DNA from: Bacteroidota bacterium
GTDB lineage: Bacteria; Bacteroidota; Bacteroidia; Bacteroidales; Paludibacteraceae
Assembly (NCBI GenBank): GCA_021779195.1
Contig: JAJYBB010000005.1
Span: forward strand, 1 to 64,000
Length of the DNA: 64,000 bases
Reading direction: 5' to 3'
In this document: piece after piece, positions 1 through 64,000 of the stretch
How the letters are laid out: every line of letters starts with the position of its first letter
How positions within the stretch are numbered: the first letter of the stretch is position 1
Translations under genes and position numbers: made by a program
Notes under the pieces: model-generated
What the model was told of the DNA's origin: nothing
What the model saw: the letters and a program-made list of their open reading frames with translations, nothing else
Database searches by the model: none

Positions 1-1
1 T

Positions 2-103
2 TCTCTTTTAGATAAAACTCCTATGAATGAGCTATTTACCAATATAGATACCAGTGATGTCAAAGAACAAAATTATAACCAGCTATCACTCAGCTTATTT
101 TAA
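2..103 (+). CDS. 3' end of an unidentified gene (partial)
   Basis: An open frame of 33 codons enters from the left edge and stops at TAA 101-103; its last residues read NQLSLSLF. Nothing before the edge can be seen, so no family can be assigned. In DNA this AT-rich a 33-codon opening could occur by chance, so the call is tentative. It converges on the UDP-glucose dehydrogenase gene. Confidence 0.3.
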   Translation, partial: SLLDKTPMNELFTNIDTSDVKEQNYNQLSLSLF

Positions 104-126
104 GTGGACAGCAATGATATTTTATT

Positions 127-1431
127 TTAAAATGGACGACCAATACTTTCATAATGATAACCGAGTTCTTTCATTTGCTGAACATCAAATACATTTCTAC
201 CATCAAAAATAGCTTTTGAACTCAGTTCATTTTCAATTTTAGAGAAATCGGGTGTTCTAAACTCACTCCATTCAGTGGCTATAATTAGTGCATCTGCACC
301 TTTTAATGCTGTATATTGGTTATTGGCAAAAACTATTGAATTTCCGAAAACCTGTTTAACATTATCCATTGCTTCCGGATCAAAAACCGCTATGGTTGCA
401 CCTTCGGCAATCAGCGACTTAATCAGATACAATGCCGGGGCTTCCCTGATATCATCAGTATTGGGTTTAAACGCTAAACCCCAAAATGCAAAATGTTTTC
501 CTTTTAAATTATTGAAAAAAAATGTTTTAATTTTTGGAAGCAGGTGAAGTTTTTGTAACTCATTTACATCTTCAACCGATTTCAATATTTTAAAATCATA
601 ATCAACATCTCCTGCAGATTTAATTAACGCTTTCACATCCTTGGGAAAACAGCTTCCCCCATAACCTATACCAGGAAAAAGAAACCGCTTACCAACTCTT
701 TCGTCACTACCTATACCGCGGCGCACCATATCTACATCAGCACCAACACGCTCGCAAAGCTGCGCAATTTCATTTATAAAGGAGATTTTTGTAGCCAAAA
801 ATGAGTTAGCAGCATATTTTGTTAACTCTGCACTTTTTTCATCCATAAAGATAATAGGATTGCCTTGTCGAACATAAGGAGAGTACAATTTACTCATTAG
901 ACTTCTGGCACGTTCTGACATAGTACCAATAACAACACGATCGGGCTTCATAAAATCATCTACAGCCACTCCCTCACGTAAAAATTCCGGATTGCTGATA
1001 ACATCAAACTCACCATAATAATTTGCTAAAATTGTATTTCTAACTTTCTCCACTGTACCAACAGGTACTGTACTTTTGTTCACAATTACTTTGTAACCTG
1101 TAAGTATTTTCCCTAGTTCATTTGCAACTCCAAGCACATATTTCAAGTCGGCCGATCCATCTTCTCCTGAAGGAGTAGGTAGCGCCAGAAATATTACATC
1201 CGCATTCTTTATCCCTTCAGAAAGATTCGTTGTAAATTTCAAACGCTCTTCCTTCAAATTTCTCAAAAATATTTTTTCAAGCCCTGGTTCATAAATTGTA
1301 ATATTACCCCCTGAAAGTTTTGTAACTTTCTCCGAATCAATATCAACGCATGTAACATCATTCCCGGTTTCTGCAAAGCAAGTGCCTGACACTAAACCAA
1401 CATAACCTGTTCCTACTATAGTAATTTTCAT
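127..1431 (-). CDS. ugd: UDP-glucose 6-dehydrogenase (copy 1)
   Basis: Oxidises UDP-glucose to UDP-glucuronate with two NAD+, supplying uronic acid for capsule or exopolysaccharide in the cytoplasm. The 434-residue protein opens with the Rossmann motif GTGYVGLVSG (residues 7-16). It carries the STVPVGT segment (120-126) and the catalytic cysteine Cys261 in GYGGSCFPKD, and ends with the UDP-binding C-terminal domain (GLAFKPNTDDIREAP). The length is normal for the family. A paralogue lies at 59768-61111, so the window has two copies, each next to other polysaccharide genes. The nearest strong -7 box on this strand is at 2154-2161, which would give a leader of about 720 nt. Confidence 0.96.
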   Translation of the reverse strand: MKITIVGTGYVGLVSGTCFAETGNDVTCVDIDSEKVTKLSGGNITIYEPGLEKIFLRNLKEERLKFTTNLSEGIKNADVIFLALPTPSGEDGSADLKYVLGVANELGKILTGYKVIVNKSTVPVGTVEKVRNTILANYYGEFDVISNPEFLREGVAVDDFMKPDRVVIGTMSERARSLMSKLYSPYVRQGNPIIFMDEKSAELTKYAANSFLATKISFINEIAQLCERVGADVDMVRRGIGSDERVGKRFLFPGIGYGGSCFPKDVKALIKSAGDVDYDFKILKSVEDVNELQKLHLLPKIKTFFFNNLKGKHFAFWGLAFKPNTDDIREAPALYLIKSLIAEGATIAVFDPEAMDNVKQVFGNSIVFANNQYTALKGADALIIATEWSEFRTPDFSKIENELSSKAIFDGRNVFDVQQMKELGYHYESIGRPF

Positions 1432-2263
1432 TTTTCTATATATTAATTTTGATACTTCATTAAACTTTATGTTAATTGTTTGAATATTAAGAAAATAAAC
1501 TCGATTATTATTCGGTCATGTTATTGAAAATCAGTATCTTTATAGGTACTCCAACTCTTATGAATTCATGATTTTCAAGACTCAACTTTCGTATTTCTCG
1601 CTATGCATGCATTGTTTCAAGTTTTTGTCCCACTATATCTATTATATATTTATGGTATATCAAAGTATATCAATTGTATATCGATTGTATTCATGGCAAA
1701 GCCCCGCTAATCACAGGATGTGATCGCTAAGTGATAGAAATTCAATAACGTATAATCGTGGGTAGTGATCAGAATAATTCCCCACCATACGGGAAAATTC
1801 AAGATCGCAAACCGTATAAACAAAAGAAAGCCATCATCCGTTGAAAATTAGATTTTCAAAATGAAAGCAACCTATCACTTCCTCCCGCGCTGCGGAATAA
1901 GGATAGCAATATAACTTTACTAACAGACAACCGATTCAACAGGGATGTCAGAAATTTAGATTTTAAAAAGAAAGCAGTCAGCATGTTGGTTTTACAATCA
2001 ACTGCCTTCATGCAATTATATGTAAAATTAATCATTGCAAACAGATAAAAGAATTCGATTCGGAAAATAAAACAATAAAAAAACGCCGTAAAACCATGTT
2101 GGATAAAGCATTTCGTATCCTTGGTCGTGTTTTATTAAAAATTGAAACGAATGCAAAGATACAATATGCAACTGTAAAATGGAATTTTTTCGATCAAAAA
2201 CTAAAATGAATAATGTTAAATATTATGAATGAAAAATATTTTGAATTCAACTATCAGGTATAG
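1432..2263. other. Non-coding region upstream of ugd
   Basis: No convincing gene is seen on either strand. The stretch is AT-rich, with a run of TATATC/TATATT words at 1630-1690. On the minus strand a strong -7 box, TATCTTTGC, lies at 2153-2161, preceded by TTG, but no TTTG sits 19-21 bases upstream. If it is used, the ugd transcript would carry a long untranslated leader. Confidence 0.5.
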
Positions 2264-2497
2264 AAACAAATAGGGTCTGCTGAAAAACTCCACCTTGCCC
2301 CGAAGTGGGTTGAATACTATCGTAATGTGTTGGTATTGAACTTTTTCAGGGTTCTTATTCCTGATGCTGTTCTGATCCGCCGGTTTTACCGGTGGTTATT
2401 TGCATTCAATCCGTTCAGAATATGTATGATTGCAAAAGGAGAAGCACGTGCAAGAAAACAGGAACCTTTAGAATCAAAAGGCTTACCCTTAAATTAA
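2264..2497 (+). pseudogene. 5'-truncated remnant of an unidentified gene
   Basis: An uninterrupted frame runs from just after a stop at 2261-2263 to TAA 2495-2497. It reads as real protein, with segments such as KLHLAPKWVEYY, VLIPDAVLIRRFYRW and NPFRICMIAKGEARARKQ. It has no plausible start codon near its beginning, so it looks like the C-terminal 75 or so residues of a gene that lost its front. The family is not recognised. Its place beside capsule genes would fit a lost polysaccharide gene, but that is only context. The first bases (AGGGTCTGCTGAAAA) resemble 5033-5047. Confidence 0.5.
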
Positions 2498-2603
2498 AAA
2501 ATGCGATACGATCCAATTGACGATCACTAATATTATAGTTATTCAGTAGACTTTATTTACACGTGCTTTTATAGGGTAAATCTAATAGACCCTTCTTTGG
2601 GCC

Positions 2604-2990
2604 TCGGATGATGAATATTTGCAATCAAATCTTCTTCTTTTAGTCTCGGAAGATGAAAATTGCAATTAAATATTCTTCTTCGGGTAAAGGAAGATGAAAA
2701 TTAGCATTCAAATCTTCTTCGTTGGGTTTCGGATGATGAAAATTTGCAATCCAATATTCGTATTTCGGTCAGGGATGATGCGCAGTTGCAATCAAATCTT
2801 CTTCGTTGGGTTTCGAATGATTAAAAATTGCAATCCAATATTCATATTTCGGTCAGGGATGATGCGCAGTTGCATTCAAATCTTCTTCGTTGGGTTTCGG
2901 AAGATGAGTAGTTGCATTCATATTTTCTTCTTCGGCTCGTGAGGGATGAAAATTTAAAATAAATATTCTTCTTTTGTTCCGGAAGGATGA
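2604..2990. repeat. Degenerate 42-base tandem repeat, 9-10 units
   Basis: Units of 40-43 bases follow head to tail. Each starts near GGATGATGAAAATTTGCAAT and ends near TTCTTCGTTGGGTTTC. Two unit types alternate in the centre, so the period there is also about 84 bases: one type has GGGATGATGCGCAGTTGCA, the other CCAATATTCRTATTTCGG. Many units contain the small inverted repeat ATTTG-CAAT-CAAAT. An 82-codon open frame across 2694-2942 is just the translation of the repeats and is not called as a gene. Confidence 0.9.
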
Positions 2991-3240
2991 TGTTGAACGA
3001 AAAATGGCAGCTTTAGAATGTTGAAATCGCAGAAAAAATACACAAAAAAATATTTAATGTGCCATTTATATGTGTGAAATTGAAAAAATAATGAATTTTT
3101 AAAAGGGAAATTTAATCTAATTTTTATTTTTTCGTAAATAATTTCAATTTTTATTTTGCTCTATGCTGCTTTAAATCAATGCAATAAAAATAATTAGCAA
3201 AATAATTACACAATATGAATAAAAATAATTAAAATAGTTG

Positions 3241-3271
3241 TTTTATTTTTGAAAATAATTATGTAACTTTG
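3241..3271 (+). promoter_or_regulatory. Bacteroidota-type promoter
   Basis: TTTT at 3241-3244, 19 bases, then TAACTTTG at 3264-3271. This matches TTTG-N19-TAnnTTTG with one mismatch. It would start a transcript near 3278, leaving a leader of about 160 nt before the gene at 3439. Confidence 0.6.
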
Positions 3272-3438
3272 TAACGCAAGTTTAAATAAGGTGAAGAGTA
3301 AGCCGGAAATAAATTTGTAAGGTTAGATCTGCTAATCTTTCTTTGAAATATTTGAAATAGAACAGGATGTTTCATCATTGAAAAAAGAAAATATTACCAA
3401 TACTGACCTTTTATTTTAATCATTTAATTTTTACAATA

Positions 3439-4221
3439 ATGAAAAGTTGTTTAGTTAATTTTTCTTTTTATAGAATCCGGAAATCAGAATATCCGGAAAT
3501 TATGAATGCTATATTGGAAATTGTTAAGAAACATGATCCGGTAGCATTGTTCATTCAAGGAATGTACAATTTGTTGTTAGAGTTAACACCTCTGCTCGAT
3601 AATTTGACATTAAAGTATAGGAGTCATCCTCTTGTTAAGGAGCTGGAAGTATTGCGTAAAACGCGGGATCATCTTTTAAGTGCAATTTTGTCGCAATTAA
3701 CGGCGATCGAAAAAGCGAAGATAAGCTCGTTGATTTTGTATTCAGAAACAGCAGTTCCTTACCTGAGAAGTTATTTGGATGGGATCGGTTTTGAAAATTC
3801 GACGGTGAAAACCGGACGGATTGATCAACTGTTAACCAATCTGGAGAACAATGACACGATGAATGTCGCCTTGTCGTCATTGGGGTTACAAGTCTATCTT
3901 GTTGAGTTAAAAGCTTGTCAGCTTAGTATTAATCAGGGCGAAAGCCGACGTATTGAAGACCTGTCCGTTCGGATTAAACAAAACACATTAATTACAGAAG
4001 ATAAAATAGCTTTTGCAGTTAAAAATTTGTTTAATGCCATTGAATTAGCCAGGATTGAACATACGGAAATTGATTATATGCCATTGATAAACGAACTAAA
4101 TGCAATGCTAAGCACCAAACAAATGATGGTGAAGAGTCGCATTACACGCAGTAAGAATATTTTAACTGACAAAACAACGACAGCCGCTTCGTCAACCACA
4201 ACTACCGCGACTGCCATTTAA
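3439..4221 (+). CDS. DUF6261-like hypothetical protein
   Basis: A 260-residue soluble protein, mostly predicted helical, with no signal peptide or membrane segment. It resembles the uncharacterised Bacteroidota family DUF6261 in length and in the opening, with an aromatic N-terminus followed by long helices; this is recognition by eye, not a search. The last 20 or so residues are a Thr/Ala/Ser-rich tail (TTTAASSTTTTATA), probably disordered. It stands alone between its own promoter (3241-3271) and terminator (4245-4276). The function is unknown. The start ATG at 3439 is preceded by an AT-rich leader with no clear Shine-Dalgarno, as is usual in this phylum. Confidence 0.75.
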   Translation: MKSCLVNFSFYRIRKSEYPEIMNAILEIVKKHDPVALFIQGMYNLLLELTPLLDNLTLKYRSHPLVKELEVLRKTRDHLLSAILSQLTAIEKAKISSLILYSETAVPYLRSYLDGIGFENSTVKTGRIDQLLTNLENNDTMNVALSSLGLQVYLVELKACQLSINQGESRRIEDLSVRIKQNTLITEDKIAFAVKNLFNAIELARIEHTEIDYMPLINELNAMLSTKQMMVKSRITRSKNILTDKTTTAASSTTTTATAI

Positions 4222-4244
4222 AAGCGCATTCCTAATCTAAAAAT

Positions 4245-4276
4245 GAGCTCCGTATTCCTGTTTACGGGGCTTTTTT
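4245..4276 (+). terminator. Rho-independent terminator after the DUF6261-like gene
   Basis: Hairpin AGCTCCGTA / TACGGGGCT with a short loop, followed by eight T residues. Confidence 0.85.
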
Positions 4277-4317
4277 TTCCTGATGATATTTCCTGTTGAA
4301 CTAAAATTAAAAAGTGA

Positions 4318-4504
4318 TAAGTAAGTGTTCATAATTAATGAATATAATCAGTTTACCAGGAAAGGTCAAAAAAGTAAATTTTCAACGCAAAGAACACTAA
4401 GTAATTAAGTCGCAAAGTATTGATAGATCATAATTATATTTCATAGCGTCTTTGCAACGTTGCGTTCATGGAAATGGTATAAACTAATTATGAATAGCTA
4501 CTTA
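4318..4504. mobile_element. MITE-like element, copy 1 (187 bp)
   Basis: The ends are imperfect inverted repeats: TAAGTAAGTGTTCATAAT on the left against ATTATGAATAGCTACTTA on the right (about 14 of 17 core positions pair). The body is nearly identical to a second copy at 15045-15239, which has an extra 8-base AACTTTGC unit. There is no coding capacity. The interior has complementary CAACGCAAAG / CTTTGCGTT segments, so the transcript could fold. Confidence 0.75.
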
Positions 4505-4661
4505 ACAGATCCAATGTGTACCATCATCGGTTTAAACTGAATTTTTCAAACATACAGGCAAAGTCTAAAATATCCATACGCTGAAGTCTGTAATGGTACG
4601 ATTTATTTAAAACAATGCAACGTTCTAAATTGTTTGCTAATCATCACGAATTTATTTATTG

Positions 4662-5001
4662 GTATAGGCGTTTAGACCGCCCAATGATTTTTGATATTTA
4701 TTCAGGTTTTGGCTGTAAGCCAATTATAATTTAGCCCAATGGCAACGCCTTGGGTTGTATAAAAAAATACGTTTTGAGCCTGCAAGTGCAATATTATTAT
4801 TATTATTATTATTTTGCCCTTGCAGGGCGCATGTCGATTTTTCATTTTCTTATACCCAAGGCGTTGCCATTGGGCTAAAATATATTGCCACTTCGTGGCG
4901 AATATTGGGATAAGTATGAAGTTATCCCATAAAAATTGGATTCAAATCGTGTTCAAATCAACTATAATAGACATTTATTAGGGCGGTCTAAACGCCTATA
5001 C
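4662..5001. repeat. 340-bp nested palindromic element
   Basis: The outer arms 4662-4682 and 4981-5001 form a perfect 21-base inverted repeat (GTATAGGCGTTTAGACCGCC...). The inner arms 4730-4754 and 4855-4879 form a second perfect inverted repeat of 25 bases (TTTAGCCCAATGGCAACGCC...). Between the inner arms lies an (ATT)n run at about 4792-4813 and a smaller CCTTGCAGGG palindrome. No protein is encoded. This arrangement recalls REP/BIME-type elements moved by IS200-like RAYT transposases, but no RAYT gene is in the window. Confidence 0.8.
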
Positions 5002-5362
5002 TAATTTATTCGTACTTATTCAGTTAATTTAGTAGGGGCTGCTGAAAAGCCAATAGGTTACCGTACGATCGTACCTACGGAATTTTCCAATCACTGCATC
5101 GCAACGACAGTCGGATCTCTCATCAACCTTTTTTTTCTTATTTTGTAACCCTATTTCAGGACGATACAGAGGGATCGAAGGTCGGGGGAGATCGCTTGAA
5201 TTTTTTTGCTTCGTGAGTTGGTTCAAGCCAATGAGCGAATCGAAAATCGCCGACGCCAACTCCGTTAAACCCGTTGGAGGCAAAACCTGAAACGGGCTTT
5301 AAGAGACGAAGTCGCGGTTATTCAATTTTAGATGAACAAAGGTAATCGAACGGATCATCATT
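5002..5362. other. Intergenic region with decayed repeat sequence
   Basis: No gene is supported. AGGGGCTGCTGAAAA at 5033-5047 resembles the start of the remnant at 2272. The stretch around 5058-5112 (ACCGTACGATCGTACCTACGG ... GCATCGCAACGACAG) has a diverged copy at about 14523-14583. A 17-base word, AACGGATCATCATTTTA, at 5349-5365 recurs at 10165-10181. Confidence 0.5.
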
Positions 5363-6496
5363 TTAATCATTAGCTGCATTCCATTTTTCCTTGGCATCCG
5401 CCATAAATCCTTTTCCAAAAACAATACCCGTACCTACAATTACACCCAGAAAAATAAAGACAATCAGAATCATGGGGCGATTGGGTTTTGACTTTTCGAT
5501 GGGGACAGATACCGGTTCAACAATGGTAAACACGGGCGTATCTTTTTTGACCTGAATTTTGGCTTGTTCCAGTTGCTTGGCAAGCTCTACGAAAACCGTA
5601 TTGGCAACGCCATATTTGGTTTGCATACGGGTTGTCTGAACCTGAGGAACTGCGCTCGTCAGATTTTTATACTGATCGGTTTTTTGAGCTATATTAAGTT
5701 GATACCCTTCGGCTTTAGCTTGGGCTTCATTGTATCGACCTTGTATAAATTCAAGTTCGTCGTTGGCTTTTTGAATTTTAAAATCGGTAATATCCTGTTG
5801 CAGTAATTCCTGAGCTTTTTGGGCTAACTGTGCGGCTGCTAAGGGCTCGGGCATGGTAACCGTCAGTGTTAAATAGCCTTGTTTCGTATCCACTGCCAAC
5901 GAAATGATTCCATCCAATGTTTTACAGACTTTATGTTGATTCTCGGTCAGCACAATGAGATTACCACGTTCATCCTTTGAAAGACCCGTTTCATTTTTTT
6001 TCCCTTTTATTGCACCCAAAATTACGCCCGGAAGCCCGATGGTGTACTTTTTCAACGATCCCAATATTGACGTGTGTTGGTATTGGGGGTTGGTTGTATA
6101 ATCGAATAACGAAACCGGTTTATCAATCGCGTTGAATTTGATGGGTGTATTCATCAATTTCAATTTAAAAGGAATACTTTGTACAATTTGCGGATAAAGG
6201 ATGGGCGACATATCACCTCCCATATTGGCCGATCCGAGGTCAATACCGGCCATGGCTGCCAAGCCGCCCAAGCCGCCCAACGAGGAACTTTTTTCTCCGG
6301 TTTGCGGAACCATGATGGAAGTGGCTGTGTATTCAGCCGGAGAAAGTATAGCCACAAGAATACCCAGAACGGTTCCGATTAGCAACGAAATCAGTACTGT
6401 CTTTCGTCCTGCCCAAAAAGTTTTAGCCAAGGCGATCAAATCAATTTCGTCTTCATCTTCTCTATCGGGTTGAATGTAGGTTTGTTGTTCTGTCAT
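5363..6496 (-). CDS. Wzz-type polysaccharide chain-length determinant protein
   Basis: An inner-membrane polysaccharide co-polymerase that sets chain length of an exported polysaccharide. The 377 residues start with an acidic cytoplasmic tail, then a first membrane segment at about 36-53 (VLISLLIGTVLGILVAIL). A long periplasmic part follows with a Gly-rich SSLGGLGGLAAMAG loop, coiled-coil helices (about 240-310) and the GNVR-like region with VVEPVSVPIEKSKPNRP. A second membrane segment comes near 340-363. There is no cytoplasmic tyrosine kinase domain, so it is a Wzz rather than a full Wzc. It lies downstream of the SLBB export gene on the same strand, 415 bases away. Confidence 0.9.
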   Translation of the reverse strand: MTEQQTYIQPDREDEDEIDLIALAKTFWAGRKTVLISLLIGTVLGILVAILSPAEYTATSIMVPQTGEKSSSLGGLGGLAAMAGIDLGSANMGGDMSPILYPQIVQSIPFKLKLMNTPIKFNAIDKPVSLFDYTTNPQYQHTSILGSLKKYTIGLPGVILGAIKGKKNETGLSKDERGNLIVLTENQHKVCKTLDGIISLAVDTKQGYLTLTVTMPEPLAAAQLAQKAQELLQQDITDFKIQKANDELEFIQGRYNEAQAKAEGYQLNIAQKTDQYKNLTSAVPQVQTTRMQTKYGVANTVFVELAKQLEQAKIQVKKDTPVFTIVEPVSVPIEKSKPNRPMILIVFIFLGVIVGTGIVFGKGFMADAKEKWNAAND

Positions 6497-6910
6497 ATAA
6501 TTATAAATGCTAATTTATAGAACTTAATACGCATTTCACGAATATTTTATTCTTCAAGTGAATGGATTTTCTGTTCAAAAAGTGATGATTTGTTGATTTT
6601 AAAATGATTTTAATTCAATGTTGATTAATATTTCTTTTTAAAACGTATTCTTACCGGTTGATGCTTCATCTTTTAGCATTGTTTATGTTTAAGCAAATTC
6701 AAATGGAATCAATACCTAAGAAGTATGACCAATAGAATGTGATATTTAGATTGTATCGATCATACTTTCCAAATTTTGATCCTACGTTCATGGAATTTAT
6801 ATTTTTTGAGTTTAGGAACTGTTTTTTTGCCACACCGACGCAAGGGTTCAAAAAAATACAAAGCATCGTACGACAATATTCAGTTCCAATTCCTTAAAAT
6901 GATTCACGAA
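6497..6910. other. Intergenic region, no gene seen
   Basis: 414 AT-rich bases between the SLBB gene and the Wzz gene. No open frame with coding character and no clear hairpin terminator is seen; the two genes may still be co-transcribed. Confidence 0.5.
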
Positions 6911-9658
6911 TTAAAGTCCCAATTGTTTCCCCATGATCAACAGGGTCATAACGGTAGTTACACCGGTCAATGTTCTTGACAAGGTTGCATCCACATCAAA
7001 CTTTTTAGCTTCAGTTGTTATTGGTTTTGGCGGTTTCATCTGCATGGTGATGACCGAACCCGGTTCGACCCTTGGAAATACCCTGAAGAACAAGAAGTGA
7101 CGGGTAGATTCCATTTGGTTGTTCGGTAACGTAACGGTAACACTGTTACGATCGGCTTCACTTTGAAAACCCCCCGCGAAATTGCGGATATACCAGGCGG
7201 CTGTGCGACGACCCTGAAATACCACATTACGGGTACCCACAATTGAATCGTTGGAATATTGGGACAATCGGGTTCCACGTTCAAGGATAGAAACCGTATT
7301 TTCCAACCGATTGATATTGATCACATCTCCTTCGAATAAAATGGGATTGTTATTAAATCCTTGCGGATGAGCCACCGATTTATGCACATTAAAACTTATG
7401 CTTCCCCGATTTTTATAGGTCCGGTACAGTCCGGTTCCGTTCGGGTCGGCATCGGGCAATAACCCGCCGGCCATTTTGATCACATCACTCATTTTGGTTT
7501 GTTTTGAATTCAATACATAAACCCCGGGGTATTTCACCTGTCCATTAACTTCTACTGAACGGTTTAATGAAAAATCAGGCGTCATACGTACCACAACCTG
7601 GTCGTAAGGTTGCAAACTGAAATTTTGAGGTTTGATAACCTGGTAATTCGAATCGACCTGAATGGTGATGATGCTGAATTTAGTCATATCATTGGGCGAC
7701 AAGATGGTACGGAATACCTGCACCCTGTTGAATGCTGCTCCCACGTTAAAACCGCCGGCATTGATAATCAAATCATGCAGGGAAAGCGAAGGATCGAAAG
7801 TAAAGGATTTGGGTGTTTTAACGGCTCCCCAGATTCTGACTTCCCCCACGTTGGTGTAGGTTTTATTATCGTAAATATTCAACTGGTCTCCGGGTTGGAG
7901 CTCCATTTTATCCGATTGATTTAATTCGATGCGGATATATTTAACTTCGGTTGGATTAAATATATTGCGGCGGAAAATATATGCCACGGGATATACACTG
8001 GTTTTTAAACCTCCTGCCATCTCGATCGCTTGCTTCACAGTTAAATGATCGTTTAATGACAGGGATTTTTCGAAAGGTTTACGCACCTGCCCGTTAACGG
8101 CAATCGTTGCTACATCGCGGTAACTTGCCAGATCCATGATGCGTACAGTATCACGTGCCTGAAGATCAAAATCATGAATGCCTGCTTTTGAGTTGGGAAA
8201 TGGTACGGTGAGCAGTTCAACGGTTAAGTCAGGACGGGTACGTTCAACGAATAAGATGTCGGTTTTAGCTTCGTAGGTCGGTTTGGCATTGGCAAGTAAA
8301 GCGGAAAGGGTTTGATTCTTTGATAAATCATAGCGTCCCGGGTAATAAACGCTTCCTTCAACATCTACATATTGGCTTAACGGTTTTCCTATGGCTTTAA
8401 TCGTTACGGCATCTCCATTTAAAAGAGGTACTTTAACTTTACCGGATTTAACGTCCTGTAAATTCCATTCCATTAATTTTTGTTCTCCATCAACATATCG
8501 TTTAATTTGAACAAAGTTGGGATAGGCATCCATTTTTAAACCCCCTGCAAAATGAATTAAGTCAATTAATGATTCGTTTGGCAGCATTTCGTAGGACATG
8601 GGTCTATTCACGGCTCCTTCAATCGAGACTAATTTTTGAATAACGGGAACAAACAGAATATCATTGTTTTGCAGATCGAATTTATACTGCAAAGATGGAT
8701 CATTCATAAACGCATAGATATCGATATTTTTTCGGGTAGTTCCACGAATCAACTGAATATTCCGTACCGAACCGATATTGGTAGGACCTCCGGCTACCGA
8801 AAGGGCATTTAATGCCGAGTTGAGTGCCGAGATATTGAATCCACCGGTAATATTGACTTCACCAAACACATTGACCATAATGGTACGGGCGGTAATGATG
8901 GTTACGGCAATCTGATCGCTCCGGTATAAATAAGCCGAGGATAATTGTTTTTTAATTAATTCGCGCGCTTGAGCAAGGGTAAGTCCTTTCAGGAAAATTT
9001 TGGAAACGCCGCTGGGTTGAATATAGCCATCAGGTGTGATCCGTTGTTGAATATCGGTTTGTGAAGCACCGAAAATGGTAATGTGAATTTCATCGCCTTC
9101 ACCCAGTACGTAGGTATCGGGTGCCTGTGCACCATCGGTAGTACGAAAAACAGCCAACGATTTATCAGTAAACAAGGAATGACCATAAATATTGGCAATG
9201 CCCTGGTTTTTGGCAGCTTCGGACTGAATCACTCGTTGAGATGCTTCAGCAGCCGCTTCTTTTGGAGTTGTCAACGGATTTTTGGTTACAATGGTACTGT
9301 CGGTTGTGGCCGGGGCATTTGTAGCCGGAGAAGAATTCCCCACAATAATATTGATGGGCTGCGCCGTATTCGTACCTTTTTTCTTTTCGGCTTCCATTTT
9401 ATCCAAAATGGCTGTTACTCTCGCCTGATATTGTGGTAATTGAGCCGGCGGAATATTTTGTAGATCAATTCCTTCTTGCAGTAGTCGTGCATTCACTTCA
9501 GCCTCCGTTAAGCCCCGTTTCTGAAGTTCGGTGTTAATCATTTGCTGGGTGGCAGGTGATGGCATGGTTTGTGCCTGTAAAGCAGTAAAATGTATCAGCA
9601 GGATGGTAATCATGGCTGATAAAAAAAACATGTTCTTGCGTTTAAGTCTGAATTTCAT
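6911..9658 (-). CDS. SLBB-domain outer-membrane polysaccharide export protein
   Basis: A Wza-type protein that carries capsule polysaccharide across the outer membrane. The chosen start gives 915 residues opening with MKFRLKRKN and a signal peptide ending ...FTALQAQ. An upstream in-frame ATG at 9727 would place 23 non-signal residues in front of it and is less likely. After a Gln/Ala-rich stretch comes the poly-export domain (YVLGEGDEIHITIFG, residues about 180-260), then six or so SLBB repeats with the pattern GxVxxPGxYxL to near residue 840. A C-terminal membrane segment follows (TLTGVTTVMTLLIMG). It is far longer than E. coli Wza (about 380), as is common for Bacteroidota homologues with extra SLBB units. 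A good promoter lies 900 bases upstream (10559-10589). Confidence 0.93.
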   Translation of the reverse strand: MKFRLKRKNMFFLSAMITILLIHFTALQAQTMPSPATQQMINTELQKRGLTEAEVNARLLQEGIDLQNIPPAQLPQYQARVTAILDKMEAEKKKGTNTAQPINIIVGNSSPATNAPATTDSTIVTKNPLTTPKEAAAEASQRVIQSEAAKNQGIANIYGHSLFTDKSLAVFRTTDGAQAPDTYVLGEGDEIHITIFGASQTDIQQRITPDGYIQPSGVSKIFLKGLTLAQARELIKKQLSSAYLYRSDQIAVTIITARTIMVNVFGEVNITGGFNISALNSALNALSVAGGPTNIGSVRNIQLIRGTTRKNIDIYAFMNDPSLQYKFDLQNNDILFVPVIQKLVSIEGAVNRPMSYEMLPNESLIDLIHFAGGLKMDAYPNFVQIKRYVDGEQKLMEWNLQDVKSGKVKVPLLNGDAVTIKAIGKPLSQYVDVEGSVYYPGRYDLSKNQTLSALLANAKPTYEAKTDILFVERTRPDLTVELLTVPFPNSKAGIHDFDLQARDTVRIMDLASYRDVATIAVNGQVRKPFEKSLSLNDHLTVKQAIEMAGGLKTSVYPVAYIFRRNIFNPTEVKYIRIELNQSDKMELQPGDQLNIYDNKTYTNVGEVRIWGAVKTPKSFTFDPSLSLHDLIINAGGFNVGAAFNRVQVFRTILSPNDMTKFSIITIQVDSNYQVIKPQNFSLQPYDQVVVRMTPDFSLNRSVEVNGQVKYPGVYVLNSKQTKMSDVIKMAGGLLPDADPNGTGLYRTYKNRGSISFNVHKSVAHPQGFNNNPILFEGDVININRLENTVSILERGTRLSQYSNDSIVGTRNVVFQGRRTAAWYIRNFAGGFQSEADRNSVTVTLPNNQMESTRHFLFFRVFPRVEPGSVITMQMKPPKPITTEAKKFDVDATLSRTLTGVTTVMTLLIMGKQLGL

Positions 9659-10653
9659 TTGTTTGAATGTATTATAATCGATAGTTCGGTATAAAATTAT
9701 ATTTTTAATGTAAGTGGAATATTGCATGCATCGGGAGTTGCATACTAATTACATTTGTCCTGCGCAACAAAAACTGAGAATGGAAAACGTACCGGGAAAC
9801 AGTCGAAAAAAATTGAAGGGTTTGTTTCCCTGCGATCCATCGCAATATTCCATTTGCAGTGAAATGAAACCTTTTAATAAATAATTAATGATCACAATGC
9901 ATAGTTATTTTTAATGAGTATCTGTTTTGACTCCTACTTTATTTTTCATAACACTTGCAAACAACCGACCTCGTCCGGTAAGCCGAAAAATGGAGCGCAG
10001 TTGGCGTAGAAACCTGTTCTGTTTGAGTCGCGACCTATTCCGTCGAGACAGGTTTAAACGTTTTCAGCTTGCAAACCACTCATTTTTCGAGTGAAGCGGG
10101 CAAACCCTTTTTTTCGGTGTTTCCTTGTCCCTGATATTCATTTTTATATTGATTTAGGTACTCAAACGGATCATCATTTTATTTTTTTCAACAGGAATCC
10201 AATCTGCATTCATACCACATGCTTTTTTTGGATTCAACGATCATTTTGCATTTAAAAGTTCGAAACATCAATACAATGAATTGGCTTTATACACAAAAAA
10301 AGCCATCATTTATTCCAAATGACAGCATACTAATTTATTTAGAATTCAGCATTGCAACAAACTGACAATGGCTTCTGAAATCAAGCGATTGAAAAGCGAA
10401 AACCGTATGATATTTCATAGTGATATCAACATGAATATGTTTGATAATGTTGTTAACGATAGGTAAATCAAAATGGTTGGGCTCAATCATTGTAAACAAG
10501 ATAAAGAAATTAAAACAGAATGATGAATTTGCAATTATTTTAAAGCCTGAAACGGTTGCAAAGATACAATAATCCATGAAATCATCAAATATTTTCTATG
10601 AAAAGTAAAAAAAAAGGATGTCGGTTTTGGTATTGAAAGTTGTACCGTATTTC
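9659..10653. other. Long leader region between Wzi and SLBB genes
   Basis: About 1 kb without a convincing gene. It contains the inverted repeat AAACCTGT / ACAGGTTT at about 10008-10055 and the 17-base word shared with 5349-5365. At its right end lies a strong minus-strand promoter. An 80-codon frame at 10335-10577 starts inside that promoter's spacer and is not a gene. The likely reading is an untranslated leader of about 900 nt before the SLBB gene. Confidence 0.55.
10559..10589 (-). promoter_or_regulatory. Consensus Bacteroidota promoter reading toward the SLBB gene
   Basis: On the minus strand, TTTG (10586-10589), exactly 19 bases, then TATCTTTG (10559-10566): a full match to TTTG-N19-TAnnTTTG. 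The transcript would start near 10552 and run leftwards. Confidence 0.8.
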
Positions 10654-12078
10654 TCATCTTTTCACGAAACGTAACAAATCTCCTGTTTTACGGATAGAAA
10701 ATTGGATTCCCACCGAGTTGCCGTACAGTTTACCGAAATCGGCTCCCATGGAGCAACCTAATTCAATATTGGATAGTCCCGTGAATAGTTTGTGAACTTC
10801 TAAGAGCATGGAGGTGTTTTGAATCATTGCAGGGAAGGAAGGGAAATAGTTTCCGTAATTTTTGCTGAACGAAGAGAGAAAACGATAGTGATAGCCCGAT
10901 ATATCTCCTTCAATGCCAATGTGATGTACCTGAACCCTGTTGTTCAATGTACTCAGGTCGGCATTTTTGGTGTATAAAGGAGATGAGATAAAGGGCGTGC
11001 CAATGGTGCGGGAGTAATAACTCCATCCGGATGGATAACTGCCATTTGTGAAATAGTTATCTACTCCGCCATAATCAAGTCCATCAATGCCGGCAAAAGG
11101 TCCTGATTGGTCGGTGGTATTCAGGTACTCGTACAGGATGCCGTTTATAAAAGGAAATCGGGTGTTGTGAATGGAAATTCCCCAAAGCCCATCGGGGGTA
11201 TTCATGTCAAAACCAATCAGACGAATGGGTCCATCTTCCAATAAATTTTGCCAGTAAGCGCCAATTTTAAAATCGGCAATATCGGCATCTACTCTTACGC
11301 CCTGCGAAATAATATGATTGCCGAGTGCATTGATTTGATCGCTTCTGTTGGCATCCGCGCCGCCGTGTCCTCCGGTAAACACATCAATAAAATCCTTGAA
11401 CCCGACAGGCGTAGCTACAATATCTGAATTTGGATTGACCCCTCCCCATTGAGCAGCATGATCAAAATTATATTGCAGATGAACCGGAAGGTTTCCGCCA
11501 AGACGCAAATAAATATATTTATGATGGAATAATACGTTTTTCATATACATATTATCCAAAAAAACACCTTCGGAAATGGCTCCTTTTACTTCGAGATAAC
11601 CACGGGTAAATGGTACGGGTGTATACTGCTCTATTCCGGCGGTAAGACAAGGAATCGGTCGGGCATTTTGAGAAAATAAAAATCCACCGCTTGACAACGT
11701 CTGATCCTGGTTTCCAAATTGTTCTTCACGCGAACCGAACACGAGATCGAATACCGATAATCGGAGATGAGCATACCACTCCTGAAAATAAAAATTTGTT
11801 TTTAGATGATCGGTTGATAGGAACCCTGAAACTTTAAAGTTAGAATCAAAAAGCCGATCGGGATGATCGAAATTTTTTTGTACCCCCACAAGAAAGGTAG
11901 CACTTTGAGGGGTCGAAGGCGTTATCCCGTAATCGCGGCTTTGCAACCAAAAAGGGGCATACGCTCCCGAAGAAGTTAAACCTGATACACGAATATCGTA
12001 ATGAATGGTGTCATTTTGTGCCACTGCAAAAAATGGGAACATCAAAATGAAAGCAAGTATGGGAAGGTTTTTATACAT
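10654..12078 (-). CDS. wzi: Capsule assembly Wzi family outer-membrane protein
   Basis: An outer-membrane beta barrel that helps anchor capsule to the cell surface in the Wzi family. The 474 residues begin with a signal peptide (MYKNLPILAFILMFPFFAVAQ). Features of the family follow: the early GAYAPFWLQSRDYG segment, the FQEWYAHLRL strand, and GNLPVHLQYNFDHAAQWGG near residue 200. Alternating aromatic strands run to a C-terminal QFSIRKTGDLLRF. The gene has its own promoter (12129-12159) with a short leader and lies amid other export genes. Confidence 0.9.
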   Translation of the reverse strand: MYKNLPILAFILMFPFFAVAQNDTIHYDIRVSGLTSSGAYAPFWLQSRDYGITPSTPQSATFLVGVQKNFDHPDRLFDSNFKVSGFLSTDHLKTNFYFQEWYAHLRLSVFDLVFGSREEQFGNQDQTLSSGGFLFSQNARPIPCLTAGIEQYTPVPFTRGYLEVKGAISEGVFLDNMYMKNVLFHHKYIYLRLGGNLPVHLQYNFDHAAQWGGVNPNSDIVATPVGFKDFIDVFTGGHGGADANRSDQINALGNHIISQGVRVDADIADFKIGAYWQNLLEDGPIRLIGFDMNTPDGLWGISIHNTRFPFINGILYEYLNTTDQSGPFAGIDGLDYGGVDNYFTNGSYPSGWSYYSRTIGTPFISSPLYTKNADLSTLNNRVQVHHIGIEGDISGYHYRFLSSFSKNYGNYFPSFPAMIQNTSMLLEVHKLFTGLSNIELGCSMGADFGKLYGNSVGIQFSIRKTGDLLRFVKR

Positions 12079-12128
12079 AGTAGATATTATTCTGATTTAA
12101 ATAATATAAGATTGATTTACATTAAATA

Positions 12129-12159
12129 CAAAGTTACAAAGACACGGATAAGTGTCAAA
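12129..12159 (-). promoter_or_regulatory. Consensus Bacteroidota promoter for wzi
   Basis: Minus strand: TTTG (12156-12159), 19 bases, TAACTTTG (12129-12136). The predicted start near 12122 leaves a leader of about 44 nt before ATG at 12078. Confidence 0.85.
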
Positions 12160-12622
12160 TCAATGCGTTTATGATTTATATTTATACCGGCACAAAGCAT
12201 AAAACATAACTGTTTTATTTCAAGTGCAATAACAAGAGTAATTACAAAGAAATACTTGTATTTCTTTACTTTGTGTCCTTAAAATTATGATTATATCCTA
12301 AAATATTTTGTACCTTAGAGCCTTAGTGTCTTTGTGTTTAAATTTAATCGCCTCTGTTAAACGGCTATAATTGCTTATTTCATATAAACTCTAGTGATCT
12401 GATTTTAATGACTATTGGTTTTGCAATGATTTTTTCAACATAATGATACCAAGATCCCAAGCACTTTTTAATCCCGGCCATTAATTAGTTGAATCCATCT
12501 CTTTTTCAGCGAAGACTCTTATTTTTAAATTTCCAGATTCAAATTGTTTTGTTGTGTTGTGAATAAATTGAGGTTCAGTGTCAATTTTCAATTTCAACTA
12601 TCAACCCATACAACCAAAATGA
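12160..12622. other. Intergenic region with one dispersed repeat copy
   Basis: No gene is seen. At about 12490-12545 lies a copy of an interspersed AT-rich repeat (GTTGAATCCATCTCTTTTTC ... GACTCTTATTTTTAAATTTC) that recurs near 14688, 14850 and 16203. Confidence 0.5.
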
Positions 12623-13621
12623 TTAAGGTTCAAAGCTCCATAAATCATTGAGTACGGTACTGTCGTTTTCGCCAAAGCCGATATACCCTTTACCGGCAAT
12701 GGTGAAAGCAATTGCATTCTCGCGTTCGGGTATTTCACCCCGCACATACCATTGATTACGGACTGCATCGTATTCCAATAAGTCTGAAAATAACCGTCCG
12801 CCGGTGAGTGGTCCGTGAAAATACCGACCTGTAGAAACAAAAAATCGATTTCCGATTGCCAATGCAACGCTATTTTCCCGACCGGGGTAGGGTAGGGAGC
12901 AACGTTGTTTCCAGGTGTCGGTGGCCGGAACGTATTCCCACCAATCGTTTTTGCTTGCCGTATCGAAGCCTGTACCGATAAATACTTTTTCTCCATCGGT
13001 GCATGCCACAGCTCCGAAACGTTTGTGCAACGGCGTTTCACCCATTTGTTTCCACGTGTTTTGCACGGGGTCGTAACACCACAAGCGATTCGTGAAATTC
13101 CATCCATCAAATCCAAAACCGGCATAAATTTTACCGTTGGCAACAAAACTGATGCAATTATTGGGGGCTTTATCCGGATAGTCGGCTTTTTGTGTCCAGG
13201 TATTTGCAACAGGATCGAAGCACCAGAAATCATTTAAAAGGACATTTGAATTATAGGCACTTCCACCAACCTGTACGCCAAGTCCAACATAAGCCTGATT
13301 ATTAATAACTTCGGCAATAGCGTTTACGCGGGCTGCACCCTTGAAATCCATTTTCTGCGTCCAACTGTCGGTGGAAGGATTATATTCCCAGCAATCGACC
13401 AATGCACCACCGTTTTTACCTGAGCGGCCTAAAGTTACATACCCCTTGTCGCCAATGGCAAATCCCACGGCTGATGATCGTCCCACGGCTGTAGGGGTAG
13501 TTTTGGATTGGAACTGAACTGCAGGGTAAGGCGATTCTTCCGCATCCTGACAGGAAACAACCAGCAAAATGAAAAAAAAGAGGACAATTGTTCCGAAAAA
13601 TTTATAATTGCGGGTTTGCAT
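12623..13621 (-). CDS. Kelch-repeat lipoprotein
   Basis: A 332-residue lipoprotein with a signal peptide and lipobox (FILLVVSC, Cys24), then about six kelch blades. The blades repeat the pattern GxxxY.GfG ... Ndlw.ydpx.nxWxq (for example YNPSTDSWTQK, FDPVANTWTQK, YDPVQNTWKQ), so the fold should be a beta propeller on the outer surface or periplasmic face. Such proteins often bind sugars or glycans; no catalytic residues can be named. It lies between the Wzi and UpxY genes, which suggests a link to the capsule locus. A -7 box TATCTTTGC on the minus strand at 13686-13694 is a likely promoter. Confidence 0.85.
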   Translation of the reverse strand: MQTRNYKFFGTIVLFFFILLVVSCQDAEESPYPAVQFQSKTTPTAVGRSSAVGFAIGDKGYVTLGRSGKNGGALVDCWEYNPSTDSWTQKMDFKGAARVNAIAEVINNQAYVGLGVQVGGSAYNSNVLLNDFWCFDPVANTWTQKADYPDKAPNNCISFVANGKIYAGFGFDGWNFTNRLWCYDPVQNTWKQMGETPLHKRFGAVACTDGEKVFIGTGFDTASKNDWWEYVPATDTWKQRCSLPYPGRENSVALAIGNRFFVSTGRYFHGPLTGGRLFSDLLEYDAVRNQWYVRGEIPERENAIAFTIAGKGYIGFGENDSTVLNDLWSFEP

Positions 13622-13685
13622 AGGCTTTGGTGCTAATTTGAAAAGTTTGAAAATGTGATTTCGCTTTGATAAATATTTTTTGAAT

Positions 13686-13694
13686 GCAAAGATA
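13686..13694 (-). promoter_or_regulatory. -7 promoter element of the kelch gene
   Basis: TATCTTTGC on the minus strand about 65 bases before the start codon. There is no TTTG at 19-21 bases upstream, so only half of the consensus is present. Confidence 0.45.
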
Positions 13695-13872
13695 CAAATG
13701 GTACATGCAGCGTATCGGTTGTTCCTAAACCTGTTGTGTTAAGCAGGGGATGCAACGAATGCTATAGGTTGTAAACCATACGTTGCGATGTTGTGTCATA
13801 GCGTTCTTTGCGTTCAAAATAAATTAATTTTTCAAAGGATATTCAAAACGTACGAATCTGAAAATGTGTTGA

Positions 13873-14343
13873 TTATTTTTTGATGACTTGATCTAATTTT
13901 ACTTTCACGCTGATGCCGATTTGTCCAAGTGAAAGAATAAGATACCCATCACGTGATTTTTTAATTTTGCCATGAATATTCTTCATGGGACCGCCAATGA
14001 TTTCAACCTCGTCGCCAAGTGCAAATCGGCATTCTTTGCCACGAGCCTGATCCAAAAATTTTTTAATAATTTCAATTTCATTATCGCGAACTATCGCCGG
14101 TTTTCCGTTGTAAAAAACAATACGCGATATACCCGTGATGGCGGGCAAGGTTCGTAATTTTTCATCGCTGGTTTTTACAAAAATATAAGATGAAAACAAG
14201 GGTACTTCTACCATTTTAATACGGTCAGACCATTTTCGGGGCGAGAGATGTAAGGGCAAAAATACCTCAACTCCTTCTGCTTTTAAATGCAGCTCAACTT
14301 GTTTTTCGGCTCGTGAAGCCGTGTAAAGTACATACCAGTTCAT
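13873..14343 (-). CDS. UpxY-like NusG-family transcription antiterminator
   Basis: A specialised NusG paralogue that binds RNA polymerase and lets it read through terminators in long polysaccharide operons, as UpxY proteins do in Bacteroides. The 156 residues hold the NGN domain (NWYVLYTASRAEKQVELHL at the start, then VPLFSSYIFVKT near residue 65) and a C-terminal KOW domain (DEVEIIGGPMKNIHGKI). The length matches the family. It sits at the upstream end of the capsule genes on the same strand, as expected. A TATCTTTGC -7 box lies at 14389-14397. Confidence 0.92.
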   Translation of the reverse strand: MNWYVLYTASRAEKQVELHLKAEGVEVFLPLHLSPRKWSDRIKMVEVPLFSSYIFVKTSDEKLRTLPAITGISRIVFYNGKPAIVRDNEIEIIKKFLDQARGKECRFALGDEVEIIGGPMKNIHGKIKKSRDGYLILSLGQIGISVKVKLDQVIKK

Positions 14344-15044
14344 AAGTTAATTTTAGATCGAATGCTGCAAGATGAAGCATTTTTTTTTGCAAAGATAAAT
14401 CTTTTTATGTATAAAATCATTGATGTCCGAAAAACTTTAATTCTGACCGCTGATAACAGAATTTTAGAAAAAGTTGGCATTATCTCGTCCCAATTGGACT
14501 TAAAATTCATATGAACCAATATTCTACCGAACGATCCGTCCCTACGGGATTTTTTAATAAACCGCATCGTTGCGACAGTGTGGGAGGCAGCACGTGGACA
14601 ATCCGTTTTTAGCCTTTTTGGGACGACAGTACACGAATCTGTTTTTTTTGGACGGATTTAGAGGATTATTTTTCTCTGAAGCAGTTGAATCAATCTCTTT
14701 TTCGGCGTAGATTCTTATTTTGAGAATACGCTGAAAAGTCATATATGCATTCCTGAAATGCTAAGAACCTATGATACAAAGTCGCCAGGTATTGAATTAT
14801 ACTGTGAATTTGATCTTTGCATCTAAGCATTTTTGCAACATAGCGATCAAAAAATACTTTTCGGAGTGGACTCTATTTTTAAATTTTTACATTTTCAAAT
14901 TTAGATTGTTGAGGCTATTCTTCTTGCTGCAACGACTCATAGAAACCCAACGAATGATACGCTCTTAAATCGGTCTGCTTTATTGGTCGGTAAATAGTGA
15001 TAAAATTATTAAAATACTTCTGTATCTTTGCACGATATTAATTG
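14344..15044. other. Intergenic region with repeat remnants
   Basis: No gene is supported. It contains a minus-strand -7 box for the UpxY gene (14389-14397), a diverged copy (14523-14583) of sequence also at 5058-5112, and two copies of the dispersed AT-rich repeat (about 14688-14725 and 14850-14910). A plus-strand -7 box TATCTTTGC at 15023-15031 points at the DMT transporter. Confidence 0.5.
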
Positions 15045-15239
15045 TAAGTAAGTGTTCATAATGAATTGATATAATCAGTTTACCAGGAAAGGTCAAAAAA
15101 GTAAATTTTCAACGCAAAGAACGCAATGTAATTAAGTCGCAAAGTATTGATAGATACTAATTATATTTCATAGCGTCTTTGCAACGTTGCAACTTTGCGT
15201 TCATGGAAATGGTATAAACTAATTATGAATAGCTACTTA
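15045..15239. mobile_element. MITE-like element, copy 2 (195 bp)
   Basis: Nearly identical to 4318-4504, with the same imperfect terminal inverted repeats (TAAGTAAGTGTTCATAAT ... ATTATGAATAGCTACTTA). It lies between a -7 promoter box at 15023-15031 and the GTG start of the DMT transporter, so it would form most of that gene's leader. Confidence 0.75.
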
Positions 15240-15274
15240 ATAAATTGAGTTCAAACTTAAAATAATAAAGTAAG

Positions 15275-16156
15275 GTGTTTCAATCCCATATCGGTGAATT
15301 TGCAGGATTAGGTGTTTCGGTGTGCTGGACTATCAGTGCATTGTTTTTCGAAAAAGCCGGACATAAAATCGGTTCATTGCAGGTCAATCTTTTAAGGTTA
15401 TTTTTAGCAGTTATTTTGTTGGGTATTGCCACATTTTTCACACGCGGCATGTTTTTTCCGGTTGATGCAACGGCATATCAATGGGCATGGCTGGGTTTGT
15501 CGGGGTTTATTGGGTTTTTCATAGGTGATTTGCTGTTATTCAAATCATACACCATGATCGGATCGCGCACAGCAGCATTGATTATGAGTTTAGCTCCCAT
15601 GATTACAGCGGTGATCGGTTGGTTTTTGTTGGACGAGATTTTATCGTTTAAAAATATTGTAGCTATCGTGGTAAGTGTGCTTGGGATTGTGATTGCCATC
15701 TCGAATCGGAAAATGAAATTAAATATCTCATTCAAAGGATTTTTGTTGGCTTTTGGAGGTGCAATGGGGCAAGCGGTAGGGTTGATTACCAGTAAAAAAG
15801 GAATCGGTACGTATGACCCGATGGCAGCCACTCAAATTCGGGCATTTTTCGGTCTGTTGAGTTTTGCACTGTTGGTTACCCTATTAAAACGTTGGCATAA
15901 AATTCCGATTGCATTGACACAAACGCAGGCACTAAAATCGGTAACGGTCGGTGCCATTTTCGGTCCGGTTGTTGGGGTGGCATTGGGGCTTTTTGCTATC
16001 CAACAAACGAAAACCGGTATTGCTTCGACCTTAATGGCATTGGTGCCTATTTTTATTATTGTACCGTCAGCAATTATGTTTAAGGAAAAAATAAAGCTCC
16101 AGCAAGTGATTGGTGCAGTGATCAGTATTGCGGGTGCAACCTTGTTTTTTTTGTGA
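15275..16156 (+). CDS. DMT/EamA family transporter
   Basis: A 293-residue inner-membrane protein with ten predicted helices in two EamA halves (about 8-135 and 150-290). It belongs to the drug/metabolite transporter superfamily, which exports amino acids, nucleobases or drugs; the substrate cannot be read from sequence. Family marks include the glycine-rich GFIGFFIGDLLLFKSY and ALIMSLAPMITAVIGW. The start is GTG at 15275, preceded by AAAGTAAG, a fair ribosome site. It has no obvious operon partner, and the MITE-like element fills its leader. Confidence 0.88.
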   Translation: MFQSHIGEFAGLGVSVCWTISALFFEKAGHKIGSLQVNLLRLFLAVILLGIATFFTRGMFFPVDATAYQWAWLGLSGFIGFFIGDLLLFKSYTMIGSRTAALIMSLAPMITAVIGWFLLDEILSFKNIVAIVVSVLGIVIAISNRKMKLNISFKGFLLAFGGAMGQAVGLITSKKGIGTYDPMAATQIRAFFGLLSFALLVTLLKRWHKIPIALTQTQALKSVTVGAIFGPVVGVALGLFAIQQTKTGIASTLMALVPIFIIVPSAIMFKEKIKLQQVIGAVISIAGATLFFL

Positions 16157-16315
16157 TGATTTTACACGATTTTAAATTTTTAAATCATGTCTTTGTGTAG
16201 TGAATCGCTTTTGACTCTTATTTTCAAGTTTTCAAATTCAACTTATGTTTTGGTGCTTTTGAATTGAATACATTTCGTTCGCAGTGCACAACATGATTCA
16301 AAATTGTCGAAATCT

Positions 16316-16346
16316 GTTTTTATATTCAAATAAAATTGTATCTTTG
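16316..16346 (+). promoter_or_regulatory. Promoter of tRNA-Ser
   Basis: TTTT (16317-16320) and TATCTTTG (16339-16346) with an 18-base gap, followed 17 bases later by the tRNA. Confidence 0.65.
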
Positions 16347-16363
16347 CACTCCTAAAAATTCAA

Positions 16364-16450
<87 letters not shown>

Positions 16451-16462
16451 CATAATGAAATC

Positions 16463-16499
16463 AAAGAGAAAATCTGTAGGCAGGTTTTCTCTTTTTTTT
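16463..16499 (+). terminator. Rho-independent terminator after tRNA-Ser
   Basis: Stem AAAGAGAAAA / TTTTCTCTTT around a 12-base loop, running into T residues. Confidence 0.85.
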
Positions 16500-16626
16500 A
16501 TTCCCTGTCGCTGAAAAAACAGGAACGACCAAAAGTAAAAAATTGAAAGGAGTAACGGGTCGAACGGTACATGGTTTAATGGCTAAATTTTTATACTTTT
16601 GTACTTCAAACTAAAAAAATCAAGAC

Positions 16627-17469
16627 ATGACCTATATAAAAAAACCCGATTGGCTTAAAATTAAATTTGAAAGTAACGACCAATATTCGCGGGTCCACAA
16701 TATTGTAAAAGAAAAGCATCTGAACACGATTTGCTCGAGTGGTCGTTGTCCCAACATGAGCGAATGTTGGAATCGGGGCACGGCTACATTTATGATAGGC
16801 GGCGAAATTTGCACGCGTGCCTGTAAATTTTGCAATACCCTTACCGGTCGCCCGTTAGCCCTCGACCCGAACGAACCGATCCATATAGCTCAATCTATAC
16901 AGTTAATGAATTTGCATCATGCCGTAATAACTTCGGTCGATCGCGATGATTTACCCGATGGAGGTGCTATTCATTGGGCTGAAACCATTCGGATCATTAA
17001 ATCCGTAAATCCAGCCTGTACATTGGAGGTGCTGATCCCTGATTTTGATGGTAAAACGGAATTGATTCACCTGATTATTAACGAAAAACCCGATATTATT
17101 TCTCATAATTTAGAAACCGTTCGCCGACTTACCCCGCTGATTCGTACAAAAGCGAAATATGACACCAGTCTGAATGTATTGTCATACATTGTTGCACAGG
17201 GTATCCGTGCCAAAACAGGGATTATGCTTGGATTGGGTGAAACAGAAGAAGAAGTGTTGCAATTGATGGACGACACCCTGCAAACCGGTTGCAGGATTCT
17301 TACAATTGGTCAATATCTTCAACCATCGCGCCGTAATATCGCGGTTAGTGCCTATATTCATCCCGATAAATTTGAGGAATACAAACAAATTGCTTTCCTC
17401 AAAGGATTTCGTTTTGTCGAAAGCGGTCCGTTTGTCCGTTCATCGTATCATGCCGAAAAGCATATTTAA
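16627..17469 (+). CDS. lipA: Lipoyl synthase
   Basis: A radical-SAM enzyme that inserts two sulfurs into protein-bound octanoyl groups to make lipoyl cofactors. Both 4Fe-4S clusters are visible: the auxiliary cluster cysteines 36, 41 and 47 (CSSGRCPNMSEC) and the radical-SAM cysteines 62, 66 and 69 (CTRACKFC). The C-terminal RSSY motif, whose serine ligates the auxiliary cluster, is present (VRSSYHAEKHI). The length of 280 is normal. A -7 box TACTTTTG lies at 16594-16601. Confidence 0.96.
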   Translation: MTYIKKPDWLKIKFESNDQYSRVHNIVKEKHLNTICSSGRCPNMSECWNRGTATFMIGGEICTRACKFCNTLTGRPLALDPNEPIHIAQSIQLMNLHHAVITSVDRDDLPDGGAIHWAETIRIIKSVNPACTLEVLIPDFDGKTELIHLIINEKPDIISHNLETVRRLTPLIRTKAKYDTSLNVLSYIVAQGIRAKTGIMLGLGETEEEVLQLMDDTLQTGCRILTIGQYLQPSRRNIAVSAYIHPDKFEEYKQIAFLKGFRFVESGPFVRSSYHAEKHI

Positions 17470-17954
17470 AATGCGTAAATTTGTGAATAAAATGAGGGTA
17501 CCTTATTTTCTAATTTGTAAAAATATGCGTTTACTTGGTTTCTAATGGTTCATTCATTTCAAATAAAAGGTCGATTTTTTATTTATTCAATATACTGATT
17601 ATAAACATGTAAATCTAATTAATTTCATATTCAACGGTTGAATTCAACGGGAATTTTATAAATTGTAATGATTACAAACATGAATAAAATATAAATGTTA
17701 TTTATTTGGTTTATATTTTTCATTGAAATTTGGTAGAATAAAAAAATAAACGCTATATTTGTATCGAAAATCATAAACAAATATTTTCGAAAGAGTTCTT
17801 TATTTCCAATCTTCAGTATAGACAACTGACATTCCATAACTTTTTCTTCAAAAGGAGTTTTTTCAAAAATCGATTTGTTTTCGATGCGAAAATTACCGAC
17901 TTAGTTTAAGAAAGGGGCTAAGTTTTATTTATTCACACATAAAACTCTATCAAT
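17470..17954. other. Intergenic region with the sigma-factor promoter
   Basis: No gene is seen in 485 AT-rich bases. The plus-strand promoter at 17729-17761 is the only clear signal. Confidence 0.5.
17729..17761 (+). promoter_or_regulatory. Bacteroidota-type promoter for the sigma-factor gene
   Basis: TTTG (17729-17732), 21 bases, TATATTTG (17754-17761). The leader to ATG 17955 would be about 190 nt. Confidence 0.6.
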
Positions 17955-18461
17955 ATGAAAGATGTTCAACTTGAAAATGATTTAGTAGCGTTGCAAAGTA
18001 ATATGCGGAACTTCGCTTTTTCGCTCACATTGAACCGTGAAGATGCTGAAGATTTGCTGCAAGACACCACGCTCAAGGTATTGGATAATCAGGAAAAATT
18101 TACTGACAATGTAAATTTCAAAGGATGGGTGCTCACGATAATGAAGAATATTTTTATCAACAATTATCGTAAAATCGTACGAAACCAAACAGTTGTTGAT
18201 AAAACAGAAGATTTACATCATCTCAATTTACCTCAAAATTCGGGTTTCGAAAGCCCTGAGGGGTCATACTCGGTAGGCGAAATCACCAATAACATTGAAT
18301 CTTTCGCTGATGAATACCGGATTCCTTTTTCGATGCATGTACAGGGTTTCAAATACGAAGAAATTGCCCAAACCATGAATCTCCCAATCGGTACCGTTAA
18401 AAGCAGAATTTTCTTAGCCCGTAAGCGATTACAGGAACAACTTAAAGATTATCGTTATTAA
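17955..18461 (+). CDS. ECF-type RNA polymerase sigma factor
   Basis: A 168-residue sigma-70 family protein with region 2 (LNREDAEDLLQDTTLKVL, residues about 26-43, then KGWVLTIMKNIFINNYRK) and region 4 (FKYEEIAQTMNLPIGTVKSR, about 133-152). There is no region 1 or 3, so it is an extracytoplasmic-function type that redirects RNA polymerase to a small regulon. No anti-sigma gene is adjacent: the next gene is a HPPK-like protein, and a terminator separates them. Confidence 0.93.
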   Translation: MKDVQLENDLVALQSNMRNFAFSLTLNREDAEDLLQDTTLKVLDNQEKFTDNVNFKGWVLTIMKNIFINNYRKIVRNQTVVDKTEDLHHLNLPQNSGFESPEGSYSVGEITNNIESFADEYRIPFSMHVQGFKYEEIAQTMNLPIGTVKSRIFLARKRLQEQLKDYRY

Positions 18462-18477
18462 TCCTCCATTTTTTCAT

Positions 18478-18509
18478 AAAAAGCCGAAGAACTTTTCTTC
18501 GGCTTTTTT
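18478..18509 (+). terminator. Rho-independent terminator after the sigma-factor gene
   Basis: Perfect 13-base stem AAAAGCCGAAGAA / TTCTTCGGCTTTT with a three-base loop and a T run. Confidence 0.92.
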
Positions 18510-18565
18510 GTTTAAATTAAGGAGAATACAATCAATTTTAATGGTTTAACCGCATTTTCTATTTT

Positions 18566-18934
18566 ATGAACACAGCGTATATCATGCTTTCCAGCAATGA
18601 CTTTCCAGTACAAAACATTGATCGTGCCATCGAAATTCTTGCCGATCATTTTGAAGTTGCCGATCAGAGTTCTGTTATGGTAACAAAACCTGTAGGAGCA
18701 GTATATAAAGCTGATTTTCATACTATGGCTTTGAAAATTTTTTCGGATGATAATGCCGATGATACCATCGCCATTTTTAAAATGGTAGAGCAAACGCTTG
18801 GACGTAACGCCGAGAGTAAGTTAAATGGACTGATTCCGATGGATATTGATTTGATAATATGGAACGATAAGGTAGTACATTCCGATTACGAACGGTTCGA
18901 CTTTGTAAAAAATTGTATTGATGAGATTCGATAA
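18566..18934 (+). CDS. HPPK (FolK)-like pyrophosphokinase family protein
   Basis: A 122-residue protein that follows the 6-hydroxymethyl-7,8-dihydropterin pyrophosphokinase fold. It shows YIMLSSND near the start (the family has YxxLGSN), a beta hairpin SSVMVTKPVG, EQTLGR near residue 78, and MDIDLIIWND near 95, matching the family's Asp-x-Asp metal site. It is shorter than usual HPPKs (about 155-170). It also lacks the arginine-rich RxxxRxxPR loop before DxD; here the residues are AESKLNGLIP. It may be a diverged or non-folate member. The reaction, if kept, would transfer pyrophosphate from ATP to a pterin. Confidence 0.7.
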   Translation: MNTAYIMLSSNDFPVQNIDRAIEILADHFEVADQSSVMVTKPVGAVYKADFHTMALKIFSDDNADDTIAIFKMVEQTLGRNAESKLNGLIPMDIDLIIWNDKVVHSDYERFDFVKNCIDEIR

Positions 18935-19107
18935 TTTATTTTTAAATTTTTCCGAATCTATTGTGTTCATTTTCAAATTATTCATTCCAATTCAAATTAT
19001 TCATTCCTTTTTTTTCTGCAATATTTTGCTGCAGGGTTGATTCTTCAGTTATAAATTAATATATTTGTGGTCATATTAAAAAATATATATACCATTTAAC
19101 TGAACGA

Positions 19108-19983
19108 ATGAGTATGAAACATTTCCCTCCATCCGAGTTGATCATTAACAGCGATGGCAGTATTTTTCATTTACATATCAAACCGGAACAACTTGCAGAT
19201 CATGTGATTCTGGTTGGTGATCCCGGGCGTGTGGCTTTGGTGGGTGCTTATTTTGAATCACAGGAATGCAGCATTTCTAATCGTGAGTTTAATACCATAA
19301 CGGGAACTTATCATGGGAAACGGATAACCGTCATTTCGACCGGAATAGGAACTGATAATATTGATATCGTAATGAATGAGTTGGATGCGCTTTCGAATAT
19401 AGATTTTGAAAAGCGAATCGAAAAACCCGAAATCCGACAGTTATCAATTGTTCGAATCGGCACCACGGGTGGTATGCAAGCGGATATTCCCCTCGGAAGT
19501 TTCTTAATTTCAGAAAAATCCATTGGGTTCGATGGCGTTTTGAATTTTTATGCCGGACGCGATTCGGTAAGTGATTTGGATTTTGAACGGGAACTGAAGA
19601 GGCAGTTAAATTGGAATACTCAACTTGCTGATCCTTATGTGGTAGATGCTGACAAAGATTTAATTCATCAAATAGGGAAAGATGATATGTTGCGGGGTGT
19701 AACAATTTCGGCTAATGGTTTTTATGGACCTCAGGGTCGCGTTTTGAGGATTGATCTGGCTGACATGCATTTGAATGATAAAATAGAACGATTTCGCTAC
19801 AAGGGTTATAAAATTACCAATTACGAAATGGAGAGTTCTGCCATTGCCGGCTTATCAAAATTAATGGGGCATAAAGCCATGACTGTTTGTTGTGTTATTG
19901 CTAACAGGCGTGTCGAACAGGCAAATACGGATTATAAACCCTATATTGACCAATTGGTAAAAACAGTACTTGACAGGATTTGA
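19108..19983 (+). CDS. udp: Uridine/nucleoside phosphorylase
   Basis: A cytoplasmic enzyme that splits uridine (or a related nucleoside) with phosphate to the base and ribose-1-phosphate. The 291 residues show the phosphate-binding VGDPGRV (about 36-42), the STGIGTDN loop, the RIGTTGG motif near residue 117 and the nucleoside-binding NYEMESSAIAGL near 238. They belong to the PNP_UDP_1 family. A -7 box TATATTTG lies at 19060-19067. The next gene starts 11 bases after its stop, suggesting co-transcription. Confidence 0.9.
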   Translation: MSMKHFPPSELIINSDGSIFHLHIKPEQLADHVILVGDPGRVALVGAYFESQECSISNREFNTITGTYHGKRITVISTGIGTDNIDIVMNELDALSNIDFEKRIEKPEIRQLSIVRIGTTGGMQADIPLGSFLISEKSIGFDGVLNFYAGRDSVSDLDFERELKRQLNWNTQLADPYVVDADKDLIHQIGKDDMLRGVTISANGFYGPQGRVLRIDLADMHLNDKIERFRYKGYKITNYEMESSAIAGLSKLMGHKAMTVCCVIANRRVEQANTDYKPYIDQLVKTVLDRI

Positions 19984-19993
19984 GCTGAATGAT

Positions 19994-20566
19994 ATGATTA
20001 CCGACAAAACATCGTACCGTACCTATATAAAACGTGATTTAAAAGCATACGGCTTGAAAAGGGTGTCATTTTATAATTATTTCAGAATGGAGCAGGTTCG
20101 TTTTCAGCTTCGACTGCGAAAAATTGAATATTTGTACAATGTCAGGCATCAACAACGTTGGTGCAGGTTGCTGTTATTTTGGCTCGAATTTTTGAACCAT
20201 CGGCTTGCCGTAAGATTGGGATTTACCATCCCTAAAAATGTGTTTGGACCAGGGCTTTGTATCGTTCATCATGGTACGATTGTGGTCAGTCCGAAAGCTG
20301 AAATAGGTGAGAATTGCAGGATTCATCCCTGTACTTCGATCGGTGATTACAATGGAGCACCCCATATTGGAAACAATATTTATATAGGACCGGGAGCCAG
20401 AATATTTGGGAATATTCAAATTGGGAATAATGTTGCCGTTGGGGCAAATGCAGTTGTCAATTCAAATGTACCCGATGACGTAACCGTAGGCGGAATTCCG
20501 GCGCGTATTTTATCAAAAACATCTTCAATTGAACGGGATCTTTTTGCTGAAGGACTTTTTTTGTGA
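19994..20566 (+). CDS. Serine O-acetyltransferase-like hexapeptide acyltransferase
   Basis: A left-handed parallel beta-helix acetyltransferase of 190 residues. A helical N-terminal part (to about residue 75) precedes hexapeptide repeats such as GENCRIHPCTSIGD, IGNNIYIGPGARIFGN and IGNNVAVGANAVV. The family ending VGGIPARIL follows. The catalytic-type histidine is in CIVHHGTIVV. Similar proteins make O-acetylserine or acetylate surface sugars; the short N-terminal domain and the capsule loci on both sides allow the second role. I chose ATG 19994 because an earlier TTG at 19970 would overlap the preceding gene. Confidence 0.82.
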   Translation: MITDKTSYRTYIKRDLKAYGLKRVSFYNYFRMEQVRFQLRLRKIEYLYNVRHQQRWCRLLLFWLEFLNHRLAVRLGFTIPKNVFGPGLCIVHHGTIVVSPKAEIGENCRIHPCTSIGDYNGAPHIGNNIYIGPGARIFGNIQIGNNVAVGANAVVNSNVPDDVTVGGIPARILSKTSSIERDLFAEGLFL

Positions 20567-20645
20567 ACAAACATAATTTACTATTGTGCTTTGATGCATT
20601 CTTTTGATTGAAATTCCTAAACACGAATCCCTAAACACGAATTCA

Positions 20646-22034
20646 ATGTCAACCATAACTGCCATCTCCACTCCGCCCGGTATCGGGGGTATATCTGTAA
20701 TTCGGGTATCGGGAAAGGAATCGCTCGGTATTTGCGATACAATTTTTCGCAGCCGAAATCCCCGTCTTTCAATTTCTTCACAAGCTCCGAATACGGTTAT
20801 TTTTGGATCGGTCATCAATGATACCCACGAAACAGTAGATGATGTATTGGTTAGCACATTTCATGCACCTCACTCATTTACTGGCGAAGATAGTGTTGAG
20901 ATTTCGTGCCATGGATCTATTTTTGTGCAACAGCAAATTTTACAACTGTTAATCAAACATGGTTGTGTGTTAGCTCAACCCGGTGAATTTACGCAACGGG
21001 CATTTTTAAACGGTAAAATGGACCTTTCGCAAGCTGAAGCAGTTGCCGATTTAATCGCATCGACCACTGCTGCAAGTCATCGCATGGCAATGAATCAAAT
21101 GAGGGGAGGTTTTTCGTCGAAGTTGCAGGATTTGCGCGCTCAATTACTTGACTTTGTTTCGCTTATTGAATTGGAGTTAGACTTTACGGATGAAGATGTG
21201 GAATTTGCTGATAAAACCCAATTAAAAACATTGGCATTAAAAATTGAAAAATTGATTTCGCAACTGTTGGATTCTTTTCAGGTTGGAAATGCGATAAAAA
21301 ACGGTATTCCGGTTGCCATTGTGGGCGAAACCAATGTAGGTAAATCAACCTTGCTGAACTTATTGCTGAATGAGGAACGGGCAATTGTTTCTGATATTCA
21401 CGGAACCACACGCGATGTGATTGAAGATTTAATGGTGATTGATGGCGTTTTATTTCGTTTTATCGATACAGCCGGTATACGTGATACAAAAGATAAAATT
21501 GAAAATCTGGGAATTGAACGTACGTACCAAAAAATTGAACAAGCTGCCATAATCCTTTGGATGCTTGACTGTACACAACTGAGCGATCGGATAGAATGGC
21601 TTACAGAACGGATCGCCAAACGGGCAAGAAATAAAAAAGTGATTCTCGTTTTTAATAAAATGGATAAAATTACGGATGATGAACGGGATATTTTGCTCCA
21701 TCTTTTCGATTCGTTTGTTGGAGAGCGAATTTTTATTTCTGCCCGCCAACATTTGAATACAAATAGGTTGGAGCAATCACTGGTAAAAGCAGCTCATCTT
21801 CCCGAAATTCAAAGCGGAGATGTGGTAGTGAACAATATCCGTCATGTTGAAGCATTACAAAAAGCGCGCGAATCCCTTTCACGGGTTTTAAATGGGTTAG
21901 ATAAAGGTGTTTCGGGCGATTTTCTATCACAGGATATCAGAGAATGCATGTATTTTCTGGGAGAAATAACGGGTCAGATTTCAAACGATGAAATACTGGG
22001 AAATATCTTTGGAAAATTCTGCATTGGAAAATAG
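20646..22034 (+). CDS. mnmE: tRNA modification GTPase MnmE
   Basis: With MnmG, installs the carboxymethylaminomethyl group on wobble uridine of several tRNAs. The protein from ATG 20646 has 462 residues: an N-terminal formyl-THF binding domain (TISTPPG-like start, PGEFTQRAFLNGKMDLSQAEAV), helical domains, and a Ras-like G domain. The G domain has GETNVGKST (G1), TTRD (G2), DTAG (G3) and NKMD (G4), and the protein ends with the obligatory CIGK motif. It is intact. The mobile element begins about 115 bases after its stop; mnmE (trmE) 3' ends are known integration sites elsewhere, but here the gene end is not duplicated at the far boundary. Confidence 0.95.
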   Translation: MSTITAISTPPGIGGISVIRVSGKESLGICDTIFRSRNPRLSISSQAPNTVIFGSVINDTHETVDDVLVSTFHAPHSFTGEDSVEISCHGSIFVQQQILQLLIKHGCVLAQPGEFTQRAFLNGKMDLSQAEAVADLIASTTAASHRMAMNQMRGGFSSKLQDLRAQLLDFVSLIELELDFTDEDVEFADKTQLKTLALKIEKLISQLLDSFQVGNAIKNGIPVAIVGETNVGKSTLLNLLLNEERAIVSDIHGTTRDVIEDLMVIDGVLFRFIDTAGIRDTKDKIENLGIERTYQKIEQAAIILWMLDCTQLSDRIEWLTERIAKRARNKKVILVFNKMDKITDDERDILLHLFDSFVGERIFISARQHLNTNRLEQSLVKAAHLPEIQSGDVVVNNIRHVEALQKARESLSRVLNGLDKGVSGDFLSQDIRECMYFLGEITGQISNDEILGNIFGKFCIGK

Positions 22035-22150
22035 CCCCCAAAACCAACAATCGGATAAAATTATTACACTCTTGAATTTCAATGGAATATAGATATATAT
22101 TTATAATTTTTCTATCCTTACCTATTGTTTTATATAGGTATTTTGTGTAA

Positions 22151-22170
22151 ATTTGTACCGTATTTGTACC
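22151..22170. repeat. Candidate left attachment site (direct repeat)
   Basis: Two ATTTGTACC words 11 bases apart, repeated at 48918-48937 with one mismatch. It is placed between mnmE and the first element gene. Confidence 0.6.
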
Positions 22171-22290
22171 ACGAAAACACAAATACCATTAATCAAATCC
22201 AATGTTATGTAGTGTTTTTACAAACACATACAAACACAAACAAAGATTGATTAAAAATAAAACCGAATTTATCCAAAGTACAAACAATAG

Positions 22291-23196
22291 ATGCCTGGGA
22301 AATTTGAATATAATAAGGTCTGTAAATTATGCGGTAATCCATTTACTGCACAGAAAAGCACAACAAAGTATTGTAGTGAAACTTGTGCCGGCCGTGCAAA
22401 CAAAGCAGAAAAGCGCCAGGAACGTTTACAGGCTGAAATTGAGTTTATCCAAGAACGTAATCGACAAAACTTGCTTTCTCTAGAAAATTTGTCGCTTACC
22501 GATGCCGCCGTTTTACTTGGTATATCACGCCCCACATTATACAAATTACTAAATGACCGGAATGTAAAGCTTTTGCGAATTTCAAAGCGTACTATCAGAG
22601 TCAGGAAGTCCGACTTGATGGATTTATACCAAAATCAATCCGAAAAGCCTGCTCCGATCAATACTCCTATTGCTGAAATCAACAAAAAACAAGAAGATTA
22701 CATTACAGTTGCCGAAGCCCTACAACTTTTCAAAATCTCAAACACATACCTCTACAATAAAATCAGAGCTGAACAAATTCAATCTGTTATCATAAAGGGC
22801 AAAGCACATTATCCTAAAAATGTTCTAAAAAGATTATTCGCAAAAAATCAGTACGCCAATATTTCAGAATGGTACACTGTAGCCGAAATAATAGAAAAAT
22901 TCGGAGTATCCCAGCAATATGTGTATGAATACACGAGTGACCATAAAATGCCAAAAAAGCGGGATGGAAAAACAGTTTTAATCTCAAAATATCATTGGGA
23001 TAAATCCAGAGGATTAGACCAAACCGAAAGCGAAAATTACTACACAGTTTCGCAAGCTACTGAAAAATATGCCATAGGGCGAAGTCACTTATACGACTTA
23101 ATTCGGACACACAAGCTCCCTAAAATCAAACGTGGACAAAGCATTTTAATTCACTGTCAAGAGTTAGACAACATTATGAATAACCGGAAAAGGTAA
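22291..23196 (+). CDS. Zinc-finger protein with four tandem excisionase-type HTHs
   Basis: A 301-residue protein. Cysteines 11, 14, 28 and 32 (CKLCGNPF ... YCSETC) form a probable zinc finger. After a helical linker come four MerR/excisionase-like (HTH_17) units. They begin at about residue 67 (LTDAAVLLGISRPTLYKLL), 136 (YITVAEALQLFKISNTYLY), 193 (WYTVAEIIEKFGVSQQYVY) and 248 (YYTVSQATEKYAIGRSHLY). The stop is six bases before the integrase start, so the two are co-transcribed. Excisionases normally hold one such unit; four in line suggest a protein that binds several phased sites near the integration end. Directionality factor and transcription regulator are both possible. Confidence 0.8.
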   Translation: MPGKFEYNKVCKLCGNPFTAQKSTTKYCSETCAGRANKAEKRQERLQAEIEFIQERNRQNLLSLENLSLTDAAVLLGISRPTLYKLLNDRNVKLLRISKRTIRVRKSDLMDLYQNQSEKPAPINTPIAEINKKQEDYITVAEALQLFKISNTYLYNKIRAEQIQSVIIKGKAHYPKNVLKRLFAKNQYANISEWYTVAEIIEKFGVSQQYVYEYTSDHKMPKKRDGKTVLISKYHWDKSRGLDQTESENYYTVSQATEKYAIGRSHLYDLIRTHKLPKIKRGQSILIHCQELDNIMNNRKR

Positions 23197-23201
23197 AATT
23201 T

Positions 23202-24320
23202 ATGTCAGCAACCAAAGTAACATTAAGAAAGCGCGAATTGCCAAGTGGCAAAATCACTCTTTACCTTGATTTTTATCCGCCAATCAGGAACCCGCGCACA
23301 ATGGAAATGAGTCGTCGCGAGTATTTAGGTATTTATATTATCAAAAAGCCAAGAACACCCGAAGAGCGTAATATCAATGCCGAAAAGCTGAAACAAGCAG
23401 AAGCGATCCGGGCGCAGCGGGAACTTTCGACTATCAATGAACAGTTTGGATTTATTGATAAAGCCAAGCAGAAAATGGATTTTCTGGCATATTTCAAAGA
23501 AAAGTTACCCAATCAGGATCAAAAGTGGGAAAAGATCTACAAGCATTTTTATCGGTTTGTCAATGGCAAATGCACCTTTTCTGATGTTACTGTTGATTTA
23601 TGTAATAGCTTTCGCACTTATCTTTTAAACGCCAGGCAATTAAAACACGACAAACGCACTTTGTCGCAAAATTCGGCTGCAGGTTATTGGTCCACATTCC
23701 GTGGCTTATTGGCAATTGCTTATAGGGACAAATACCTGTTGGAAAATATAAACGAACACCTCGATAAAATTGATACGCAGGACACACGCCGCCATTTTCT
23801 TACAATCGAAGAAGTCCAGGCGTTACATAATACGCCATGCCAGGAACCGGTACTTAAAGCCGCTTCGCTCTTTTCCTGTCTTACGGGGTTGCGGTTTAGC
23901 GACATAATTGCTTTGCGATGGGAAAACTTTGAAACCTATCCCGATGGTGGCCATTGTATCCGTTTACGAACAGAAAAGACCGATGCCGAAGCCCTTAACC
24001 CAATCAGCTTGGAAGCTTTCGAACTCTGTGGCGAGAAATCTACCGGATTAGTATTTAAAGGCTTCAAAAAATCAATGCTTCAAAATATTCTACCTAAATG
24101 GCTACAAGCCGCAGGAATCACAAAACACATTACATTTCATTGTTTTAGACACACTTTTGCAACTTTGCTTGTTTCTAATGGAAGTGAAATCTATACGGTA
24201 AGCAAAATGCTCACTCATAAAAATGTTTCAACAACACAGATTTATGCAGATTTGATAGATGAAAAGAAGCGTGAAGCAGCAGAAACTATAAAAATAAAAA
24301 GCAGAACTCCCCTACCTTAA
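23202..24320 (+). CDS. Tyrosine-type site-specific integrase
   Basis: A 372-residue recombinase expected to integrate and excise the element. It has an arm-binding N-terminus (to about 95), a SAM-like core-binding domain (95-190) and a catalytic domain. The catalytic residues are Arg231 (LTGLRFSDI), His313 and Arg316 (FHCFRHTFA), His339 (LTHKNV) and nucleophile Tyr348 (TTQIYADL). The set is complete, so the enzyme should be active. It sits next to the left boundary and directly follows the four-HTH gene. Confidence 0.95.
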   Translation: MSATKVTLRKRELPSGKITLYLDFYPPIRNPRTMEMSRREYLGIYIIKKPRTPEERNINAEKLKQAEAIRAQRELSTINEQFGFIDKAKQKMDFLAYFKEKLPNQDQKWEKIYKHFYRFVNGKCTFSDVTVDLCNSFRTYLLNARQLKHDKRTLSQNSAAGYWSTFRGLLAIAYRDKYLLENINEHLDKIDTQDTRRHFLTIEEVQALHNTPCQEPVLKAASLFSCLTGLRFSDIIALRWENFETYPDGGHCIRLRTEKTDAEALNPISLEAFELCGEKSTGLVFKGFKKSMLQNILPKWLQAAGITKHITFHCFRHTFATLLVSNGSEIYTVSKMLTHKNVSTTQIYADLIDEKKREAAETIKIKSRTPLP

Positions 24321-24363
24321 AATCAATGTAATCAAACAAATAAACTTTCAATTTATTACTCAC

Positions 24364-25623
24364 ATGCATGTAAATAATATTTTCAATTCAAAAAGTGATT
24401 TTAAAAACTTCACTATGAGCGAAAGAGCTGCTTTTAGTGTTGTAATGAGATTTTATCAAAACGAGACGGAATCAACAGAACGGATTAAGGAAAATTCGCT
24501 ATCTCAAACCACGCTTTTCAATTGCGTTAACACCATTACCGAAAAACTAAAAAGTGAAGAATTCCCCGAAGCATTTGTAAACGAAATCTGGGACGATATC
24601 AAACACATTCGGGGCAAGAAGAATGATGATATCCAAAAACAGCCGATTAGAAACATGCTAAAATTCGATTATGAATACAATGCCAATCGCTGGTACGAGG
24701 CAACAATCATTTTTGCATGCGTTTATATGGTTTTAGCCTTGGATTGCCCCAACAAAGTAAATTGTTTGACACTGATCAAAGAAAAAGCAGCTTACAATGA
24801 AGATGCTAAACCTTATTTCGAACCATTCGAGCAAGCAGTTTTAGAGCTCAGAGACAATCAAGCCAAACACCCTTCCGCCTACGGCATTAAAGCTGAGCAA
24901 CCAACAGAGGAACTGAAAAAACTTTCAGAAGCTGAGTGGTTAGCCTGTGAAAAACATTTCTCCTGGAAGTTTGATAAATTACGCACGATGCTTGCGGGCA
25001 AAACTCATGAGGAGCAACTCCATGAGTATGTTGAAGAATGTAAAAGAGAGGAGAGTTTACCCAATCCAAGCAAAACTTATTTAGACCTATTGAAAGTACA
25101 AATTCAATATCTACAACGACAGGTATCTCAAAAGAACAATCCCATTATTAATGTAAATGATATTGTAGATGCTCTGAAAGATCACAAGTTTTCTAATGAA
25201 CGAGCTGCAGAACTACTGGAAATTATCAACTACGCCCTGTATTCCAAACAATACCCGGAGGATATTTGCGGAAACTTAGAAAACAAAATCAAACTCTTTC
25301 GTCAGGCAGCTTCACCGCAAAGCGAGAAAGATTCAAATCCTGACAATGAGGAAAGCACCGACAAGGCAACACAAAAAGTAAAATCCGTTGCAATAATGGA
25401 AATGCTAAAGCTTCTGGACAAAGGAACCGCCCATAATGATCTTACAGACATTTGCAAATTCATTGCATTTCTTACCGGCAATTCCCATAAAAGCATTTAC
25501 AATGATGCTCAGAATGGAATCACTTTCAGCCCCAAACACCACGCTCAGGACATTGAAAAAGCAAACGAATTATTCAAGTCGCTAAACATGTCAATATCAA
25601 TAGACAAGCAAAAACAATATTGA
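24364..25623 (+). CDS. Unidentified mobile-element protein
   Basis: A 419-residue soluble, charged, largely helical protein with no family I can name. The last 70 or so residues (ALLKLLDKG-like helix, then DICKFIAFLTGNSHKSIYND and KHHAQDIEKANELFKSLNM) resemble C-terminal domains common in other Bacteroidota mobile-element proteins of unknown role. A stretch at about 330-345 is acidic and probably a linker. It lies 43 bases after the integrase on the same strand and is followed by a hairpin terminator (25677-25711). That suggests the left operon (HTH, integrase, this gene) ends here. Confidence 0.7.
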   Translation: MHVNNIFNSKSDFKNFTMSERAAFSVVMRFYQNETESTERIKENSLSQTTLFNCVNTITEKLKSEEFPEAFVNEIWDDIKHIRGKKNDDIQKQPIRNMLKFDYEYNANRWYEATIIFACVYMVLALDCPNKVNCLTLIKEKAAYNEDAKPYFEPFEQAVLELRDNQAKHPSAYGIKAEQPTEELKKLSEAEWLACEKHFSWKFDKLRTMLAGKTHEEQLHEYVEECKREESLPNPSKTYLDLLKVQIQYLQRQVSQKNNPIINVNDIVDALKDHKFSNERAAELLEIINYALYSKQYPEDICGNLENKIKLFRQAASPQSEKDSNPDNEESTDKATQKVKSVAIMEMLKLLDKGTAHNDLTDICKFIAFLTGNSHKSIYNDAQNGITFSPKHHAQDIEKANELFKSLNMSISIDKQKQY

Positions 25624-25632
25624 ATTTCCAAC

Positions 25633-25646
25633 CGGTTGTACAACCA
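25633..25646. promoter_or_regulatory. Palindrome after the left operon
   Basis: GGTTGTACAACC, a perfect 12-base palindrome within CCGGTTGTACAACCAG, lies just after the stop codon of the unidentified gene. It could be an operator for one of the HTH proteins or part of the transcript end. Confidence 0.35.
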
Positions 25647-25676
25647 GTTGTAGGGTATTGTTTCCTATTTTTTTGT

Positions 25677-25711
25677 ACCACGATCTCAATCGAAGTCGTG
25701 GTTTTCTTTTT
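25677..25711 (+). terminator. Rho-independent terminator
   Basis: Stem ACCACGA / TCGTGGT with a 12-base loop, followed by TTTCTTTTT. Confidence 0.7.
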
Positions 25712-25753
25712 ATTGGCACAGAAGGAAGCCCAATCGCCGAAAACTATATCAAT

Positions 25754-26107
25754 ATGTTTTCAGAACAAATTTCTTTCAATGAATTGCCACAGGCAATAGT
25801 TTATCTTATCCAGAAAGTTGAAAATCTGGAAGCTCTCGTAGCTAAAGGACAATCGGAAACACGTGAATCAGATCGTTGGCTTAATCTGAAGGAGTTTCAG
25901 GATTACCACCCCGACCACCCGGCAGCACCTACTATTTATGCCTGGGTTGGACAGAGACTTATTCCTTATCACAAGAAAGGCAAAAAGTTGATGTTCCTGA
26001 AAAGTGAAATCGACCTTTGGCTAAAACAGGGCAGACGAAAAACCTCTGCCGAAATACAAGCCGAAGCAGCTGAATTTGTAGCTAAAAAAGGGAGGATTGT
26101 AAAATGA
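25754..26107 (+). CDS. Excisionase-type HTH protein
   Basis: 117 residues from ATG 25754. An earlier in-frame start at 25658 would translate through the terminator hairpin and is rejected. A short coiled coil (IVYLIQKVENLEALV) is followed by a MerR/HTH_17 domain (RWLNLKEFQDYHPDHP ... TIYAWVGQRLIPYHKKGKKLMFLKSEIDLWL) and a helical basic tail. Such proteins act as excisionases or repressors. Its stop overlaps the next start (ATGA at 26104-26107), so the two HTH genes are translationally coupled. Confidence 0.82.
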   Translation: MFSEQISFNELPQAIVYLIQKVENLEALVAKGQSETRESDRWLNLKEFQDYHPDHPAAPTIYAWVGQRLIPYHKKGKKLMFLKSEIDLWLKQGRRKTSAEIQAEAAEFVAKKGRIVK

Positions 26108-26448
26108 CAGACAATAAACAGCCCCAACGATTAGCCGACATTCTGAAAGATTATTTTCAGAACAGCAACGAGCCCTTGGCTGTTGACTTCCGCAAACAAT
26201 TTGCCGGAACGGACAACCCGCTTTTAGCTCCAAAGCCAGTCGAAGAGACTTCTCTTGAAGATTGGCTCGACAATCAGGATGTAATGCAAGCATTACACGT
26301 GTCTCCCCGAACACTTCAAACGCTACGTTCCAATGGCTTATTGCCATTCTCACGTATTGGCAACAAGCTTTACTATCGCCGTCAGGATATTATCAAAATC
26401 CTTTCTGACAATTACACAATGCGTAAAATTCAGAATTATGGGAAATAA
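26104..26448 (+). CDS. Small HTH (AlpA/excisionase-like) protein
   Basis: 114 residues. A variable N-terminal half precedes a HTH_17 domain: DWLDNQDVMQALHVSPRTLQ followed by LRSNGLLPFSRIGNKLYYRRQDIIKIL, close to the consensus of Bacteroidota excisionase-like regulators. It overlaps the upstream HTH gene by ATGA and the downstream primase gene by 11 bases, so a single operon runs through the replication genes. In many satellites an AlpA-like gene beside a primase regulates excision and replication. Confidence 0.85.
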   Translation: MTDNKQPQRLADILKDYFQNSNEPLAVDFRKQFAGTDNPLLAPKPVEETSLEDWLDNQDVMQALHVSPRTLQTLRSNGLLPFSRIGNKLYYRRQDIIKILSDNYTMRKIQNYGK

Positions 26449-27430
26449 TAATTGTGTACAGCCGTCAGATCTGGCGGCTCAGATATTATCCAAAACGCAT
26501 TATGGCATTGGAATTTATGCACATATATTGAGATTGTATTATCCAAATAAAACAGTCCTCTCCCTTTCGGGGAGGACTTGTTTGCCAACAAAGAACCCAT
26601 TCAATGCCGACAAGCCGACACTGAATATTTTCATTGAGAAAGAGAATGTATTGGGTAATGCTTGGGATAAAGAGTTTGCACGACATGAGGACGCCCAAAA
26701 CGCTATTCCTGCCGGTGATTCATTCGACTTTGCCGAACTTCATTACAAACAGTCAGGCGATGAACTATTACAAACCCTTAATAAGGAAATGAATTTGCAT
26801 ATCGGTGAAAAATTTGATTTCTACAAAAACCGAAATAATCCGGACAATCAAAGCAATCATTCAAATCATAGTTCAGACATTGTGGTGAGGCATTTTTCTT
26901 TCTTCAAAGCTCCTGTTCGGAATACAATTCCTCACAAGTCAATTACCTTGTTTGATGCCTACAATTACATTGTCGGTGATTACGCAAAACAACGAACGGA
27001 AAAACTGCGGAATATAAAAGACCCTAAGCAAGCCCGGCAATACAAAGCCTCAACATTCGATTACTGTACTTTTTCAGGAATGTTTCAAACCCGAAACGAC
27101 AAAGCACTCATAAGCCATTCCGGCTTATTGTGTATTGATTTTGACCATTTGCAAAGCGTTGATCTGCTTCGCAAGCAACTTTTGCAAGATGAATACTTTG
27201 AAACGCAATTGCTTTTCGTTAGCCCTTCCGGCGATGGATTGAAATGGATAATCTCAATTGACACAAAACAATCAACCCACAGCAATTATTTCGCTGCAGT
27301 TGCAAATTACATTCTACGAACCTACGGTGTTGAGGTTGACAAATCAGGGCGGGATATATCCCGCGCCTGCTTTCTGCCATACGACCCGCAGGCATACATT
27401 AATCCACTTTACAAACCTTCAACTAAATAA
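26438..27430 (+). CDS. AEP-type primase (VirE N-terminal / BT4734-like)
   Basis: 330 residues from ATG 26438. The second half is an archaeo-eukaryotic-primase-like domain of the BT4734/VirE-N type. It has the metal motif DFD (234-236, in LLCIDFDHL), SPSGDGLKW (262-270) and the third acidic site around Asp301-Asp306 (DKSGRDISRACFLPYDP). The first 150 residues (SKTHYGIGIYAHILRLYYP, then GRTCLPTKNPF) form a separate domain often fused to it. It probably synthesises primers or replicates the element. The sequence near its start contains a 20-base palindrome (26460-26479) and a GC-rich hairpin (26555-26578), both translated in frame. The stop is two bases before the next ATG. Confidence 0.82.
   Translation: MGNNNCVQPSDLAAQILSKTHYGIGIYAHILRLYYPNKTVLSLSGRTCLPTKNPFNADKPTLNIFIEKENVLGNAWDKEFARHEDAQNAIPAGDSFDFAELHYKQSGDELLQTLNKEMNLHIGEKFDFYKNRNNPDNQSNHSNHSSDIVVRHFSFFKAPVRNTIPHKSITLFDAYNYIVGDYAKQRTEKLRNIKDPKQARQYKASTFDYCTFSGMFQTRNDKALISHSGLLCIDFDHLQSVDLLRKQLLQDEYFETQLLFVSPSGDGLKWIISIDTKQSTHSNYFAAVANYILRTYGVEVDKSGRDISRACFLPYDPQAYINPLYKPSTK
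26460..26479. repeat. In-gene 20-base palindrome, copy 1
   Basis: AGCCGTCAGATCTGGCGGCT, near-perfectly self-complementary, inside the 5' end of the primase gene. A sister copy lies at 27500-27519. Confidence 0.8.
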
Positions 27431-27432
27431 TT

Positions 27433-29220
27433 ATGAGCAAGAAAACATTTAACCCGACAGACTGGCAACCTACAATTCAAAATACAACGCAATATGTAGA
27501 GCCGTCACATGTGGCGGCTAATGATGATTTGGAGTTGATTGTAAACCGTATCGAATCTACCTCCATTGATATTGCCCCCAATTATGCAGATTGGCGAGAC
27601 CTGGGCTTTGCCCTCGCAGATGCTTTGGGCGAAAGCGGTCGTAATTACTACCACCGCCTAAGCCGATTTTATCCGTCTTATTCGCAAAGCGAAACCGACA
27701 AACAATATTCCGCTTGCCTCGCTTCGCACGGCCACGGAGTTACAATCAAAACACTTTACCACTTGGCAAAGTCCGCAGGAATAGACATTGCTGTGAAGCA
27801 ACCAATTTCGGTACATAAAAAAGAATCTCAGGAAAAATCCCCATTTCCCCAATCTGGGGATTTGGAGAATTTGGGGAAAGTAGATTTCTCCCCTATGGGG
27901 GAGTCAGAGGGGGCTTCACTACCCGCTTTCCCGAAAGAAATATTTGAATCATTGCCCGGCTTACTCCAGGCAATCACTTCAAATGCCGATTCTCCCGAAG
28001 ATGCCGACTTGCTTTTGTTGGGCTCCCTGACAGTTTTCAGTGCATGTATGCCCAATGTGTACGGCGTGTATGGCCAACACGAAGTATTTCCAAACCTGTT
28101 TCTTTTTGTTACGGCCAAGGCTTCGGCAGGTAAAGGAAGACTTTCTCTTTGCCGTCGTTTGGTAGAACCTATCCACCAAATGATGCGCCAGCAATGCAAG
28201 GCGGAACAAGAAGAATATAAACTGAAACTCACACAGTACAACGCCAGTAGCGACAAAGCACACGAAGAAAAGCCAGAAGAACCACCACTCAGAACACTGA
28301 TTATTCCGGCTAATAACAGCGCGACAGGTCTGTTTCAATTACTCAAGGAGAATAACGAAAAGGGATTGATATTTGAAACTGAAGGCGATACGCTTGCGCA
28401 GACTTTCAAGTCTGAACACGGAAATTATTCCGATGGTTTTCGCAAAGCGTTTCACCACGAAACAATTTCCTATAACCGCCGTAAAGACAGGGAATTTGTA
28501 GAACTGGCAAGCCCTCAACTTTCTGCTCTTTTGTCCGGTACGCCTAAGCAGGTATCTTCATTGATCCCGAACGCCGAAAACGGACTGTTCAGCCGTTTTA
28601 TGTTTTATTTTATGAACCTTCGCCCAATTTGGAAAGATGTGTTTGCTGGGGATGACGAGCAACCACTTGAACACAAATTTGATGTTTACGGAAAGGAGTT
28701 TCTGGGTTTCAATCTTTTTCTTCGTCAGCAACTGGGCAGATTCAGGTTTGCTTTTTCAAGCAGTCAACAAAAGGCGTTCAATGCCTACTTTGAACAAACG
28801 CAACTTCAATACCTCGAATTGTGCGGAGATGATTATGTGGGAAGTATTCGCAGATTGGGATTAATTGCATTTCGTTTGGCTATGATTATGACAGCTCTTA
28901 GAATCATAGATACCGGAGAGGTGGCTTCCGTTCTGGTTTGCACAGACACTGACTTCAATACAGTGATGGAAATAGTAAAAGTGCTTGTACTACATGCTGC
29001 ATACATTTTTGAACAACTACCCAAAGACACCACAACACCGCAGCCATTAAATCACAAACGGCAGTTATTGGACGCTTTGCCAGCTGAATTTGACAGACAA
29101 ATATACCTTGCGGTAGCTAAAGGATTAAATATCCCGGATAAGACAGCAGAGAAACAAATTGCACGCTTTGTCAAAGCGGGTTTAATCAATCATTTTGCCC
29201 AAAACCGATATAAAAAATAA
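27433..29220 (+). CDS. PriCT-2 / DUF3987 replication protein
   Basis: A 595-residue protein with a primase C-terminal (PriCT-2) domain at about 35-117 (NYADWRDLGFALADAL ... GVTIKTLYHLAKSAG) and a DUF3987 domain from about 165 onward. The DUF3987 part carries a P-loop-like AKASAGKGR (228-236), which suggests a helicase/ATPase role. Residues about 130-163 are low complexity and encoded by inserted GC-rich hairpins (27836-27914). It follows the AEP primase by two bases; together they look like a split primase-helicase module for autonomous replication of the element. The C-terminus resembles a winged helix (DKTAEKQIARFVKAGLI). Confidence 0.82.
   Translation: MSKKTFNPTDWQPTIQNTTQYVEPSHVAANDDLELIVNRIESTSIDIAPNYADWRDLGFALADALGESGRNYYHRLSRFYPSYSQSETDKQYSACLASHGHGVTIKTLYHLAKSAGIDIAVKQPISVHKKESQEKSPFPQSGDLENLGKVDFSPMGESEGASLPAFPKEIFESLPGLLQAITSNADSPEDADLLLLGSLTVFSACMPNVYGVYGQHEVFPNLFLFVTAKASAGKGRLSLCRRLVEPIHQMMRQQCKAEQEEYKLKLTQYNASSDKAHEEKPEEPPLRTLIIPANNSATGLFQLLKENNEKGLIFETEGDTLAQTFKSEHGNYSDGFRKAFHHETISYNRRKDREFVELASPQLSALLSGTPKQVSSLIPNAENGLFSRFMFYFMNLRPIWKDVFAGDDEQPLEHKFDVYGKEFLGFNLFLRQQLGRFRFAFSSSQQKAFNAYFEQTQLQYLELCGDDYVGSIRRLGLIAFRLAMIMTALRIIDTGEVASVLVCTDTDFNTVMEIVKVLVLHAAYIFEQLPKDTTTPQPLNHKRQLLDALPAEFDRQIYLAVAKGLNIPDKTAEKQIARFVKAGLINHFAQNRYKK
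27500..27519. repeat. In-gene 20-base palindrome, copy 2
   Basis: AGCCGTCACATGTGGCGGCT near the 5' end of the DUF3987 gene. It matches the copy at 26460-26479 except at the two paired central positions, and both are preceded by TGTA. Confidence 0.8.
27836..27914. repeat. GC-rich hairpin repeats inserted in frame
   Basis: AATCCCCATTTCCCCAATCT, then its complement, then CTCCCCTATGGGGGAG: a cluster of hairpins translated as a Ser/Pro/Gly-rich linker of the DUF3987 protein. Similar CCCCATTTCCCCAAATCCCC sequence recurs at 44800-44842, and a related hairpin lies at 38240-38262. Confidence 0.65.
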
Positions 29221-29382
29221 TTCCAATTTTACCAAAAAACTAATTACCTTTTTTCTTTATCCTAATGGAAAAATAAAAAAATCTCGAAACAGCTAATCAA
29301 CAACCTGTAACTAATTGAAAACGGCTATTAGAAACGGGATGCATTACTGTTTTCAATACGGTAGGCGATTTTTTTATTTATA

Positions 29383-29425
29383 GTCCTGAAATTTGTTCAC
29401 TAATCAAACAAATCAATTTCAGGAC
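29383..29425. repeat. Palindromic repeat at the left end of the metal cargo
   Basis: GTCCTGAAATTTGTT (29383-29397) faces AATTTCAGGAC (29415-29425) as a hairpin. The same 15-base word recurs on the other side of the cargo at 44769-44783. Confidence 0.65.
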
Positions 29426-29473
29426 GATTCACAACCACTTTTATTCTTATTGATAAGTTTTTTATCCTTTCTG

Positions 29474-29519
29474 TTTGGTTATTCAAATATTGTTTGTAAT
29501 TTTGCGAACAACAAACAAT
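29474..29519 (+). promoter_or_regulatory. arsR1 promoter and overlapping operator
   Basis: The promoter is TTTG (29474-29477), 19 bases, TAATTTTG (29497-29504). A perfect 9-base inverted repeat, ATTGTTTGT (29489-29497) and ACAAACAAT (29511-29519), overlaps the -7 box and start point, as expected for ArsR autorepression. The same sequence with few changes lies at 31530-31560. Confidence 0.82.
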
Positions 29520-29534
29520 AAAGATAATCAAATC

Positions 29535-29867
29535 ATGGATTGCACTAACAATACCAACAATACGCCTGACAATGAAACTATTGCCCGCTTTGCTAAAGCA
29601 ATGGGACACCCTACCCGCATTGAAATCCTGCGCTTTCTTGCTTCGCTGGACAGCTGCTATTTCGGCGACATTCACAACGAACTGCCAATTTCCAAAGCAA
29701 CTGTTTCTCAACATTTGAAAGAATTAAAAGATGCAGGATTGATACAAGGTGAAATTGAAACCCCAAAAGTAAAGTACTGTATCAATCGTGAGAATTGGGA
29801 AAAGGCACAATCTTACTTCGTTCAATTTTTCAGTTTAAAACACGACAAAACTTCATGTTGCAAATAA
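29535..29867 (+). CDS. arsR: ArsR-family metalloregulator 1
   Basis: A winged-helix repressor that leaves DNA when it binds As(III) or a related metal. 110 residues from ATG 29535; an upstream in-frame ATG at 29475 lies inside the promoter and cannot be used. Domains: helix HPTRIEILRFLASLDSCYFG, then recognition helix [19 protein letters not shown], then the wing. Candidate metal ligands are Cys3, Cys38 and the C-terminal TSCCK pair. It heads an operon with a thioredoxin-like protein, ArsF, ArsG and a BFD protein. Confidence 0.93.
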   Translation: MDCTNNTNNTPDNETIARFAKAMGHPTRIEILRFLASLDSCYFGDIHNELPISKATVSQHLKELKDAGLIQGEIETPKVKYCINRENWEKAQSYFVQFFSLKHDKTSCCK

Positions 29868-29892
29868 ATAATCATATAAATATTTTATCGTT

Positions 29893-30141
29893 ATGAACAT
29901 TCAGGTATTGGGTACGGGCTGCCCTAAATGTAAAACGCTCGAAAAAATAACCCGTGAAGTAGTGGCAGAAGCGGGTATTGATGCCAACATAACTAAAGTG
30001 GAGGACATTGTAGAAATTATGAAATTCAATGTAATGACCACACCAGCTTTGGTGGTTGACGGTAAAGTAGTATTAAAAGGTCGCGTACCTTCCAACAGCG
30101 AGTTAAAAGAAATTCTAACCAATAAAGTATTCAGAATATGA
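29893..30141 (+). CDS. Small redox-active disulfide (thioredoxin-like) protein
   Basis: 82 residues with the whole thioredoxin-fold core. Redox pair Cys10/Cys13 (GTGCPKC) and the cis-proline segment MTTPALVVDG match the thioredoxin_3 (TM0996/MTH895) family. Cytoplasmic; it probably passes electrons to an arsenic-handling enzyme or to the ArsG membrane protein encoded two genes on. It overlaps arsF by four bases (ATGA). Confidence 0.88.
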   Translation: MNIQVLGTGCPKCKTLEKITREVVAEAGIDANITKVEDIVEIMKFNVMTTPALVVDGKVVLKGRVPSNSELKEILTNKVFRI

Positions 30142-30566
30142 AAAAGTTGATTTTAGCTTCCGTAGCAATATTGCTTATTGCCTCTTTTTTTACTGTAAAT
30201 GCGGGCAGTCCCGCAACCAAATCAGCTCCGGCAACTTCAAGCGTTGCAAAAGTAGAAGTATATTATTTCCATTTCACCCGCCGTTGTGTTACCTGTCAGG
30301 CTGTTGAGACTGAATCTCAAAAAGCCATTGCCGCTCTTTATCCGGCTCAATATAAATCGGGTAAAATCATTTTCAAATCGCTTAACTTAGACGAAAATAC
30401 CAGTAAAACATTAGCCGAAAAATGCAAAGCTGAAGGACAGCAGCTTTTAATTATCAGCGGTAACAAACGCTTCGACCTCACCGAACAAGGGTTTATGTAC
30501 GCCAGAAGCAACCCCGACAAACTGAAACAGGAACTTAAAACTACAATTGATCCGTTAATCAAATAA
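30138..30566 (+). CDS. arsF: ArsF-like periplasmic protein
   Basis: 142 residues with a signal peptide (KKLILASVAILLIASFFTV) and a thioredoxin-like body holding RRCVTCQAVE. It resembles the family labelled nitrophenyl compound nitroreductase subunit ArsF, found beside ArsG in organoarsenical operons. No cofactor site can be seen, so its exact reaction is uncertain; with two cysteines in CVTC it may take part in thiol exchange across the membrane. It is coupled to the preceding gene and seven bases from arsG. Confidence 0.8.
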   Translation: MKKLILASVAILLIASFFTVNAGSPATKSAPATSSVAKVEVYYFHFTRRCVTCQAVETESQKAIAALYPAQYKSGKIIFKSLNLDENTSKTLAEKCKAEGQQLLIISGNKRFDLTEQGFMYARSNPDKLKQELKTTIDPLIK

Positions 30567-30573
30567 TCAGGAT

Positions 30574-31275
30574 ATGGAGTTTTTACAAAGTGTATTAGAT
30601 AACTCTCAATATGCGTTTATTACAGCTTTTGTGTTGGGGCTAATGACAGCCATTAGTCCCTGCCCATTGGCAACGAATATTTCTGCTATCGGCTTTATTA
30701 GCCGTGACATTGAGAATAGACAAAAAGTGTTTATAAACGGTTTTGTTTACACATTGGGTCGGGCATTCAGCTACACCTTATTAGCGGTCGTTATCTTCTT
30801 TGGTGCAAGTAAATTAAATATATCTATGTTGTTTCAGGGTTGGGGCGAAAAACTGTTAGGTCCTGCACTGATTCTAATTGGATTGTTTATGCTCGATGTG
30901 ATTAAGCTCAAATTCCCGGGCTTTTCCAGTCTCACAGATAAGTTGGGCGAAAAAAGCAAAGGAAGCTACTGGGGTACTTTCTTCTTGGGAGTTGTTTTTG
31001 CATTGGCATTTTGTCCTTATAGTGGAGTGCTGTATTTTGCTATGCTCATACCAATGACCGTAGCCAGTGCAAGCGGACTTTATCTACCCATAGTTTTTGC
31101 CACAGCTACCGGATTGCCGGTTATTCTTTTTGCGTGGCTATTGGCTTATGCAGTGGGTAATGTTGGTACACTATACAACAGTATCAAAGTATTCGAGTTA
31201 TGGTTTCGCAGGGTGGTATCTGTCGTATTTATTTTAGTGGGCATTTATTATATAGTAATCTTATTCGCAAAGTGA
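30574..31275 (+). CDS. arsG: ArsG-like (CcdA/DsbD-type) membrane transporter
   Basis: 233 residues, six or seven membrane helices, related to the CcdA/DsbD transmembrane domain. Conserved cysteines lie in ISPCPLATN (near residue 28) and FCPYSGVLYF (near 148), the two positions used by CcdA for electron transfer. The family name in arsenic operons is aminobenzylarsenical efflux permease ArsG. Given the adjacent cytoplasmic thioredoxin and periplasmic ArsF, an electron shuttle across the membrane is an equally reasonable role. Confidence 0.83.
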   Translation: MEFLQSVLDNSQYAFITAFVLGLMTAISPCPLATNISAIGFISRDIENRQKVFINGFVYTLGRAFSYTLLAVVIFFGASKLNISMLFQGWGEKLLGPALILIGLFMLDVIKLKFPGFSSLTDKLGEKSKGSYWGTFFLGVVFALAFCPYSGVLYFAMLIPMTVASASGLYLPIVFATATGLPVILFAWLLAYAVGNVGTLYNSIKVFELWFRRVVSVVFILVGIYYIVILFAK

Positions 31276-31278
31276 GTT

Positions 31279-31509
31279 ATGGATGAAATTATATGCTATT
31301 GCAAGCAAATAACAAAGAGTGAAATCGAAAAAGCAATTTCCGAAGGAGCTAAAACATTGAAGGATATTCAGGAAATAACAGGAGCTTGTACCGGAAACCA
31401 GTGCAAAGAACTGAACCCGTCGGGCAAATGTTGCTCGTCTGAAATTAATGCCATGTTGCCAACAAAGGGGTTTACATTAAATACCCCTTGCGGTTGCAGC
31501 CACTGCTGA
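31279..31509 (+). CDS. BFD-like [2Fe-2S] protein
   Basis: 76 residues matching the BFD-type iron-sulfur fold: CYC near residue 6-8 and CTGNQC near 38-43 as ligands. An extra C-terminal cysteine-rich tail follows (GKCCSSE, then TPCGCSHC). The tail is longer than usual and could bind metal or arsenite. It follows arsG by three bases, last gene of the first ars operon. A role as electron carrier fits the family; the tail is unexplained. Confidence 0.82.
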   Translation: MDEIICYCKQITKSEIEKAISEGAKTLKDIQEITGACTGNQCKELNPSGKCCSSEINAMLPTKGFTLNTPCGCSHC

Positions 31510-31529
31510 AGCTAAAAAAATTTGCTCTT

Positions 31530-31560
31530 ATTGTTCGTCATTTTACGAACTACAATCATA
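31530..31560 (+). promoter_or_regulatory. Second copy of the ArsR1 operator
   Basis: ATTGTTCGTCATTTTACGAAC and following bases align with the arsR1 operator (29489-29519), with about 5 differences in 26 positions. TTCGT and ACGAA keep the inverted symmetry. It precedes the ArsP-like gene at 31582. No TTTG is found at the -33 position, so promoter strength is unclear. Confidence 0.6.
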
Positions 31561-31581
31561 AAACCAATAAAAATAAAAAAT

Positions 31582-32601
31582 ATGAAACTCAACAAAAACA
31601 TAATCATTCCCCTGCTGCTATTACCAATCTGGTATTTAGTTTACAGCAATCTTCAACCTGCAACCGATTGGGTTATTGATTCAGCCTTTGGATTGGCCAA
31701 AGGTGCCCATTTGACGGAAACCTTGCGGTTTTTTATTTTCGAATTTCCCAAGGTGCTAATGCTCTTGGTTCTCATTATTTTCTTTGTGGGAATACTCCGC
31801 AGCTTCTTTACTCCTGAGCGAACCCGCAAAGCTTTAGAAGGTAAAAGAACTTTTACAGGTAATGTAATGGCTTCATTGCTAGGCATTGTAACCCCTTTCT
31901 GTTCCTGCTCCGCTATCCCGTTATTTCTTGGTTTTGTGGAGTCGGGTGTACCGTTAGGCATAACATTCTCTTTTCTTATTGCAGCTCCAATGATCAACGA
32001 AGTGGCGGTTATTCTTCTGTACGGGATGTTTGGTTGGAAAACAGCAGTAATATACATTGCTACCGGACTTACAATAGCAATCATAGCCGGTTGGATTATT
32101 GGAAAACTGAAACTCGAAAAATGGGTGGAAGAATGGGTTTACGCCTCACACATGGGCAATGCTGATGAAGAAGAAGAAAAACTCACCCTTTCAGTTCGTA
32201 TCAAAATGGGCTACGATGCAGTAAAAGATATAGTGGGCAAAGTTTGGCTGTATGTTGCTTTGGGTATCGCCGTTGGTGCGGGAGCTCACGGCTATGTCCC
32301 CTCCGAGTTTATGGCTTCGTTCATGGGCAAGGATGTTTGGTACGCCGTCCCTCTTTCGGTTCTCATTGGTATTCCGTTATATTCCAACGCTGCGGGTATC
32401 GTTCCTATTGTTTCGGTATTAATTGAAAAAGGAGCTTCATTGGGTACAGCTTTGGCATTTATGATGTCAGTTATTGCCCTATCATTGCCCGAAATGATTA
32501 TACTTCGTAAAGTTCTGAAAATGCCGTTGATTCTTACCTTTATTGCCATTGTTGGCGGTGGAATTATGATAGTTGGTTTCTTGTTCAATCTAATATTTTA
32601 A
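31582..32601 (+). CDS. ArsP-like permease
   Basis: 339 residues from ATG 31582, about ten membrane helices, of the ArsP/DUF318 permease family. The hallmark TPFCSCSAIPLF (near residue 110) carries the paired cysteines that bind trivalent (organo)arsenicals or metals. A second conserved block, IGIPLYSNAAGIVPI, is near residue 260. It likely exports methylated or organic arsenic, which fits arsM later in the cargo. The start was chosen because the upstream extension is operator sequence. A cytoplasmic acidic loop (GNADEEEEK) separates the halves. Confidence 0.86.
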   Translation: MKLNKNIIIPLLLLPIWYLVYSNLQPATDWVIDSAFGLAKGAHLTETLRFFIFEFPKVLMLLVLIIFFVGILRSFFTPERTRKALEGKRTFTGNVMASLLGIVTPFCSCSAIPLFLGFVESGVPLGITFSFLIAAPMINEVAVILLYGMFGWKTAVIYIATGLTIAIIAGWIIGKLKLEKWVEEWVYASHMGNADEEEEKLTLSVRIKMGYDAVKDIVGKVWLYVALGIAVGAGAHGYVPSEFMASFMGKDVWYAVPLSVLIGIPLYSNAAGIVPIVSVLIEKGASLGTALAFMMSVIALSLPEMIILRKVLKMPLILTFIAIVGGGIMIVGFLFNLIF

Positions 32602-32613
32602 AACAACTTTGTT

Positions 32614-32838
32614 ATGAAGATCAAAAAGAAAAATGAAATGAAAATCACCTTAATCATTATGGTTTTGGTAATGACCTTTGTGGTCACATTCGTAAGTGTG
32701 TCGGTCAATTTTGGCTATCAAACAGGGTTTGTTGCTAAATGGCTAAAATCATGGGGGCTTGCTTACGCAGTTGCTCTTCCGGTAGTACTGGTAATAATGC
32801 CTCTTATCAAAAGGGGAATAGCGAGATTTATACAATAA
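32614..32838 (+). CDS. DUF2798-like small membrane protein
   Basis: 74 residues (or 66 from the second ATG at 32638) with two membrane helices: ITLIIMVLVMTFVVTFVSVSVNFG and LAYAVALPVVLVIMPLIKRGIARFI apart by a short WLKSWG turn. The pattern matches DUF2798, often found near transport genes with unknown role. Twelve bases after the permease. Confidence 0.75.
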   Translation: MKIKKKNEMKITLIIMVLVMTFVVTFVSVSVNFGYQTGFVAKWLKSWGLAYAVALPVVLVIMPLIKRGIARFIQ

Positions 32839-32856
32839 TCAAGTAAAATAAAAAAT

Positions 32857-33930
32857 ATGAAAAAGTTTTTAATTATTTCGCTTATCAACTTCTTGTGCTC
32901 GTCGTTATTTGCTCAAACAAATGACTCTATATTCAAATCTTATGGTAAACCTGTTGTTCAGGTTTTTGCGTATTCAAAATATGACGTAAGCGAAAATGCA
33001 AAACAGCCTATTAGTTTTGGTATTACCCGTGCTCATATTGGTTACCAGTACAACTTTTCCAAAGAGTTAATGGGTACTGTCATTGCCGATTTAGCAGGAA
33101 GAACAACCTCAACAGACATTATGGTAACTGATGCAAACGGCAAACAATTAACCGTGACCAATTCAGGTAAAGAAGGTAGCTACTATACCGCCTTTCTAAA
33201 ATTTGCATACCTTCAATGGAAACCGTCAGATAAACTTACGTTACAATTTGGAGGTATATTACAAAATCATTATATCACTCAGGAAAATTTTTGGGGATAT
33301 CGCTATGTCTATGAAACTTTTCAGGATAGGTATTACGGAACGGCAAGCGGTGATTTCGGAGCTATTGGTTATTACAAGATAAATAAAATTGTAAATATAG
33401 ATGTAGCAGTTACCAACGGCGAAGGAATACGATTCAGTCAGGACAAATATGGAAAAGTAAAAGTAGCAACAGGTGTTGATGTAAGACCGGTTAAGGGAAT
33501 GATACTCCGATTGTACTACGACAACACTTCAACTGGCGATACAGTCAACAGTGCTACACAACATTTGTTTTCGGTATTTACCGGCTATCAACTTGACAAG
33601 CATTTCAGGGTAGGAGCCGATATTAATTATAGACACAACAATTTAAATGTCAGCAATCATAATTTTGGAGGTTATTCAGTTTTTGGAACTTACATAGTGA
33701 GTCCAAAAATCGAACTCTTTGCTCGCTTCGATAAAGTTCTATCAAATACACTTACAGGAAAAACTCAAAATTGGAATCTTTCAAAAGATGGGCAGGCATA
33801 TATTGTTGGGTTCCAATATCAACCGGCTAAAACTGTAAATATTTCACTAAATTATCAGGCTTGGAACCCGGAAGATAAAACTATGAATATGACAAATATA
33901 ATTCAATTTAATACAGAGTTTAAATTTTAA
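32857..33930 (+). CDS. Outer-membrane porin
   Basis: 357 residues with a signal peptide (MKKFLIISLINFLCSSLFAQ) and alternating beta strands throughout. Segments such as GITRAHIGYQYNFSKELMG and YLQWKPSDKLTLQFGG, and the terminal Phe (NTEFKF), are typical of a 14-16 strand barrel. It resembles phosphate-selective porin O/P relatives. In this cargo it may give an outer-membrane exit or entry path for arsenic or phosphate-like anions; the substrate is not readable. Confidence 0.83.
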   Translation: MKKFLIISLINFLCSSLFAQTNDSIFKSYGKPVVQVFAYSKYDVSENAKQPISFGITRAHIGYQYNFSKELMGTVIADLAGRTTSTDIMVTDANGKQLTVTNSGKEGSYYTAFLKFAYLQWKPSDKLTLQFGGILQNHYITQENFWGYRYVYETFQDRYYGTASGDFGAIGYYKINKIVNIDVAVTNGEGIRFSQDKYGKVKVATGVDVRPVKGMILRLYYDNTSTGDTVNSATQHLFSVFTGYQLDKHFRVGADINYRHNNLNVSNHNFGGYSVFGTYIVSPKIELFARFDKVLSNTLTGKTQNWNLSKDGQAYIVGFQYQPAKTVNISLNYQAWNPEDKTMNMTNIIQFNTEFKF

Positions 33931-33933
33931 AAT

Positions 33934-34308
33934 ATGGAAACAAAAAATCAAACCACTTTCCTTTGTGGCACAAGCGAATACAATGTGGTCAGCTGCTCGG
34001 GTGCTTCAGATTTAGGGCAATTATCGGATGTCATAGCCCGCAAACTTCGTGACAATAAGGTTCGCAAAATGAATTGTCTTACTCTGATTGCCATTGACGA
34101 TCTGCATTTGATTGAAGCCTTCAAAAAAGCAAATGTCTTGGCCATTGATGGTTGTCCCAGAGACTGTGCAAAAAAGATTCTGGGAAAAGCCGGGATTGAG
34201 AATTTCAACCATTTGCGCCTAACTGATTTGGGTTACAAAAAAGGAGAAACGCCCCTAACCGGAAATGTAATTAATGCAGTGTATGAAAAGGCTGAAATTA
34301 TCCATTAA
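33934..34308 (+). CDS. Putative zinc-binding DGC-domain protein
   Basis: 124 residues with the conserved cysteines of the DGC family: CSGASDLGQLSD near residue 21, KMNCLTL near 48, and the name-giving IDGCPRDCAKKIL near 72-84. Homologues occur in arsenic and metal clusters. A role in metal binding or electron transfer is inferred from the cysteines. The start of the next gene overlaps its 3' end by 35 bases. Confidence 0.8.
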   Translation: METKNQTTFLCGTSEYNVVSCSGASDLGQLSDVIARKLRDNKVRKMNCLTLIAIDDLHLIEAFKKANVLAIDGCPRDCAKKILGKAGIENFNHLRLTDLGYKKGETPLTGNVINAVYEKAEIIH

Positions 34309-34780
34309 AGCCAAACAAACGCTATCGGTAATATTTTTGATTTTATCGGTAGCGTTTATGGTACTCATTTTTAGCTTCAAAAATGAGCTTACTGAATATG
34401 CCTCCCGGCTGGTTAAATCGCAATCAACAATCGATAGCACAAATAAACTCTCATTGAGGGTCGATTCTGCATTTAATTACCGTCAAAACAAACTTGCTTA
34501 TAAAGTCACTTTCCTTGAATTTGGTGCAACTGGTTGCTCTGCCTGTAAACGAATGGAAACGGTAATGAGAGAAATTCGGACTCAATATACTGGCAAAGTG
34601 AATGTCATATTTCTAAACATTTTGCTACCCGAAAATCAGGACTTAATGAAGTTCTATGGCATTGCCGCCATACCCACACAAGTATTGCTGAACGATGAAG
34701 GAAAAGAGTTCTTCAGGCATACCGGGTACTTTCCAGAAAATGAGTTGATAAAAATATTGAAAAGTAAGGGCGTCAAATAA
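34274..34780 (+). CDS. Membrane-anchored thioredoxin-like protein
   Basis: 168 residues (ATG 34274, or 34283) with one N-terminal membrane helix (TLSVIFLILSVAFMVLIF) and a periplasmic thioredoxin fold. The redox motif is CSACK (GATGCSACKRME) and the cis-proline loop is IAAIPTQVLL. It probably reduces periplasmic disulfides and is a natural partner for the CcdA-like ArsG. It ends the second ars operon, just before the ArsR2 operator. Confidence 0.85.
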   Translation: MQCMKRLKLSIKAKQTLSVIFLILSVAFMVLIFSFKNELTEYASRLVKSQSTIDSTNKLSLRVDSAFNYRQNKLAYKVTFLEFGATGCSACKRMETVMREIRTQYTGKVNVIFLNILLPENQDLMKFYGIAAIPTQVLLNDEGKEFFRHTGYFPENELIKILKSKGVK

Positions 34781-34880
34781 TGGAAGATACCACTCATTAG
34801 TATAAATGCGTTTATCTTTTTTCTATCTATCTTTTTTCATTTAGTTATTATTAACTAACAAATGAATTAGATATACAAAA

Positions 34881-34904
34881 ATATGTCGTATATTTGCGAC
34901 ATAT
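34881..34904 (+). promoter_or_regulatory. ArsR2 operator wrapped around the -7 box
   Basis: ATATGTCG (34881-34888), TATATTTG (34889-34896), CGACATAT (34897-34904). A perfect 8-base inverted repeat encloses exactly one -7 promoter element. The same design is found at 41451-41474. The -33 match is weak (TTAG). Confidence 0.82.
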
Positions 34905-34916
34905 AACAACACTATC

Positions 34917-35261
34917 ATGACAAAATCAGAAGTATTTGAAAAAGAGCTACAAGAGTTAGCCACATTTGCCAAAGTAATCTCACACCCTGCACGTTTGGCA
35001 ATTCTAAAGTATTTGGCAGAAACTAAAACTTGCATTTCAGGAGATATTTCCGACAAATTACCATTGAGCCGCACTACCGTTTCGCAACATTTAAAAGAAT
35101 TGCGTGATATGGGATTGATTCATGGCGAAATTGATGGAATGAAAATCAATTATTGCTTGTGTGGTACTTGCATTGCCGAAAAATTGGAACTGTTCGATAA
35201 CTTTTTCACCCAAATAAAAGCGGTTGACATAAACTGCTCAAATGAAAACCATTGTAATTAA
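34917..35261 (+). CDS. arsR: ArsR-family metalloregulator 2
   Basis: 114-residue winged-helix repressor. Recognition helix [19 protein letters not shown] follows [21 protein letters not shown]. Candidate metal ligands are the Cys in KTCISG and the pair in YCLCGT; the C-terminus has DINCSNENHC. Residues 1-85 are nearly identical to ArsR3 (41701), and both genes have the same operator type, so this is a within-element duplication. It heads the operon with the Cys-tailed lipoprotein, ABC transporter and P-type ATPase. Confidence 0.93.
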   Translation: MTKSEVFEKELQELATFAKVISHPARLAILKYLAETKTCISGDISDKLPLSRTTVSQHLKELRDMGLIHGEIDGMKINYCLCGTCIAEKLELFDNFFTQIKAVDINCSNENHCN

Positions 35262-35293
35262 ACTAATTACCAAACAATTTTAAAAAAATCATT

Positions 35294-36127
35294 ATGAAAG
35301 TCTCAAAGAAATTGCAGCTACTATCGTTGCTTTTAGTAGTAATCACATGCAATGCCTGTGCAAACCCTAAAAAAGAAAGCAATCAGGTAAATTCTCAAAA
35401 CAGTGCCAATCAACAAGCACAGGCAAAACATACAGCGAAGGAGAGATCTCCCTTACATGCCGAACTGGATAAGGCTAAAGCAGCGGGCAAAGCGGTTTTT
35501 GTTGTTGTTACCGGAACAGGTGCAGCCGATCTGAATAAAGCAATGTCAGTAGCCAAAAACGCAACTTCCATATATAAAAATGCCGTAGTGATTCAAATGA
35601 ATAGAGACTTACCTGTAAATGCCGATTTAGTAAGCGAATGGAGATTAGCAGGAGCCCCTGTTCCACTCATATTGGTTATTTCTTCAAAAGGTCAACCAAC
35701 AGGAGGTTATGTTCTTGCCGATGCTACGGCCGATAAAATTGCAGCTCTTGTCCCCTCCCCAAAACTGGAAGAAGTATATGCAGCAATTGCCAGCAGCAAA
35801 CATGCAATTGTAGTATTTACGAAGAAATCATTTGTTGATAAAACAAAAGTGATAAAAATTGCCAAAGATGCTGTGTTTAAATTAAATAACGAAGCCGTGT
35901 TTGTTGAAGTTGATATGGACGACAGCAAAGAGAATGGTTTCATGAACCAGCTTCGTATAGACAAATTATCTACGAAAGCAAGCATTACCATAGTAATCAA
36001 TAAACAGGGACAAGTTGCAGGCACATCTACTACTGTACCCGATGCAGGGAAATTAGTTACGGCAGCAAAAACTCCTGTCAGGGGTGGTTGTGGCCCAGGA
36101 TGTGGCCCTGCTGGTTGCGGTAGATAA
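35294..36127 (+). CDS. Lipoprotein with two thioredoxin-like halves and a CGPGCG tail
   Basis: 277 residues. The signal peptide ends in a lipobox (VITCNAC region), followed by a Gln/Asn/Lys linker. Two thioredoxin-like domains (about 60-150 and 155-260) lack CxxC pairs. The C-terminus is RGGCGPGCGPAGCGR, three cysteines in a flexible tail that looks made for metal or arsenite binding. The same GCGPGC motif occurs in the 59-residue protein before the P-type ATPase (38822), so the two probably handle the same ligand. Placed outside the inner membrane, it could be a periplasmic carrier. No characterised homologue is known to me. Confidence 0.72.
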   Translation: MKVSKKLQLLSLLLVVITCNACANPKKESNQVNSQNSANQQAQAKHTAKERSPLHAELDKAKAAGKAVFVVVTGTGAADLNKAMSVAKNATSIYKNAVVIQMNRDLPVNADLVSEWRLAGAPVPLILVISSKGQPTGGYVLADATADKIAALVPSPKLEEVYAAIASSKHAIVVFTKKSFVDKTKVIKIAKDAVFKLNNEAVFVEVDMDDSKENGFMNQLRIDKLSTKASITIVINKQGQVAGTSTTVPDAGKLVTAAKTPVRGGCGPGCGPAGCGR

Positions 36128-36222
36128 TTCCCAAAAGACTATTTCAAACTTACACATATTATTTTACATACAGAGTGTGCTATGGATGATATGCCATTTT
36201 TACACTTACAAATTAATAAATT

Positions 36223-37431
36223 ATGAGATTAATAGATTTAACATTAAAAGAGCTTTGGCACCGAAAATCGCAGCTTGTTTCGGGCTTATTAGCTATTACG
36301 CTGGGTATTGGTGTAATCGTGGGTATTCGTTCATTTTCAGTTGTATCAGAAAAAGCGGTAGCCGTGAATCTGGACAATTTAGGTGCAAATATTTTGGTGC
36401 TACCGCAGTCCTCTAGCGTTGACAATTATTATGCCGCTGATATTGACGCTTCTACATTCCCCGAAGAATACGTGGAAAAATTGGTAACATCTACCATTCC
36501 CGGTGTCGATAATATATCTCCAAAACTAACCAGAAGGGTTAAGGTTGGAAATGAAAATATTGTACTTACCGGAATCTTGCCCAAAAGCGAAATAGCTTCA
36601 AAACCTATTTGGCAAAGAGGAGGGATACAAGGCCAACAAGCAGCCGCAAGCTGTGCTCCATCGGGTCCTAAAAAATATGCCGATGCAAAATTGCAACGAA
36701 AAGGGATTGATACATTAGCTAATAACGATTGCTTTATTGGTTCTGGTATTGCTTTGAGACTCAAACTAAAGGAAGGTAGTAAATTAACCATAATGGACAA
36801 GGAGTTCACTGTTGCTAAGTTATTACCCGAAACCGGTACTGTTGATGACGATAGAGTGTTTGCAAACCTGCACACCGTTCAAGCTCTTTTAGGTACTGGC
36901 GAACAAATCAGTGCTATCGAAATTATGGGCTGTTGCAGCTCAATATCTGAGGGTCTTTTAGGCAAACTTCGTAATGTTCTACCCGACACGCGTATTACTA
37001 CTATCGGCCAGATTGTTTCTACACAAATAGAAAATAACAAGTTGATGAGTAAAATATCGTTGGTATTTCTGATTATCATCGTTTTTGTCGGCGGTATTTC
37101 CATTGGTAACTACATTTGGGGTAATGTGAACGAACGCCGCAAAGAAATTGGAATACTACGCATGATTGGCTACCACAAACGCCACATTTATTATATTTTG
37201 GTGTTGAAAGCTCTTCTAATGGGCTTAGTGGGTGGCATTGCCGGATATATTTTGGGTACTTTAGGCGCTATGTGGCTTGGACCACAATTTTCCGGAATCG
37301 CAGTAAGCCCCATTTATATGTACTTTTTTTACTCTATTGTTGTTGCAATTTTAATTTCGATAATAGGTTCTCTCATCCCTGCATACATGGCCGGTAAAAT
37401 AGAACCTTTTTCAAATATGCAGGAAGATTAG
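36223..37431 (+). CDS. ABC transporter permease (FtsX/MacB-like)
   Basis: 402 residues. One N-terminal helix (SGLLAITLGIGVIVGI), a large periplasmic domain (about 45-270) and three C-terminal helices make the MacB/LolC topology. The ERRKEIGILRMIGY coupling segment, typical of FtsX permeases, is near residue 303. Unusual are cysteines in the periplasmic part: AASCAPSG near 145 and MGCCSS near 240. With the ATPase next door it would act as a mechanotransmission-type exporter; in this setting a metal- or thiol-related substrate is inferred. Confidence 0.85.
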   Translation: MRLIDLTLKELWHRKSQLVSGLLAITLGIGVIVGIRSFSVVSEKAVAVNLDNLGANILVLPQSSSVDNYYAADIDASTFPEEYVEKLVTSTIPGVDNISPKLTRRVKVGNENIVLTGILPKSEIASKPIWQRGGIQGQQAAASCAPSGPKKYADAKLQRKGIDTLANNDCFIGSGIALRLKLKEGSKLTIMDKEFTVAKLLPETGTVDDDRVFANLHTVQALLGTGEQISAIEIMGCCSSISEGLLGKLRNVLPDTRITTIGQIVSTQIENNKLMSKISLVFLIIIVFVGGISIGNYIWGNVNERRKEIGILRMIGYHKRHIYYILVLKALLMGLVGGIAGYILGTLGAMWLGPQFSGIAVSPIYMYFFYSIVVAILISIIGSLIPAYMAGKIEPFSNMQED

Positions 37432-37468
37432 ACAATTTTCAAATTAACTTATTTTCAAATAAAAAATT

Positions 37469-38149
37469 ATGCTGATACAAATAAAAAATCTTACCAAAAC
37501 ATATCAACGCCACGATGGGGCTATCAACGCAGTTGATAATCTTTCTCTTGATATTCCTAAAGGTTCGTTTGTCACTATTACAGGTGCTTCGGGTTCGGGA
37601 AAAACAACTTTGCTTTTGATTTTGGGCGGTTTACTGCAACCTACTTCAGGTAAAATGAGCTACAATGCCAGAGAATTAGACTTACTCAAAGAAAAGGACA
37701 TGGCTACTTTCCGCAGCAATCATGTAGGTTTCGTTATGCAGAGCTTCGCTCTTGTTCCTTACCTTACAGCTCTGGAAAACATTTCTATTGCTTTAAATGT
37801 GAAAGATAAGGACAATGATAAAAACCGAAAACGAGCTTTACAACTGCTGGAATGGGTTGGTCTAGACGACCGCACTACCCATTATCCCAAAGAACTTTCG
37901 GCGGGTCAGCAACAACGGGTAGCCATAGCCCGGGCATTGGCCAACAATCCTGATTTATTGCTTGCCGACGAACCAACCGGCAATCTGGATCCAACCCTGT
38001 CGGAAGAAATTCTGGGCGTTTTAAAAGAGATAAACCAAAAACAGGGAACCACTGTAGTAATGGTAACGCACAGCCCGGCAGCTGCCGAATACGGCGATAC
38101 AAAAATTCAACTCAAAAACGGTAAATTACATACCAACGAAAAAGTATAA
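37469..38149 (+). CDS. ABC transporter ATP-binding protein (LolD/MacB type)
   Basis: 226 residues with Walker A GASGSGKTT (39-47), Q loop (MQSFALVPYLTALENIS), signature LSAGQQQRVAIARAL (signature residue order changed to SAGQQ), Walker B LLLADEPTGNLD and H loop MVTHSP. It pairs with the FtsX-like permease 37 bases upstream. Confidence 0.93.
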   Translation: MLIQIKNLTKTYQRHDGAINAVDNLSLDIPKGSFVTITGASGSGKTTLLLILGGLLQPTSGKMSYNARELDLLKEKDMATFRSNHVGFVMQSFALVPYLTALENISIALNVKDKDNDKNRKRALQLLEWVGLDDRTTHYPKELSAGQQQRVAIARALANNPDLLLADEPTGNLDPTLSEEILGVLKEINQKQGTTVVMVTHSPAAAEYGDTKIQLKNGKLHTNEKV

Positions 38150-38239
38150 TCACATGAAACACCCATGCCCAAATAAAGAGTTTGAGCACACAAGGGGATG
38201 ATTACAAAATTAAACTATCTTCACATCCCCTCCTTCTTT

Positions 38240-38262
38240 CGCCCTCTCCTTTGATAGGAGAG
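38240..38262 (+). repeat. GC-rich hairpin before the DUF1573 gene
   Basis: CCCTCTCCT / AGGAGAGGG, a perfect 9-base stem with a 5-base loop, in the leader of the next gene. It is of the same style as the hairpins inside the replication genes. There is no T run, so a terminator role is doubtful. Confidence 0.6.
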
Positions 38263-38304
38263 GGTTGTGGGGAGGTCCGGCTTGGGGAGGCTAATTATAA
38301 ACAC

Positions 38305-38706
38305 ATGAAAAAGCTTGCAGTTATTCTATTTTTTTTCAGCTTTGCTTCGTTGAGCTTATTCGCTCAAAAGCAACAACAAATTAGCCAAAGTGATTCAATC
38401 ATTTTCACTGAGTTGATTCATGATTATGGCACTATTGATGTCGGCAGTCCGGGGCATTGTGAATTCAAATTTACCAACGGAATGAAAACACCTTTGGTAG
38501 TTAGTAACGTAAAACCTTCGTGCGGGTGTACCGTTGCCGACTGGACAAAAGAGCCAATCTTACCCGGAAAAACAGGAGTGATTAAACTTAATTACAATAC
38601 CAAAATACCGGGTACTTTCAGTAAGACAATTACAGTGAATTCAAATGCAAAAAATTCAACGGTAATTTTGCAGATTAAAGGGAATGTAATTACACCTAAA
38701 CAATAA
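38305..38706 (+). CDS. DUF1573 periplasmic protein
   Basis: 133 residues from ATG 38305; the upstream open extension is hairpin sequence and not protein-like. The signal peptide is KKLAVILFFFSFASLSLFAQ. The Ig-like DUF1573 domain has HDYGTIDVGSPGHCEFKFTN and NVKPSCGCTVADW. The CGC motif and the extra Cys in GHCEF could bind metal. The family is common in Bacteroidota envelopes with no settled function. Confidence 0.85.
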   Translation: MKKLAVILFFFSFASLSLFAQKQQQISQSDSIIFTELIHDYGTIDVGSPGHCEFKFTNGMKTPLVVSNVKPSCGCTVADWTKEPILPGKTGVIKLNYNTKIPGTFSKTITVNSNAKNSTVILQIKGNVITPKQ

Positions 38707-38821
38707 ACTAATTATATATCTCTAAAACTAACAAAGCAATTATATGAATTGCAAACAATGTATATGTGGCAATAACGTGTGAAGTGGCATATTTTCAGTC
38801 TAACAATAAAAATTTGAAAAA

Positions 38822-39001
38822 ATGGAAGCAAGCAAAAAACAACAAAAAAAGAAGGTACTCTGGTCATTAATAAAACAATCTTTCGACAAGTCGAGTAGTG
38901 GTTGTGGCCCTGGGTGTGGATGTAACACCGAACAAAAAAAAGAAACTGAAAAACAAAATAATGAAGAGCAACTTCAGGAAAAGAAGGCAAACGAAAAATG
39001 A
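38822..39001 (+). CDS. Small Cys-rich protein coupled to the P-type ATPase
   Basis: A 59-residue, strongly basic and acidic protein (KKQQKKKVLW start, Glu/Lys/Gln-rich tail) with a central SSGCGPGCGCN cluster: three cysteines in six residues. There is no signal peptide, so it is cytoplasmic. Its TGA stop overlaps the ATG of the ATPase (ATGA at 38998-39001), which indicates translational coupling. That ATPase lacks the usual N-terminal metal-binding domain, and this protein may act as a separate metal chaperone for it. The motif matches the lipoprotein tail at 36090. Confidence 0.75.
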   Translation: MEASKKQQKKKVLWSLIKQSFDKSSSGCGPGCGCNTEQKKETEKQNNEEQLQEKKANEK

Positions 39002-40902
39002 ATACAAAGGATACAAATAAAGCAACCTATTCTTTTCAAGAGATTATAGTATTTGCACTTGCACCTATTATAGTAGGGCTTTTAACTTTGGGGGCATGGC
39101 TCTTTAAGCATTTTGAAGTATTTAATCCCTATTTATATATCGTACTGGCAGTATTGGCTACAATTTTCGGGGGATATCAGCGTTTTCGGGCTGGCTTTCG
39201 CGATGCGTTTAAACGGAAAATAACGGTGAATGTTTTTGTTACATTTGCTATAATTGTTACAGTGGCAGTCGGCGAATTTTTACCAGCGGCAGTGATTATA
39301 CTTATCATGGCTGTAGTAGGCTCATTAGAAGCCTACACTCTTGACAAAACGAGAAAGAGCATAAGTGGCTTACTTGATTTAACGCCAGCTAAAGCAAATG
39401 TCAAACAGGGTGATATCGAAATATCCGTTGAAGTAAGCAAATTACAAACAGGTGATGTTGTAGTTGTAAGACCCGGCGAACGTATTCCTGTAGATGGTAT
39501 CGTTATTGCAGGGAGCGCATCGGTCAATCAGGCTCCTATAACAGGCGAATCTATTCCTGTTGAGAAATTCAAAGGCAACGAAGTTTTTGCCGGAACATTA
39601 AACGAAAGTGGAAGACTGGAAATTCAAACCTCAAAAGTAGGCAAAGAAACTACCCTTGCTAAAATTGTCCATCTTGTTGAGGAAGCGCAAGAATCAAAGG
39701 CTCCGATACAAACCGTTGCTGACCGTTTCACCACCTGGTTTTTCCCCATTGTAATTGGTCTGGCTGTTATTGGATATTTCTTAAGTGGCGAAATTAAAGT
39801 AGCAGTTGCTATATTGCTGGTTGCCTGTCCTTGTGCATTTGCTATTGCCACACCGTCAGCAGTTGCAGCAGGTATTGCTAATATGGCTCGCAGGGCTGTT
39901 TTAATAAAAGGGGGTGTCTTCTTTGAAATAGCTGGAAAAATAAATTGTTTGGTTGTTGACAAAACCGGCACTCTCACCATTGGCCACCCAAAAGTAATGA
40001 ATATTATTGGCTTAAATGGTTTGTCTGAAGCCGAAGTGCTTAAATTAGCGGCCATTGGTGAAAAGTATTCAGAACATCCTTTGGCAAAAGCTATTTTAAT
40101 TATTGCCCGTTCACAATCAATTGAAATACCCGACCCGGATGATTTTAAATCGGAAGTTGGAAAAGGGATTGAAGCCAGTTACAATGGTCAGAAAATATTG
40201 ATTGGTAAAGAAGATTTACTAAAAGAACATAATATTATAATCAGCCAGGCAGTTCAGGAAAAAATTACCCAACAGTCTGATTTGGGGCGTACAACTATTT
40301 TAATAGCTAATAACAACGAAATTGTCGGAATTATATCCATTGCGGATGAAGTTCGACCCGAAACTATTCATTCAATTAGTTCCTTAAAAAATCTTGGCAT
40401 TAAGAACATTGTTATGCTTACCGGCGACCACCATAAGGTTGCCAAAGCGGTAGCTGAACAGATTGGAATTGAAGATTACAAGGCGGAACTTCTACCCCAT
40501 GATAAGCAAGCAGCAATTAAAGCTTTGAAAAATGAAGGGAAAATTGTTGCAATGGTTGGCGATGGAATCAATGATGCACCAGCACTTGCACTTGCCGATG
40601 TGGGTATCGTAATGGGGGGAACTGGTTCAGATATTGCTATTGAAGCCGCTGATGTAACCTTGATGGATGGGAGTTTTGCCCGTTTGGTAGAGTTTATTCA
40701 AATATCAAGAAAAGTATTAAGACGTATCAAACTAAATATTTTTTTCTCTATCATCTACAATGTTATTGGTCTTGTTTTGGCATTATTAGGTTATCTTACT
40801 CCCGTTATGGCTGTTATTTTCCAGGAAGCAGGCTGTGTAACCGTGGTGGTGAGTTCAACACTATTGCTTTGGGCAAAGATATCAGAACAGAAAAGACTTT
40901 GA
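38998..40902 (+). CDS. Heavy-metal P1B-type ATPase
   Basis: 634 residues. It lacks the N-terminal HMA or Cys-rich metal domain, starting almost at the first helix. Motifs: TGES (actuator, ITGESIPVEK), the transmembrane CPC metal site in LLVACPCAFAIATPSA, DKTGTLT (phosphorylation), SEHPLAKAI (the HP motif) and GDGINDAPAL. A cysteine in the last helix (FQEAGCVTVVV) may add to the metal site. CPC ATPases export Cu, Zn, Cd or Pb. Its own gene neighbours and ArsR control suggest soft-metal export. It has no separate promoter. Confidence 0.93.
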   Translation: MNTKDTNKATYSFQEIIVFALAPIIVGLLTLGAWLFKHFEVFNPYLYIVLAVLATIFGGYQRFRAGFRDAFKRKITVNVFVTFAIIVTVAVGEFLPAAVIILIMAVVGSLEAYTLDKTRKSISGLLDLTPAKANVKQGDIEISVEVSKLQTGDVVVVRPGERIPVDGIVIAGSASVNQAPITGESIPVEKFKGNEVFAGTLNESGRLEIQTSKVGKETTLAKIVHLVEEAQESKAPIQTVADRFTTWFFPIVIGLAVIGYFLSGEIKVAVAILLVACPCAFAIATPSAVAAGIANMARRAVLIKGGVFFEIAGKINCLVVDKTGTLTIGHPKVMNIIGLNGLSEAEVLKLAAIGEKYSEHPLAKAILIIARSQSIEIPDPDDFKSEVGKGIEASYNGQKILIGKEDLLKEHNIIISQAVQEKITQQSDLGRTTILIANNNEIVGIISIADEVRPETIHSISSLKNLGIKNIVMLTGDHHKVAKAVAEQIGIEDYKAELLPHDKQAAIKALKNEGKIVAMVGDGINDAPALALADVGIVMGGTGSDIAIEAADVTLMDGSFARLVEFIQISRKVLRRIKLNIFFSIIYNVIGLVLALLGYLTPVMAVIFQEAGCVTVVVSSTLLLWAKISEQKRL

Positions 40903-40904
40903 TA

Positions 40905-41375
40905 TTTTATTTGCGTTCTCCATGTACGCAGGAAATAGCCGTTTTCAAAGCATTTGCCGATATTGTGGAAAAAGCGGATAATGAAATCGTTGTTATTGAC
41001 ACAGCCCCAACCGGTCATACCTTGTTATTACTGGACGCAACCGAAAGTTATCACAAAGAAGTGGAACGTACTCAGGGCGAAGTCTCGGGTGCTGTTGCTC
41101 ATTTGCTGCCTCGTTTACGCAATTCATAGGAAACGGAAGTGGTTGTCGTTACCCTCCCTGAAGCAACCCCTGTATTTGAAGCTGAAAGGTTACAACTAGA
41201 TTTGCAACGTGCAGGTATTCACAATAAATGGTGGGTCGTAAATTCTTGTTTATCATTAACTCACACACAAAACCCATTTCTGCAAGCCAAAGCGCAAAGC
41301 GAATTAGCTTGGATTGAAAAGGTAAAACAATTATCAAATCGTAATACCGCTTTAATAGAGTGGAAAGATATCTAA
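40905..41375 (+). pseudogene. arsA: arsA remnant (arsenite-pump ATPase, C-terminal part)
   Basis: Three bases after the ATPase stop, a frame reads PCTQEIAVFKAFADIV, VVIDTAPTGHTLLLLDATES, then a TAG at 41127-41129. It continues in the same frame as EVVVVTLPEATPVFEAERLQ and NPFLQAKAQSELAWI to TAA 41373-41375. These are hallmarks of bacterial ArsA. The first two thirds, including the P loops, are missing, and some 80-100 residues seem lost between the two parts as well. It cannot make a working pump. The Acr3 gene is intact, so export can proceed without ArsA. Confidence 0.88.
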
Positions 41376-41450
41376 GGGAAATGATTCTGTCAAAGTCCAT
41401 TTTTGATGATTTCACACAAATGTAATATGATTTACTTGGAAACAGCTGTT

Positions 41451-41474
41451 TTATGTCGTATGTTTGCGACATAA
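41451..41474 (+). promoter_or_regulatory. ArsR3 operator wrapped around the -7 box
   Basis: TTATGTCG (41451-41458), TATGTTTG (41459-41466), CGACATAA (41467-41474): the same layout as 34881-34904. TTGG lies near the -33 position. Confidence 0.82.
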
Positions 41475-41510
41475 AACAATAATACTCGTATTACTTTAAA
41501 ATCAAACACA

Positions 41511-41675
41511 ATGGAAACAAATTGGATTATTTTAGCTATCGTTTTGCTAAGTGCAATTGCTTTGATTGTCTTCGTGGTAATAAGAAATCAAAAAGATAAA
41601 AATGACGTGGTTTCATCTTTGAATGCTCAAGAGGATTTACAAGGAGATTCAGAACGAGAAAAGGACATAGATTAA
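41511..41675 (+). CDS. Small single-pass membrane protein
   Basis: 54 residues beginning METNW, one helix (IILAIVLLSAIALIVFVVI), then a basic and an acidic hydrophilic tail (RNQKDKNDVV ... DLQGDSEREKDID). Similar short membrane proteins are widespread in Bacteroidota without known function. It is the first gene after the ArsR3 operator, 26 bases before arsR3, so it should be induced with the ars genes. Confidence 0.65.
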   Translation: METNWIILAIVLLSAIALIVFVVIRNQKDKNDVVSSLNAQEDLQGDSEREKDID

Positions 41676-41700
41676 ATGACTGACTTTACAACTAAACAAA

Positions 41701-42027
41701 ATGATAAAATCAGAAGTATTCGTCAAGGAACTACAAGAACTGGCAACTTTTGCCAAACTAATTTCACACCCTGCACGGTTGGCAATTCTAAAATATCTGG
41801 CAGAAACCAAAACCTGCATTTCAGGCGACATTTCGGATAAATTACCATTAAGTCGCACTACAGTATCGCAACATTTGAAAGAATTACGCGATATGGGATT
41901 AATTCACGGTGAAATTGATGGATTGAAAGTTAGCTACTGCCTTTGTGGCACCGAGATAGAACGGTTTAAATCTACATTCTACAGTTTCTTTGATAAAATA
42001 GACTGTACCGATATTAATTGTAAATAA
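41701..42027 (+). CDS. arsR: ArsR-family metalloregulator 3
   Basis: 108-residue winged-helix repressor. Over residues 1-85 it differs from ArsR2 (34917) at only a handful of positions (for example [10 protein letters not shown] for TKSEVFEKEL). Metal ligands are probably the Cys in KTCISG and those in YCLCGT, plus Cys in DCTDINCK. It precedes arsC1, arsC2, arsM and acr3, the main inorganic arsenic operon. Identical operator architecture implies cross-regulation with ArsR2. Confidence 0.93.
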
Positions 42028-42038
42028 CTCCAATAATT

Positions 42039-42464
42039 ATGACTAAAACAAATGTATTATTCGTGTGCTTGCACAATTCCGCCCGTAGTCAGATGGCGGA
42101 AGCATTTCTTAATAAATTGGCTGGCGATAAATTCTTTGCCGAAAGCGCAGGTTTGGAAGCTGGCACAATTAACCCTTATGTTGTTCAGGTAATGCAGGAA
42201 GTAGGCATTGATATTTCTCAAAACAAGACCGATAGTGTGTTTGAATTCTTCAAACAAGGTCGATTATACGCTTATGTAATTGCGGTGTGCGATGCTGCAA
42301 GTGCCGAAAGATGCCCTATTTTCCCGGGAGTTTGTAACCGGCTTAATTGGTCATTTCCAAATCCGGCCGAGTTCAAGGGTACTGACGAAGAAATTTTAGC
42401 TGAAACCCGAAAAGTACGGGATATGATAAAAACCGAGATTGAAAAATTTATAGTAACATATTAA
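42039..42464 (+). CDS. arsC: Arsenate reductase-like LMW phosphatase 1
   Basis: 141 residues of the low-molecular-weight phosphatase fold. The P loop CLHNSARSQ (Cys10) starts the active site, and [13 protein letters not shown] near residue 88-100 holds one candidate resolving cysteine. [16 protein letters not shown] segment follows the catalytic Asp position. It reduces As(V) to As(III) for export. It differs clearly from the next gene (arsC2), so the pair is not a recent duplication. Confidence 0.88.
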
Positions 42465-42478
42465 AAATAAAAACAAAC

Positions 42479-42904
42479 ATGAAAGTATTAATTCTTTGCA
42501 CAGGCAACTCATGCCGTAGCCAAATGGCACACGGCTTTTTACAATCGTTCGACCCAACAATTACCGTTTGTTCTGCCGGTACACAAGCCTCTGGTAAACT
42601 AAATCAAAAAGCGGTTGCAGCTATGAAAGATGCGGGTATAGACATTAGCAACCACACTTCCGATTCGGTAGATAAATACCTGAAAGATGAATGGGATTAT
42701 GTAATCACGGTTTGCGGGGGTGCAAATGAAGAATGTCCTGCTTTTTTCGGAAAAGTGAAACACCGCTTACACATGGGTTACGATGATCCAAGCCACGCCG
42801 AAGGAACTGAAGAATTTATCTGGAGCGAATTTATCCGTGTTCGCGATGAAATCAAAGCGGGTTTTTACAAATTGTACATTGAACAAATTAAGCCGCAACT
42901 ATGA
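42479..42904 (+). CDS. arsC: Arsenate reductase, thioredoxin-coupled (ArsC 2)
   Basis: 141 residues with P loop CTGNSCRSQMA (Cys7 to Arg13) and the resolving pair in VCGGANEECPAF (near residues 80-88), the layout of thioredoxin-coupled ArsC. Catalytic Asp is in GYDDPSHAEGTEE. The stop overlaps the arsM start (ATGA at 42901-42904). Having two different reductases in series may widen the substrate or redox range. Confidence 0.92.
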   Translation: MKVLILCTGNSCRSQMAHGFLQSFDPTITVCSAGTQASGKLNQKAVAAMKDAGIDISNHTSDSVDKYLKDEWDYVITVCGGANEECPAFFGKVKHRLHMGYDDPSHAEGTEEFIWSEFIRVRDEIKAGFYKLYIEQIKPQL

Positions 42905-43704
42905 AAGCAACTGATTTAAAATTAGTCGTTCAGGAAAAATACGGCGAAATAGCTAAACAATCGAAGATTCAAAACGAATCTTCTTGTTGCGGTGCAACAA
43001 GTTGTTGTTCAACGGTTGATTATGCTGTATTTGCCGAGAATTACGACAAAGAAAATGGATATAACCCTGATGCCGACCTAGGATTGGGTTGCGGTATTCC
43101 TACCCAGTTTGCAAGCATTAAAGAGGGCGATTCTGTTCTTGACTTGGGGAGTGGTGCTGGCAATGATTGCTTTGTAGCTCGTGCTATTGTAGGCGAGAAT
43201 GGAAAAGTAACCGGTCTCGATTTTACCGATGCCATGTTGGAGAAAGCAAGAGCCAACAACGCTAAACTTGGATTCGCTAATGTGGAATTCGTAAAAGGCG
43301 ATATTGAAGAAATGCCTTTGCCTGATAACCAATTCGATGTAATAGTGTCTAACTGTGTGTTGAATCTGGTACCAGATAAACAAAAAGCCTTTGCGGAAAT
43401 GTACAGGGTATTAAAGCCCGGAGGACATTTTTGTGTTTCGGATGTAGTTATTCAGGGGCAATTACCCGAAGCCCTTCAAAAGGATGCCGAAATGTATGCC
43501 GGTTGTGTATCAGGGGCTATTCCTGTTTCCGAGTTTTTCGAAATAGTAAAGCAAATCTCCTTTCAGGATATTGTCGTACACAAACAAAAGGCAATTACAA
43601 TACCCGATGAAATTCTACTAACCTATCTCAATTCAAATGAATTGGATAAGTTCCACCGTAAAGAGATTGGAATCTTCAGTATAACCGTTTCCGCTAAAAA
43701 ATAA
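42901..43704 (+). CDS. arsM: Arsenite S-adenosylmethionine methyltransferase
   Basis: 267 residues. The N-terminus has cysteine pairs in SSCCGATSCCS (near 27-38). The SAM-binding motif VLDLGSGAGNDCF is near 79-91, and further conserved cysteines lie in SNCVLNL (near 149) and YAGCVSGAIP (near 201), the arsenite-binding residues of ArsM. It methylates As(III) to mono-, di- and trimethyl forms. This complements the ArsP-like permease, which may export methylated products. Confidence 0.95.
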   Translation: MKATDLKLVVQEKYGEIAKQSKIQNESSCCGATSCCSTVDYAVFAENYDKENGYNPDADLGLGCGIPTQFASIKEGDSVLDLGSGAGNDCFVARAIVGENGKVTGLDFTDAMLEKARANNAKLGFANVEFVKGDIEEMPLPDNQFDVIVSNCVLNLVPDKQKAFAEMYRVLKPGGHFCVSDVVIQGQLPEALQKDAEMYAGCVSGAIPVSEFFEIVKQISFQDIVVHKQKAITIPDEILLTYLNSNELDKFHRKEIGIFSITVSAKK

Positions 43705-43707
43705 ACT

Positions 43708-44757
43708 ATGCCGTCAAATAAAAAATTAAAGTTTCTCGACCGTTACTTAACCCTTTGGATTTTTCTTGCCATGTTTGCCGGTGTATTTATGGGTTGGTAC
43801 AGTCCGGGAGTAGCTCAGTTCTGGAATAAATTTTCAGTGGGCACCACCAACATTCCTATTGCCATAGGGCTTATTGTGATGATGTACCCGCCACTGGCTA
43901 AAGTGAGATACGAAGAATTGGGCGATGTTTTCAAGAACACTAAAATTCTGGGCTTATCATTAGTTCAAAACTGGATAATTGGTCCTGTGTTGATGTTCCT
44001 ATTAGCCATTATTTTTCTTCAGTTCAACATTGATTATATGTACGGTTTAATCCTGATTGGGTTGGCTCGTTGTATTGCAATGGTCATTGTGTGGAACGAT
44101 TTGGCTAAAGGTGACCGTCAATATGCTGCCGGACTGGTTGCTTTCAACTCACTTTTCCAGGTATTACTATTTTCAGTCTATGCTTATGTGTTTATTGCTG
44201 TTTTGCCGGGATGGTTTGGCTTGCCTGTCAACGATTCGGTTTCAAAAATAACCATGAGCGAAATTGCCAAAAGTGTATTTGTATATCTGGGCATTCCCAT
44301 GTTGGCAGGTTTTCTCACTCGTTTCATACTCATTCGGGTAAAAAATAAAACATGGTACGAAACCAAGTTTGTCCCTAAAATTAGCCCGCTAACGCTTATT
44401 GCATTACTATTTACCATTGTAGTGATGTTTTCGTTGAAAGGAGAATACATTGTAAAAATTCCGATGGATGTAGTCCGTATAGCAATCCCGTTGATTATTT
44501 ACTTTGTGCTAATGTTTGTGTTCTCATTTATTATGAGTAAAAAAATGGGAGCTAATTACGAGCAATCTACTACACTTTCATTCACCGCGGCCAGTAACAA
44601 TTTCGAATTAGCCATTGCAGTTGCAATCGCTATCTTCGGAATCAATTCCGGCGAAGCCTTCACGGCTGTTATCGGACCATTAGTGGAAGTCCCGGTAATG
44701 ATAGCGTTGGTGAATGTCGCTTTTTGGTTTCGCAAAAAGCTCTGGAATCAAAATTGA
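43708..44757 (+). CDS. acr3: Acr3 family arsenite efflux transporter
   Basis: 349 residues, ten helices, inner membrane. Family motifs are [12 protein letters not shown] in helix 1, [19 protein letters not shown] with the essential cysteine (near residue 121), and [18 protein letters not shown] near the end. It exports As(OH)3 using the proton gradient. It is the last gene of the operon, and a strong terminator follows at 44817-44845. Confidence 0.95.
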
Positions 44758-44768
44758 TTATCTGTATC

Positions 44769-44783
44769 GTCCTGAAATTTGTT
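44769..44783. repeat. Repeat at the right end of the metal cargo
   Basis: GTCCTGAAATTTGTT, identical to 29383-29397, 12 bases after the acr3 stop codon. Confidence 0.65.
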
Positions 44784-44816
44784 TACAGTAATTTTAATTT
44801 CCCCATATTTCCCCAA

Positions 44817-44845
44817 ATCCCCATTTTGGGGAAATGGGGATTTTT
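44817..44845 (+). terminator. Rho-independent terminator after acr3
   Basis: Perfect 10-base stem ATCCCCATTT / AAATGGGGAT with loop TGGGG, then TTTT. Confidence 0.85.
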
Positions 44846-44878
44846 CAATTTAAGCGGTAATGTCTGAGACCTGCCCAC

Positions 44879-45776
44879 GCAGGTTTAAACCGAATAGGTA
44901 AAGCGGTCTTCGTCATTCCGCCACTTTGTTCACAAAAACATAGCCCCAAGGGTAAAACAAGCAGCCTGAAAAAAATCTCCAGACTTCGCTACACTTCAGC
45001 TTGTTTTTTTTCGGCTGCCCTTGTGGCTACCGCTTCCACACTCACTCCTGCGCTCCGGTAGGTGCTCGTCATGGCGTGTTAGCTTGTTTTGTTCACCACG
45101 TTCTGTCATTCCTCAGTCATGGTTGCACCTGCCCCCTAAAACCCCTTTAAGGTATTCGCTGCGCTCATAGTATTTGTTTGTAGGGGTCAGCCACCATTTA
45201 GAGTTTTGCTCGCCTGCGGTCGCTCGTGCTGTTATGGTTTGTCACATTTTTTGCAGCTCACTTTTTCATGTTGGCTTATTGCCGTGTTCGTTCAGTCTTT
45301 CCGTTCATTTTATTCTCTACACTTCTTCACTCACACCGCAACGCCAACCCCACGCAAGAGCTGTCATTCATTCGCTCATTTCGTTCCATTCCACTCATTT
45401 CACTTTCAGGGTATATGTCTTTTCCCGCCCACAAATCCATGTGGTTGCAGCCGTGTTCCGTTTCACTCCACACCGCTTCACCACCGCACACATACACCCT
45501 TACCGTTCATTCGCTCCAATACACTCCATTCGTTCATTACTTCCAGCCCTTGCCTTTTCCAACGCACCGTTCGGGCAAAAAAATGCGCCAAACCAGCTGC
45601 CGGCAGCACCCGTCCACCGCGCTCCGCGCTTCCTGTGTCCGGGGCACTCGCTCCACTCGCAGCGGCTCGCACACAACGCACAGGCTGAATACTTCGTTCC
45701 GTTTCTCTTCACTCGCATTTCAGCCTTGCTATCCACGCTGGCTCAAGGCTGTTTTTACTATTCGGTTTAAACCTGC
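44879..45776. other. 898-bp non-coding segment bounded by a perfect inverted repeat
   Basis: The ends GCAGGTTTAAACCGAATAG (44879-44897) and its exact reverse complement (45758-45776) pair over 19 bases. The plus strand is very pyrimidine-rich between about 45150 and 45720. All three forward frames stay open there for 160-200 codons, simply because stop codons need purines; the translations look like no protein. A stem GCAGCC-GAAAAAAA / TTTTTTTTCGGCTGC lies at about 44968-45026. Near the right end CAGCCTTG / CAAGGCTG plus TTTTT (45721-45756) looks like a terminator for a plus-strand transcript. It may be a transposon-like unit or a long RNA gene. Confidence 0.55.
45721..45756 (+). terminator. 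Terminator-like hairpin at the end of the pyrimidine-rich segment
   Basis: CAGCCTTG pairs with CAAGGCTG around a 15-base loop, followed by TTTTT. It makes sense only for plus-strand transcription, although no protein gene precedes it. Confidence 0.6.
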
Positions 45777-45923
45777 TTCTCCCACGCCAACCCCCGACCA
45801 CCCACCCCTAAGAGTATTGCAGTTGTAGTTTTTCTGAAATACAAATACAAAATACCGGATTTCGATAGTACGACAAAAAAAATGTTCACAAAGATAACAG
45901 CAATAAAATGAGTCAGTAAAGGT

Positions 45924-45999
45924 CAAGCCCTTCGGGTTTTTGTCACAATCTCCACACCTCCCTTTGGTCGGGTAGTATTCTGACAAAAAACCTTGACAG
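45924..45999. repeat. Long imperfect inverted repeat
   Basis: The left arm, about 45924-45945 (GTCAAG, then GGTTTTTGTCA), pairs with the right arm TGACAAAAAACCTTGAC at about 45980-45997. The left arm also contains the small hairpin AAGCCC-TTC-GGGTTT. It lies in the non-coding stretch before the DUF6943-like gene and could be a replication or transfer origin or a regulatory fold. Confidence 0.55.
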
Positions 46000-46109
46000 C
46001 CTCAACGCTCCGTTTCACTTCGCTTTTTCTTGCAGTAAGAGGTGGTTTACATTTTCTTTTCGTTTTTCGTGTTTTTTCGCGGGGAATGAGCTTTAGCCCG
46101 ATGCAATGA

Positions 46110-46571
46110 ATGTTTAATCACCCTTTATTTGATTTGCTTATGTGTACTTTTTTATTGAAATCTTATAGCCCGAAACAGGAAATTTCAAATCCTCATTTCT
46201 TTATTCTCAACAAAGGAAATAACAGCGGAAAACCGCTTGTTTCTCCCTGTCCGAATTGCTTTGTAATTATCTCAGAAAATCAAGAGCAAGCCGACCAGCT
46301 CCGCACCCTCTGTTATGCTTTGTGGCGGTCTCGTTCGTTTGAACGGCATTTGCATGGTTCAGTCATTCCGTTTATCACCATTCGTTCGTTCCGGAGTGTT
46401 TTGTCATTCCACATTCCAATTATTGAGCAATACGCCGCCGATTTTGCTCAAACTGTCCTGGCTCTCAAATTATTGGAGGAAAGGGAGCAGCAACTTACAA
46501 AAACGCTTCGAGCTGTCAGCGAGTACAAACAAGCATTTGTTCGCCAATTCTTCAAAAATGCAGGGGTGTAA
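46110..46571 (+). CDS. DUF6943-like mobile-element protein
   Basis: 153 residues, soluble. A central segment SNPHFFILNKGNNSGKPL followed by SPCPNCFVI resembles the Bacteroidota mobile-element family DUF6943 (recognition by eye). Helices follow, with FERHLHGSVIPFITI and a C-terminal coiled coil (KLLEEREQQLTKTLRAVSEYKQAF). The first 25 residues may not be translated; internal starts exist. The function is unknown. It is the first protein gene of the right part of the element, 165 bases before DUF6266. Confidence 0.65.
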   Translation: MFNHPLFDLLMCTFLLKSYSPKQEISNPHFFILNKGNNSGKPLVSPCPNCFVIISENQEQADQLRTLCYALWRSRSFERHLHGSVIPFITIRSFRSVLSFHIPIIEQYAADFAQTVLALKLLEEREQQLTKTLRAVSEYKQAFVRQFFKNAGV

Positions 46572-46668
46572 AAGCCCTTGCAAAAGCAACCAGACGCAAT
46601 CAGCAGCAAGCAAAACACATTCTGTGTCAGCCATATAATTACAATATACTTTTATGTTCGGATAAGGT

Positions 46669-46698
46669 CAAGTCCATATTTGAGCCATACCAAGTCCA
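46669..46698 (+). promoter_or_regulatory. Paired CAAGTCCA direct repeats upstream of the DUF6266 gene
   Basis: CAAGTCCA at 46669-46676 and 46691-46698, 22 bases apart, about two turns of the DNA helix. This spacing suits a dimeric activator such as one of the element's HTH proteins. They lie 39-68 bases before the start codon. Confidence 0.45.
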
Positions 46699-46736
46699 AG
46701 TTATTTTTAGTATTAACTCCATAAACTTTTAAAGAA

Positions 46737-47375
46737 ATGGGAAAGATTAATTTAGGTATTCTCGGAAGTTTCTCAGGTAAAGTGGGAAACGTTGTCGGTG
46801 GCAAATGGAAAGGCATTAGCTACATGCGTGCCAAAGCTACTTCGGTAAGCAATCCCCGCACCGACGGACAAATGAGCCAGCGTTCCAAGTTTGCACTTGT
46901 TTTGGCTATCCTGAAACCGATTACCGGATTTATCCGTGTTGGTTACAAGAAGTACACCACCAAGCAAACTGCGTTCAACGCTGCAATGTCTTACATTTTA
47001 GGCAATGCAATCACCGGGGCTTACCCCGATTTCAGCGTTGACATGGCCAAGGTACTTGTTTCTCGTGGTTCACTCACCGGAGCTTTGAACGGTGTTGCAA
47101 CTTCTGCAAATGGTGTCGTTACCCTGAATTGGGCTGACAACTCCGGCAGTGGTAATGCAACCGCAACCGACAAAGCTTTGATCGTTGTGCTGAATCCAAC
47201 CCGGGCGGAATCTGTTTTCGATACTGGCGGAAACCAGCGTGTTGCAACCACCGAAGACATTACCGTTCCTGCTGATTGGGTTGGTGAAAGCGTGGAAGTG
47301 TTCCTGGGCTTCATTACCGAAGATGGTAAAGACGTGGCAAACAGCTCCTATCTGGGTTCTGTTGTAGTGGCCTAA
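46737..47375 (+). CDS. DUF6266 protein, candidate structural protein
   Basis: 212 residues with the conserved opening of DUF6266: GKINLGILGSFSGKVGNVVG, then KGISYMRAKA. A helical middle (KFALVLAILKPITGFIRVGY) leads to a C-terminal beta-rich, Ig-like domain (TLNWADNSGSGN ... SVEVFLGFITEDGKDV). No signal peptide or enzyme motif is present. It has its own terminator, separate from the lysis genes that follow, so it could be made at a different level. Its place directly before holin and endolysin is where phages keep structural genes; a virion role is an inference. Confidence 0.75.
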   Translation: MGKINLGILGSFSGKVGNVVGGKWKGISYMRAKATSVSNPRTDGQMSQRSKFALVLAILKPITGFIRVGYKKYTTKQTAFNAAMSYILGNAITGAYPDFSVDMAKVLVSRGSLTGALNGVATSANGVVTLNWADNSGSGNATATDKALIVVLNPTRAESVFDTGGNQRVATTEDITVPADWVGESVEVFLGFITEDGKDVANSSYLGSVVVA

Positions 47376-47405
47376 GCGTAGGCAACTATCTGTTTTCTTG
47401 CAGAC

Positions 47406-47434
47406 AAATCCCGCCCGAAAGAGCGGGATTTTTT
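47406..47434 (+). terminator. Terminator after the DUF6266 gene
   Basis: AAATCCCGC / GCGGGATTT stem with loop CCGAAAGA and a T run. Almost the same hairpin closes the lysis cassette at 48717-48746. Confidence 0.88.
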
Positions 47435-47463
47435 GAATCTACTAATTTAAAATTCAAACAAAT

Positions 47464-47901
47464 ATGATACGATTAATAATGAATAAGGATTGGGGCAACT
47501 TTAATTCGCTCCTCGCTGTTTTGGCTATCCTTTACACTTGTGTTTTTCTATCCGTACTCATTGACCTGTTCTTTGGGGTAAGGCGTGCAAAACGCCTGAA
47601 TATCGTCCGTACCAGTTTCGGCTACCGCCGCACCATTACCAAACTGACCAGCTACTTTGGTTTAATGATCATGCTTTCCATTGCTGATATTGTGGCAAGC
47701 GTAGTTTTCGATATGCCATACTTTACCGTAATAGGAGCTATCGGGATTGTCCTTGTCGAAGCGAAATCAGTTTTTGAGAACCTGAGGCAGGAAACCAAAA
47801 ACGTGGACGAAATTCAAAAGGTCCTGCTCAAACTCTTTGAAAACAAAGAGGAGATACAAACTCTCATTTCATTTCTAAACTCAAAAAAGCCGGAGGAATA
47901 A
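47464..47901 (+). CDS. Phage holin family protein
   Basis: 145 residues with three or so membrane helices (LLAVLAILYTCVFLSVLIDLFFG-like first helix, then SYFGLMIMLSIADIVASVVF and FTVIGAIGIVLVEAKSVF) and a basic loop RRAKRLNIVRTS between helices 1 and 2. A charged C-terminal coiled coil follows. This matches the toxin-secretion/phage-lysis holin (holin_4) type common in Bacteroidota phages. It would form the inner-membrane lesion that releases or activates the endolysin encoded two bases downstream. The likely start is ATG 47464 or the fifth-codon-region ATG at 47479. Confidence 0.85.
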   Translation: MIRLIMNKDWGNFNSLLAVLAILYTCVFLSVLIDLFFGVRRAKRLNIVRTSFGYRRTITKLTSYFGLMIMLSIADIVASVVFDMPYFTVIGAIGIVLVEAKSVFENLRQETKNVDEIQKVLLKLFENKEEIQTLISFLNSKKPEE

Positions 47902-47903
47902 AT

Positions 47904-48314
47904 ATGAAATCGAGAGGACTTAGGAACAACAATCCTTTGAATATCCGGAAAAACACCGAACAGTTCCAGGGAGAAATCAAAGGCACAGACAAGAGTTTCA
48001 AAACTTTTTCGTCACTGCCTTACGGCTATCGTGCCGGCTTTGTAATCCTTGGGACGTACCTTTCCCAGGGATTAAACACCATTGAAAAGATCATTGCCCA
48101 TTGGGCACCACCAACCGAGAACGATACAGAAAGTTATATCGCCCATGTTGAAAGATGGTCGGGTGTTCCCAAAAATAAGGAACTAACCGCCCGGAATGGC
48201 TCTGAATACATTCTAATCGTTGCGGCCATGAGCTATGTCGAAAACGGACAGAACGCCGACATTTCGGCAGTACAGGCAGGTTTCAAACTACAAACTAAAA
48301 TCAAAATCCAATGA
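47904..48314 (+). CDS. Endolysin-like peptidoglycan hydrolase (P5-type)
   Basis: 136 residues opening with RGLRNNNPLNIRKN, the signature of small lysozyme-like proteins often annotated 'structural protein P5' in Bacteroidota phages. Further conserved parts are YGYRAGFVILGTYLSQG, IIAHWAPPTENDTESYIAHV and the C-terminal helix AMSYVENG. It probably cleaves cell-wall glycan. It has no signal peptide, so it depends on the holin. Its 3' end overlaps the next gene by four bases (ATGA). Confidence 0.85.
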   Translation: MKSRGLRNNNPLNIRKNTEQFQGEIKGTDKSFKTFSSLPYGYRAGFVILGTYLSQGLNTIEKIIAHWAPPTENDTESYIAHVERWSGVPKNKELTARNGSEYILIVAAMSYVENGQNADISAVQAGFKLQTKIKIQ

Positions 48315-48691
48315 AAAAGATACTTCTTTTCGCAGTAATAGCAACGATGTTGCTTTCCTGCAAATCGGTCAAATACATTCCGGTAGAAACTACTAAAATA
48401 GAGTACCGGGACAATTTCGTCAGGGACTCAATTTTCCGTTACGATTCTGTTTTTGTCAAGGACAAAGGAGATACTTTGATCCTGGAACGATACAGGTACC
48501 TGTACAAAAACCGCATTATCAAAGACTCAGTTTTTATCAACGACACAATCCGGGTGCCTTATCCGGTGGAAGTGATCAAACAGGTAAAAGCGCCGCTTAC
48601 AAGCTGGCAAAGTTTCCAAATATGGTGCGGTCGTTTTGCTCTATTTGCTTTGGTGTTAGCCGGCATTTATTTTGTGTGGAAGTTGAAATAA
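48311..48691 (+). CDS. Spanin-like lipoprotein with C-terminal membrane anchor
   Basis: 126 residues. The N-terminal signal ends in a lipobox (TMLLSCKS, Cys17), the middle is a charged rod of Arg/Asp/Tyr-rich repeats (DNFVRDSIFRYDSVFV, NRIIKDSVFINDTIRV), and the C-terminus is a membrane helix (RFALFALVLAGIYFVWKL). An outer-membrane lipid anchor at one end and an inner-membrane helix at the other is the layout of unimolecular spanins, which fuse the two membranes in the last step of phage lysis. With the holin and endolysin it completes a lysis set. Confidence 0.75.
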   Translation: MKKILLFAVIATMLLSCKSVKYIPVETTKIEYRDNFVRDSIFRYDSVFVKDKGDTLILERYRYLYKNRIIKDSVFINDTIRVPYPVEVIKQVKAPLTSWQSFQIWCGRFALFALVLAGIYFVWKLK

Positions 48692-48716
48692 TCCCGTTAC
48701 AATTTGTCGACCAATT

Positions 48717-48746
48717 AAATCCCGCCCGAAAGTGCGGGATTTTTTT
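48717..48746 (+). terminator. Terminator after the lysis cassette
   Basis: AAATCCCGC / GCGGGATTT with loop CCGAAAGT, then TTTTT; differs from 47406-47434 at one loop base. Confidence 0.9.
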
Positions 48747-48917
48747 GTTGCATTCAATAACCAAGCAGTCATAAACAACGATTAAAAACGACAGTAAATG
48801 CCGTTTTTAATTTTCAACTTACCTCTTTAGCAATCCTATATTTACTTATAGCAAAAAAGGTTGTATCTTTGTGGTATCTGATATATTATTGTATTTAGCT
48901 TTACTTAGATATAAGCT

Positions 48918-48937
48918 ATTTGTACCCTATTTGTACC
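48918..48937. repeat. Candidate right attachment site (direct repeat)
   Basis: ATTTGTACCCTATTTGTACC, in the same orientation as 22151-22170 with one mismatch. Chromosomal-type genes resume after it. Confidence 0.6.
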
Positions 48938-49239
48938 GCAACACATATAGTAAATTGACTTACAGACATTTGCATTTTCTGTATCGGGAAATAATTGAAA
49001 GTTTTTTAGACGAATTACTTGTAGATACACATTATTCAGTTCGAATTTATTGATAACTGTAACCCGAATTGTGATTGTGTAATTCAAATAATGTAAAATT
49101 TTTATTGACTGAACTAAACAAAATTGAGTTCAGTAACGTTGTAAAAATTGTAGAAATTATAATATTTTGTATTTTATAGATTATAGAAACCTCTCAAGCG
49201 TATTTATTTTTTATTGTTTATCTTTAAATTTATTATTGT

Positions 49240-52113
49240 ATGAGAACATTCATCCAAAAAAGAATTCATCAAATTCTTTTGTTAACATTCGTGGGGTTTT
49301 TAACGAACTGTCAAACGAATGAGTTAGATTTGTCCCACGGGATAAATACACAAATGACCATTGGTGGCGATTCGTTATCATTGCCTATCGGGAAAATTAA
49401 ACCCGTTCAACTTGGAAGTTTGGTTGATAGTTTAGGTGCTTCAATTTTAAATAAATCGACTTCCGGTACTTATTCAATCCGATTGAAGGACTCGCTCGAA
49501 GTTCAGTTAAATAGCATTAATCCGGTAACTGTTTCGTTGAATCCGATTTCAATTCCTGCTATTCAAACAAATGTAGCAAGTCTTAATTTTCCTACCATTA
49601 CCATTAATCCGATTGCATTAAATAGCACAGTAAATATTCCGGTCGCAAATACGAGTAGCATTAATATTCCTACAATTAATTCATCGACAACAGCGTCGTT
49701 CACATTTACTACTCCAAGTCCCGTGAAAGGATATAAAGTTACAAGTCCCACCTATGTTACTTTTGGTCCGTATGAATCGACGGCTTCTAATTCTGTAAAT
49801 CAAAATGTAAGCCTCACTTTTGATAATGTGTTACAAAAAATTAATACCATTTATTTTAAAAATAGCGTCGTTACGGTAACTTTTGACAAAACACAAATAA
49901 ATAATTTGGGTTTTGTTTCACAAAATGATACGCTGAAATCTTTCAGAATTGACTATCCATCAACTTTTAAGTTGTCGGGTAATACAGGTCAGGGAACCTC
50001 CATACAGGGAAGTTCATTTATCATTAAAGATGCCTTATTGCCAAGTAATATTAATACTTTCACTTTTACGATTCAAAGCCTTGACTTGTCCGGACAAACG
50101 CAAAACGGAAGTCTTAGTTATGCATCAAATATACCCTATTCTGTTGATTATAAATTTATCGGGAAGGCAGATCAAACCACAAGCATTACAGGTAAATCAG
50201 CCGGTGTTACCGTGAGTTTGTCAGCCGCTCCGCAACTGAGTGATTTGGATATGGTTACAAATCCGATTGTTTTGGCTTCGACAAATGGAAGTAATGGTAT
50301 CAATCAAACAATTAATAATTTGCCTATTCAGGTAAATACCATAAAATCATTGAATTTCCAGAGTGGAGCTGCATTACAATTGCAAATTGCAAACCCTGGT
50401 ATTGCTCCATTTTCATTTACAGCTGGTACCTGTACTGTTAATTTACCAACCATGATGGTATTTCAACCCTATCCAGGACTGAATACTTCGACCAACGTAT
50501 TGACAATACCCTATTCTGATTTATTTTCTTCAAAGACAATTGGCATTGCAGGGATGAATATTAATAAAACAGTCGTAAATCAATCGATTACGGTTAACGA
50601 TGCCTTGAGTTATACCCTTAGTGGATTAACTGTAGGAAGTGCCGCTACAAAGCTGAGTACTACCCAGTCGATGGGATCAAAAGCAATTAACATCAATGCT
50701 TCTCTTTCAGGGTTGACAGTTAAGGATGCATCTGTTACAACCAATCAGATTGCTATCAATATTCCGAACCAAAAGGCAAACATTGCCATCAATCAGTTGG
50801 TATCTACTGATGTTAAGAAGTTATATAGCATTGCGCTAAAAACGCCCACCACGATTACATTAAACATTGGGATTCAAAATCTACCTACTTCTATTGACTC
50901 GGTATTTTTCAATAATTATGCCATTAAACTTCCTGCAGCAATGAAATTTGCAAATGGAGATGTAAATAGTAGCAATGAAATAATTTTAAACAGAGGGTTT
51001 AAGGTAAGTTCAGGATTTACGAAAACAATAACCTTAGATTCATTGGATTTTGGAACAAATGGAATCAGTTTGCAGAACGGTTATTTTGTATTTAACGATA
51101 GCGTTACATTAAGCGGGGGAGCTTATATCAAAAGTACTACCTTAAGTTCAGCTGATTTAAGTACCGTAACAATTTCGCCAAAAATAACCATTGGTTCGCT
51201 GCCTGTTTCGGAAATTCAAGGACAGATTTCGCCAACAATTGATCCGATCAATCAGAGTGTGAAACTTAATTTGCCGAATGTGTTGAAGGATCCTGCTAAT
51301 AATCTGGATTTTGTGAATCCTGTTATAACGCTCGAATTTGGAAATACGATGGGTATTCCGCTGGATGTGGCATTACAATTAATTCCGAAAAGAAATGGAA
51401 CTGTTATTCCAAATGCCACAATATCAACCAATTTGACCATTGCTGCTGCAGCTTCTTTAGGCAATTATACGTGGAGTCAGTATTGGTTGGCTACAAACAC
51501 CACTGGTGTTACAACCGGATTTACCCCGATCGTGTTGACAAATTTGCCTAATTTATTGAGAACCATACCTGATGAAATTGATATCAGTGCAACAGCAACT
51601 GTTTCAGGAACACGACAAATTGTTGATTTATATTCTTTAAAAAATGCATTGAAAGTCAGATATTCAGTAAATGTTCCACTTGACTTTGGGCAAGATTTTA
51701 AAATTTTATATACAGATACGATAAAGAATTTGAAACAGTCATTGAATCAATATCTTAATGTTGCAAGTGAAATAGATCTGGTTGCAGTTGTAAGTAACGG
51801 TATTCCATTAGATTTGAATTTAACGATGGTTCCTTTAGATGTGAATAATAATGTAGTATCAGGCATAACCATGAATTCAAATCAAACCATTCATTCATGC
51901 GATATAAATGGTAATCCGCAGATTAGTACGATATTGTTAGGAATCAAGGAAACTCAGACAGGAGCCTTAGCAAATTTGAATGCCATTAAGTTTACAATTC
52001 AGGCAAGTAAAAATGCCACGGTTGCCGGTATTCCGCTTAAATCTGATCAGACTGTTGCGTTGGAATTGAGAGTAAAAGTTCCGCATGGAATAACACTTAA
52101 TCCTTCTAAATGA
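49240..52113 (+). CDS. Giant beta-rich lipoprotein
   Basis: 957 residues. The signal peptide and lipobox (GFLTNCQ, Cys24) mark it as a lipoprotein. The rest is low in charge and rich in Ser/Thr/Asn/Ile, with repeating beta-sandwich-like blocks; phrases such as SLDFGTNGISLQNGYF, LDFVNPVITLEFGNTMGIPL and VNGIPLDLNLTMVPLD recur with variation. No catalytic motif is visible. It is followed 67 bases later by the OmpA-type protein, suggesting a surface pair. The family is not recognised; similar low-complexity giants in Bacteroidota are cell-surface proteins. Charge and codon use are unlike the mobile element. Confidence 0.75.
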   Translation: MRTFIQKRIHQILLLTFVGFLTNCQTNELDLSHGINTQMTIGGDSLSLPIGKIKPVQLGSLVDSLGASILNKSTSGTYSIRLKDSLEVQLNSINPVTVSLNPISIPAIQTNVASLNFPTITINPIALNSTVNIPVANTSSINIPTINSSTTASFTFTTPSPVKGYKVTSPTYVTFGPYESTASNSVNQNVSLTFDNVLQKINTIYFKNSVVTVTFDKTQINNLGFVSQNDTLKSFRIDYPSTFKLSGNTGQGTSIQGSSFIIKDALLPSNINTFTFTIQSLDLSGQTQNGSLSYASNIPYSVDYKFIGKADQTTSITGKSAGVTVSLSAAPQLSDLDMVTNPIVLASTNGSNGINQTINNLPIQVNTIKSLNFQSGAALQLQIANPGIAPFSFTAGTCTVNLPTMMVFQPYPGLNTSTNVLTIPYSDLFSSKTIGIAGMNINKTVVNQSITVNDALSYTLSGLTVGSAATKLSTTQSMGSKAININASLSGLTVKDASVTTNQIAINIPNQKANIAINQLVSTDVKKLYSIALKTPTTITLNIGIQNLPTSIDSVFFNNYAIKLPAAMKFANGDVNSSNEIILNRGFKVSSGFTKTITLDSLDFGTNGISLQNGYFVFNDSVTLSGGAYIKSTTLSSADLSTVTISPKITIGSLPVSEIQGQISPTIDPINQSVKLNLPNVLKDPANNLDFVNPVITLEFGNTMGIPLDVALQLIPKRNGTVIPNATISTNLTIAAAASLGNYTWSQYWLATNTTGVTTGFTPIVLTNLPNLLRTIPDEIDISATATVSGTRQIVDLYSLKNALKVRYSVNVPLDFGQDFKILYTDTIKNLKQSLNQYLNVASEIDLVAVVSNGIPLDLNLTMVPLDVNNNVVSGITMNSNQTIHSCDINGNPQISTILLGIKETQTGALANLNAIKFTIQASKNATVAGIPLKSDQTVALELRVKVPHGITLNPSK

Positions 52114-52180
52114 AGTAAACGCAGGTATAACAGCGTTTTAAATCAATAATCAGATAAACTAATTTTAAACATTATCATAT

Positions 52181-54697
52181 ATGAAAAAATTAATATTTTC
52201 GATTACAATATTATTGGTATCGATAGTCAATATTTATTCACAAGATTATGTTCATTCGCTCTATTTTTTGAATGGATGGAGTCAACGTCATACTTTAAAT
52301 GCAGCTTTTGCACCACAATACAGTTATTTTTCTTTGCCTATATTGGGCGGAGTTGAAGTGAGTGTAAACGCTAACGTAGGATTATCTACATTTTTGTATC
52401 CTTCGATAGATCCGACGAATCTTAAACCCATGCTTTTTATGAATAAAAACGTGGATGCAAGTTTGTTTTTGAATAAATTGGATCCTTTCACCTATATAAA
52501 TGAAGGTCTTAACCTTAATTTATTGTCATTAGGATTTTATACAAAGCAGAATAGCTTTTGGTCGTTCGACATTTATTTGAAAGAAAAATTAAATGTGAAT
52601 ATACCAAAAGATTTATTCAAACTCATGAAATCGGGTATGACAAGTTCAACCAATTATTTTGATTTGAAAAATTTGGGGATCAATCAGACCAATTATTTAC
52701 AGGCATCATTAGGCTATTCTCGAGATATCTTATCGAACCTTCGGGTTGGGTTGAATGCAAAATTGCTGGTGGGTATATCGTCTGAACGAATGAAATACAC
52801 TCAATTTGATGTAAATTTGAATCAAACTGCTTTTAGTGTGAATTCGGCAGGGCAACTTGATGTTATTTCTAATATGGTTTCGTTTAATAAGGATGCAAAT
52901 AATTATTATGATTTGGCAAATCCTGTTTTTCATGCATCTTCAATTAAACCTTCCGGTTACGGATTTGCAGGCGATATTGGAGTAACGTACAAACCGATTC
53001 AGAAACTTACATTGGCTGCCGGTATCAATGATTTGGGATTTATAAGTTGGAATGCTGCTTCGATTAAACATGGAGTGGCTGAAAGCAATTTTTCATTTGC
53101 CGGATTCAATAATTTAACAGTTAGTGATAGCATAACGGCTCAACTTAATCAGCTTCAAACGGATGCTTCAAATCTGATTAAGTTTAAAGAATCGGCGTTG
53201 AGTAAAAATATCATTGATAATTTGCCATATAAAATTAATGTATCAGCTGAATATAGCATTTTTGGAAACGAAAAACATGATATTCTTGTAGGGTTATTGT
53301 ATCAAAATATCAATCAACCGAATATGAATATCAATGATTTAGTTGGTGCATTGACTTTTAAGCCTTTTTCATGGTTGTCATTATCCGGAACTTACGAAGT
53401 AACTAATCGAAATTTTAATCGATATGGAGCAGCCATTAATATTTCGCCAAGCTGGATCAATTTATTCATTGCTTCCGATTATATCGTGCCCAAATTGAAT
53501 CCGCAATATATACCGCTTGAAAATGCACAATTTAATATTGCATTTGGAGGAAGCATCAGTTTGGGTAAGGGACGGGATTCCGATAAAGATGGTGTCATCG
53601 ATCGAAAAGATAAATGCCCTGATACTCCACTTGGTGTAAAAGTTGATAAACATGGATGTCCCATTGATAGTGATGGCGATGGTGTTCCCGATTATTTGGA
53701 TAAATGTCCGAATACACCGCATGGTGTAAAAGTTGATGCACAGGGATGTCCGTTGGATGCTGATGGCGATGGCGTACCCGATTATTTAGACCAATGTCCG
53801 AATACTCCAAAAGCTGCTATTGGATTTGTCGATGCACATGGTTGTCCGCTTGATACCGATAAAGATGGTGTTCCCGATTATTTGGATAAATGTCCAGATA
53901 CACCTCAAGGGGTTGCCGTCGATTCGGTAGGATGCCCACTTGATACTGATGGTGATGGTGTTCCCGATTATTTGGATAAATGCCCCGATACGCCAAAAGC
54001 TGCAAAAGGTATGGTCGATAAAAACGGCTGCTTGTTGGATTCAGATGGCGATGGCGTTCCCGATTATCTCGACTTGTGCAATAATACACCGGCTGAAGCA
54101 CGCGCTTATGTAGATAAAAACGGCTGTTTAAAAGATACAGATGGTGATGGCGTACCCGATTATTTGGATAAATGTCCCGATACTCCGATTGAAGCCCGTG
54201 GAAAGGTAGACGAACACGGATGTCCGCGTGATACAGATGGTGATGGTATACCTGATTATTTGGATAATTGCCCTACTATTCCGGGTGTAGCTTCCAATCA
54301 TGGTTGTCCTGAAATTAAAAAAGAAGTTCGGACCTTGTTCCAACGTGCTTTGCAAGGAATTCAATTTGAAACAGGTCGATCAACGATCTTGAAAAAATCT
54401 GATATTATTTTGAATCAAATTGCTAAATCGTTGATAAACAATCCGACTTATTTGATCGAAGTTCAGGGACATACTGATAACGTTGGAAAGTCTGAAGCAA
54501 ATATGAAATTATCAGAAGCTAGAGCGAATGCCGTTCGTCAATACTTAATTGCAAAAGGTGTTGAAGAAAAGAGAATTACAGCCAAAGGGTATGGCGACAC
54601 ACGTCCGATTGCAAGTAATAAGACAGTCAGTGGCAGAGCTAAAAACCGTAGGGTAGAATTCCTGGTAACTTTTGAGGAGGTCAGTGTTCAAAAATAA
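52181..54697 (+). CDS. TSP3-repeat OmpA family outer-membrane protein
   Basis: 838 residues in three parts. After a signal peptide (ending NIYSQD), residues about 20-455 form an outer-membrane barrel of the DUF5723 type (NGWSQRHTLNAAFAP, VGLNAKLLVGISSERMKYTQ). Residues about 466-705 are eight thrombospondin type-3 calcium-binding repeats (DxDGDGVPDYLDxCPxTP). Residues about 725-835 are an OmpA domain that binds peptidoglycan (VQGHTDNVG, LSEARANAVRQYL, KGYGDTRPIA, GRAKNRRVEF). The protein ties outer membrane to cell wall, with a Ca-stiffened rod between. The DNA of the repeats is also repetitive (53578-54290). Confidence 0.93.
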   Translation: MKKLIFSITILLVSIVNIYSQDYVHSLYFLNGWSQRHTLNAAFAPQYSYFSLPILGGVEVSVNANVGLSTFLYPSIDPTNLKPMLFMNKNVDASLFLNKLDPFTYINEGLNLNLLSLGFYTKQNSFWSFDIYLKEKLNVNIPKDLFKLMKSGMTSSTNYFDLKNLGINQTNYLQASLGYSRDILSNLRVGLNAKLLVGISSERMKYTQFDVNLNQTAFSVNSAGQLDVISNMVSFNKDANNYYDLANPVFHASSIKPSGYGFAGDIGVTYKPIQKLTLAAGINDLGFISWNAASIKHGVAESNFSFAGFNNLTVSDSITAQLNQLQTDASNLIKFKESALSKNIIDNLPYKINVSAEYSIFGNEKHDILVGLLYQNINQPNMNINDLVGALTFKPFSWLSLSGTYEVTNRNFNRYGAAINISPSWINLFIASDYIVPKLNPQYIPLENAQFNIAFGGSISLGKGRDSDKDGVIDRKDKCPDTPLGVKVDKHGCPIDSDGDGVPDYLDKCPNTPHGVKVDAQGCPLDADGDGVPDYLDQCPNTPKAAIGFVDAHGCPLDTDKDGVPDYLDKCPDTPQGVAVDSVGCPLDTDGDGVPDYLDKCPDTPKAAKGMVDKNGCLLDSDGDGVPDYLDLCNNTPAEARAYVDKNGCLKDTDGDGVPDYLDKCPDTPIEARGKVDEHGCPRDTDGDGIPDYLDNCPTIPGVASNHGCPEIKKEVRTLFQRALQGIQFETGRSTILKKSDIILNQIAKSLINNPTYLIEVQGHTDNVGKSEANMKLSEARANAVRQYLIAKGVEEKRITAKGYGDTRPIASNKTVSGRAKNRRVEFLVTFEEVSVQK
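53578..54290 (+). repeat. In-gene repeats coding TSP3 units
   Basis: Eight units of 84-96 bases, each carrying GATGGTGTTCCCGATTATTT or a close variant, in frame. The close similarity suggests recent expansion by slippage or recombination. Confidence 0.85.
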
Positions 54698-54718
54698 ATG
54701 AACCAAATTATTGATAAC

Positions 54719-54753
54719 AAAAAAAGGAGTTGATTATTCAATTCCTTTTTTTT
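54719..54753 (+). terminator. Terminator after the OmpA-type gene
   Basis: AAAAAGGAGTTGA / TCAATTCCTTTTT stem with one mismatch and a short TTAT loop, then a T run. Confidence 0.75.
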
Positions 54754-54810
54754 GTCGATCGTCAAACTATTCATTTGACAATCAATAATTAGCCTATTTG
54801 AAAAAGTTGC

Positions 54811-55179
54811 TCACACTGATTTTATCATTTTATATCCTTTTCCGTGAAAGTTAATCAAATTGATATGTTTATCCTTGCTTAATAATTTTCGCAATTTGCA
54901 AATATAAACATCCATACTTCTTGAGTTTAAATAATTATCTTCTTTCCAAATCGATTCTAAAATGAATCTTCTATCAAGAAAATTATTAAAATTAGCGGCA
55001 AAAAGGCATAATAAATAGGCTTCTTTGCGTGTGAGTTTAATGGAATCGGTTTTAAAATTCAATTTGCGATTTTCAGTGTCGAATTTGTACGCTCCAATTT
55101 GATATTCAGATACCGACATGATTTTTTTTAATTCGTCGTTCAACTCTTTTAATGCGACTTTCTCGTTTTCTATTTTCAT
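54811..55179 (-). CDS. Orphan OmpR/PhoB-type DNA-binding domain (no receiver)
   Basis: 122 residues. A short coiled start (ALKELNDELKKI) is followed by a complete OmpR-type winged helix: FDTENRKLNF, KLTRKEAYLLCLFAANFNNF, RSMDVYICKLRKLLSKD (recognition helix) and the wing INFHGKGYKMI. It closely resembles the DNA-binding half of RprY-like response regulators, but the receiver domain is absent and no decayed remnant is visible upstream. It is either a stand-alone regulator or the surviving half of a broken gene. The start ATG at 55179 is plausible. It points toward the OmpA-type gene on the opposite strand. Confidence 0.78.
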   Translation of the reverse strand: MKIENEKVALKELNDELKKIMSVSEYQIGAYKFDTENRKLNFKTDSIKLTRKEAYLLCLFAANFNNFLDRRFILESIWKEDNYLNSRSMDVYICKLRKLLSKDKHINLINFHGKGYKMIKSV

Positions 55180-55840
55180 AACTTGATTTGTATGTTAATT
55201 GTTATTGTAGTGATAGATAAGCTTCGTTGTAAGGTATTATATTCCATTAAAATGATTCCGAATCAGAATTTTAAAAATTATCGAATGAGTTCATTTTCAA
55301 ATGAACAGAGTAGTATTATCATACGTAGAAAGACATGTTTCTACTGTCTCACAAATTTTTGGCAAACTTAGGAAACAATCTTAATATTTCAAAATTTTTC
55401 ATACGTTATCCGACTAGATTTAACTTTTACTATTTAATAATGATAATAATTAAGAGGATGCGGTTGAGAGCCTGATTATAAAAGTGATACTATTCTATTT
55501 GTGAATTTTAATTTTCAATTTTATTTAGTAGAATGCGGTATTTTGAACAATTTATAAAAATGAATACCAAAGCGATAATCAAATTAAATTTTCAAGTATA
55601 AATTCGTTCGAATTCTTATTAACAAGGTTATTTTTTTTAAAAAAGCGTCGGTTTATTGCACGAATACCTTACTTTTGTGCAATCATACATCGATATGAAT
55701 CGGATTGAATGGAATTGATTCAGTTCTGAAGTAAGAAAAGAAATGTAGACTTGAATTGGAAATACTCGTAATTTTCAACTCTCAAGAAAGTTTCATTTTG
55801 AAATAAGCCAGCAGTAGTATCTATTGATAATTTTTACAGA
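55180..55840. other. AT-rich intergenic region, no gene seen
   Basis: 661 bases with no coding signal. A -7 box TACTTTTG at 55670-55677 points at the carboxylase operon; no -33 match is found at the normal distance. Confidence 0.5.
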
Positions 55841-57376
55841 ATGAATAAAAATGAAGTATTTGAACAACGCCTGAAAGCACTTCAGGAATTGGAAGATAAT
55901 GCGGCACATCGCCAACATTTGAAAGGAAAACTCACTGCACGTGAGCGAATTAATGTGCTTTTCGATGAAGGGACATTTTTTGAGTTCGATGCTTTTGTTG
56001 CGCCATCACAAACGCCATTAAGCAGTAAGCAATCGAATTTTGGTGATGGAGTTGTAGTTGGTCGCGGGTTGGTTCAAGGACGAAGCGTATTTGCTTATGC
56101 TCAGGATTTCACGGTTCTTGGTGGTTCGTTGGGTTATGCGCATGGGATGAAAATTGCTAAAGTGCAGGAAATGGCATTGAAATTAGGTGCCCCCATTGTC
56201 GGTCTTATGGATTCGGGAGGTGCCCGTATTCAGGAAGGCGTGAAAAGCTTGTCGGCTTATGCTTCAATTTTTCGAAATAATGTCCGCTCCTCAGGTATTA
56301 TACCTCAAATTAGCGCTATTCTCGGACCGGCTGCAGGAGGCGCTGTATATTCTCCGGCATTAACTGATTTTGTTTTCATGACCAATCAAACTTCTTATAT
56401 GTTTGTGACGGGACCCGATGTAGTTAAAGAGGTTTTGAATGAGGACATCGATATGGAAGGGTTGGGAGGTGGCATAGTTCACGCCAATAAAAGTGGGGTA
56501 GCTCATTTTGTTTCTGATGATGAAGAGCATACTATTATGTTTATTCGTAAGTTATTATCGTATATTCCTTCCAATAATTATGAACCGCTACCGGTTTCAA
56601 ATCTTGTTAATTCCTATAAAACACGGCAGGAGTACTTAAATAAAATCATTCCGGATGATCCGAATCGTCCGTACGACATGAAAGAAATTATCAACATTAT
56701 AGTAGATAAGGATTCTTTTTTTGAAGTTCACGAAAAATTTGCACAAAATATTCTTGTAGGTTTTGCCCGTTTGAATGGAAAAACCATTGGCATAGTTGCC
56801 AATCAGCCTAAAGTGATGGCCGGAACCCTCGACATCAACGCAAGTGTTAAAGGTGCCCGATTCGTCCGTTATTGCGATGCATTTAATATTCCGTTATTGA
56901 TTTTGGAAGATGTTCCCGGATTTTTACCCGGTATCGAGCAGGAACATAACGGTATTATTAGAAATGGAGCTAAATTATTGTACGCTTTCTGTGAAGCAAC
57001 AGTGCCTAAAATCACCATTATTACCCGAAAAGCATACGGTGGTGCATACATTGTTATGAGCAGTAAAAATACCGGAGGTGATTTTAACTTTGCGTGGCCT
57101 ACAGCCGAAATAGCCGTGATGGGACCTGCAGGTGCCATTAAAATCGTGAATAAACATGAGCTTGCCAACGCCGAGAATAAAGCAGAAGTTGAGAAAATCT
57201 TAACTGAAAAATATAAAAACGATGTGGCAAATCCCTATAAAGCCGAAGAAATCGGACTTATTGACGAAGTAATCATACCTTCAAAAACACGGGAGATATT
57301 GATTACATCTTTCGATATTTTATCCAATAAACAATATTATAAACCGGCTCGGAAACATGGTAGTATTCCACTATAA
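55841..57376 (+). CDS. Acyl-CoA carboxylase carboxyltransferase (beta) subunit
   Basis: 511 residues with the two crotonase-like halves of biotin-dependent carboxyltransferases. Motifs: LTARERINVLFDEGTF at the start, MDSGGARIQEG near residue 122 and GPAAGGAVYSPALTDF near 160 in the N half; MAGTLDINASVKGARFVRYC, EDVPGFLPG, KAYGGAYIVM and GPAGAIKIV in the C half. It transfers CO2 from biotin to an acyl-CoA, most likely propionyl-CoA, yielding (S)-methylmalonyl-CoA, or runs the reverse. It is first of three genes (with 57557 and 59136) that supply a whole enzyme. Confidence 0.94.
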   Translation: MNKNEVFEQRLKALQELEDNAAHRQHLKGKLTARERINVLFDEGTFFEFDAFVAPSQTPLSSKQSNFGDGVVVGRGLVQGRSVFAYAQDFTVLGGSLGYAHGMKIAKVQEMALKLGAPIVGLMDSGGARIQEGVKSLSAYASIFRNNVRSSGIIPQISAILGPAAGGAVYSPALTDFVFMTNQTSYMFVTGPDVVKEVLNEDIDMEGLGGGIVHANKSGVAHFVSDDEEHTIMFIRKLLSYIPSNNYEPLPVSNLVNSYKTRQEYLNKIIPDDPNRPYDMKEIINIIVDKDSFFEVHEKFAQNILVGFARLNGKTIGIVANQPKVMAGTLDINASVKGARFVRYCDAFNIPLLILEDVPGFLPGIEQEHNGIIRNGAKLLYAFCEATVPKITIITRKAYGGAYIVMSSKNTGGDFNFAWPTAEIAVMGPAGAIKIVNKHELANAENKAEVEKILTEKYKNDVANPYKAEEIGLIDEVIIPSKTREILITSFDILSNKQYYKPARKHGSIPL

Positions 57377-57556
57377 TGGAGGTTTCACTTGCTTGATTTG
57401 TTGAAATTTATTTTAGATATTGTACTGATAATCAAATCAATGTAAATTTTACAAATACCTGATAACAGTATCAGTTCATGCCAATAAATTTTTCGGTGTT
57501 TATTTTCGATGACACTAATTTCAGACTGAATTCAATCATATTCAATTGATATAAAT

Positions 57557-59053
57557 ATGAAGAAAAGAATTTTAATTGCAAACCGCGGTGAAATAGCCAT
57601 TCGTATCATACGTTCCGCACATAAATTGGGATTGTTGGCGGTTGTTTTTCAAAGCGATAAAGAACCGGATGCGTTGTATCTGAAATATGCAGATGAAATA
57701 ATTCCTGCGCATGATTTGTTGCTCGATAAACCGATATTCCTTGATATGGAACGTATTCTTTCGCTGGCTGTCGAACATCAAATTGATATGATTCATCCCG
57801 GATATGGATTTTTATCTGAAAATCCTGATTTTGCAGCATTATGTGAGGCTCATCAAATCAATTTTATTGGTCCTTCGCCTCAATTAATACGTGATATGGG
57901 TTTAAAAACAGTTGCAAAGAGCATGGCTATTAAAACCGGACTTCCACTCGTGCCCGGAAGTGATGGACCGGTTCCTGATGCTGCCACTGCCAAGGTTTTT
58001 GCCGATAAAATTGGGTATCCTGTGATTTTGAAAGCTTCGGCTGGAGGTGGCGGAAGAGGCATGCGTATCGTGGAAAAACCCGAAACGATTGAACGTAATT
58101 TTAAATCAGCGTCGGATGAAGCCTTAGCTGCCTTTGGAAATGGAGATATGTTTGTTGAAAAATATCTTCAAAATCCTAAACATCTTGAATTCCAAATTCT
58201 TGGCGATAAATATGGAAATGTAATCCACCTCGGCGAACGGGAATGTTCGTTGCAGCGGAAACATCAGAAAATCCTCGAAGAAGCTCCTTCGGCAAGCGTT
58301 ACGCCCGAAATGCGCCAGCAAATGGGGGAGATGGCTGTTCGTTTTGCCAAGTCGATCGGATATTATTCTGCCGGAACCATTGAGTATATCATGGATGAAG
58401 ATGGTTCTTATTTTTTCATGGAAATGAATACCCGAATTCAAGTTGAACATCCTGTTACGGAAATTATTACAGGTGTTGATCTGGTGGATTGGCAGATAAG
58501 GGTGGCATTAAATGAGAAATTGACATTAAAACAGGAAGATATTAAAATTAATGGTTGGGCGATTGAATGTAGAGTCAACACTGAAGATCCTCAAAATAGA
58601 TTTAGTCCACAAACCGGTTTTATCGATAAAATTCATTTCCCTGTCGGTGATAATATCCGTATCGAAACAGGGGTTCAAAGCGGTTCGATTGTTACCCCAT
58701 ATTTCGATTCAATGATTGCCAAAATTATCGTTCATGGCGATAACCGCAGTGATGTCATTGAAAAAACGTTGAAGGCGCTTTATGAGTTTAGTTTAATTGG
58801 ATTAAAAACGACTGTTCCTTTTTGTAGAACTGTTTTACAACATCCCGACTTTGTGAATGCAACCTACACAACTCGTTGGGTTGGGCATGTGTATAAACCT
58901 GAAATGCTCGAAAACGAAGAAGATGAATTGATTGCTGCTTTGACGGCTACTATAATGTATGCTTCAGAATATCTGCAACTTTCGTCAGATGTGCCCACCT
59001 ATAAAAACGATACATTGAATGTTTGGGTTTTAAATAAGCGGCTTAATTACTGA
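57557..59053 (+). CDS. accC: Biotin carboxylase subunit
   Basis: 498 residues of the ATP-grasp biotin carboxylase: KRILIANRGEIAIRI at the start, HPGYGFLSENPDFA near 78, the ATP loop KASAGGGGRGMR near 156-167, ERECSLQRKHQK near 228, and the catalytic EMNTRIQVEHPVTE near 287. It carboxylates biotin on the BCCP encoded next, using ATP and bicarbonate. It lies 180 bases after the carboxyltransferase gene with no terminator between. The last 45 residues replace the usual C-terminus with a helix. Confidence 0.94.
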   Translation: MKKRILIANRGEIAIRIIRSAHKLGLLAVVFQSDKEPDALYLKYADEIIPAHDLLLDKPIFLDMERILSLAVEHQIDMIHPGYGFLSENPDFAALCEAHQINFIGPSPQLIRDMGLKTVAKSMAIKTGLPLVPGSDGPVPDAATAKVFADKIGYPVILKASAGGGGRGMRIVEKPETIERNFKSASDEALAAFGNGDMFVEKYLQNPKHLEFQILGDKYGNVIHLGERECSLQRKHQKILEEAPSASVTPEMRQQMGEMAVRFAKSIGYYSAGTIEYIMDEDGSYFFMEMNTRIQVEHPVTEIITGVDLVDWQIRVALNEKLTLKQEDIKINGWAIECRVNTEDPQNRFSPQTGFIDKIHFPVGDNIRIETGVQSGSIVTPYFDSMIAKIIVHGDNRSDVIEKTLKALYEFSLIGLKTTVPFCRTVLQHPDFVNATYTTRWVGHVYKPEMLENEEDELIAALTATIMYASEYLQLSSDVPTYKNDTLNVWVLNKRLNY

Positions 59054-59135
59054 TATTAATATTACCTAAAAGACAATTCAGTATTTTAAAAAAAATATCC
59101 GGATAAATTGTAATTGAATAAATTGAGAATTAAAA

Positions 59136-59684
59136 ATGGGAACTTCATATATTTATAAGCGAGATGCTTCGCGGTTGTTTATTGCCCTGCGCGAAAATGG
59201 TAAACGATATAAAATTTACATTCCGAAAGACTCTAAACCGGTAATTAACGGTATAGAAAAAGATATTGACTTTATTGAGCAAGAAGATTTTCATTATTCA
59301 TTTGATTGGCATGGAAAACGTTTTCATTGCGAGTTGGTTTCACGTGATCAGAATAAAGCCATTATCAAGGTGAATGGAGTTGAATATAGATTTAGCATTG
59401 AGTCTATTTTCTCCTATATTCGTCGGGGAATGATTAATAATCTTGAAAAACAATTGAACGATAATAATATAATTGCTCCAATGCCCGGAAAAATTGTTGA
59501 TATATTTCTTTCCGAAGGTGATTTGGTAAATGAAGGTGAACCTATTTTAATTTTGGAAGCCATGAAAATGCAAAATGAAATTACGGCTACCTGCAACGGC
59601 GTGATTCGAAAAATCAGGGTTCAATCCGGGCAATCGGTTATGAAAGATGAATTATTGGTTGATATTAATTCAATTGATGTATAA
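59136..59684 (+). CDS. Biotin carboxyl carrier protein
   Basis: 182 residues. The C-terminal 70 form a biotinyl domain with the biotinylated lysine in EAMKMQNEI (near residue 146), and IAPMPGKIVDIFLSEGD opens the domain. The first 100 residues are a separate beta-rich domain (RLFIALRENGKRYKIYIPK), as in carriers of acyl-CoA carboxylases. It completes the operon with the carboxylase and carboxyltransferase. It ends at the bidirectional terminator 59729-59768. Confidence 0.92.
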   Translation: MGTSYIYKRDASRLFIALRENGKRYKIYIPKDSKPVINGIEKDIDFIEQEDFHYSFDWHGKRFHCELVSRDQNKAIIKVNGVEYRFSIESIFSYIRRGMINNLEKQLNDNNIIAPMPGKIVDIFLSEGDLVNEGEPILILEAMKMQNEITATCNGVIRKIRVQSGQSVMKDELLVDINSIDV

Positions 59685-59728
59685 TTTATTAATATTCAAG
59701 TTGGTAGATGCGTATTCATTTAAATATC

Positions 59729-59768
59729 ATACAGAATGGGAATAGCTTTTGCTATTCCCATTCTGTAT
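59729..59768. terminator. Bidirectional terminator between converging operons
   Basis: A perfect 18-base stem ATACAGAATGGGAATAGC / GCTATTCCCATTCTGTAT with a TTTT loop lies between the BCCP gene and the second ugd. Its last base is the first base of the ugd stop codon. It should work in both directions. Confidence 0.88.
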
Positions 59769-61111
59769 TAACCAATTGATTCATAATCAAAGCCAAGTTC
59801 TTTCATTTCTTGCTTTTCATAGATGTTTCGTCCATCTAAAATTAAGGTACCCCGCATCGATTTTTTTACGACACCCCAACTTGGCATTCTGAATTCTTTC
59901 CATTCGGTTACTAATAATATTGCATCTGCATCTAAAACTGCATCATAAATATCAGTCGCAAAATATAGATTGGATGAGTCGGGCAAAATATAATTGCCCA
60001 TTTTGGAATGGATTAGTTTTTTGGCATCAGCAATAGCTACAGGGTCGAATACGCGAATATTTACACCGGTTTGTAAAAGTTTTTCGATTAATACCAAGGA
60101 TGGAGCTTCGCGAATATCATCTGTGTTTGGTTTAAACGATAAACCCCATATACAAACAGTTTTTCCTTTCAATTGATCATCAAAATACTGATTCAATTTA
60201 TGGAAAAGGACTTGCTTCTGATAAGCATTTACTTCTTCAACGGCTTTTAAAATCCTCAGATCATACCCTTTTTGATCGGCTGTTTGAATCAATTCTTTTA
60301 CATCTTTGGGAAAACATGAACCTCCGTATCCGCAACCGGCATACAAAAATTTGCTCCCGATGCGATGATCGGTACCAATGCCTTTACGCACCATATTAAT
60401 ATCAGCTCCTACCAGTTCGCATAAGTTAGCCATTTCATTCATAAAACTTATACGGGTAGCTAACATTGCATTTGCTGCATATTTTGTCATTTCGGCTGAA
60501 GGAATATCCATAAAAATAACCCTAAAATTATTCAAAAGGAAAGGCCGATACAATTTGGACATCAATTCTTTGGCAATTTCACTTTCGGTACCTACCACCA
60601 CGCGATCAGGACTCATAAAATCGTTGATGGCGTCTCCTTCCTTTAAAAACTCGGGATTTGATGCTACATCAAAATCTATTTTTACATCACGTTTATCTAA
60701 TTCATCCTGAATTGTTTGCCTTACCAAAGCAGCTGTACCTACTGGAACTGTGCTTTTGGTAACTAATAAAATGTATTGTTGCATATTTTGACCGATGGTG
60801 CGGGCAACTTCGAGTACAAAACGCAAGTCGGCACTTCCATCAGCATCTGGAGGAGTTCCCACAGCACTAAAAACCACCTGAACATCATTCAGAACATCGG
60901 TAAGTTTCGTACTGAAATGCAACCGTTCAGCTTTCATATTCCGGTGCACCATATCTTCCAAACCTTGTTCGAAAATAGGGATTATCCCTTTTTTAAGATT
61001 ATCAATTTTTTGTTCATCAATATCAATACAGGTTACATTTACACCCATTTCAGCAAAACAGGTTCCTGAAACTAAACCGACATAGCCGGTGCCGACAATA
61101 GCAATATTCAT
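59768..61111 (-). CDS. ugd: UDP-glucose 6-dehydrogenase (copy 2)
   Basis: 447 residues, same family as 127-1431: GTGYVGLVSG (7-16), STVPVGT (120-126), catalytic Cys266 in GYGGSCFPKD, and GLSFKPNTDDIREAP in the UDP-binding domain. The two copies have clearly diverged rather than being a fresh duplication (for example TPPDADGS against TPSGEDGS). It is last of a minus-strand run with GDP-fucose synthase (23 bases away) and a tyrosine autokinase, so it belongs to a second polysaccharide locus. Confidence 0.96.
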   Translation of the reverse strand: MNIAIVGTGYVGLVSGTCFAEMGVNVTCIDIDEQKIDNLKKGIIPIFEQGLEDMVHRNMKAERLHFSTKLTDVLNDVQVVFSAVGTPPDADGSADLRFVLEVARTIGQNMQQYILLVTKSTVPVGTAALVRQTIQDELDKRDVKIDFDVASNPEFLKEGDAINDFMSPDRVVVGTESEIAKELMSKLYRPFLLNNFRVIFMDIPSAEMTKYAANAMLATRISFMNEMANLCELVGADINMVRKGIGTDHRIGSKFLYAGCGYGGSCFPKDVKELIQTADQKGYDLRILKAVEEVNAYQKQVLFHKLNQYFDDQLKGKTVCIWGLSFKPNTDDIREAPSLVLIEKLLQTGVNIRVFDPVAIADAKKLIHSKMGNYILPDSSNLYFATDIYDAVLDADAILLVTEWKEFRMPSWGVVKKSMRGTLILDGRNIYEKQEMKELGFDYESIG

Positions 61112-61134
61112 TCGAAGATATATTTTTTGATTAA

Positions 61135-62196
61135 TTATTCGTTTATATAAACTGATACAACGCGACGAATACCTTCGTCTAAGGCGATAGAAGGCTGCCA
61201 GCCTAAACTTTTAAGTTTTGATACATCTAATAATTTGCGGGGTGTGCCATCTGGTTTGGTACTGTCCCAAATTATATTTCCTTGATAACCAACAATGCTT
61301 TTGACCATTTCGGACAAGTCTTTAATGCTTATATCTTCACCACAACCAGCATTCACATGTGAAGGTTTTGTGTCGGGTGCATCGTAGTTCAATAATAAAT
61401 ATACGCTTGAGTCAGCCATATCGTCGACATGTAAAAATTCTCGCATTGGAGAGCCTGTCCCCCATAAGGTTATCGACACATTGTCATCTTGTGACGAAAT
61501 GCCATATTTAAGTAATAATTGAAGGATTACGTCATCACTATATGAGCCGTTTACACCTTCAATGGGTCGTTTGTTTAAATCGGTTCGAAGTTTATTCCAA
61601 TCATTTTCCAACAAACATTTTCCCAAATACATTTTTCGAATTAAAGCCGGCAATACATGCGACTTTTCCAAATCGTAATTATCGTTTTGACCATACAGAT
61701 TGGTTGGCATGATTGAAATAAAATTAGAACCATATTGAGCATGATAAGCTTCACACATTTTGATGCCGGCAATCTTGGCTATGGCATAAGGTTCGTTTGT
61801 GTCTTCCAAAAGACCTGTCAGCAAGGCATCTTCGCGAATAGGTTGATCGGCTAATCTGGGATAGATGCAGGATGAACCTAAAAATAAAAGTTTTTTTACG
61901 CCATGCAAATAACTTTGATGAATGATATGATTTTGAATCATCAAATTTTCATAAATAAACTGTGCCCGATACGTGTTATTTGCTACGATTCCCCCAACTT
62001 TGGCAGCAGCTAACACCACATATTCGGGTTTTTCTTGATTGAAAAAATGTGCAACAGCTTGTTCGTCAAGTAAATTCAATTCGTTGATGGTTCGGGTTAC
62101 AAAGTTCGTAAATCCTTTGTTTTCTAAGTTTCTCATTATTGCCGACCCAACCATTCCTTTGTGTCCGGCAATGTAGATTTTTGAATCCTTATTCAT
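61135..62196 (-). CDS. fcl: GDP-L-fucose synthase
   Basis: Makes GDP-L-fucose from GDP-4-keto-6-deoxymannose by epimerisation and NADPH reduction. 353 residues of the extended SDR fold: GHKGMVGSAIMRNLE (NADP-binding glycine motif near 11-25), AAAKVGGIVANN, SSCIYPR (catalytic Ser), and the YAIAKIAG catalytic Tyr/Lys pair near residue 136. The family length is normally about 310-320. Here there is an insertion of 30 or more residues around 195-235 (NDWNKLRTDLNKRPIEGVNG), seen in a subset of Bacteroidota homologues. It sits between ugd and the kinase gene. GDP-mannose dehydratase (gmd) is not in the window. Confidence 0.93.
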   Translation of the reverse strand: MNKDSKIYIAGHKGMVGSAIMRNLENKGFTNFVTRTINELNLLDEQAVAHFFNQEKPEYVVLAAAKVGGIVANNTYRAQFIYENLMIQNHIIHQSYLHGVKKLLFLGSSCIYPRLADQPIREDALLTGLLEDTNEPYAIAKIAGIKMCEAYHAQYGSNFISIMPTNLYGQNDNYDLEKSHVLPALIRKMYLGKCLLENDWNKLRTDLNKRPIEGVNGSYSDDVILQLLLKYGISSQDDNVSITLWGTGSPMREFLHVDDMADSSVYLLLNYDAPDTKPSHVNAGCGEDISIKDLSEMVKSIVGYQGNIIWDSTKPDGTPRKLLDVSKLKSLGWQPSIALDEGIRRVVSVYINE

Positions 62197-62226
62197 TTCA
62201 ATCTTATAGGTTACTGATTATTTTAA

Positions 62227-64000
62227 TTAAATTTCGGTTTCGTCCTCGTAATAATGGAAGTATTTTTGATCGTTAGATTTTTTCCCGGATGAGGTGTAGC
62301 CATAATTATTTCCATATATATAAGAGTATTTGTACAATTTATATTTTGAGTATTTGGTGCCATCGTCCGATACATCGTTAATTACTGTGTATAACTTAGG
62401 TATATTATCCATTTTTAATTGAGCAGATAACTTTTTAAAGAGGGATTTATTTGTCTTATTATTTCGGGCAAGAAACAAATTTACATCTGAAATATCGACT
62501 ACGGCGTAAGCATCTGTAACAATTCCTACCGGACTCGTATCAACTATAATAAAATCATATCTTTTTTTCAATTCAGCAAATAAATCAAGTAATTTTTCCG
62601 AACGGATTAATTCTCCGGGATTGGGAGGGATCGACCCGGCAGTAATAATATCAAAATCGATTTTAGGTAAATGTAGAATCATTTCATCGATCGAACATTG
62701 ATTCACAAGATAATTGGTAACTCCGTTTGATTGAACAATATTAAATCGTTTGTTTATATCCGGTTTACGAATATCCAGATCGACTAAAACTGTTTTTTTA
62801 CTTGCCATGGCGTAGATGGCAGCCATATTAATAGAGAAATAGGTTTTACCATCGCCCGGTTCGGTGGAAGTGATCATGACGGTGATATTGGTTTTTCGTT
62901 GAACAATAAATTCAATTCGGGTTCGAATGACACGAAACATTTCAGTGAATGCCGAACGGGGATGTTTTGCAACAACCATGGGATCATCAGTTTTTGAATG
63001 ACGCACTACACCGATTAACGGGAATGTAGAATTTTTTTCAATATCTTTGGTTGTTCGAATGGTATTGTTCAGTAATTCGATAAGAATTACAATAAGAGCC
63101 GGAATCAGAATTCCAAGAAGCAAATAAATCAAATTCGTTTTCGATTTTTTATCGGCATTTGTAATTGTTTTTATGCGGGCATGATCTAAAATATTGTTGT
63201 CGGGTGTGTTGGAAGCTTTCAGGATCTCTGATTCAGCACGCTTTTGAAGGAAAAATGTATAATAATTATCATTCATTTTGTAATCCCGATCTATAGAGCT
63301 CATAGCCAATTCTTTATTCGGCAGGCTTGTGATTTCATTATTAACAGCGTCCATCCTTTTTTTGAAATCTGATTTCTCAATTTCGAGTGAAGCACGCATA
63401 TTTTTAATGACTTCCATAATGGTTGATTGAATCGAACCAATTTCTTTACTGTATTTGGCATAATACATATTTTTTTCGGTTACGTTACTTCTTTGAAGGT
63501 ATAAGTCATTAATTTGTTGAATCAAAGCCATTAACATTGGCTCATTCAATCCCAGGCTTGCTGGAGCTATAATGTTGCCATCAGCCAAATTTGTTTTCAA
63601 GTATTTTGTCAGGTAATTTAAATAGGTTTCTTTCAATTTCAAGCTGGCTTGTTCATCATCAAACTTATTGGCTTTGCTAATTAAATCGCTGCCTAAATTG
63701 GATGCGTCAACAATTTTGTTTTTTTGTCTGAAATTCGTCATCTCACTTTCTGATACTTTGAGCGAATCTGATACGGATGCCAATTGTTCGTTTATGAATT
63801 TAATGGTTTTGTTGGCAGCATCGTTTTTGCGTTCTAAATTTTCAGCCAAGAAAGTTTCACATAATTTGTTGATAAAATCAATATCGCGATCCGGAGTCTC
63901 GCTCACCAATGAAATTTGTAATACCGAAGAGCTTTCATTTACAAACCCGAAGGTTAATCGCGATGAAAAATCTGATACCAACGATTCTTTTGTTCGAAAT
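62227..64000 (-). CDS. Wzc-type polysaccharide tyrosine autokinase (partial)
   Basis: The visible 590 or so residues continue past the right edge; upstream codons are open to the end (FRTKES before LVSDF), so the N-terminus is missing. The visible part holds the periplasmic coiled coils (FINEQLASVSDSLKVSESEM and on), a second membrane helix near 290 (LIYLLLGILIPALIVILI) and the cytoplasmic BY-kinase. The kinase has Walker A TSTEPGDGKT, Walker A' VLVDLDIRKPD and Walker B IIVDTSPVG, followed by a Tyr-rich C-terminal tail (YKYSYIYGNNYGY, YFHYYEDE) that is autophosphorylated. It controls polymer length and export. Confidence 0.93.
   Translation of the reverse strand, partial: FRTKESLVSDFSSRLTFGFVNESSSVLQISLVSETPDRDIDFINKLCETFLAENLERKNDAANKTIKFINEQLASVSDSLKVSESEMTNFRQKNKIVDASNLGSDLISKANKFDDEQASLKLKETYLNYLTKYLKTNLADGNIIAPASLGLNEPMLMALIQQINDLYLQRSNVTEKNMYYAKYSKEIGSIQSTIMEVIKNMRASLEIEKSDFKKRMDAVNNEITSLPNKELAMSSIDRDYKMNDNYYTFFLQKRAESEILKASNTPDNNILDHARIKTITNADKKSKTNLIYLLLGILIPALIVILIELLNNTIRTTKDIEKNSTFPLIGVVRHSKTDDPMVVAKHPRSAFTEMFRVIRTRIEFIVQRKTNITVMITSTEPGDGKTYFSINMAAIYAMASKKTVLVDLDIRKPDINKRFNIVQSNGVTNYLVNQCSIDEMILHLPKIDFDIITAGSIPPNPGELIRSEKLLDLFAELKKRYDFIIVDTSPVGIVTDAYAVVDISDVNLFLARNNKTNKSLFKKLSAQLKMDNIPKLYTVINDVSDDGTKYSKYKLYKYSYIYGNNYGYTSSGKKSNDQKYFHYYEDETEI

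Follow-up and report, generated by a model that had tools for sequence, protein, structure and literature searches.

Overall, we believe that the region described here is a modular arsenic and antimony island built of two modules and not a single relay, a reading that we regard as likely. Its firmest parts, in which we are highly confident, are the two-module structure itself and the identification of one module (module A) as an AntC-AntA pair, a small cysteine-rich protein encoded together with a P1B-type ATPase. The other, module B (34917-38149), is an ABC cassette in the order ArsR-LP-FtsX-LolD, in which LP is a lipoprotein-like secreted protein; it is recurrent in ars operons, conserved and apparently undescribed, and on balance we favour a metalloid-handling role for it. 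The preliminary description of this DNA had drawn these genes together as one ArsR-controlled relay for a metal or metalloid. A check of the open reading frames confirmed every frame and coordinate that it gave, and both the metalloid theme of the region and, as judged from gene order, control by ArsR find support; the relay itself does not. Coordinates (Table 1) are those of the window, by which we mean the whole stretch of 64,000 nucleotides that was analysed.

Table 1. Features of the arsenic island, in window coordinates.
Feature	Coordinates	Strand	Remarks
Upstream ars genes	29475..34780	+	ArsR-like, thioredoxin_3 (ArsE-like), ArsF-like, ArsG-family transporter, BFD ferredoxin, ArsP_1 permease, DGC protein, thioredoxin
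ArsR/SmtB-family repressor	34917..35261	+	NCBIfam HTH_metalloreg over cut-off; opens the cassette
LP, lipoprotein-like secreted protein	35294..36127	+	C-terminal end GGCGPGCGPAGCGR; tail Cys C266, C270, C275
FtsX/MacB-type permease	36223..37431	+	Pfam FtsX and MacB_PCD over cut-off
LolD/MacB-type ABC ATPase	37469..38149	+	Pfam ABC_tran 1e-34
DUF1573 protein, secreted	~38305..38706	+	Pfam DUF1573 112 bits
Transferred antCA block	38804..40886	+	DNA 95% identical to L005 9983-12065
AntC-like 59-aa Cys protein	38822..39001	+	SGCGPGCGC core
AntA-like P1B-type ATPase	38998..40902	+	CPC in TM6, QEAGC in last transmembrane helix
arsA remnant, ArsA residues 418-571	40911..41372	+	Pfam ArsA_ATPase on fragment
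Downstream ars genes	41701..44757	+	ArsR, two LMW-PTP/ArsC-like proteins, ArsM, ACR3

The seven genes at issue sit mid-way in a large arsenic island, whose downstream pump scores 455 bits as ACR3 and whose arsenite methyltransferase (ArsM) scores 341 bits, both over cut-off. An integrative element seems to carry the island. It adjoins mnmE/trmE (20604-22034), and its putative genes (window 20604-29220) comprise an HTH_17 protein, a tyrosine recombinase (23202-24320), and PriCT_2/DUF3987 and BT4734-like primase-type genes; its ends may be marked by the two copies of an imperfect 20-bp direct repeat, at 22151-22170 and 48918-48937, but the repeat is weak. A phage origin of the region was also considered and set aside, the viral-contig scan being without any match.

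The identity of the 59-residue protein and the ATPase as an AntC-AntA pair is well supported by homology. An antimonite resistance operon of the form AntR-AntC-AntA has been described in Comamonas testosteroni, in two reports of 2021 by An et al. and Viswanathan et al. Among plasmids, the window ATPase matches four Enterobacter records at 68% identity, the next best lying at 44% or below, and the match to the plasmid ATPase encoded behind AntR extends over 637 columns at that same 68%. On plasmid pEhoE1-2, AntR is followed by a 62-residue SGCGPGCGC protein and then by the ATPase, with the last two genes joined by the same ATGA overlap that couples the small gene to the ATPase gene in the window, a coupling already pointed out in the preliminary description. 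The small proteins of the two loci share 61% identity over 28 residues (E 2e-14) around KASSGCGPGCGC, and the pEhoE1-2 AntR, annotated as an antimonite-responsive repressor, is identical to PDB 6uvu at 123 of 124 residues. Closer to home the ATPase is rare: it was found in 2 of 295 genomes of its own order at E < 1e-150, and its best match in the phylum sample has 39% identity. A search of the genome contigs for the AntC-like protein matched only the L005 locus, so its wider occurrence is known from the plasmids.

What this pair might do can be read from its cysteines and its neighbors. As had been noted, the CPC ATPase has no metal-binding domain of its own, neither an N-terminal HMA nor any other such domain in Pfam. 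The 20 other P1B ATPases placed in the alignment all lack the cysteine of its last-helix QEAGC; a copper, zinc or cadmium class was rejected for this ATPase, QEAGC being unlike the last-helix motif of those 20. Together, the CPC and the last-helix cysteine would offer three thiolates, an arrangement that would be suitable for Sb(III) or As(III). In the published system AntC is reportedly a metallochaperone, and the 59-residue protein probably acts as the chaperone that brings Sb(III)/As(III) to the pump, in keeping with the earlier view that the small protein serves the ATPase. The Enterobacter ludwigii plasmid pEL-ars2 encodes an AntC-like protein in frame after a full ArsD metallochaperone, and this independently points to metalloid hand-over. 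That locus (L092:9450-9983) is a possible ArsD-AntC fusion, and another ArsR family member stands there in place of AntR. AntC, a small cytosolic cysteine protein, would thus pass Sb(III), and probably also As(III), on to AntA, which would pump it from the cytosol.

The window pair shares with the Comamonas operon an SGCGPGCGC protein whose gene overlaps that of a CPC P1B ATPase by ATGA, and differs from it in its Bacteroidota host, in lying without AntR inside an ArsR-led ars island, and in abutting a broken arsA. No AntR was found in the window operon, and because the ArsR that opens the cassette is only 25% identical to AntR (in the HTH part), we class the pair as AntCA and not as a full antRCA operon. 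The statement that no described system has this composition therefore fails for the ATPase half of the region, which belongs to a known antimonite system; within the literature searched, it holds for the ABC half.

The antC-antA genes evidently move as a unit, and the island gained them as a mobile pair. A block of window DNA that opens 18 bases ahead of antC and closes shortly before antA ends is 95% identical to its counterpart in the L005 locus (genome G738), while the flanks lie at background, and this block stands after the DUF1573 gene in the window and after ACR3 in L005. The C-terminal quarter of arsA lies directly behind the window ATPase; it is 77% identical to the C-terminus of the L022 ArsA and has an in-frame stop near 41127. 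Since the block abuts this interrupted remnant, recombination into arsA is the most likely route by which antCA came in, apparently in place of the front part of that gene. The same pair of loci shows a second discontinuity: between window positions 35483-37432 and L005 4150-6069, DNA identity, at first about 50-70%, climbs to 86-95% at a point within the lipoprotein gene near 35630, a likely recombination breakpoint.

Turning to module B, searches with LP and with the permease found the LP-FtsX-LolD cassette, whole or as a contig-end part, in 28 Bacteroidota genomes. It is common in the window's order, with 25 of 393 genomes, and rare in the even phylum sample, with 3 of 395 (counted at E < 1e-30), one of these three being only a distant homologue. 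The cassette lies mostly within ars operons: ACR3 is near it in 23 of the 28 loci, with most exceptions at contig ends, and ArsR is upstream of LP in 22 of the 25 loci that have an upstream flank, so that the order ArsR-LP-FtsX-LolD is nearly constant. The DUF1573 gene, which 6 of the 28 loci have next to LolD or close to it, is an occasional companion. Two loci, L053 (G812) and L054 (G796), hold ArsR-LP-FtsX-LolD with no other ars gene inside the locus and are minimal stand-alone versions. No account of an FtsX/LolD cassette within ars operons came up in our literature searches; the operon of the Arsenicibacter ArsR is arsRMC and has no ABC genes.

The permease and ATPase have the make-up of a type VII ABC system (MacB/LolCDE-like), namely an FtsX-like permease with a periplasmic domain, here of MacB type, and a LolD/MacB-type ATPase, and the permease profile matches the MacB, LolF and LolC structures in the PDB. 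The periplasmic cysteines of the permease that had been described as unusual are indeed there, and they are conserved: all 28 permeases have four (C144, C170, C237 and C238) and no others. These invariant cysteines, a separately encoded ATPase, the link to ars operons and a partner, LP, from an unnamed family set the cassette apart from MacB, LolCDE and BceAB, and its scores fall below the LolC, LolD and MacB cut-offs (LolCE, 43 of 362 bits; LolD, 228 of 308 bits). Nor does it resemble a tripartite MacAB-TolC pump, the ATPase and permease being separate and no adaptor or TolC recurring beside the cassette, and no dedicated outer-membrane partner is constant in module B. Distant permease relatives with CxxC instead of GCC occur on Pelobacter plasmid pPRO1 (L018/L014) and in G348 (L025); they adjoin FtrD-like/DUF2318, heavy-metal P-type ATPase or CusA-type genes and hint at a broader FtsX family linked to metals.

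Pfam contains no family specific to LP. The two halves of the protein are mutual repeats (hhalign, probability 97.7), and 10 of 21 members match Thioredoxin_6, weakly (best 5.8e-6). Structure models of LP and of the permease, built from two-row alignments of the window and L005, are of low confidence (mean pLDDT 39 and 37), so the thioredoxin-like assignment rests on profiles. LP is thus predicted to consist of two thioredoxin-like domains followed by a C-terminal tail; neither domain has a conserved CxxC, and the conserved cysteines are in the tail. There, all 25 complete members have exactly three cysteines in the last 22 residues, spaced variably as CC...C, CAPGAC...C or CGPGC...C, and such a trio would be suited to bind As(III) or Sb(III) as a trithiolate. 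Position 190 (about 35861-35863), which lies in the second domain, is cysteine in 23 of 26 members and alanine in the window's clade; this cysteine is a possible fourth ligand or redox partner.

These features allow a model of module B to be put forward, tentatively, in which ArsR-LP-FtsX-LolD works as a machine that uses ATP to rid the periplasm of As(III), Sb(III) or the thiol adducts of either. LP, periplasmic or membrane-anchored, would hold the metalloid through its three tail cysteines, and the four periplasmic cysteines of a LolD-driven FtsX dimer would take the metalloid, or a thiol adduct of it, off LP; alternatively, the dimer would eject either of these towards the outer membrane in a MacB-like manner. 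Module B would in this way clear what ACR3, ArsP and AntA release into the periplasm, as a second stage after inner-membrane efflux. The substrate, the direction and every transport step in this scheme are what we infer; export by module B is, in our judgment, possible rather than probable, and membership of ars operons is no proof that arsenic itself is the substrate.

The main rival for the cassette is a redox reading, in which FtsX-LolD would supply the periplasm with cysteine, glutathione-like thiols or reducing equivalents, with LP and thioredoxins kept reduced and binding or reducing arsenicals. The thioredoxin-like character of LP would fit such a role, as would an island rich in thioredoxins that also encodes an ArsG/DsbD_2 protein and an ArsF-like protein, and so would the distant permease relative that lies on pPRO1 beside FtrD-like (DUF2318) and heavy-metal proteins. 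We nonetheless find it doubtful, as LP lacks a CxxC and its three tail cysteines look more like a trithiolate site than a disulfide pair, while permeases of the FtsX/MacB type handle substrates that are periplasmic or carried in lipid and are not known to transfer small thiols across the membrane. The redox reading does have a precedent in the fetMP-fetABCDEF iron cluster of Campylobacter, where FetBCD (ABC), FetA (DUF2318) and the thioredoxins FetEF form one functional cluster for which a reducing-power relay has been proposed (PMC10783030). Both clusters are metal-related and combine an ABC transporter with thioredoxin-like proteins, whereas the window cassette has a single permease, an ars and not an iron context, an LP without CxxC, and no DUF2318.

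A second alternative, which we think unlikely, is that the cassette transports no metalloid at all, and that FtsX-LolD either releases LP to the outer membrane, as a Lol system would, or senses metalloid-loaded LP in the manner of Bce systems. The similarity to LolD and to LolC/LolF points this way, as does a lipobox-like cysteine in LP of the window's close clade. Few other members have this cysteine, however, and most apparently carry a plain signal peptide. The LolD score under the family cut-off and the lack of a histidine kinase or sensor partner in the cassette likewise argue against a Lol-like or Bce-like function. Membership in the Sec-assisted organometallic (SAO) system was rejected separately, with SaoE and SaoA/SaoT scores far below their cut-offs. 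There is some likeness, in that an ArsP_1 permease lies nearby (134 bits to SaoE, below cut-off) and a protein with a Cys tail, encoded together with ABC genes, is reminiscent of SaoC; against this, no SaoL, SaoC, SaoP or SaoB was found among the proteins tested, and LP ends in a three-Cys tail and not in Cys-Cys-COOH.

There remains the relay, in which the small protein would load the ATPase and a lipoprotein tail of the same motif would accept the ligand outside, the whole being one co-evolved system. Its starting point is sound. The CGPGCG motif is present in both the LP tail and the 59-residue protein; it is coded at two sites in the window against none in 100 shuffles, and the 3.1-Mb genome encodes it nowhere else. 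The CGPGCG form of the tail is, moreover, found in both genomes that carry AntCA: among the 28 cassette genomes, whole-genome searches placed the motif, and an AntA orthologue, only in the window genome and G738. In the lipoprotein family at large, however, the three tail cysteines are conserved and the exact motif is not, and given the variable spacing of these cysteines CGPGCG is one local wording of the three-Cys tail. Because both the motif and any AntA orthologue are missing from 26 of the 28 cassette genomes, the cassette and AntCA are independent of one another, and the two motif proteins, whose regular separation the preliminary description had named as grounds for abandoning the relay, are found apart in most genomes. 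We therefore regard the relay as very improbable, given also that the tail is worded otherwise in those 26 genomes, that the Enterobacter plasmid AntC-AntA loci have neither LP nor the surrounding cassette, and that the antCA block was inserted separately, as a discrete unit, at two different positions. The sharing of the motif is best explained as a coincidence of neighborhood, by local LP ancestry plus the arrival of antCA and not by joint function, since a same-genus relative without AntCA (L019) already has the nearly identical tail CGSGCGPAGC and the block was placed independently.

The two modules of the island thus carry separate implications. AntCA extends the antimonite pump to Bacteroidota, and it is seen here as a minimal two-gene unit that moves and lands in existing arsenic operons. 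As for module B, the bacterial pumps known for arsenite and antimonite work at the inner membrane, and to our knowledge the fate of metalloids in the periplasm of gram-negative cells has hardly been addressed. A three-Cys carrier encoded with an ABC cassette in ars operons is a concrete and testable candidate for periplasmic metalloid handling and, if our model is true, would provide Bacteroidota with a second-stage clearance after efflux by ACR3, ArsP or AntA.

Follow-up and report, generated by a model that had tools for sequence, protein, structure and literature searches.

What is an 898-base non-coding unit, closed by inverted repeats, doing between the metal cargo and the holin-like and endolysin-like genes of an integrated element? 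We analysed this unit (44879-45776) within a stretch of 64,000 nucleotides of Bacteroidota DNA, called the window below. The original prediction offered two answers, a non-autonomous mobile unit or a long RNA transcribed from the plus strand. The evidence given below speaks against both. The unit is conserved, structured and non-coding, and it may belong to a control region that acts as single-stranded DNA (ssDNA).

Sequence of the inverted-repeat unit

The perfect 19-nt inverted repeats that had been predicted are present: GCAGGTTTAAACCGAATAG at 44879-44897 has its exact complement at 45758-45776, and 860 nt separate the two arms. When the window was dinucleotide-shuffled 20 times, a perfect inverted repeat of this length or longer never arose within 1.5 kb. 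Outside the element, at 4662-5001, the window holds two further perfect inverted repeats with arms of 19 nt or longer, one nested within the other (arms at 4662/4981 and 4730/4854).

The unit is also pyrimidine-rich, as had been noted (62.7% pyrimidine), and the top pyrimidine content in the 64 kb is found in 898-nt windows at 44901-45001. The statement that all forward frames are open is roughly true: in every plus frame a single run of 182-199 codons stays open, but the frame has 4-6 stops in all. These open frames are spurious, because most indels among homologues have lengths not divisible by three and the substitutions follow no protein-like codon pattern. A protein-coding reading was ruled out on these grounds, and the unit is non-coding, as the original prediction held. 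The hairpin with a T-run at 45721-45756, described there as a terminator, exists in the window but is not conserved; L041 and L091 show GGCTGCTTTACC at this site, without a T-run.

The larger conserved block that contains the unit

An integrated Bacteroidales element carries the unit. Among its products are HTH proteins, a tyrosine integrase, a PrimPol/BT4734-like protein and DUF3987. Its metal/arsenic cargo, with acr3 (44757) as the last gene, is followed by the folded region and then by genes for DUF6943, DUF6266, a holin-like protein, an endolysin-like protein and a lipoprotein. Among the genes of the window element we recognised none for a relaxase or for transfer, and the stretches compared near mnmE contained no direct repeats of at least 12 nt as element ends.

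Homologues with 73-98% identity occur in the congeners (Paludibacter; 12 of 48 genomes match) and in other families, for example Prolixibacteraceae, while the unit's own genome carries a single copy. Homology starts sharply at CCTGCCCACGCAGG (44870), and everything to the left is exchangeable cargo. To the right, homology continues through the right repeat into a nearly invariant C-rich block, then a variable stretch (45832-45911), and reaches 46004 and beyond. What is conserved and non-coding is a block (44870-46004) that separates exchangeable cargo from the DUF6943-DUF6266-holin-lysin module, and the unit makes up its left part. The original prediction overlooked this block, which extends from 44870 to at least 46004, and the two copies of a hairpin motif inside it. 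The features of the block and module are as follows.

44870-44883 (no strand): small palindrome, CCTGCCCACGCAGG; left limit of homology in L041, L048, L049, L051 and L093; cargo varies up to here.
44879-44897 (no strand): left arm of the long-range inverted repeat, the closing stem of the folded unit; TA/AT compensatory pair in 5 homologues; absent in L261.
44943-45032 (plus): hairpin motif copy 1; core diverged in the window, intact in homologues such as L048; covariance model R1, 47.7 bits, E = 6.6e-10.
45033-45757 (no strand): pyrimidine-rich non-coding part with conserved long-range helices, for example 45236-45252 with 45578-45594; double changes in 11 homologues.
45721-45756 (plus): terminator-like hairpin and T-run, seen in the sequence, not conserved; no T-run in L041/L091-type units.
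45758-45776 (no strand): right arm of the long-range inverted repeat, exact complement of the left arm; compensatory change with the left arm.
45777-45812 (no strand): C-rich block (CCAACCCCCGACCACCCACCCCTAA), nearly invariant; near-invariant columns in alignment A5.
45914-46004 (plus): hairpin motif copy 2 with intact core, ATCTCCACACC..GGGTAGTAT at 45948-45978; R1, 80.7 bits, E = 1e-18.
46110-46571 (plus): DUF6943 gene, the first after the motif; Pfam PF22105.
46737-48691 (plus): downstream module of DUF6266, holin-like, endolysin-like and lipoprotein genes; Pfam PF19781 and PF05105, phrog_873.

The core pattern of copy 2 was never found in shuffled windows. The minus strand of the C-rich block at 45777-45812 (GGGGTGGGTGGTCGGGGG) contains runs of G and could form a G-quadruplex.

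One homologue, L261, lacks the left arm and keeps the remainder of the unit. From the sequences compared, the left edge of the block looks like a site of cargo exchange. Left-end fragments of 30-100 bp border unrelated gene clusters in L042, L044, L046, L047, L055, L085 and L087; the fragment in L042 is split by an insert with inverted ends of its own. Searches of plasmid and phage collections gave no nucleotide similarity to the whole region, and the left-end pattern was absent from viral contigs. The DUF6266 gene (46737-47375; also L234 and L243-L245) often occurs in Bacteroidales in tandem arrays of 2-4 related copies. In the literature searched, we found no paper on DUF6266 or DUF6943.

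A hairpin motif found across Bacteroidota

The motif consists of an outer stem (CAAGGT..ACCTTG), a side hairpin, an A-rich/T-rich stem and a fixed core, AT[CTCC]AC..loop..GT[AGT]AT. The core stem contains a fixed internal loop of 4x3 nt, CTCC/AGT in plus-strand lettering. Of 393 Bacteroidales genomes, 36 (from 30 genera) contain the core pattern, and the controls are near zero. It also occurs in 68 IMG/VR contigs, and many of these retain the outer stems. The covariance model gave 117 matches in 89 loci and matched 22 of 345 genomes in a phylum-wide sample. Overall, more than a hundred mobile-element loci of Bacteroidota carry the hairpins. The motif is also present in Flavobacteriales, in CTnDOT-type elements and in plasmids; a search with the hairpin consensus matched 18 Bacteroidota plasmids and 3 unannotated phage records. 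The IMG/VR contigs with the motif may be dsDNA phages, although their terminase- or portal-like neighbouring genes matched no such family in PHROGs or Pfam. Neither the window nor 22 further loci had an Rfam match at the gathering score, and a lax threshold returned chance-level matches only.

In some copies palindromic flanks reach beyond the model. In many copies CTACC or CTACT is enriched 20-40 nt downstream of the core, right after the outer stem (18 observed, 4 expected). These pentamers are complementary to GGTAG of the core, which hints at an alternative pairing or a pseudoknot.

Evidence for folding

Pairing of the motif is proven by covariation. Over 53 diverse copies and 23 pairs, 88.5% of the cells pair, and 189 double changes were counted versus 62 in shuffles (0 of 500 shuffles reached the observed value), with a sharp optimum when the partners were slid against each other. 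The sequence of the stems varies freely while pairing is kept.

For the whole unit, we folded 11 homologues with G-U pairs forbidden. The two strands have 148 pairs in common, and 1547 of 1580 cells are Watson-Crick. Intersecting ordinary two-strand folds is biased against wobble pairs, and the G-U-forbidden version was relied on instead. The alignment folds far better than its column-shuffled versions (z = -11.5); the RNA fold of the unit has z = -6.1. The long-range helices include the inverted repeat itself, with its TA/AT compensatory change, and a 14-bp helix (45236-45252 with 45578-45594) that has four double-change columns and arms more than 300 nt apart.

Which molecule is constrained

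A functional RNA tolerates G·U, but not A·C, on its own strand. We counted both kinds of mismatch at pairs chosen without allowing G-U, and used RNase P RNA from 22 Bacteroidales as the control; a tRNA control was small (11 tRNAs), with A·C zero by construction, so RNase P was used. The control gave 86 G·T versus 7 A·C. The unit gave 3 versus 17, and the hairpin family 3 versus 16 (Fisher test about 1e-11 for each against RNase P). Independent copies from Flavobacteriales gave 3 versus 12, even in an alignment trained to allow G-U on the plus strand. The p values for the asymmetry are 0.003, 0.004 and 0.035 in the three data sets. G·U makes up 0.2-1.7% of the pairs here, versus 5.4% in RNase P RNA and 7.3% in tRNA.

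An A·C on the plus strand is a G·T on the minus strand, and therefore these counts point to the minus strand; the low total of wobble pairs points to DNA. The minus-strand fold is also the more stable one in 44 of 53 hairpins with DNA energies and in 46 of 53 with RNA energies. On these counts the constrained molecule is not a plus-strand RNA and fits single-stranded DNA of the minus strand, with the caveat that strand-biased mutation could contribute to the A·C excess. A wobble-asymmetry test calibrated on RNase P offers a simple way to separate folded motifs under DNA-level constraint from those constrained as RNA.

Genes downstream of the motif

The motif typically lies 85-210 nt upstream of genes for DUF6943, SSB, ArdA, RadC or similar proteins, with a median of 141 nt from core to ORF start. 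The next gene is codirectional versus opposite in a ratio of 64:20; this is weak evidence, because the nearest upstream genes show the same bias (64:22). The first downstream ORFs were classified in two samples. The 43 ORFs of the first sample include DUF6943 (10), ArdA (4), DUF6266 (3), RadC, DnaJ and phosphoribosyltransferase (2 each), and SSB, ArdC-N, Mob_Pre and AbiC (1 each). The second sample, independent and mostly of Flavobacteriales type, has 25 ORFs, with DUF6943 (11), SSB (7), ArdA, DUF932 and AbiEii (1 each). DUF6943 is the commonest family in the 68 ORFs of both samples (21), which also include SSB (8), ArdA (5), RadC (2) and ArdC-N (1).

In CTnDOT-type elements the motif heads a PcfK-PcfJ-DUF3873 or a RadC-ArdA operon, converging on the tra genes. 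A Bacteroides ovatus plasmid carries four copies on the same strand, each before a small operon, with DUF2958 and a DNA methylase behind the last copy. About 300 nt separate the motif of pFTRAC01 from mobC-relaxase downstream of it, with no gene annotated between; in L173 the motif is upstream of Mob_Pre, and in a Flavobacterium plasmid upstream of rep. Besides anti-defence genes, defence-like genes lie behind some of the hairpins (L264:17275-17367, L254:6449-6542 and L161), namely an AbiC-like protein, an AAA ATPase resembling an OLD-type nuclease, and ShosT-like phosphoribosyltransferases.

The AlphaFold model of DUF6943 has a pLDDT of 90. Its best Foldseek matches are weak and are to type I restriction specificity subunits or M/S proteins (E 0.017-0.2), and PADLOC Specificity_I matches 2 of 18 members in alignment A6 (best E 5e-4). 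As a lead only, these model-based matches raise the possibility that DUF6943 is a half-HsdS decoy, that is, an anti-restriction protein.

The operons headed by the hairpin seem to be without a normal Bacteroidota promoter. In the same loci, 69 of 179 ordinary upstream regions contain TAnnTTTG (23 expected), whereas around the motif it occurs in at most 6 of 95 cases, no more than chance. Neither TAnnTTTG nor TTG-N17-23-TAnnTT is enriched in or near the hairpin, which shows nothing recognisable as a -35/-10-like or a Bacteroidota -33/-7 element.

A possible single-stranded-DNA control region

We propose that the unit is part of an ssDNA control region, a Bacteroidota counterpart of the Frpo/ssi ssDNA promoters or priming sites. 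We give this reading a probability of roughly 0.45. Conjugation or mobilisation into a cell, or replication of the rolling-circle type, would leave one strand of the element exposed. The minus strand, which is the template of the downstream genes, would then fold: pairing of the inverted repeats would enclose some 900 nt as one domain, and each motif would form its stem with the fixed 4x3 internal loop. We infer that RNA polymerase or a primase takes this fold for a double-stranded promoter and begins RNA synthesis at it. Expression of DUF6943 and the genes that follow (SSB, ArdA and RadC in other loci) would in this way begin before a second strand exists; the RNA started at the fold might also, or instead, prime that strand.

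The observations match the logic of Frpo/ssi because a conserved DNA hairpin folds best on the template strand, SSB and anti-restriction genes lie behind it, an element can carry several copies, and an ordinary promoter is missing. We do not claim membership in Frpo as such: the promoter hexamers are absent, and the fit of the orientation differs among plasmids. Taking the relaxase gene to enter last, and with oriT inferred, the orientation fits the expectation for a leading region in p214_V8GG_COL1 and pFTRAC01, but in the B. ovatus plasmid it is opposite, relative to the relaxase, to what an ssDNA promoter predicts. The motif operon of p214_V8GG_COL1 is also about 25 kb from the likely oriT (again inferred). 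Further points against an ssDNA promoter are that the window element has no recognised relaxase or transfer gene, that the hairpin has no -35/-10-like or -33/-7 element, that the motif occurs in contigs that are possibly dsDNA phages, and that strand-biased mutation could account for part of the A·C excess.

A wider version of the proposal is more tentative. Bacteroidota may use, phylum-wide, ssDNA promoters that lack any known promoter sequence and whose shape, with its fixed internal loop, is what is recognised; DUF6943 would be an unrecognised entry or anti-restriction protein, and some of these promoters would come with a folded ssDNA domain of about 900 nt. Such a domain would be larger than any signal of this kind known to us. 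CTnDOT-like elements are major carriers of resistance in this gut phylum, and a signal conserved in elements of Bacteroides, Prevotella and Flavobacterium would show how they evade host defences. It would also mark the entry genes of elements, including families of no assigned role such as DUF6943.

Alternative explanations

Ranked next after an ssDNA promoter, and rather unlikely in our estimate, is a purely replicative or transfer signal. The hairpins would be sites of ssDNA initiation, complementary-strand origins or relaxase-linked sites, not promoters, and their association with certain genes would merely reflect where such sites are tolerated. The copies before mobC-relaxase, Mob_Pre and rep fit this, as do the PrimPol-like protein and DUF3987 encoded by the element. 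The recurrence of SSB, ArdA and DUF6943 directly downstream nevertheless favours gene expression, as do the four copies that each head a separate operon and the lack of an ordinary promoter in the operons downstream. A structured plus-strand RNA, with the hairpins as cis-acting 5' leaders or the unit as a long non-coding RNA of the ROOL/GOLLD/OLE kind that regulates the downstream genes, is unlikely. It would agree with the strong covariation, with the RNA fold of the unit, and with the position of most motifs on the coding strand of the next gene at a median of 141 nt. However, G·U is almost absent and outnumbered by A·C; at 3 G·T versus 17 A·C cells in the unit, against 86 versus 7 in RNase P, the long plus-strand RNA of the original prediction is not supported. 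The minus strand folds better even with RNA energies, and there is neither a promoter signal upstream of the motif nor an Rfam match.

A double-stranded DNA element, acting as an unusual promoter or operator when a host or element protein binds its cruciform or imperfect palindrome, is quite unlikely. Low G·U is what DNA would give, palindromic flanks exceed the model in some copies, and copies in dsDNA phages would be accounted for, if the contigs in question are phages. A duplex protein site needs no asymmetry between G·T and A·C, yet all three data sets show it; the stem sequence is free while pairing is kept, unlike in an operator, and helices covary between arms more than 300 nt apart. 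Very improbable is a MITE-like non-autonomous mobile unit bounded by the 19-nt terminal inverted repeats, the other answer of the original prediction. The repeats are perfect, and left-end fragments of 30-100 bp do occur beside unrelated genes in other contigs; but the unit is not a stand-alone mobile unit, because the left flank alone changes among homologues, and all full copies share the right flank. No target-site duplication, no intact copy outside this context and no second copy in its own genome were found, conservation passes both ends, and L261 keeps the unit without its left repeat. L261 is the single case of a homologue lacking the inverted repeat, one of the results that the original prediction had named as refuting it.

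Comparison with known systems

ROOL, GOLLD and OLE are large structured non-coding RNAs of phages and mobile elements. The unit resembles them in being conserved and non-coding and in forming a domain of about 900 nt that a long-range stem closes; it differs in having no Rfam match and a wobble pattern that is not RNA-like.

HMP2_4078 is a palindromic candidate structured RNA of 109 bp from Bacteroidetes, found near phage integrase domains (PMC8040213). Compared by description only, it shares the phylum, size, palindromic nature and mobile-element context of the Bacteroidota hairpin, and on that comparison it may be an earlier sighting of it.

By context, the nearest known motif is STAXI (RF01728), which is likewise a repeated structured motif near SSB and antirestriction genes. 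STAXI consists of tandem pseudoknots with UUCG loops in Enterobacteriales, and its authors also considered ssDNA (PMC2864571). The Bacteroidota motif, in contrast to these enterobacterial pseudoknots, gives no Rfam match.

The Frpo/ssi ssDNA promoters of conjugative plasmid leading regions reportedly go back to Masai and Arai in 1997, and expression from incoming ssDNA has been worked out mainly for plasmids of the E. coli type. Frpo promoters precede SSB and anti-defence genes, and Frpo/ssi sites also prime DNA synthesis (Samuel et al. 2024, PMC11541004); the same main survey of leading regions does not mention Bacteroid* (PMC11541004). The Bacteroidota motif, a putative counterpart, differs from Frpo/ssi in having no recognisable -35/-10, a short apical stem and the fixed CTCC/AGT internal loop. 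It often accompanies DUF6943, is not always beside oriT, and in the window element comes with a folded domain some 900 nt long. What the two have in common is an imperfect hairpin under selection at the level of ssDNA, placed before SSB, ArdA and other anti-restriction genes, present in several copies per element, and folding best on the template strand with pairing of the DNA type.
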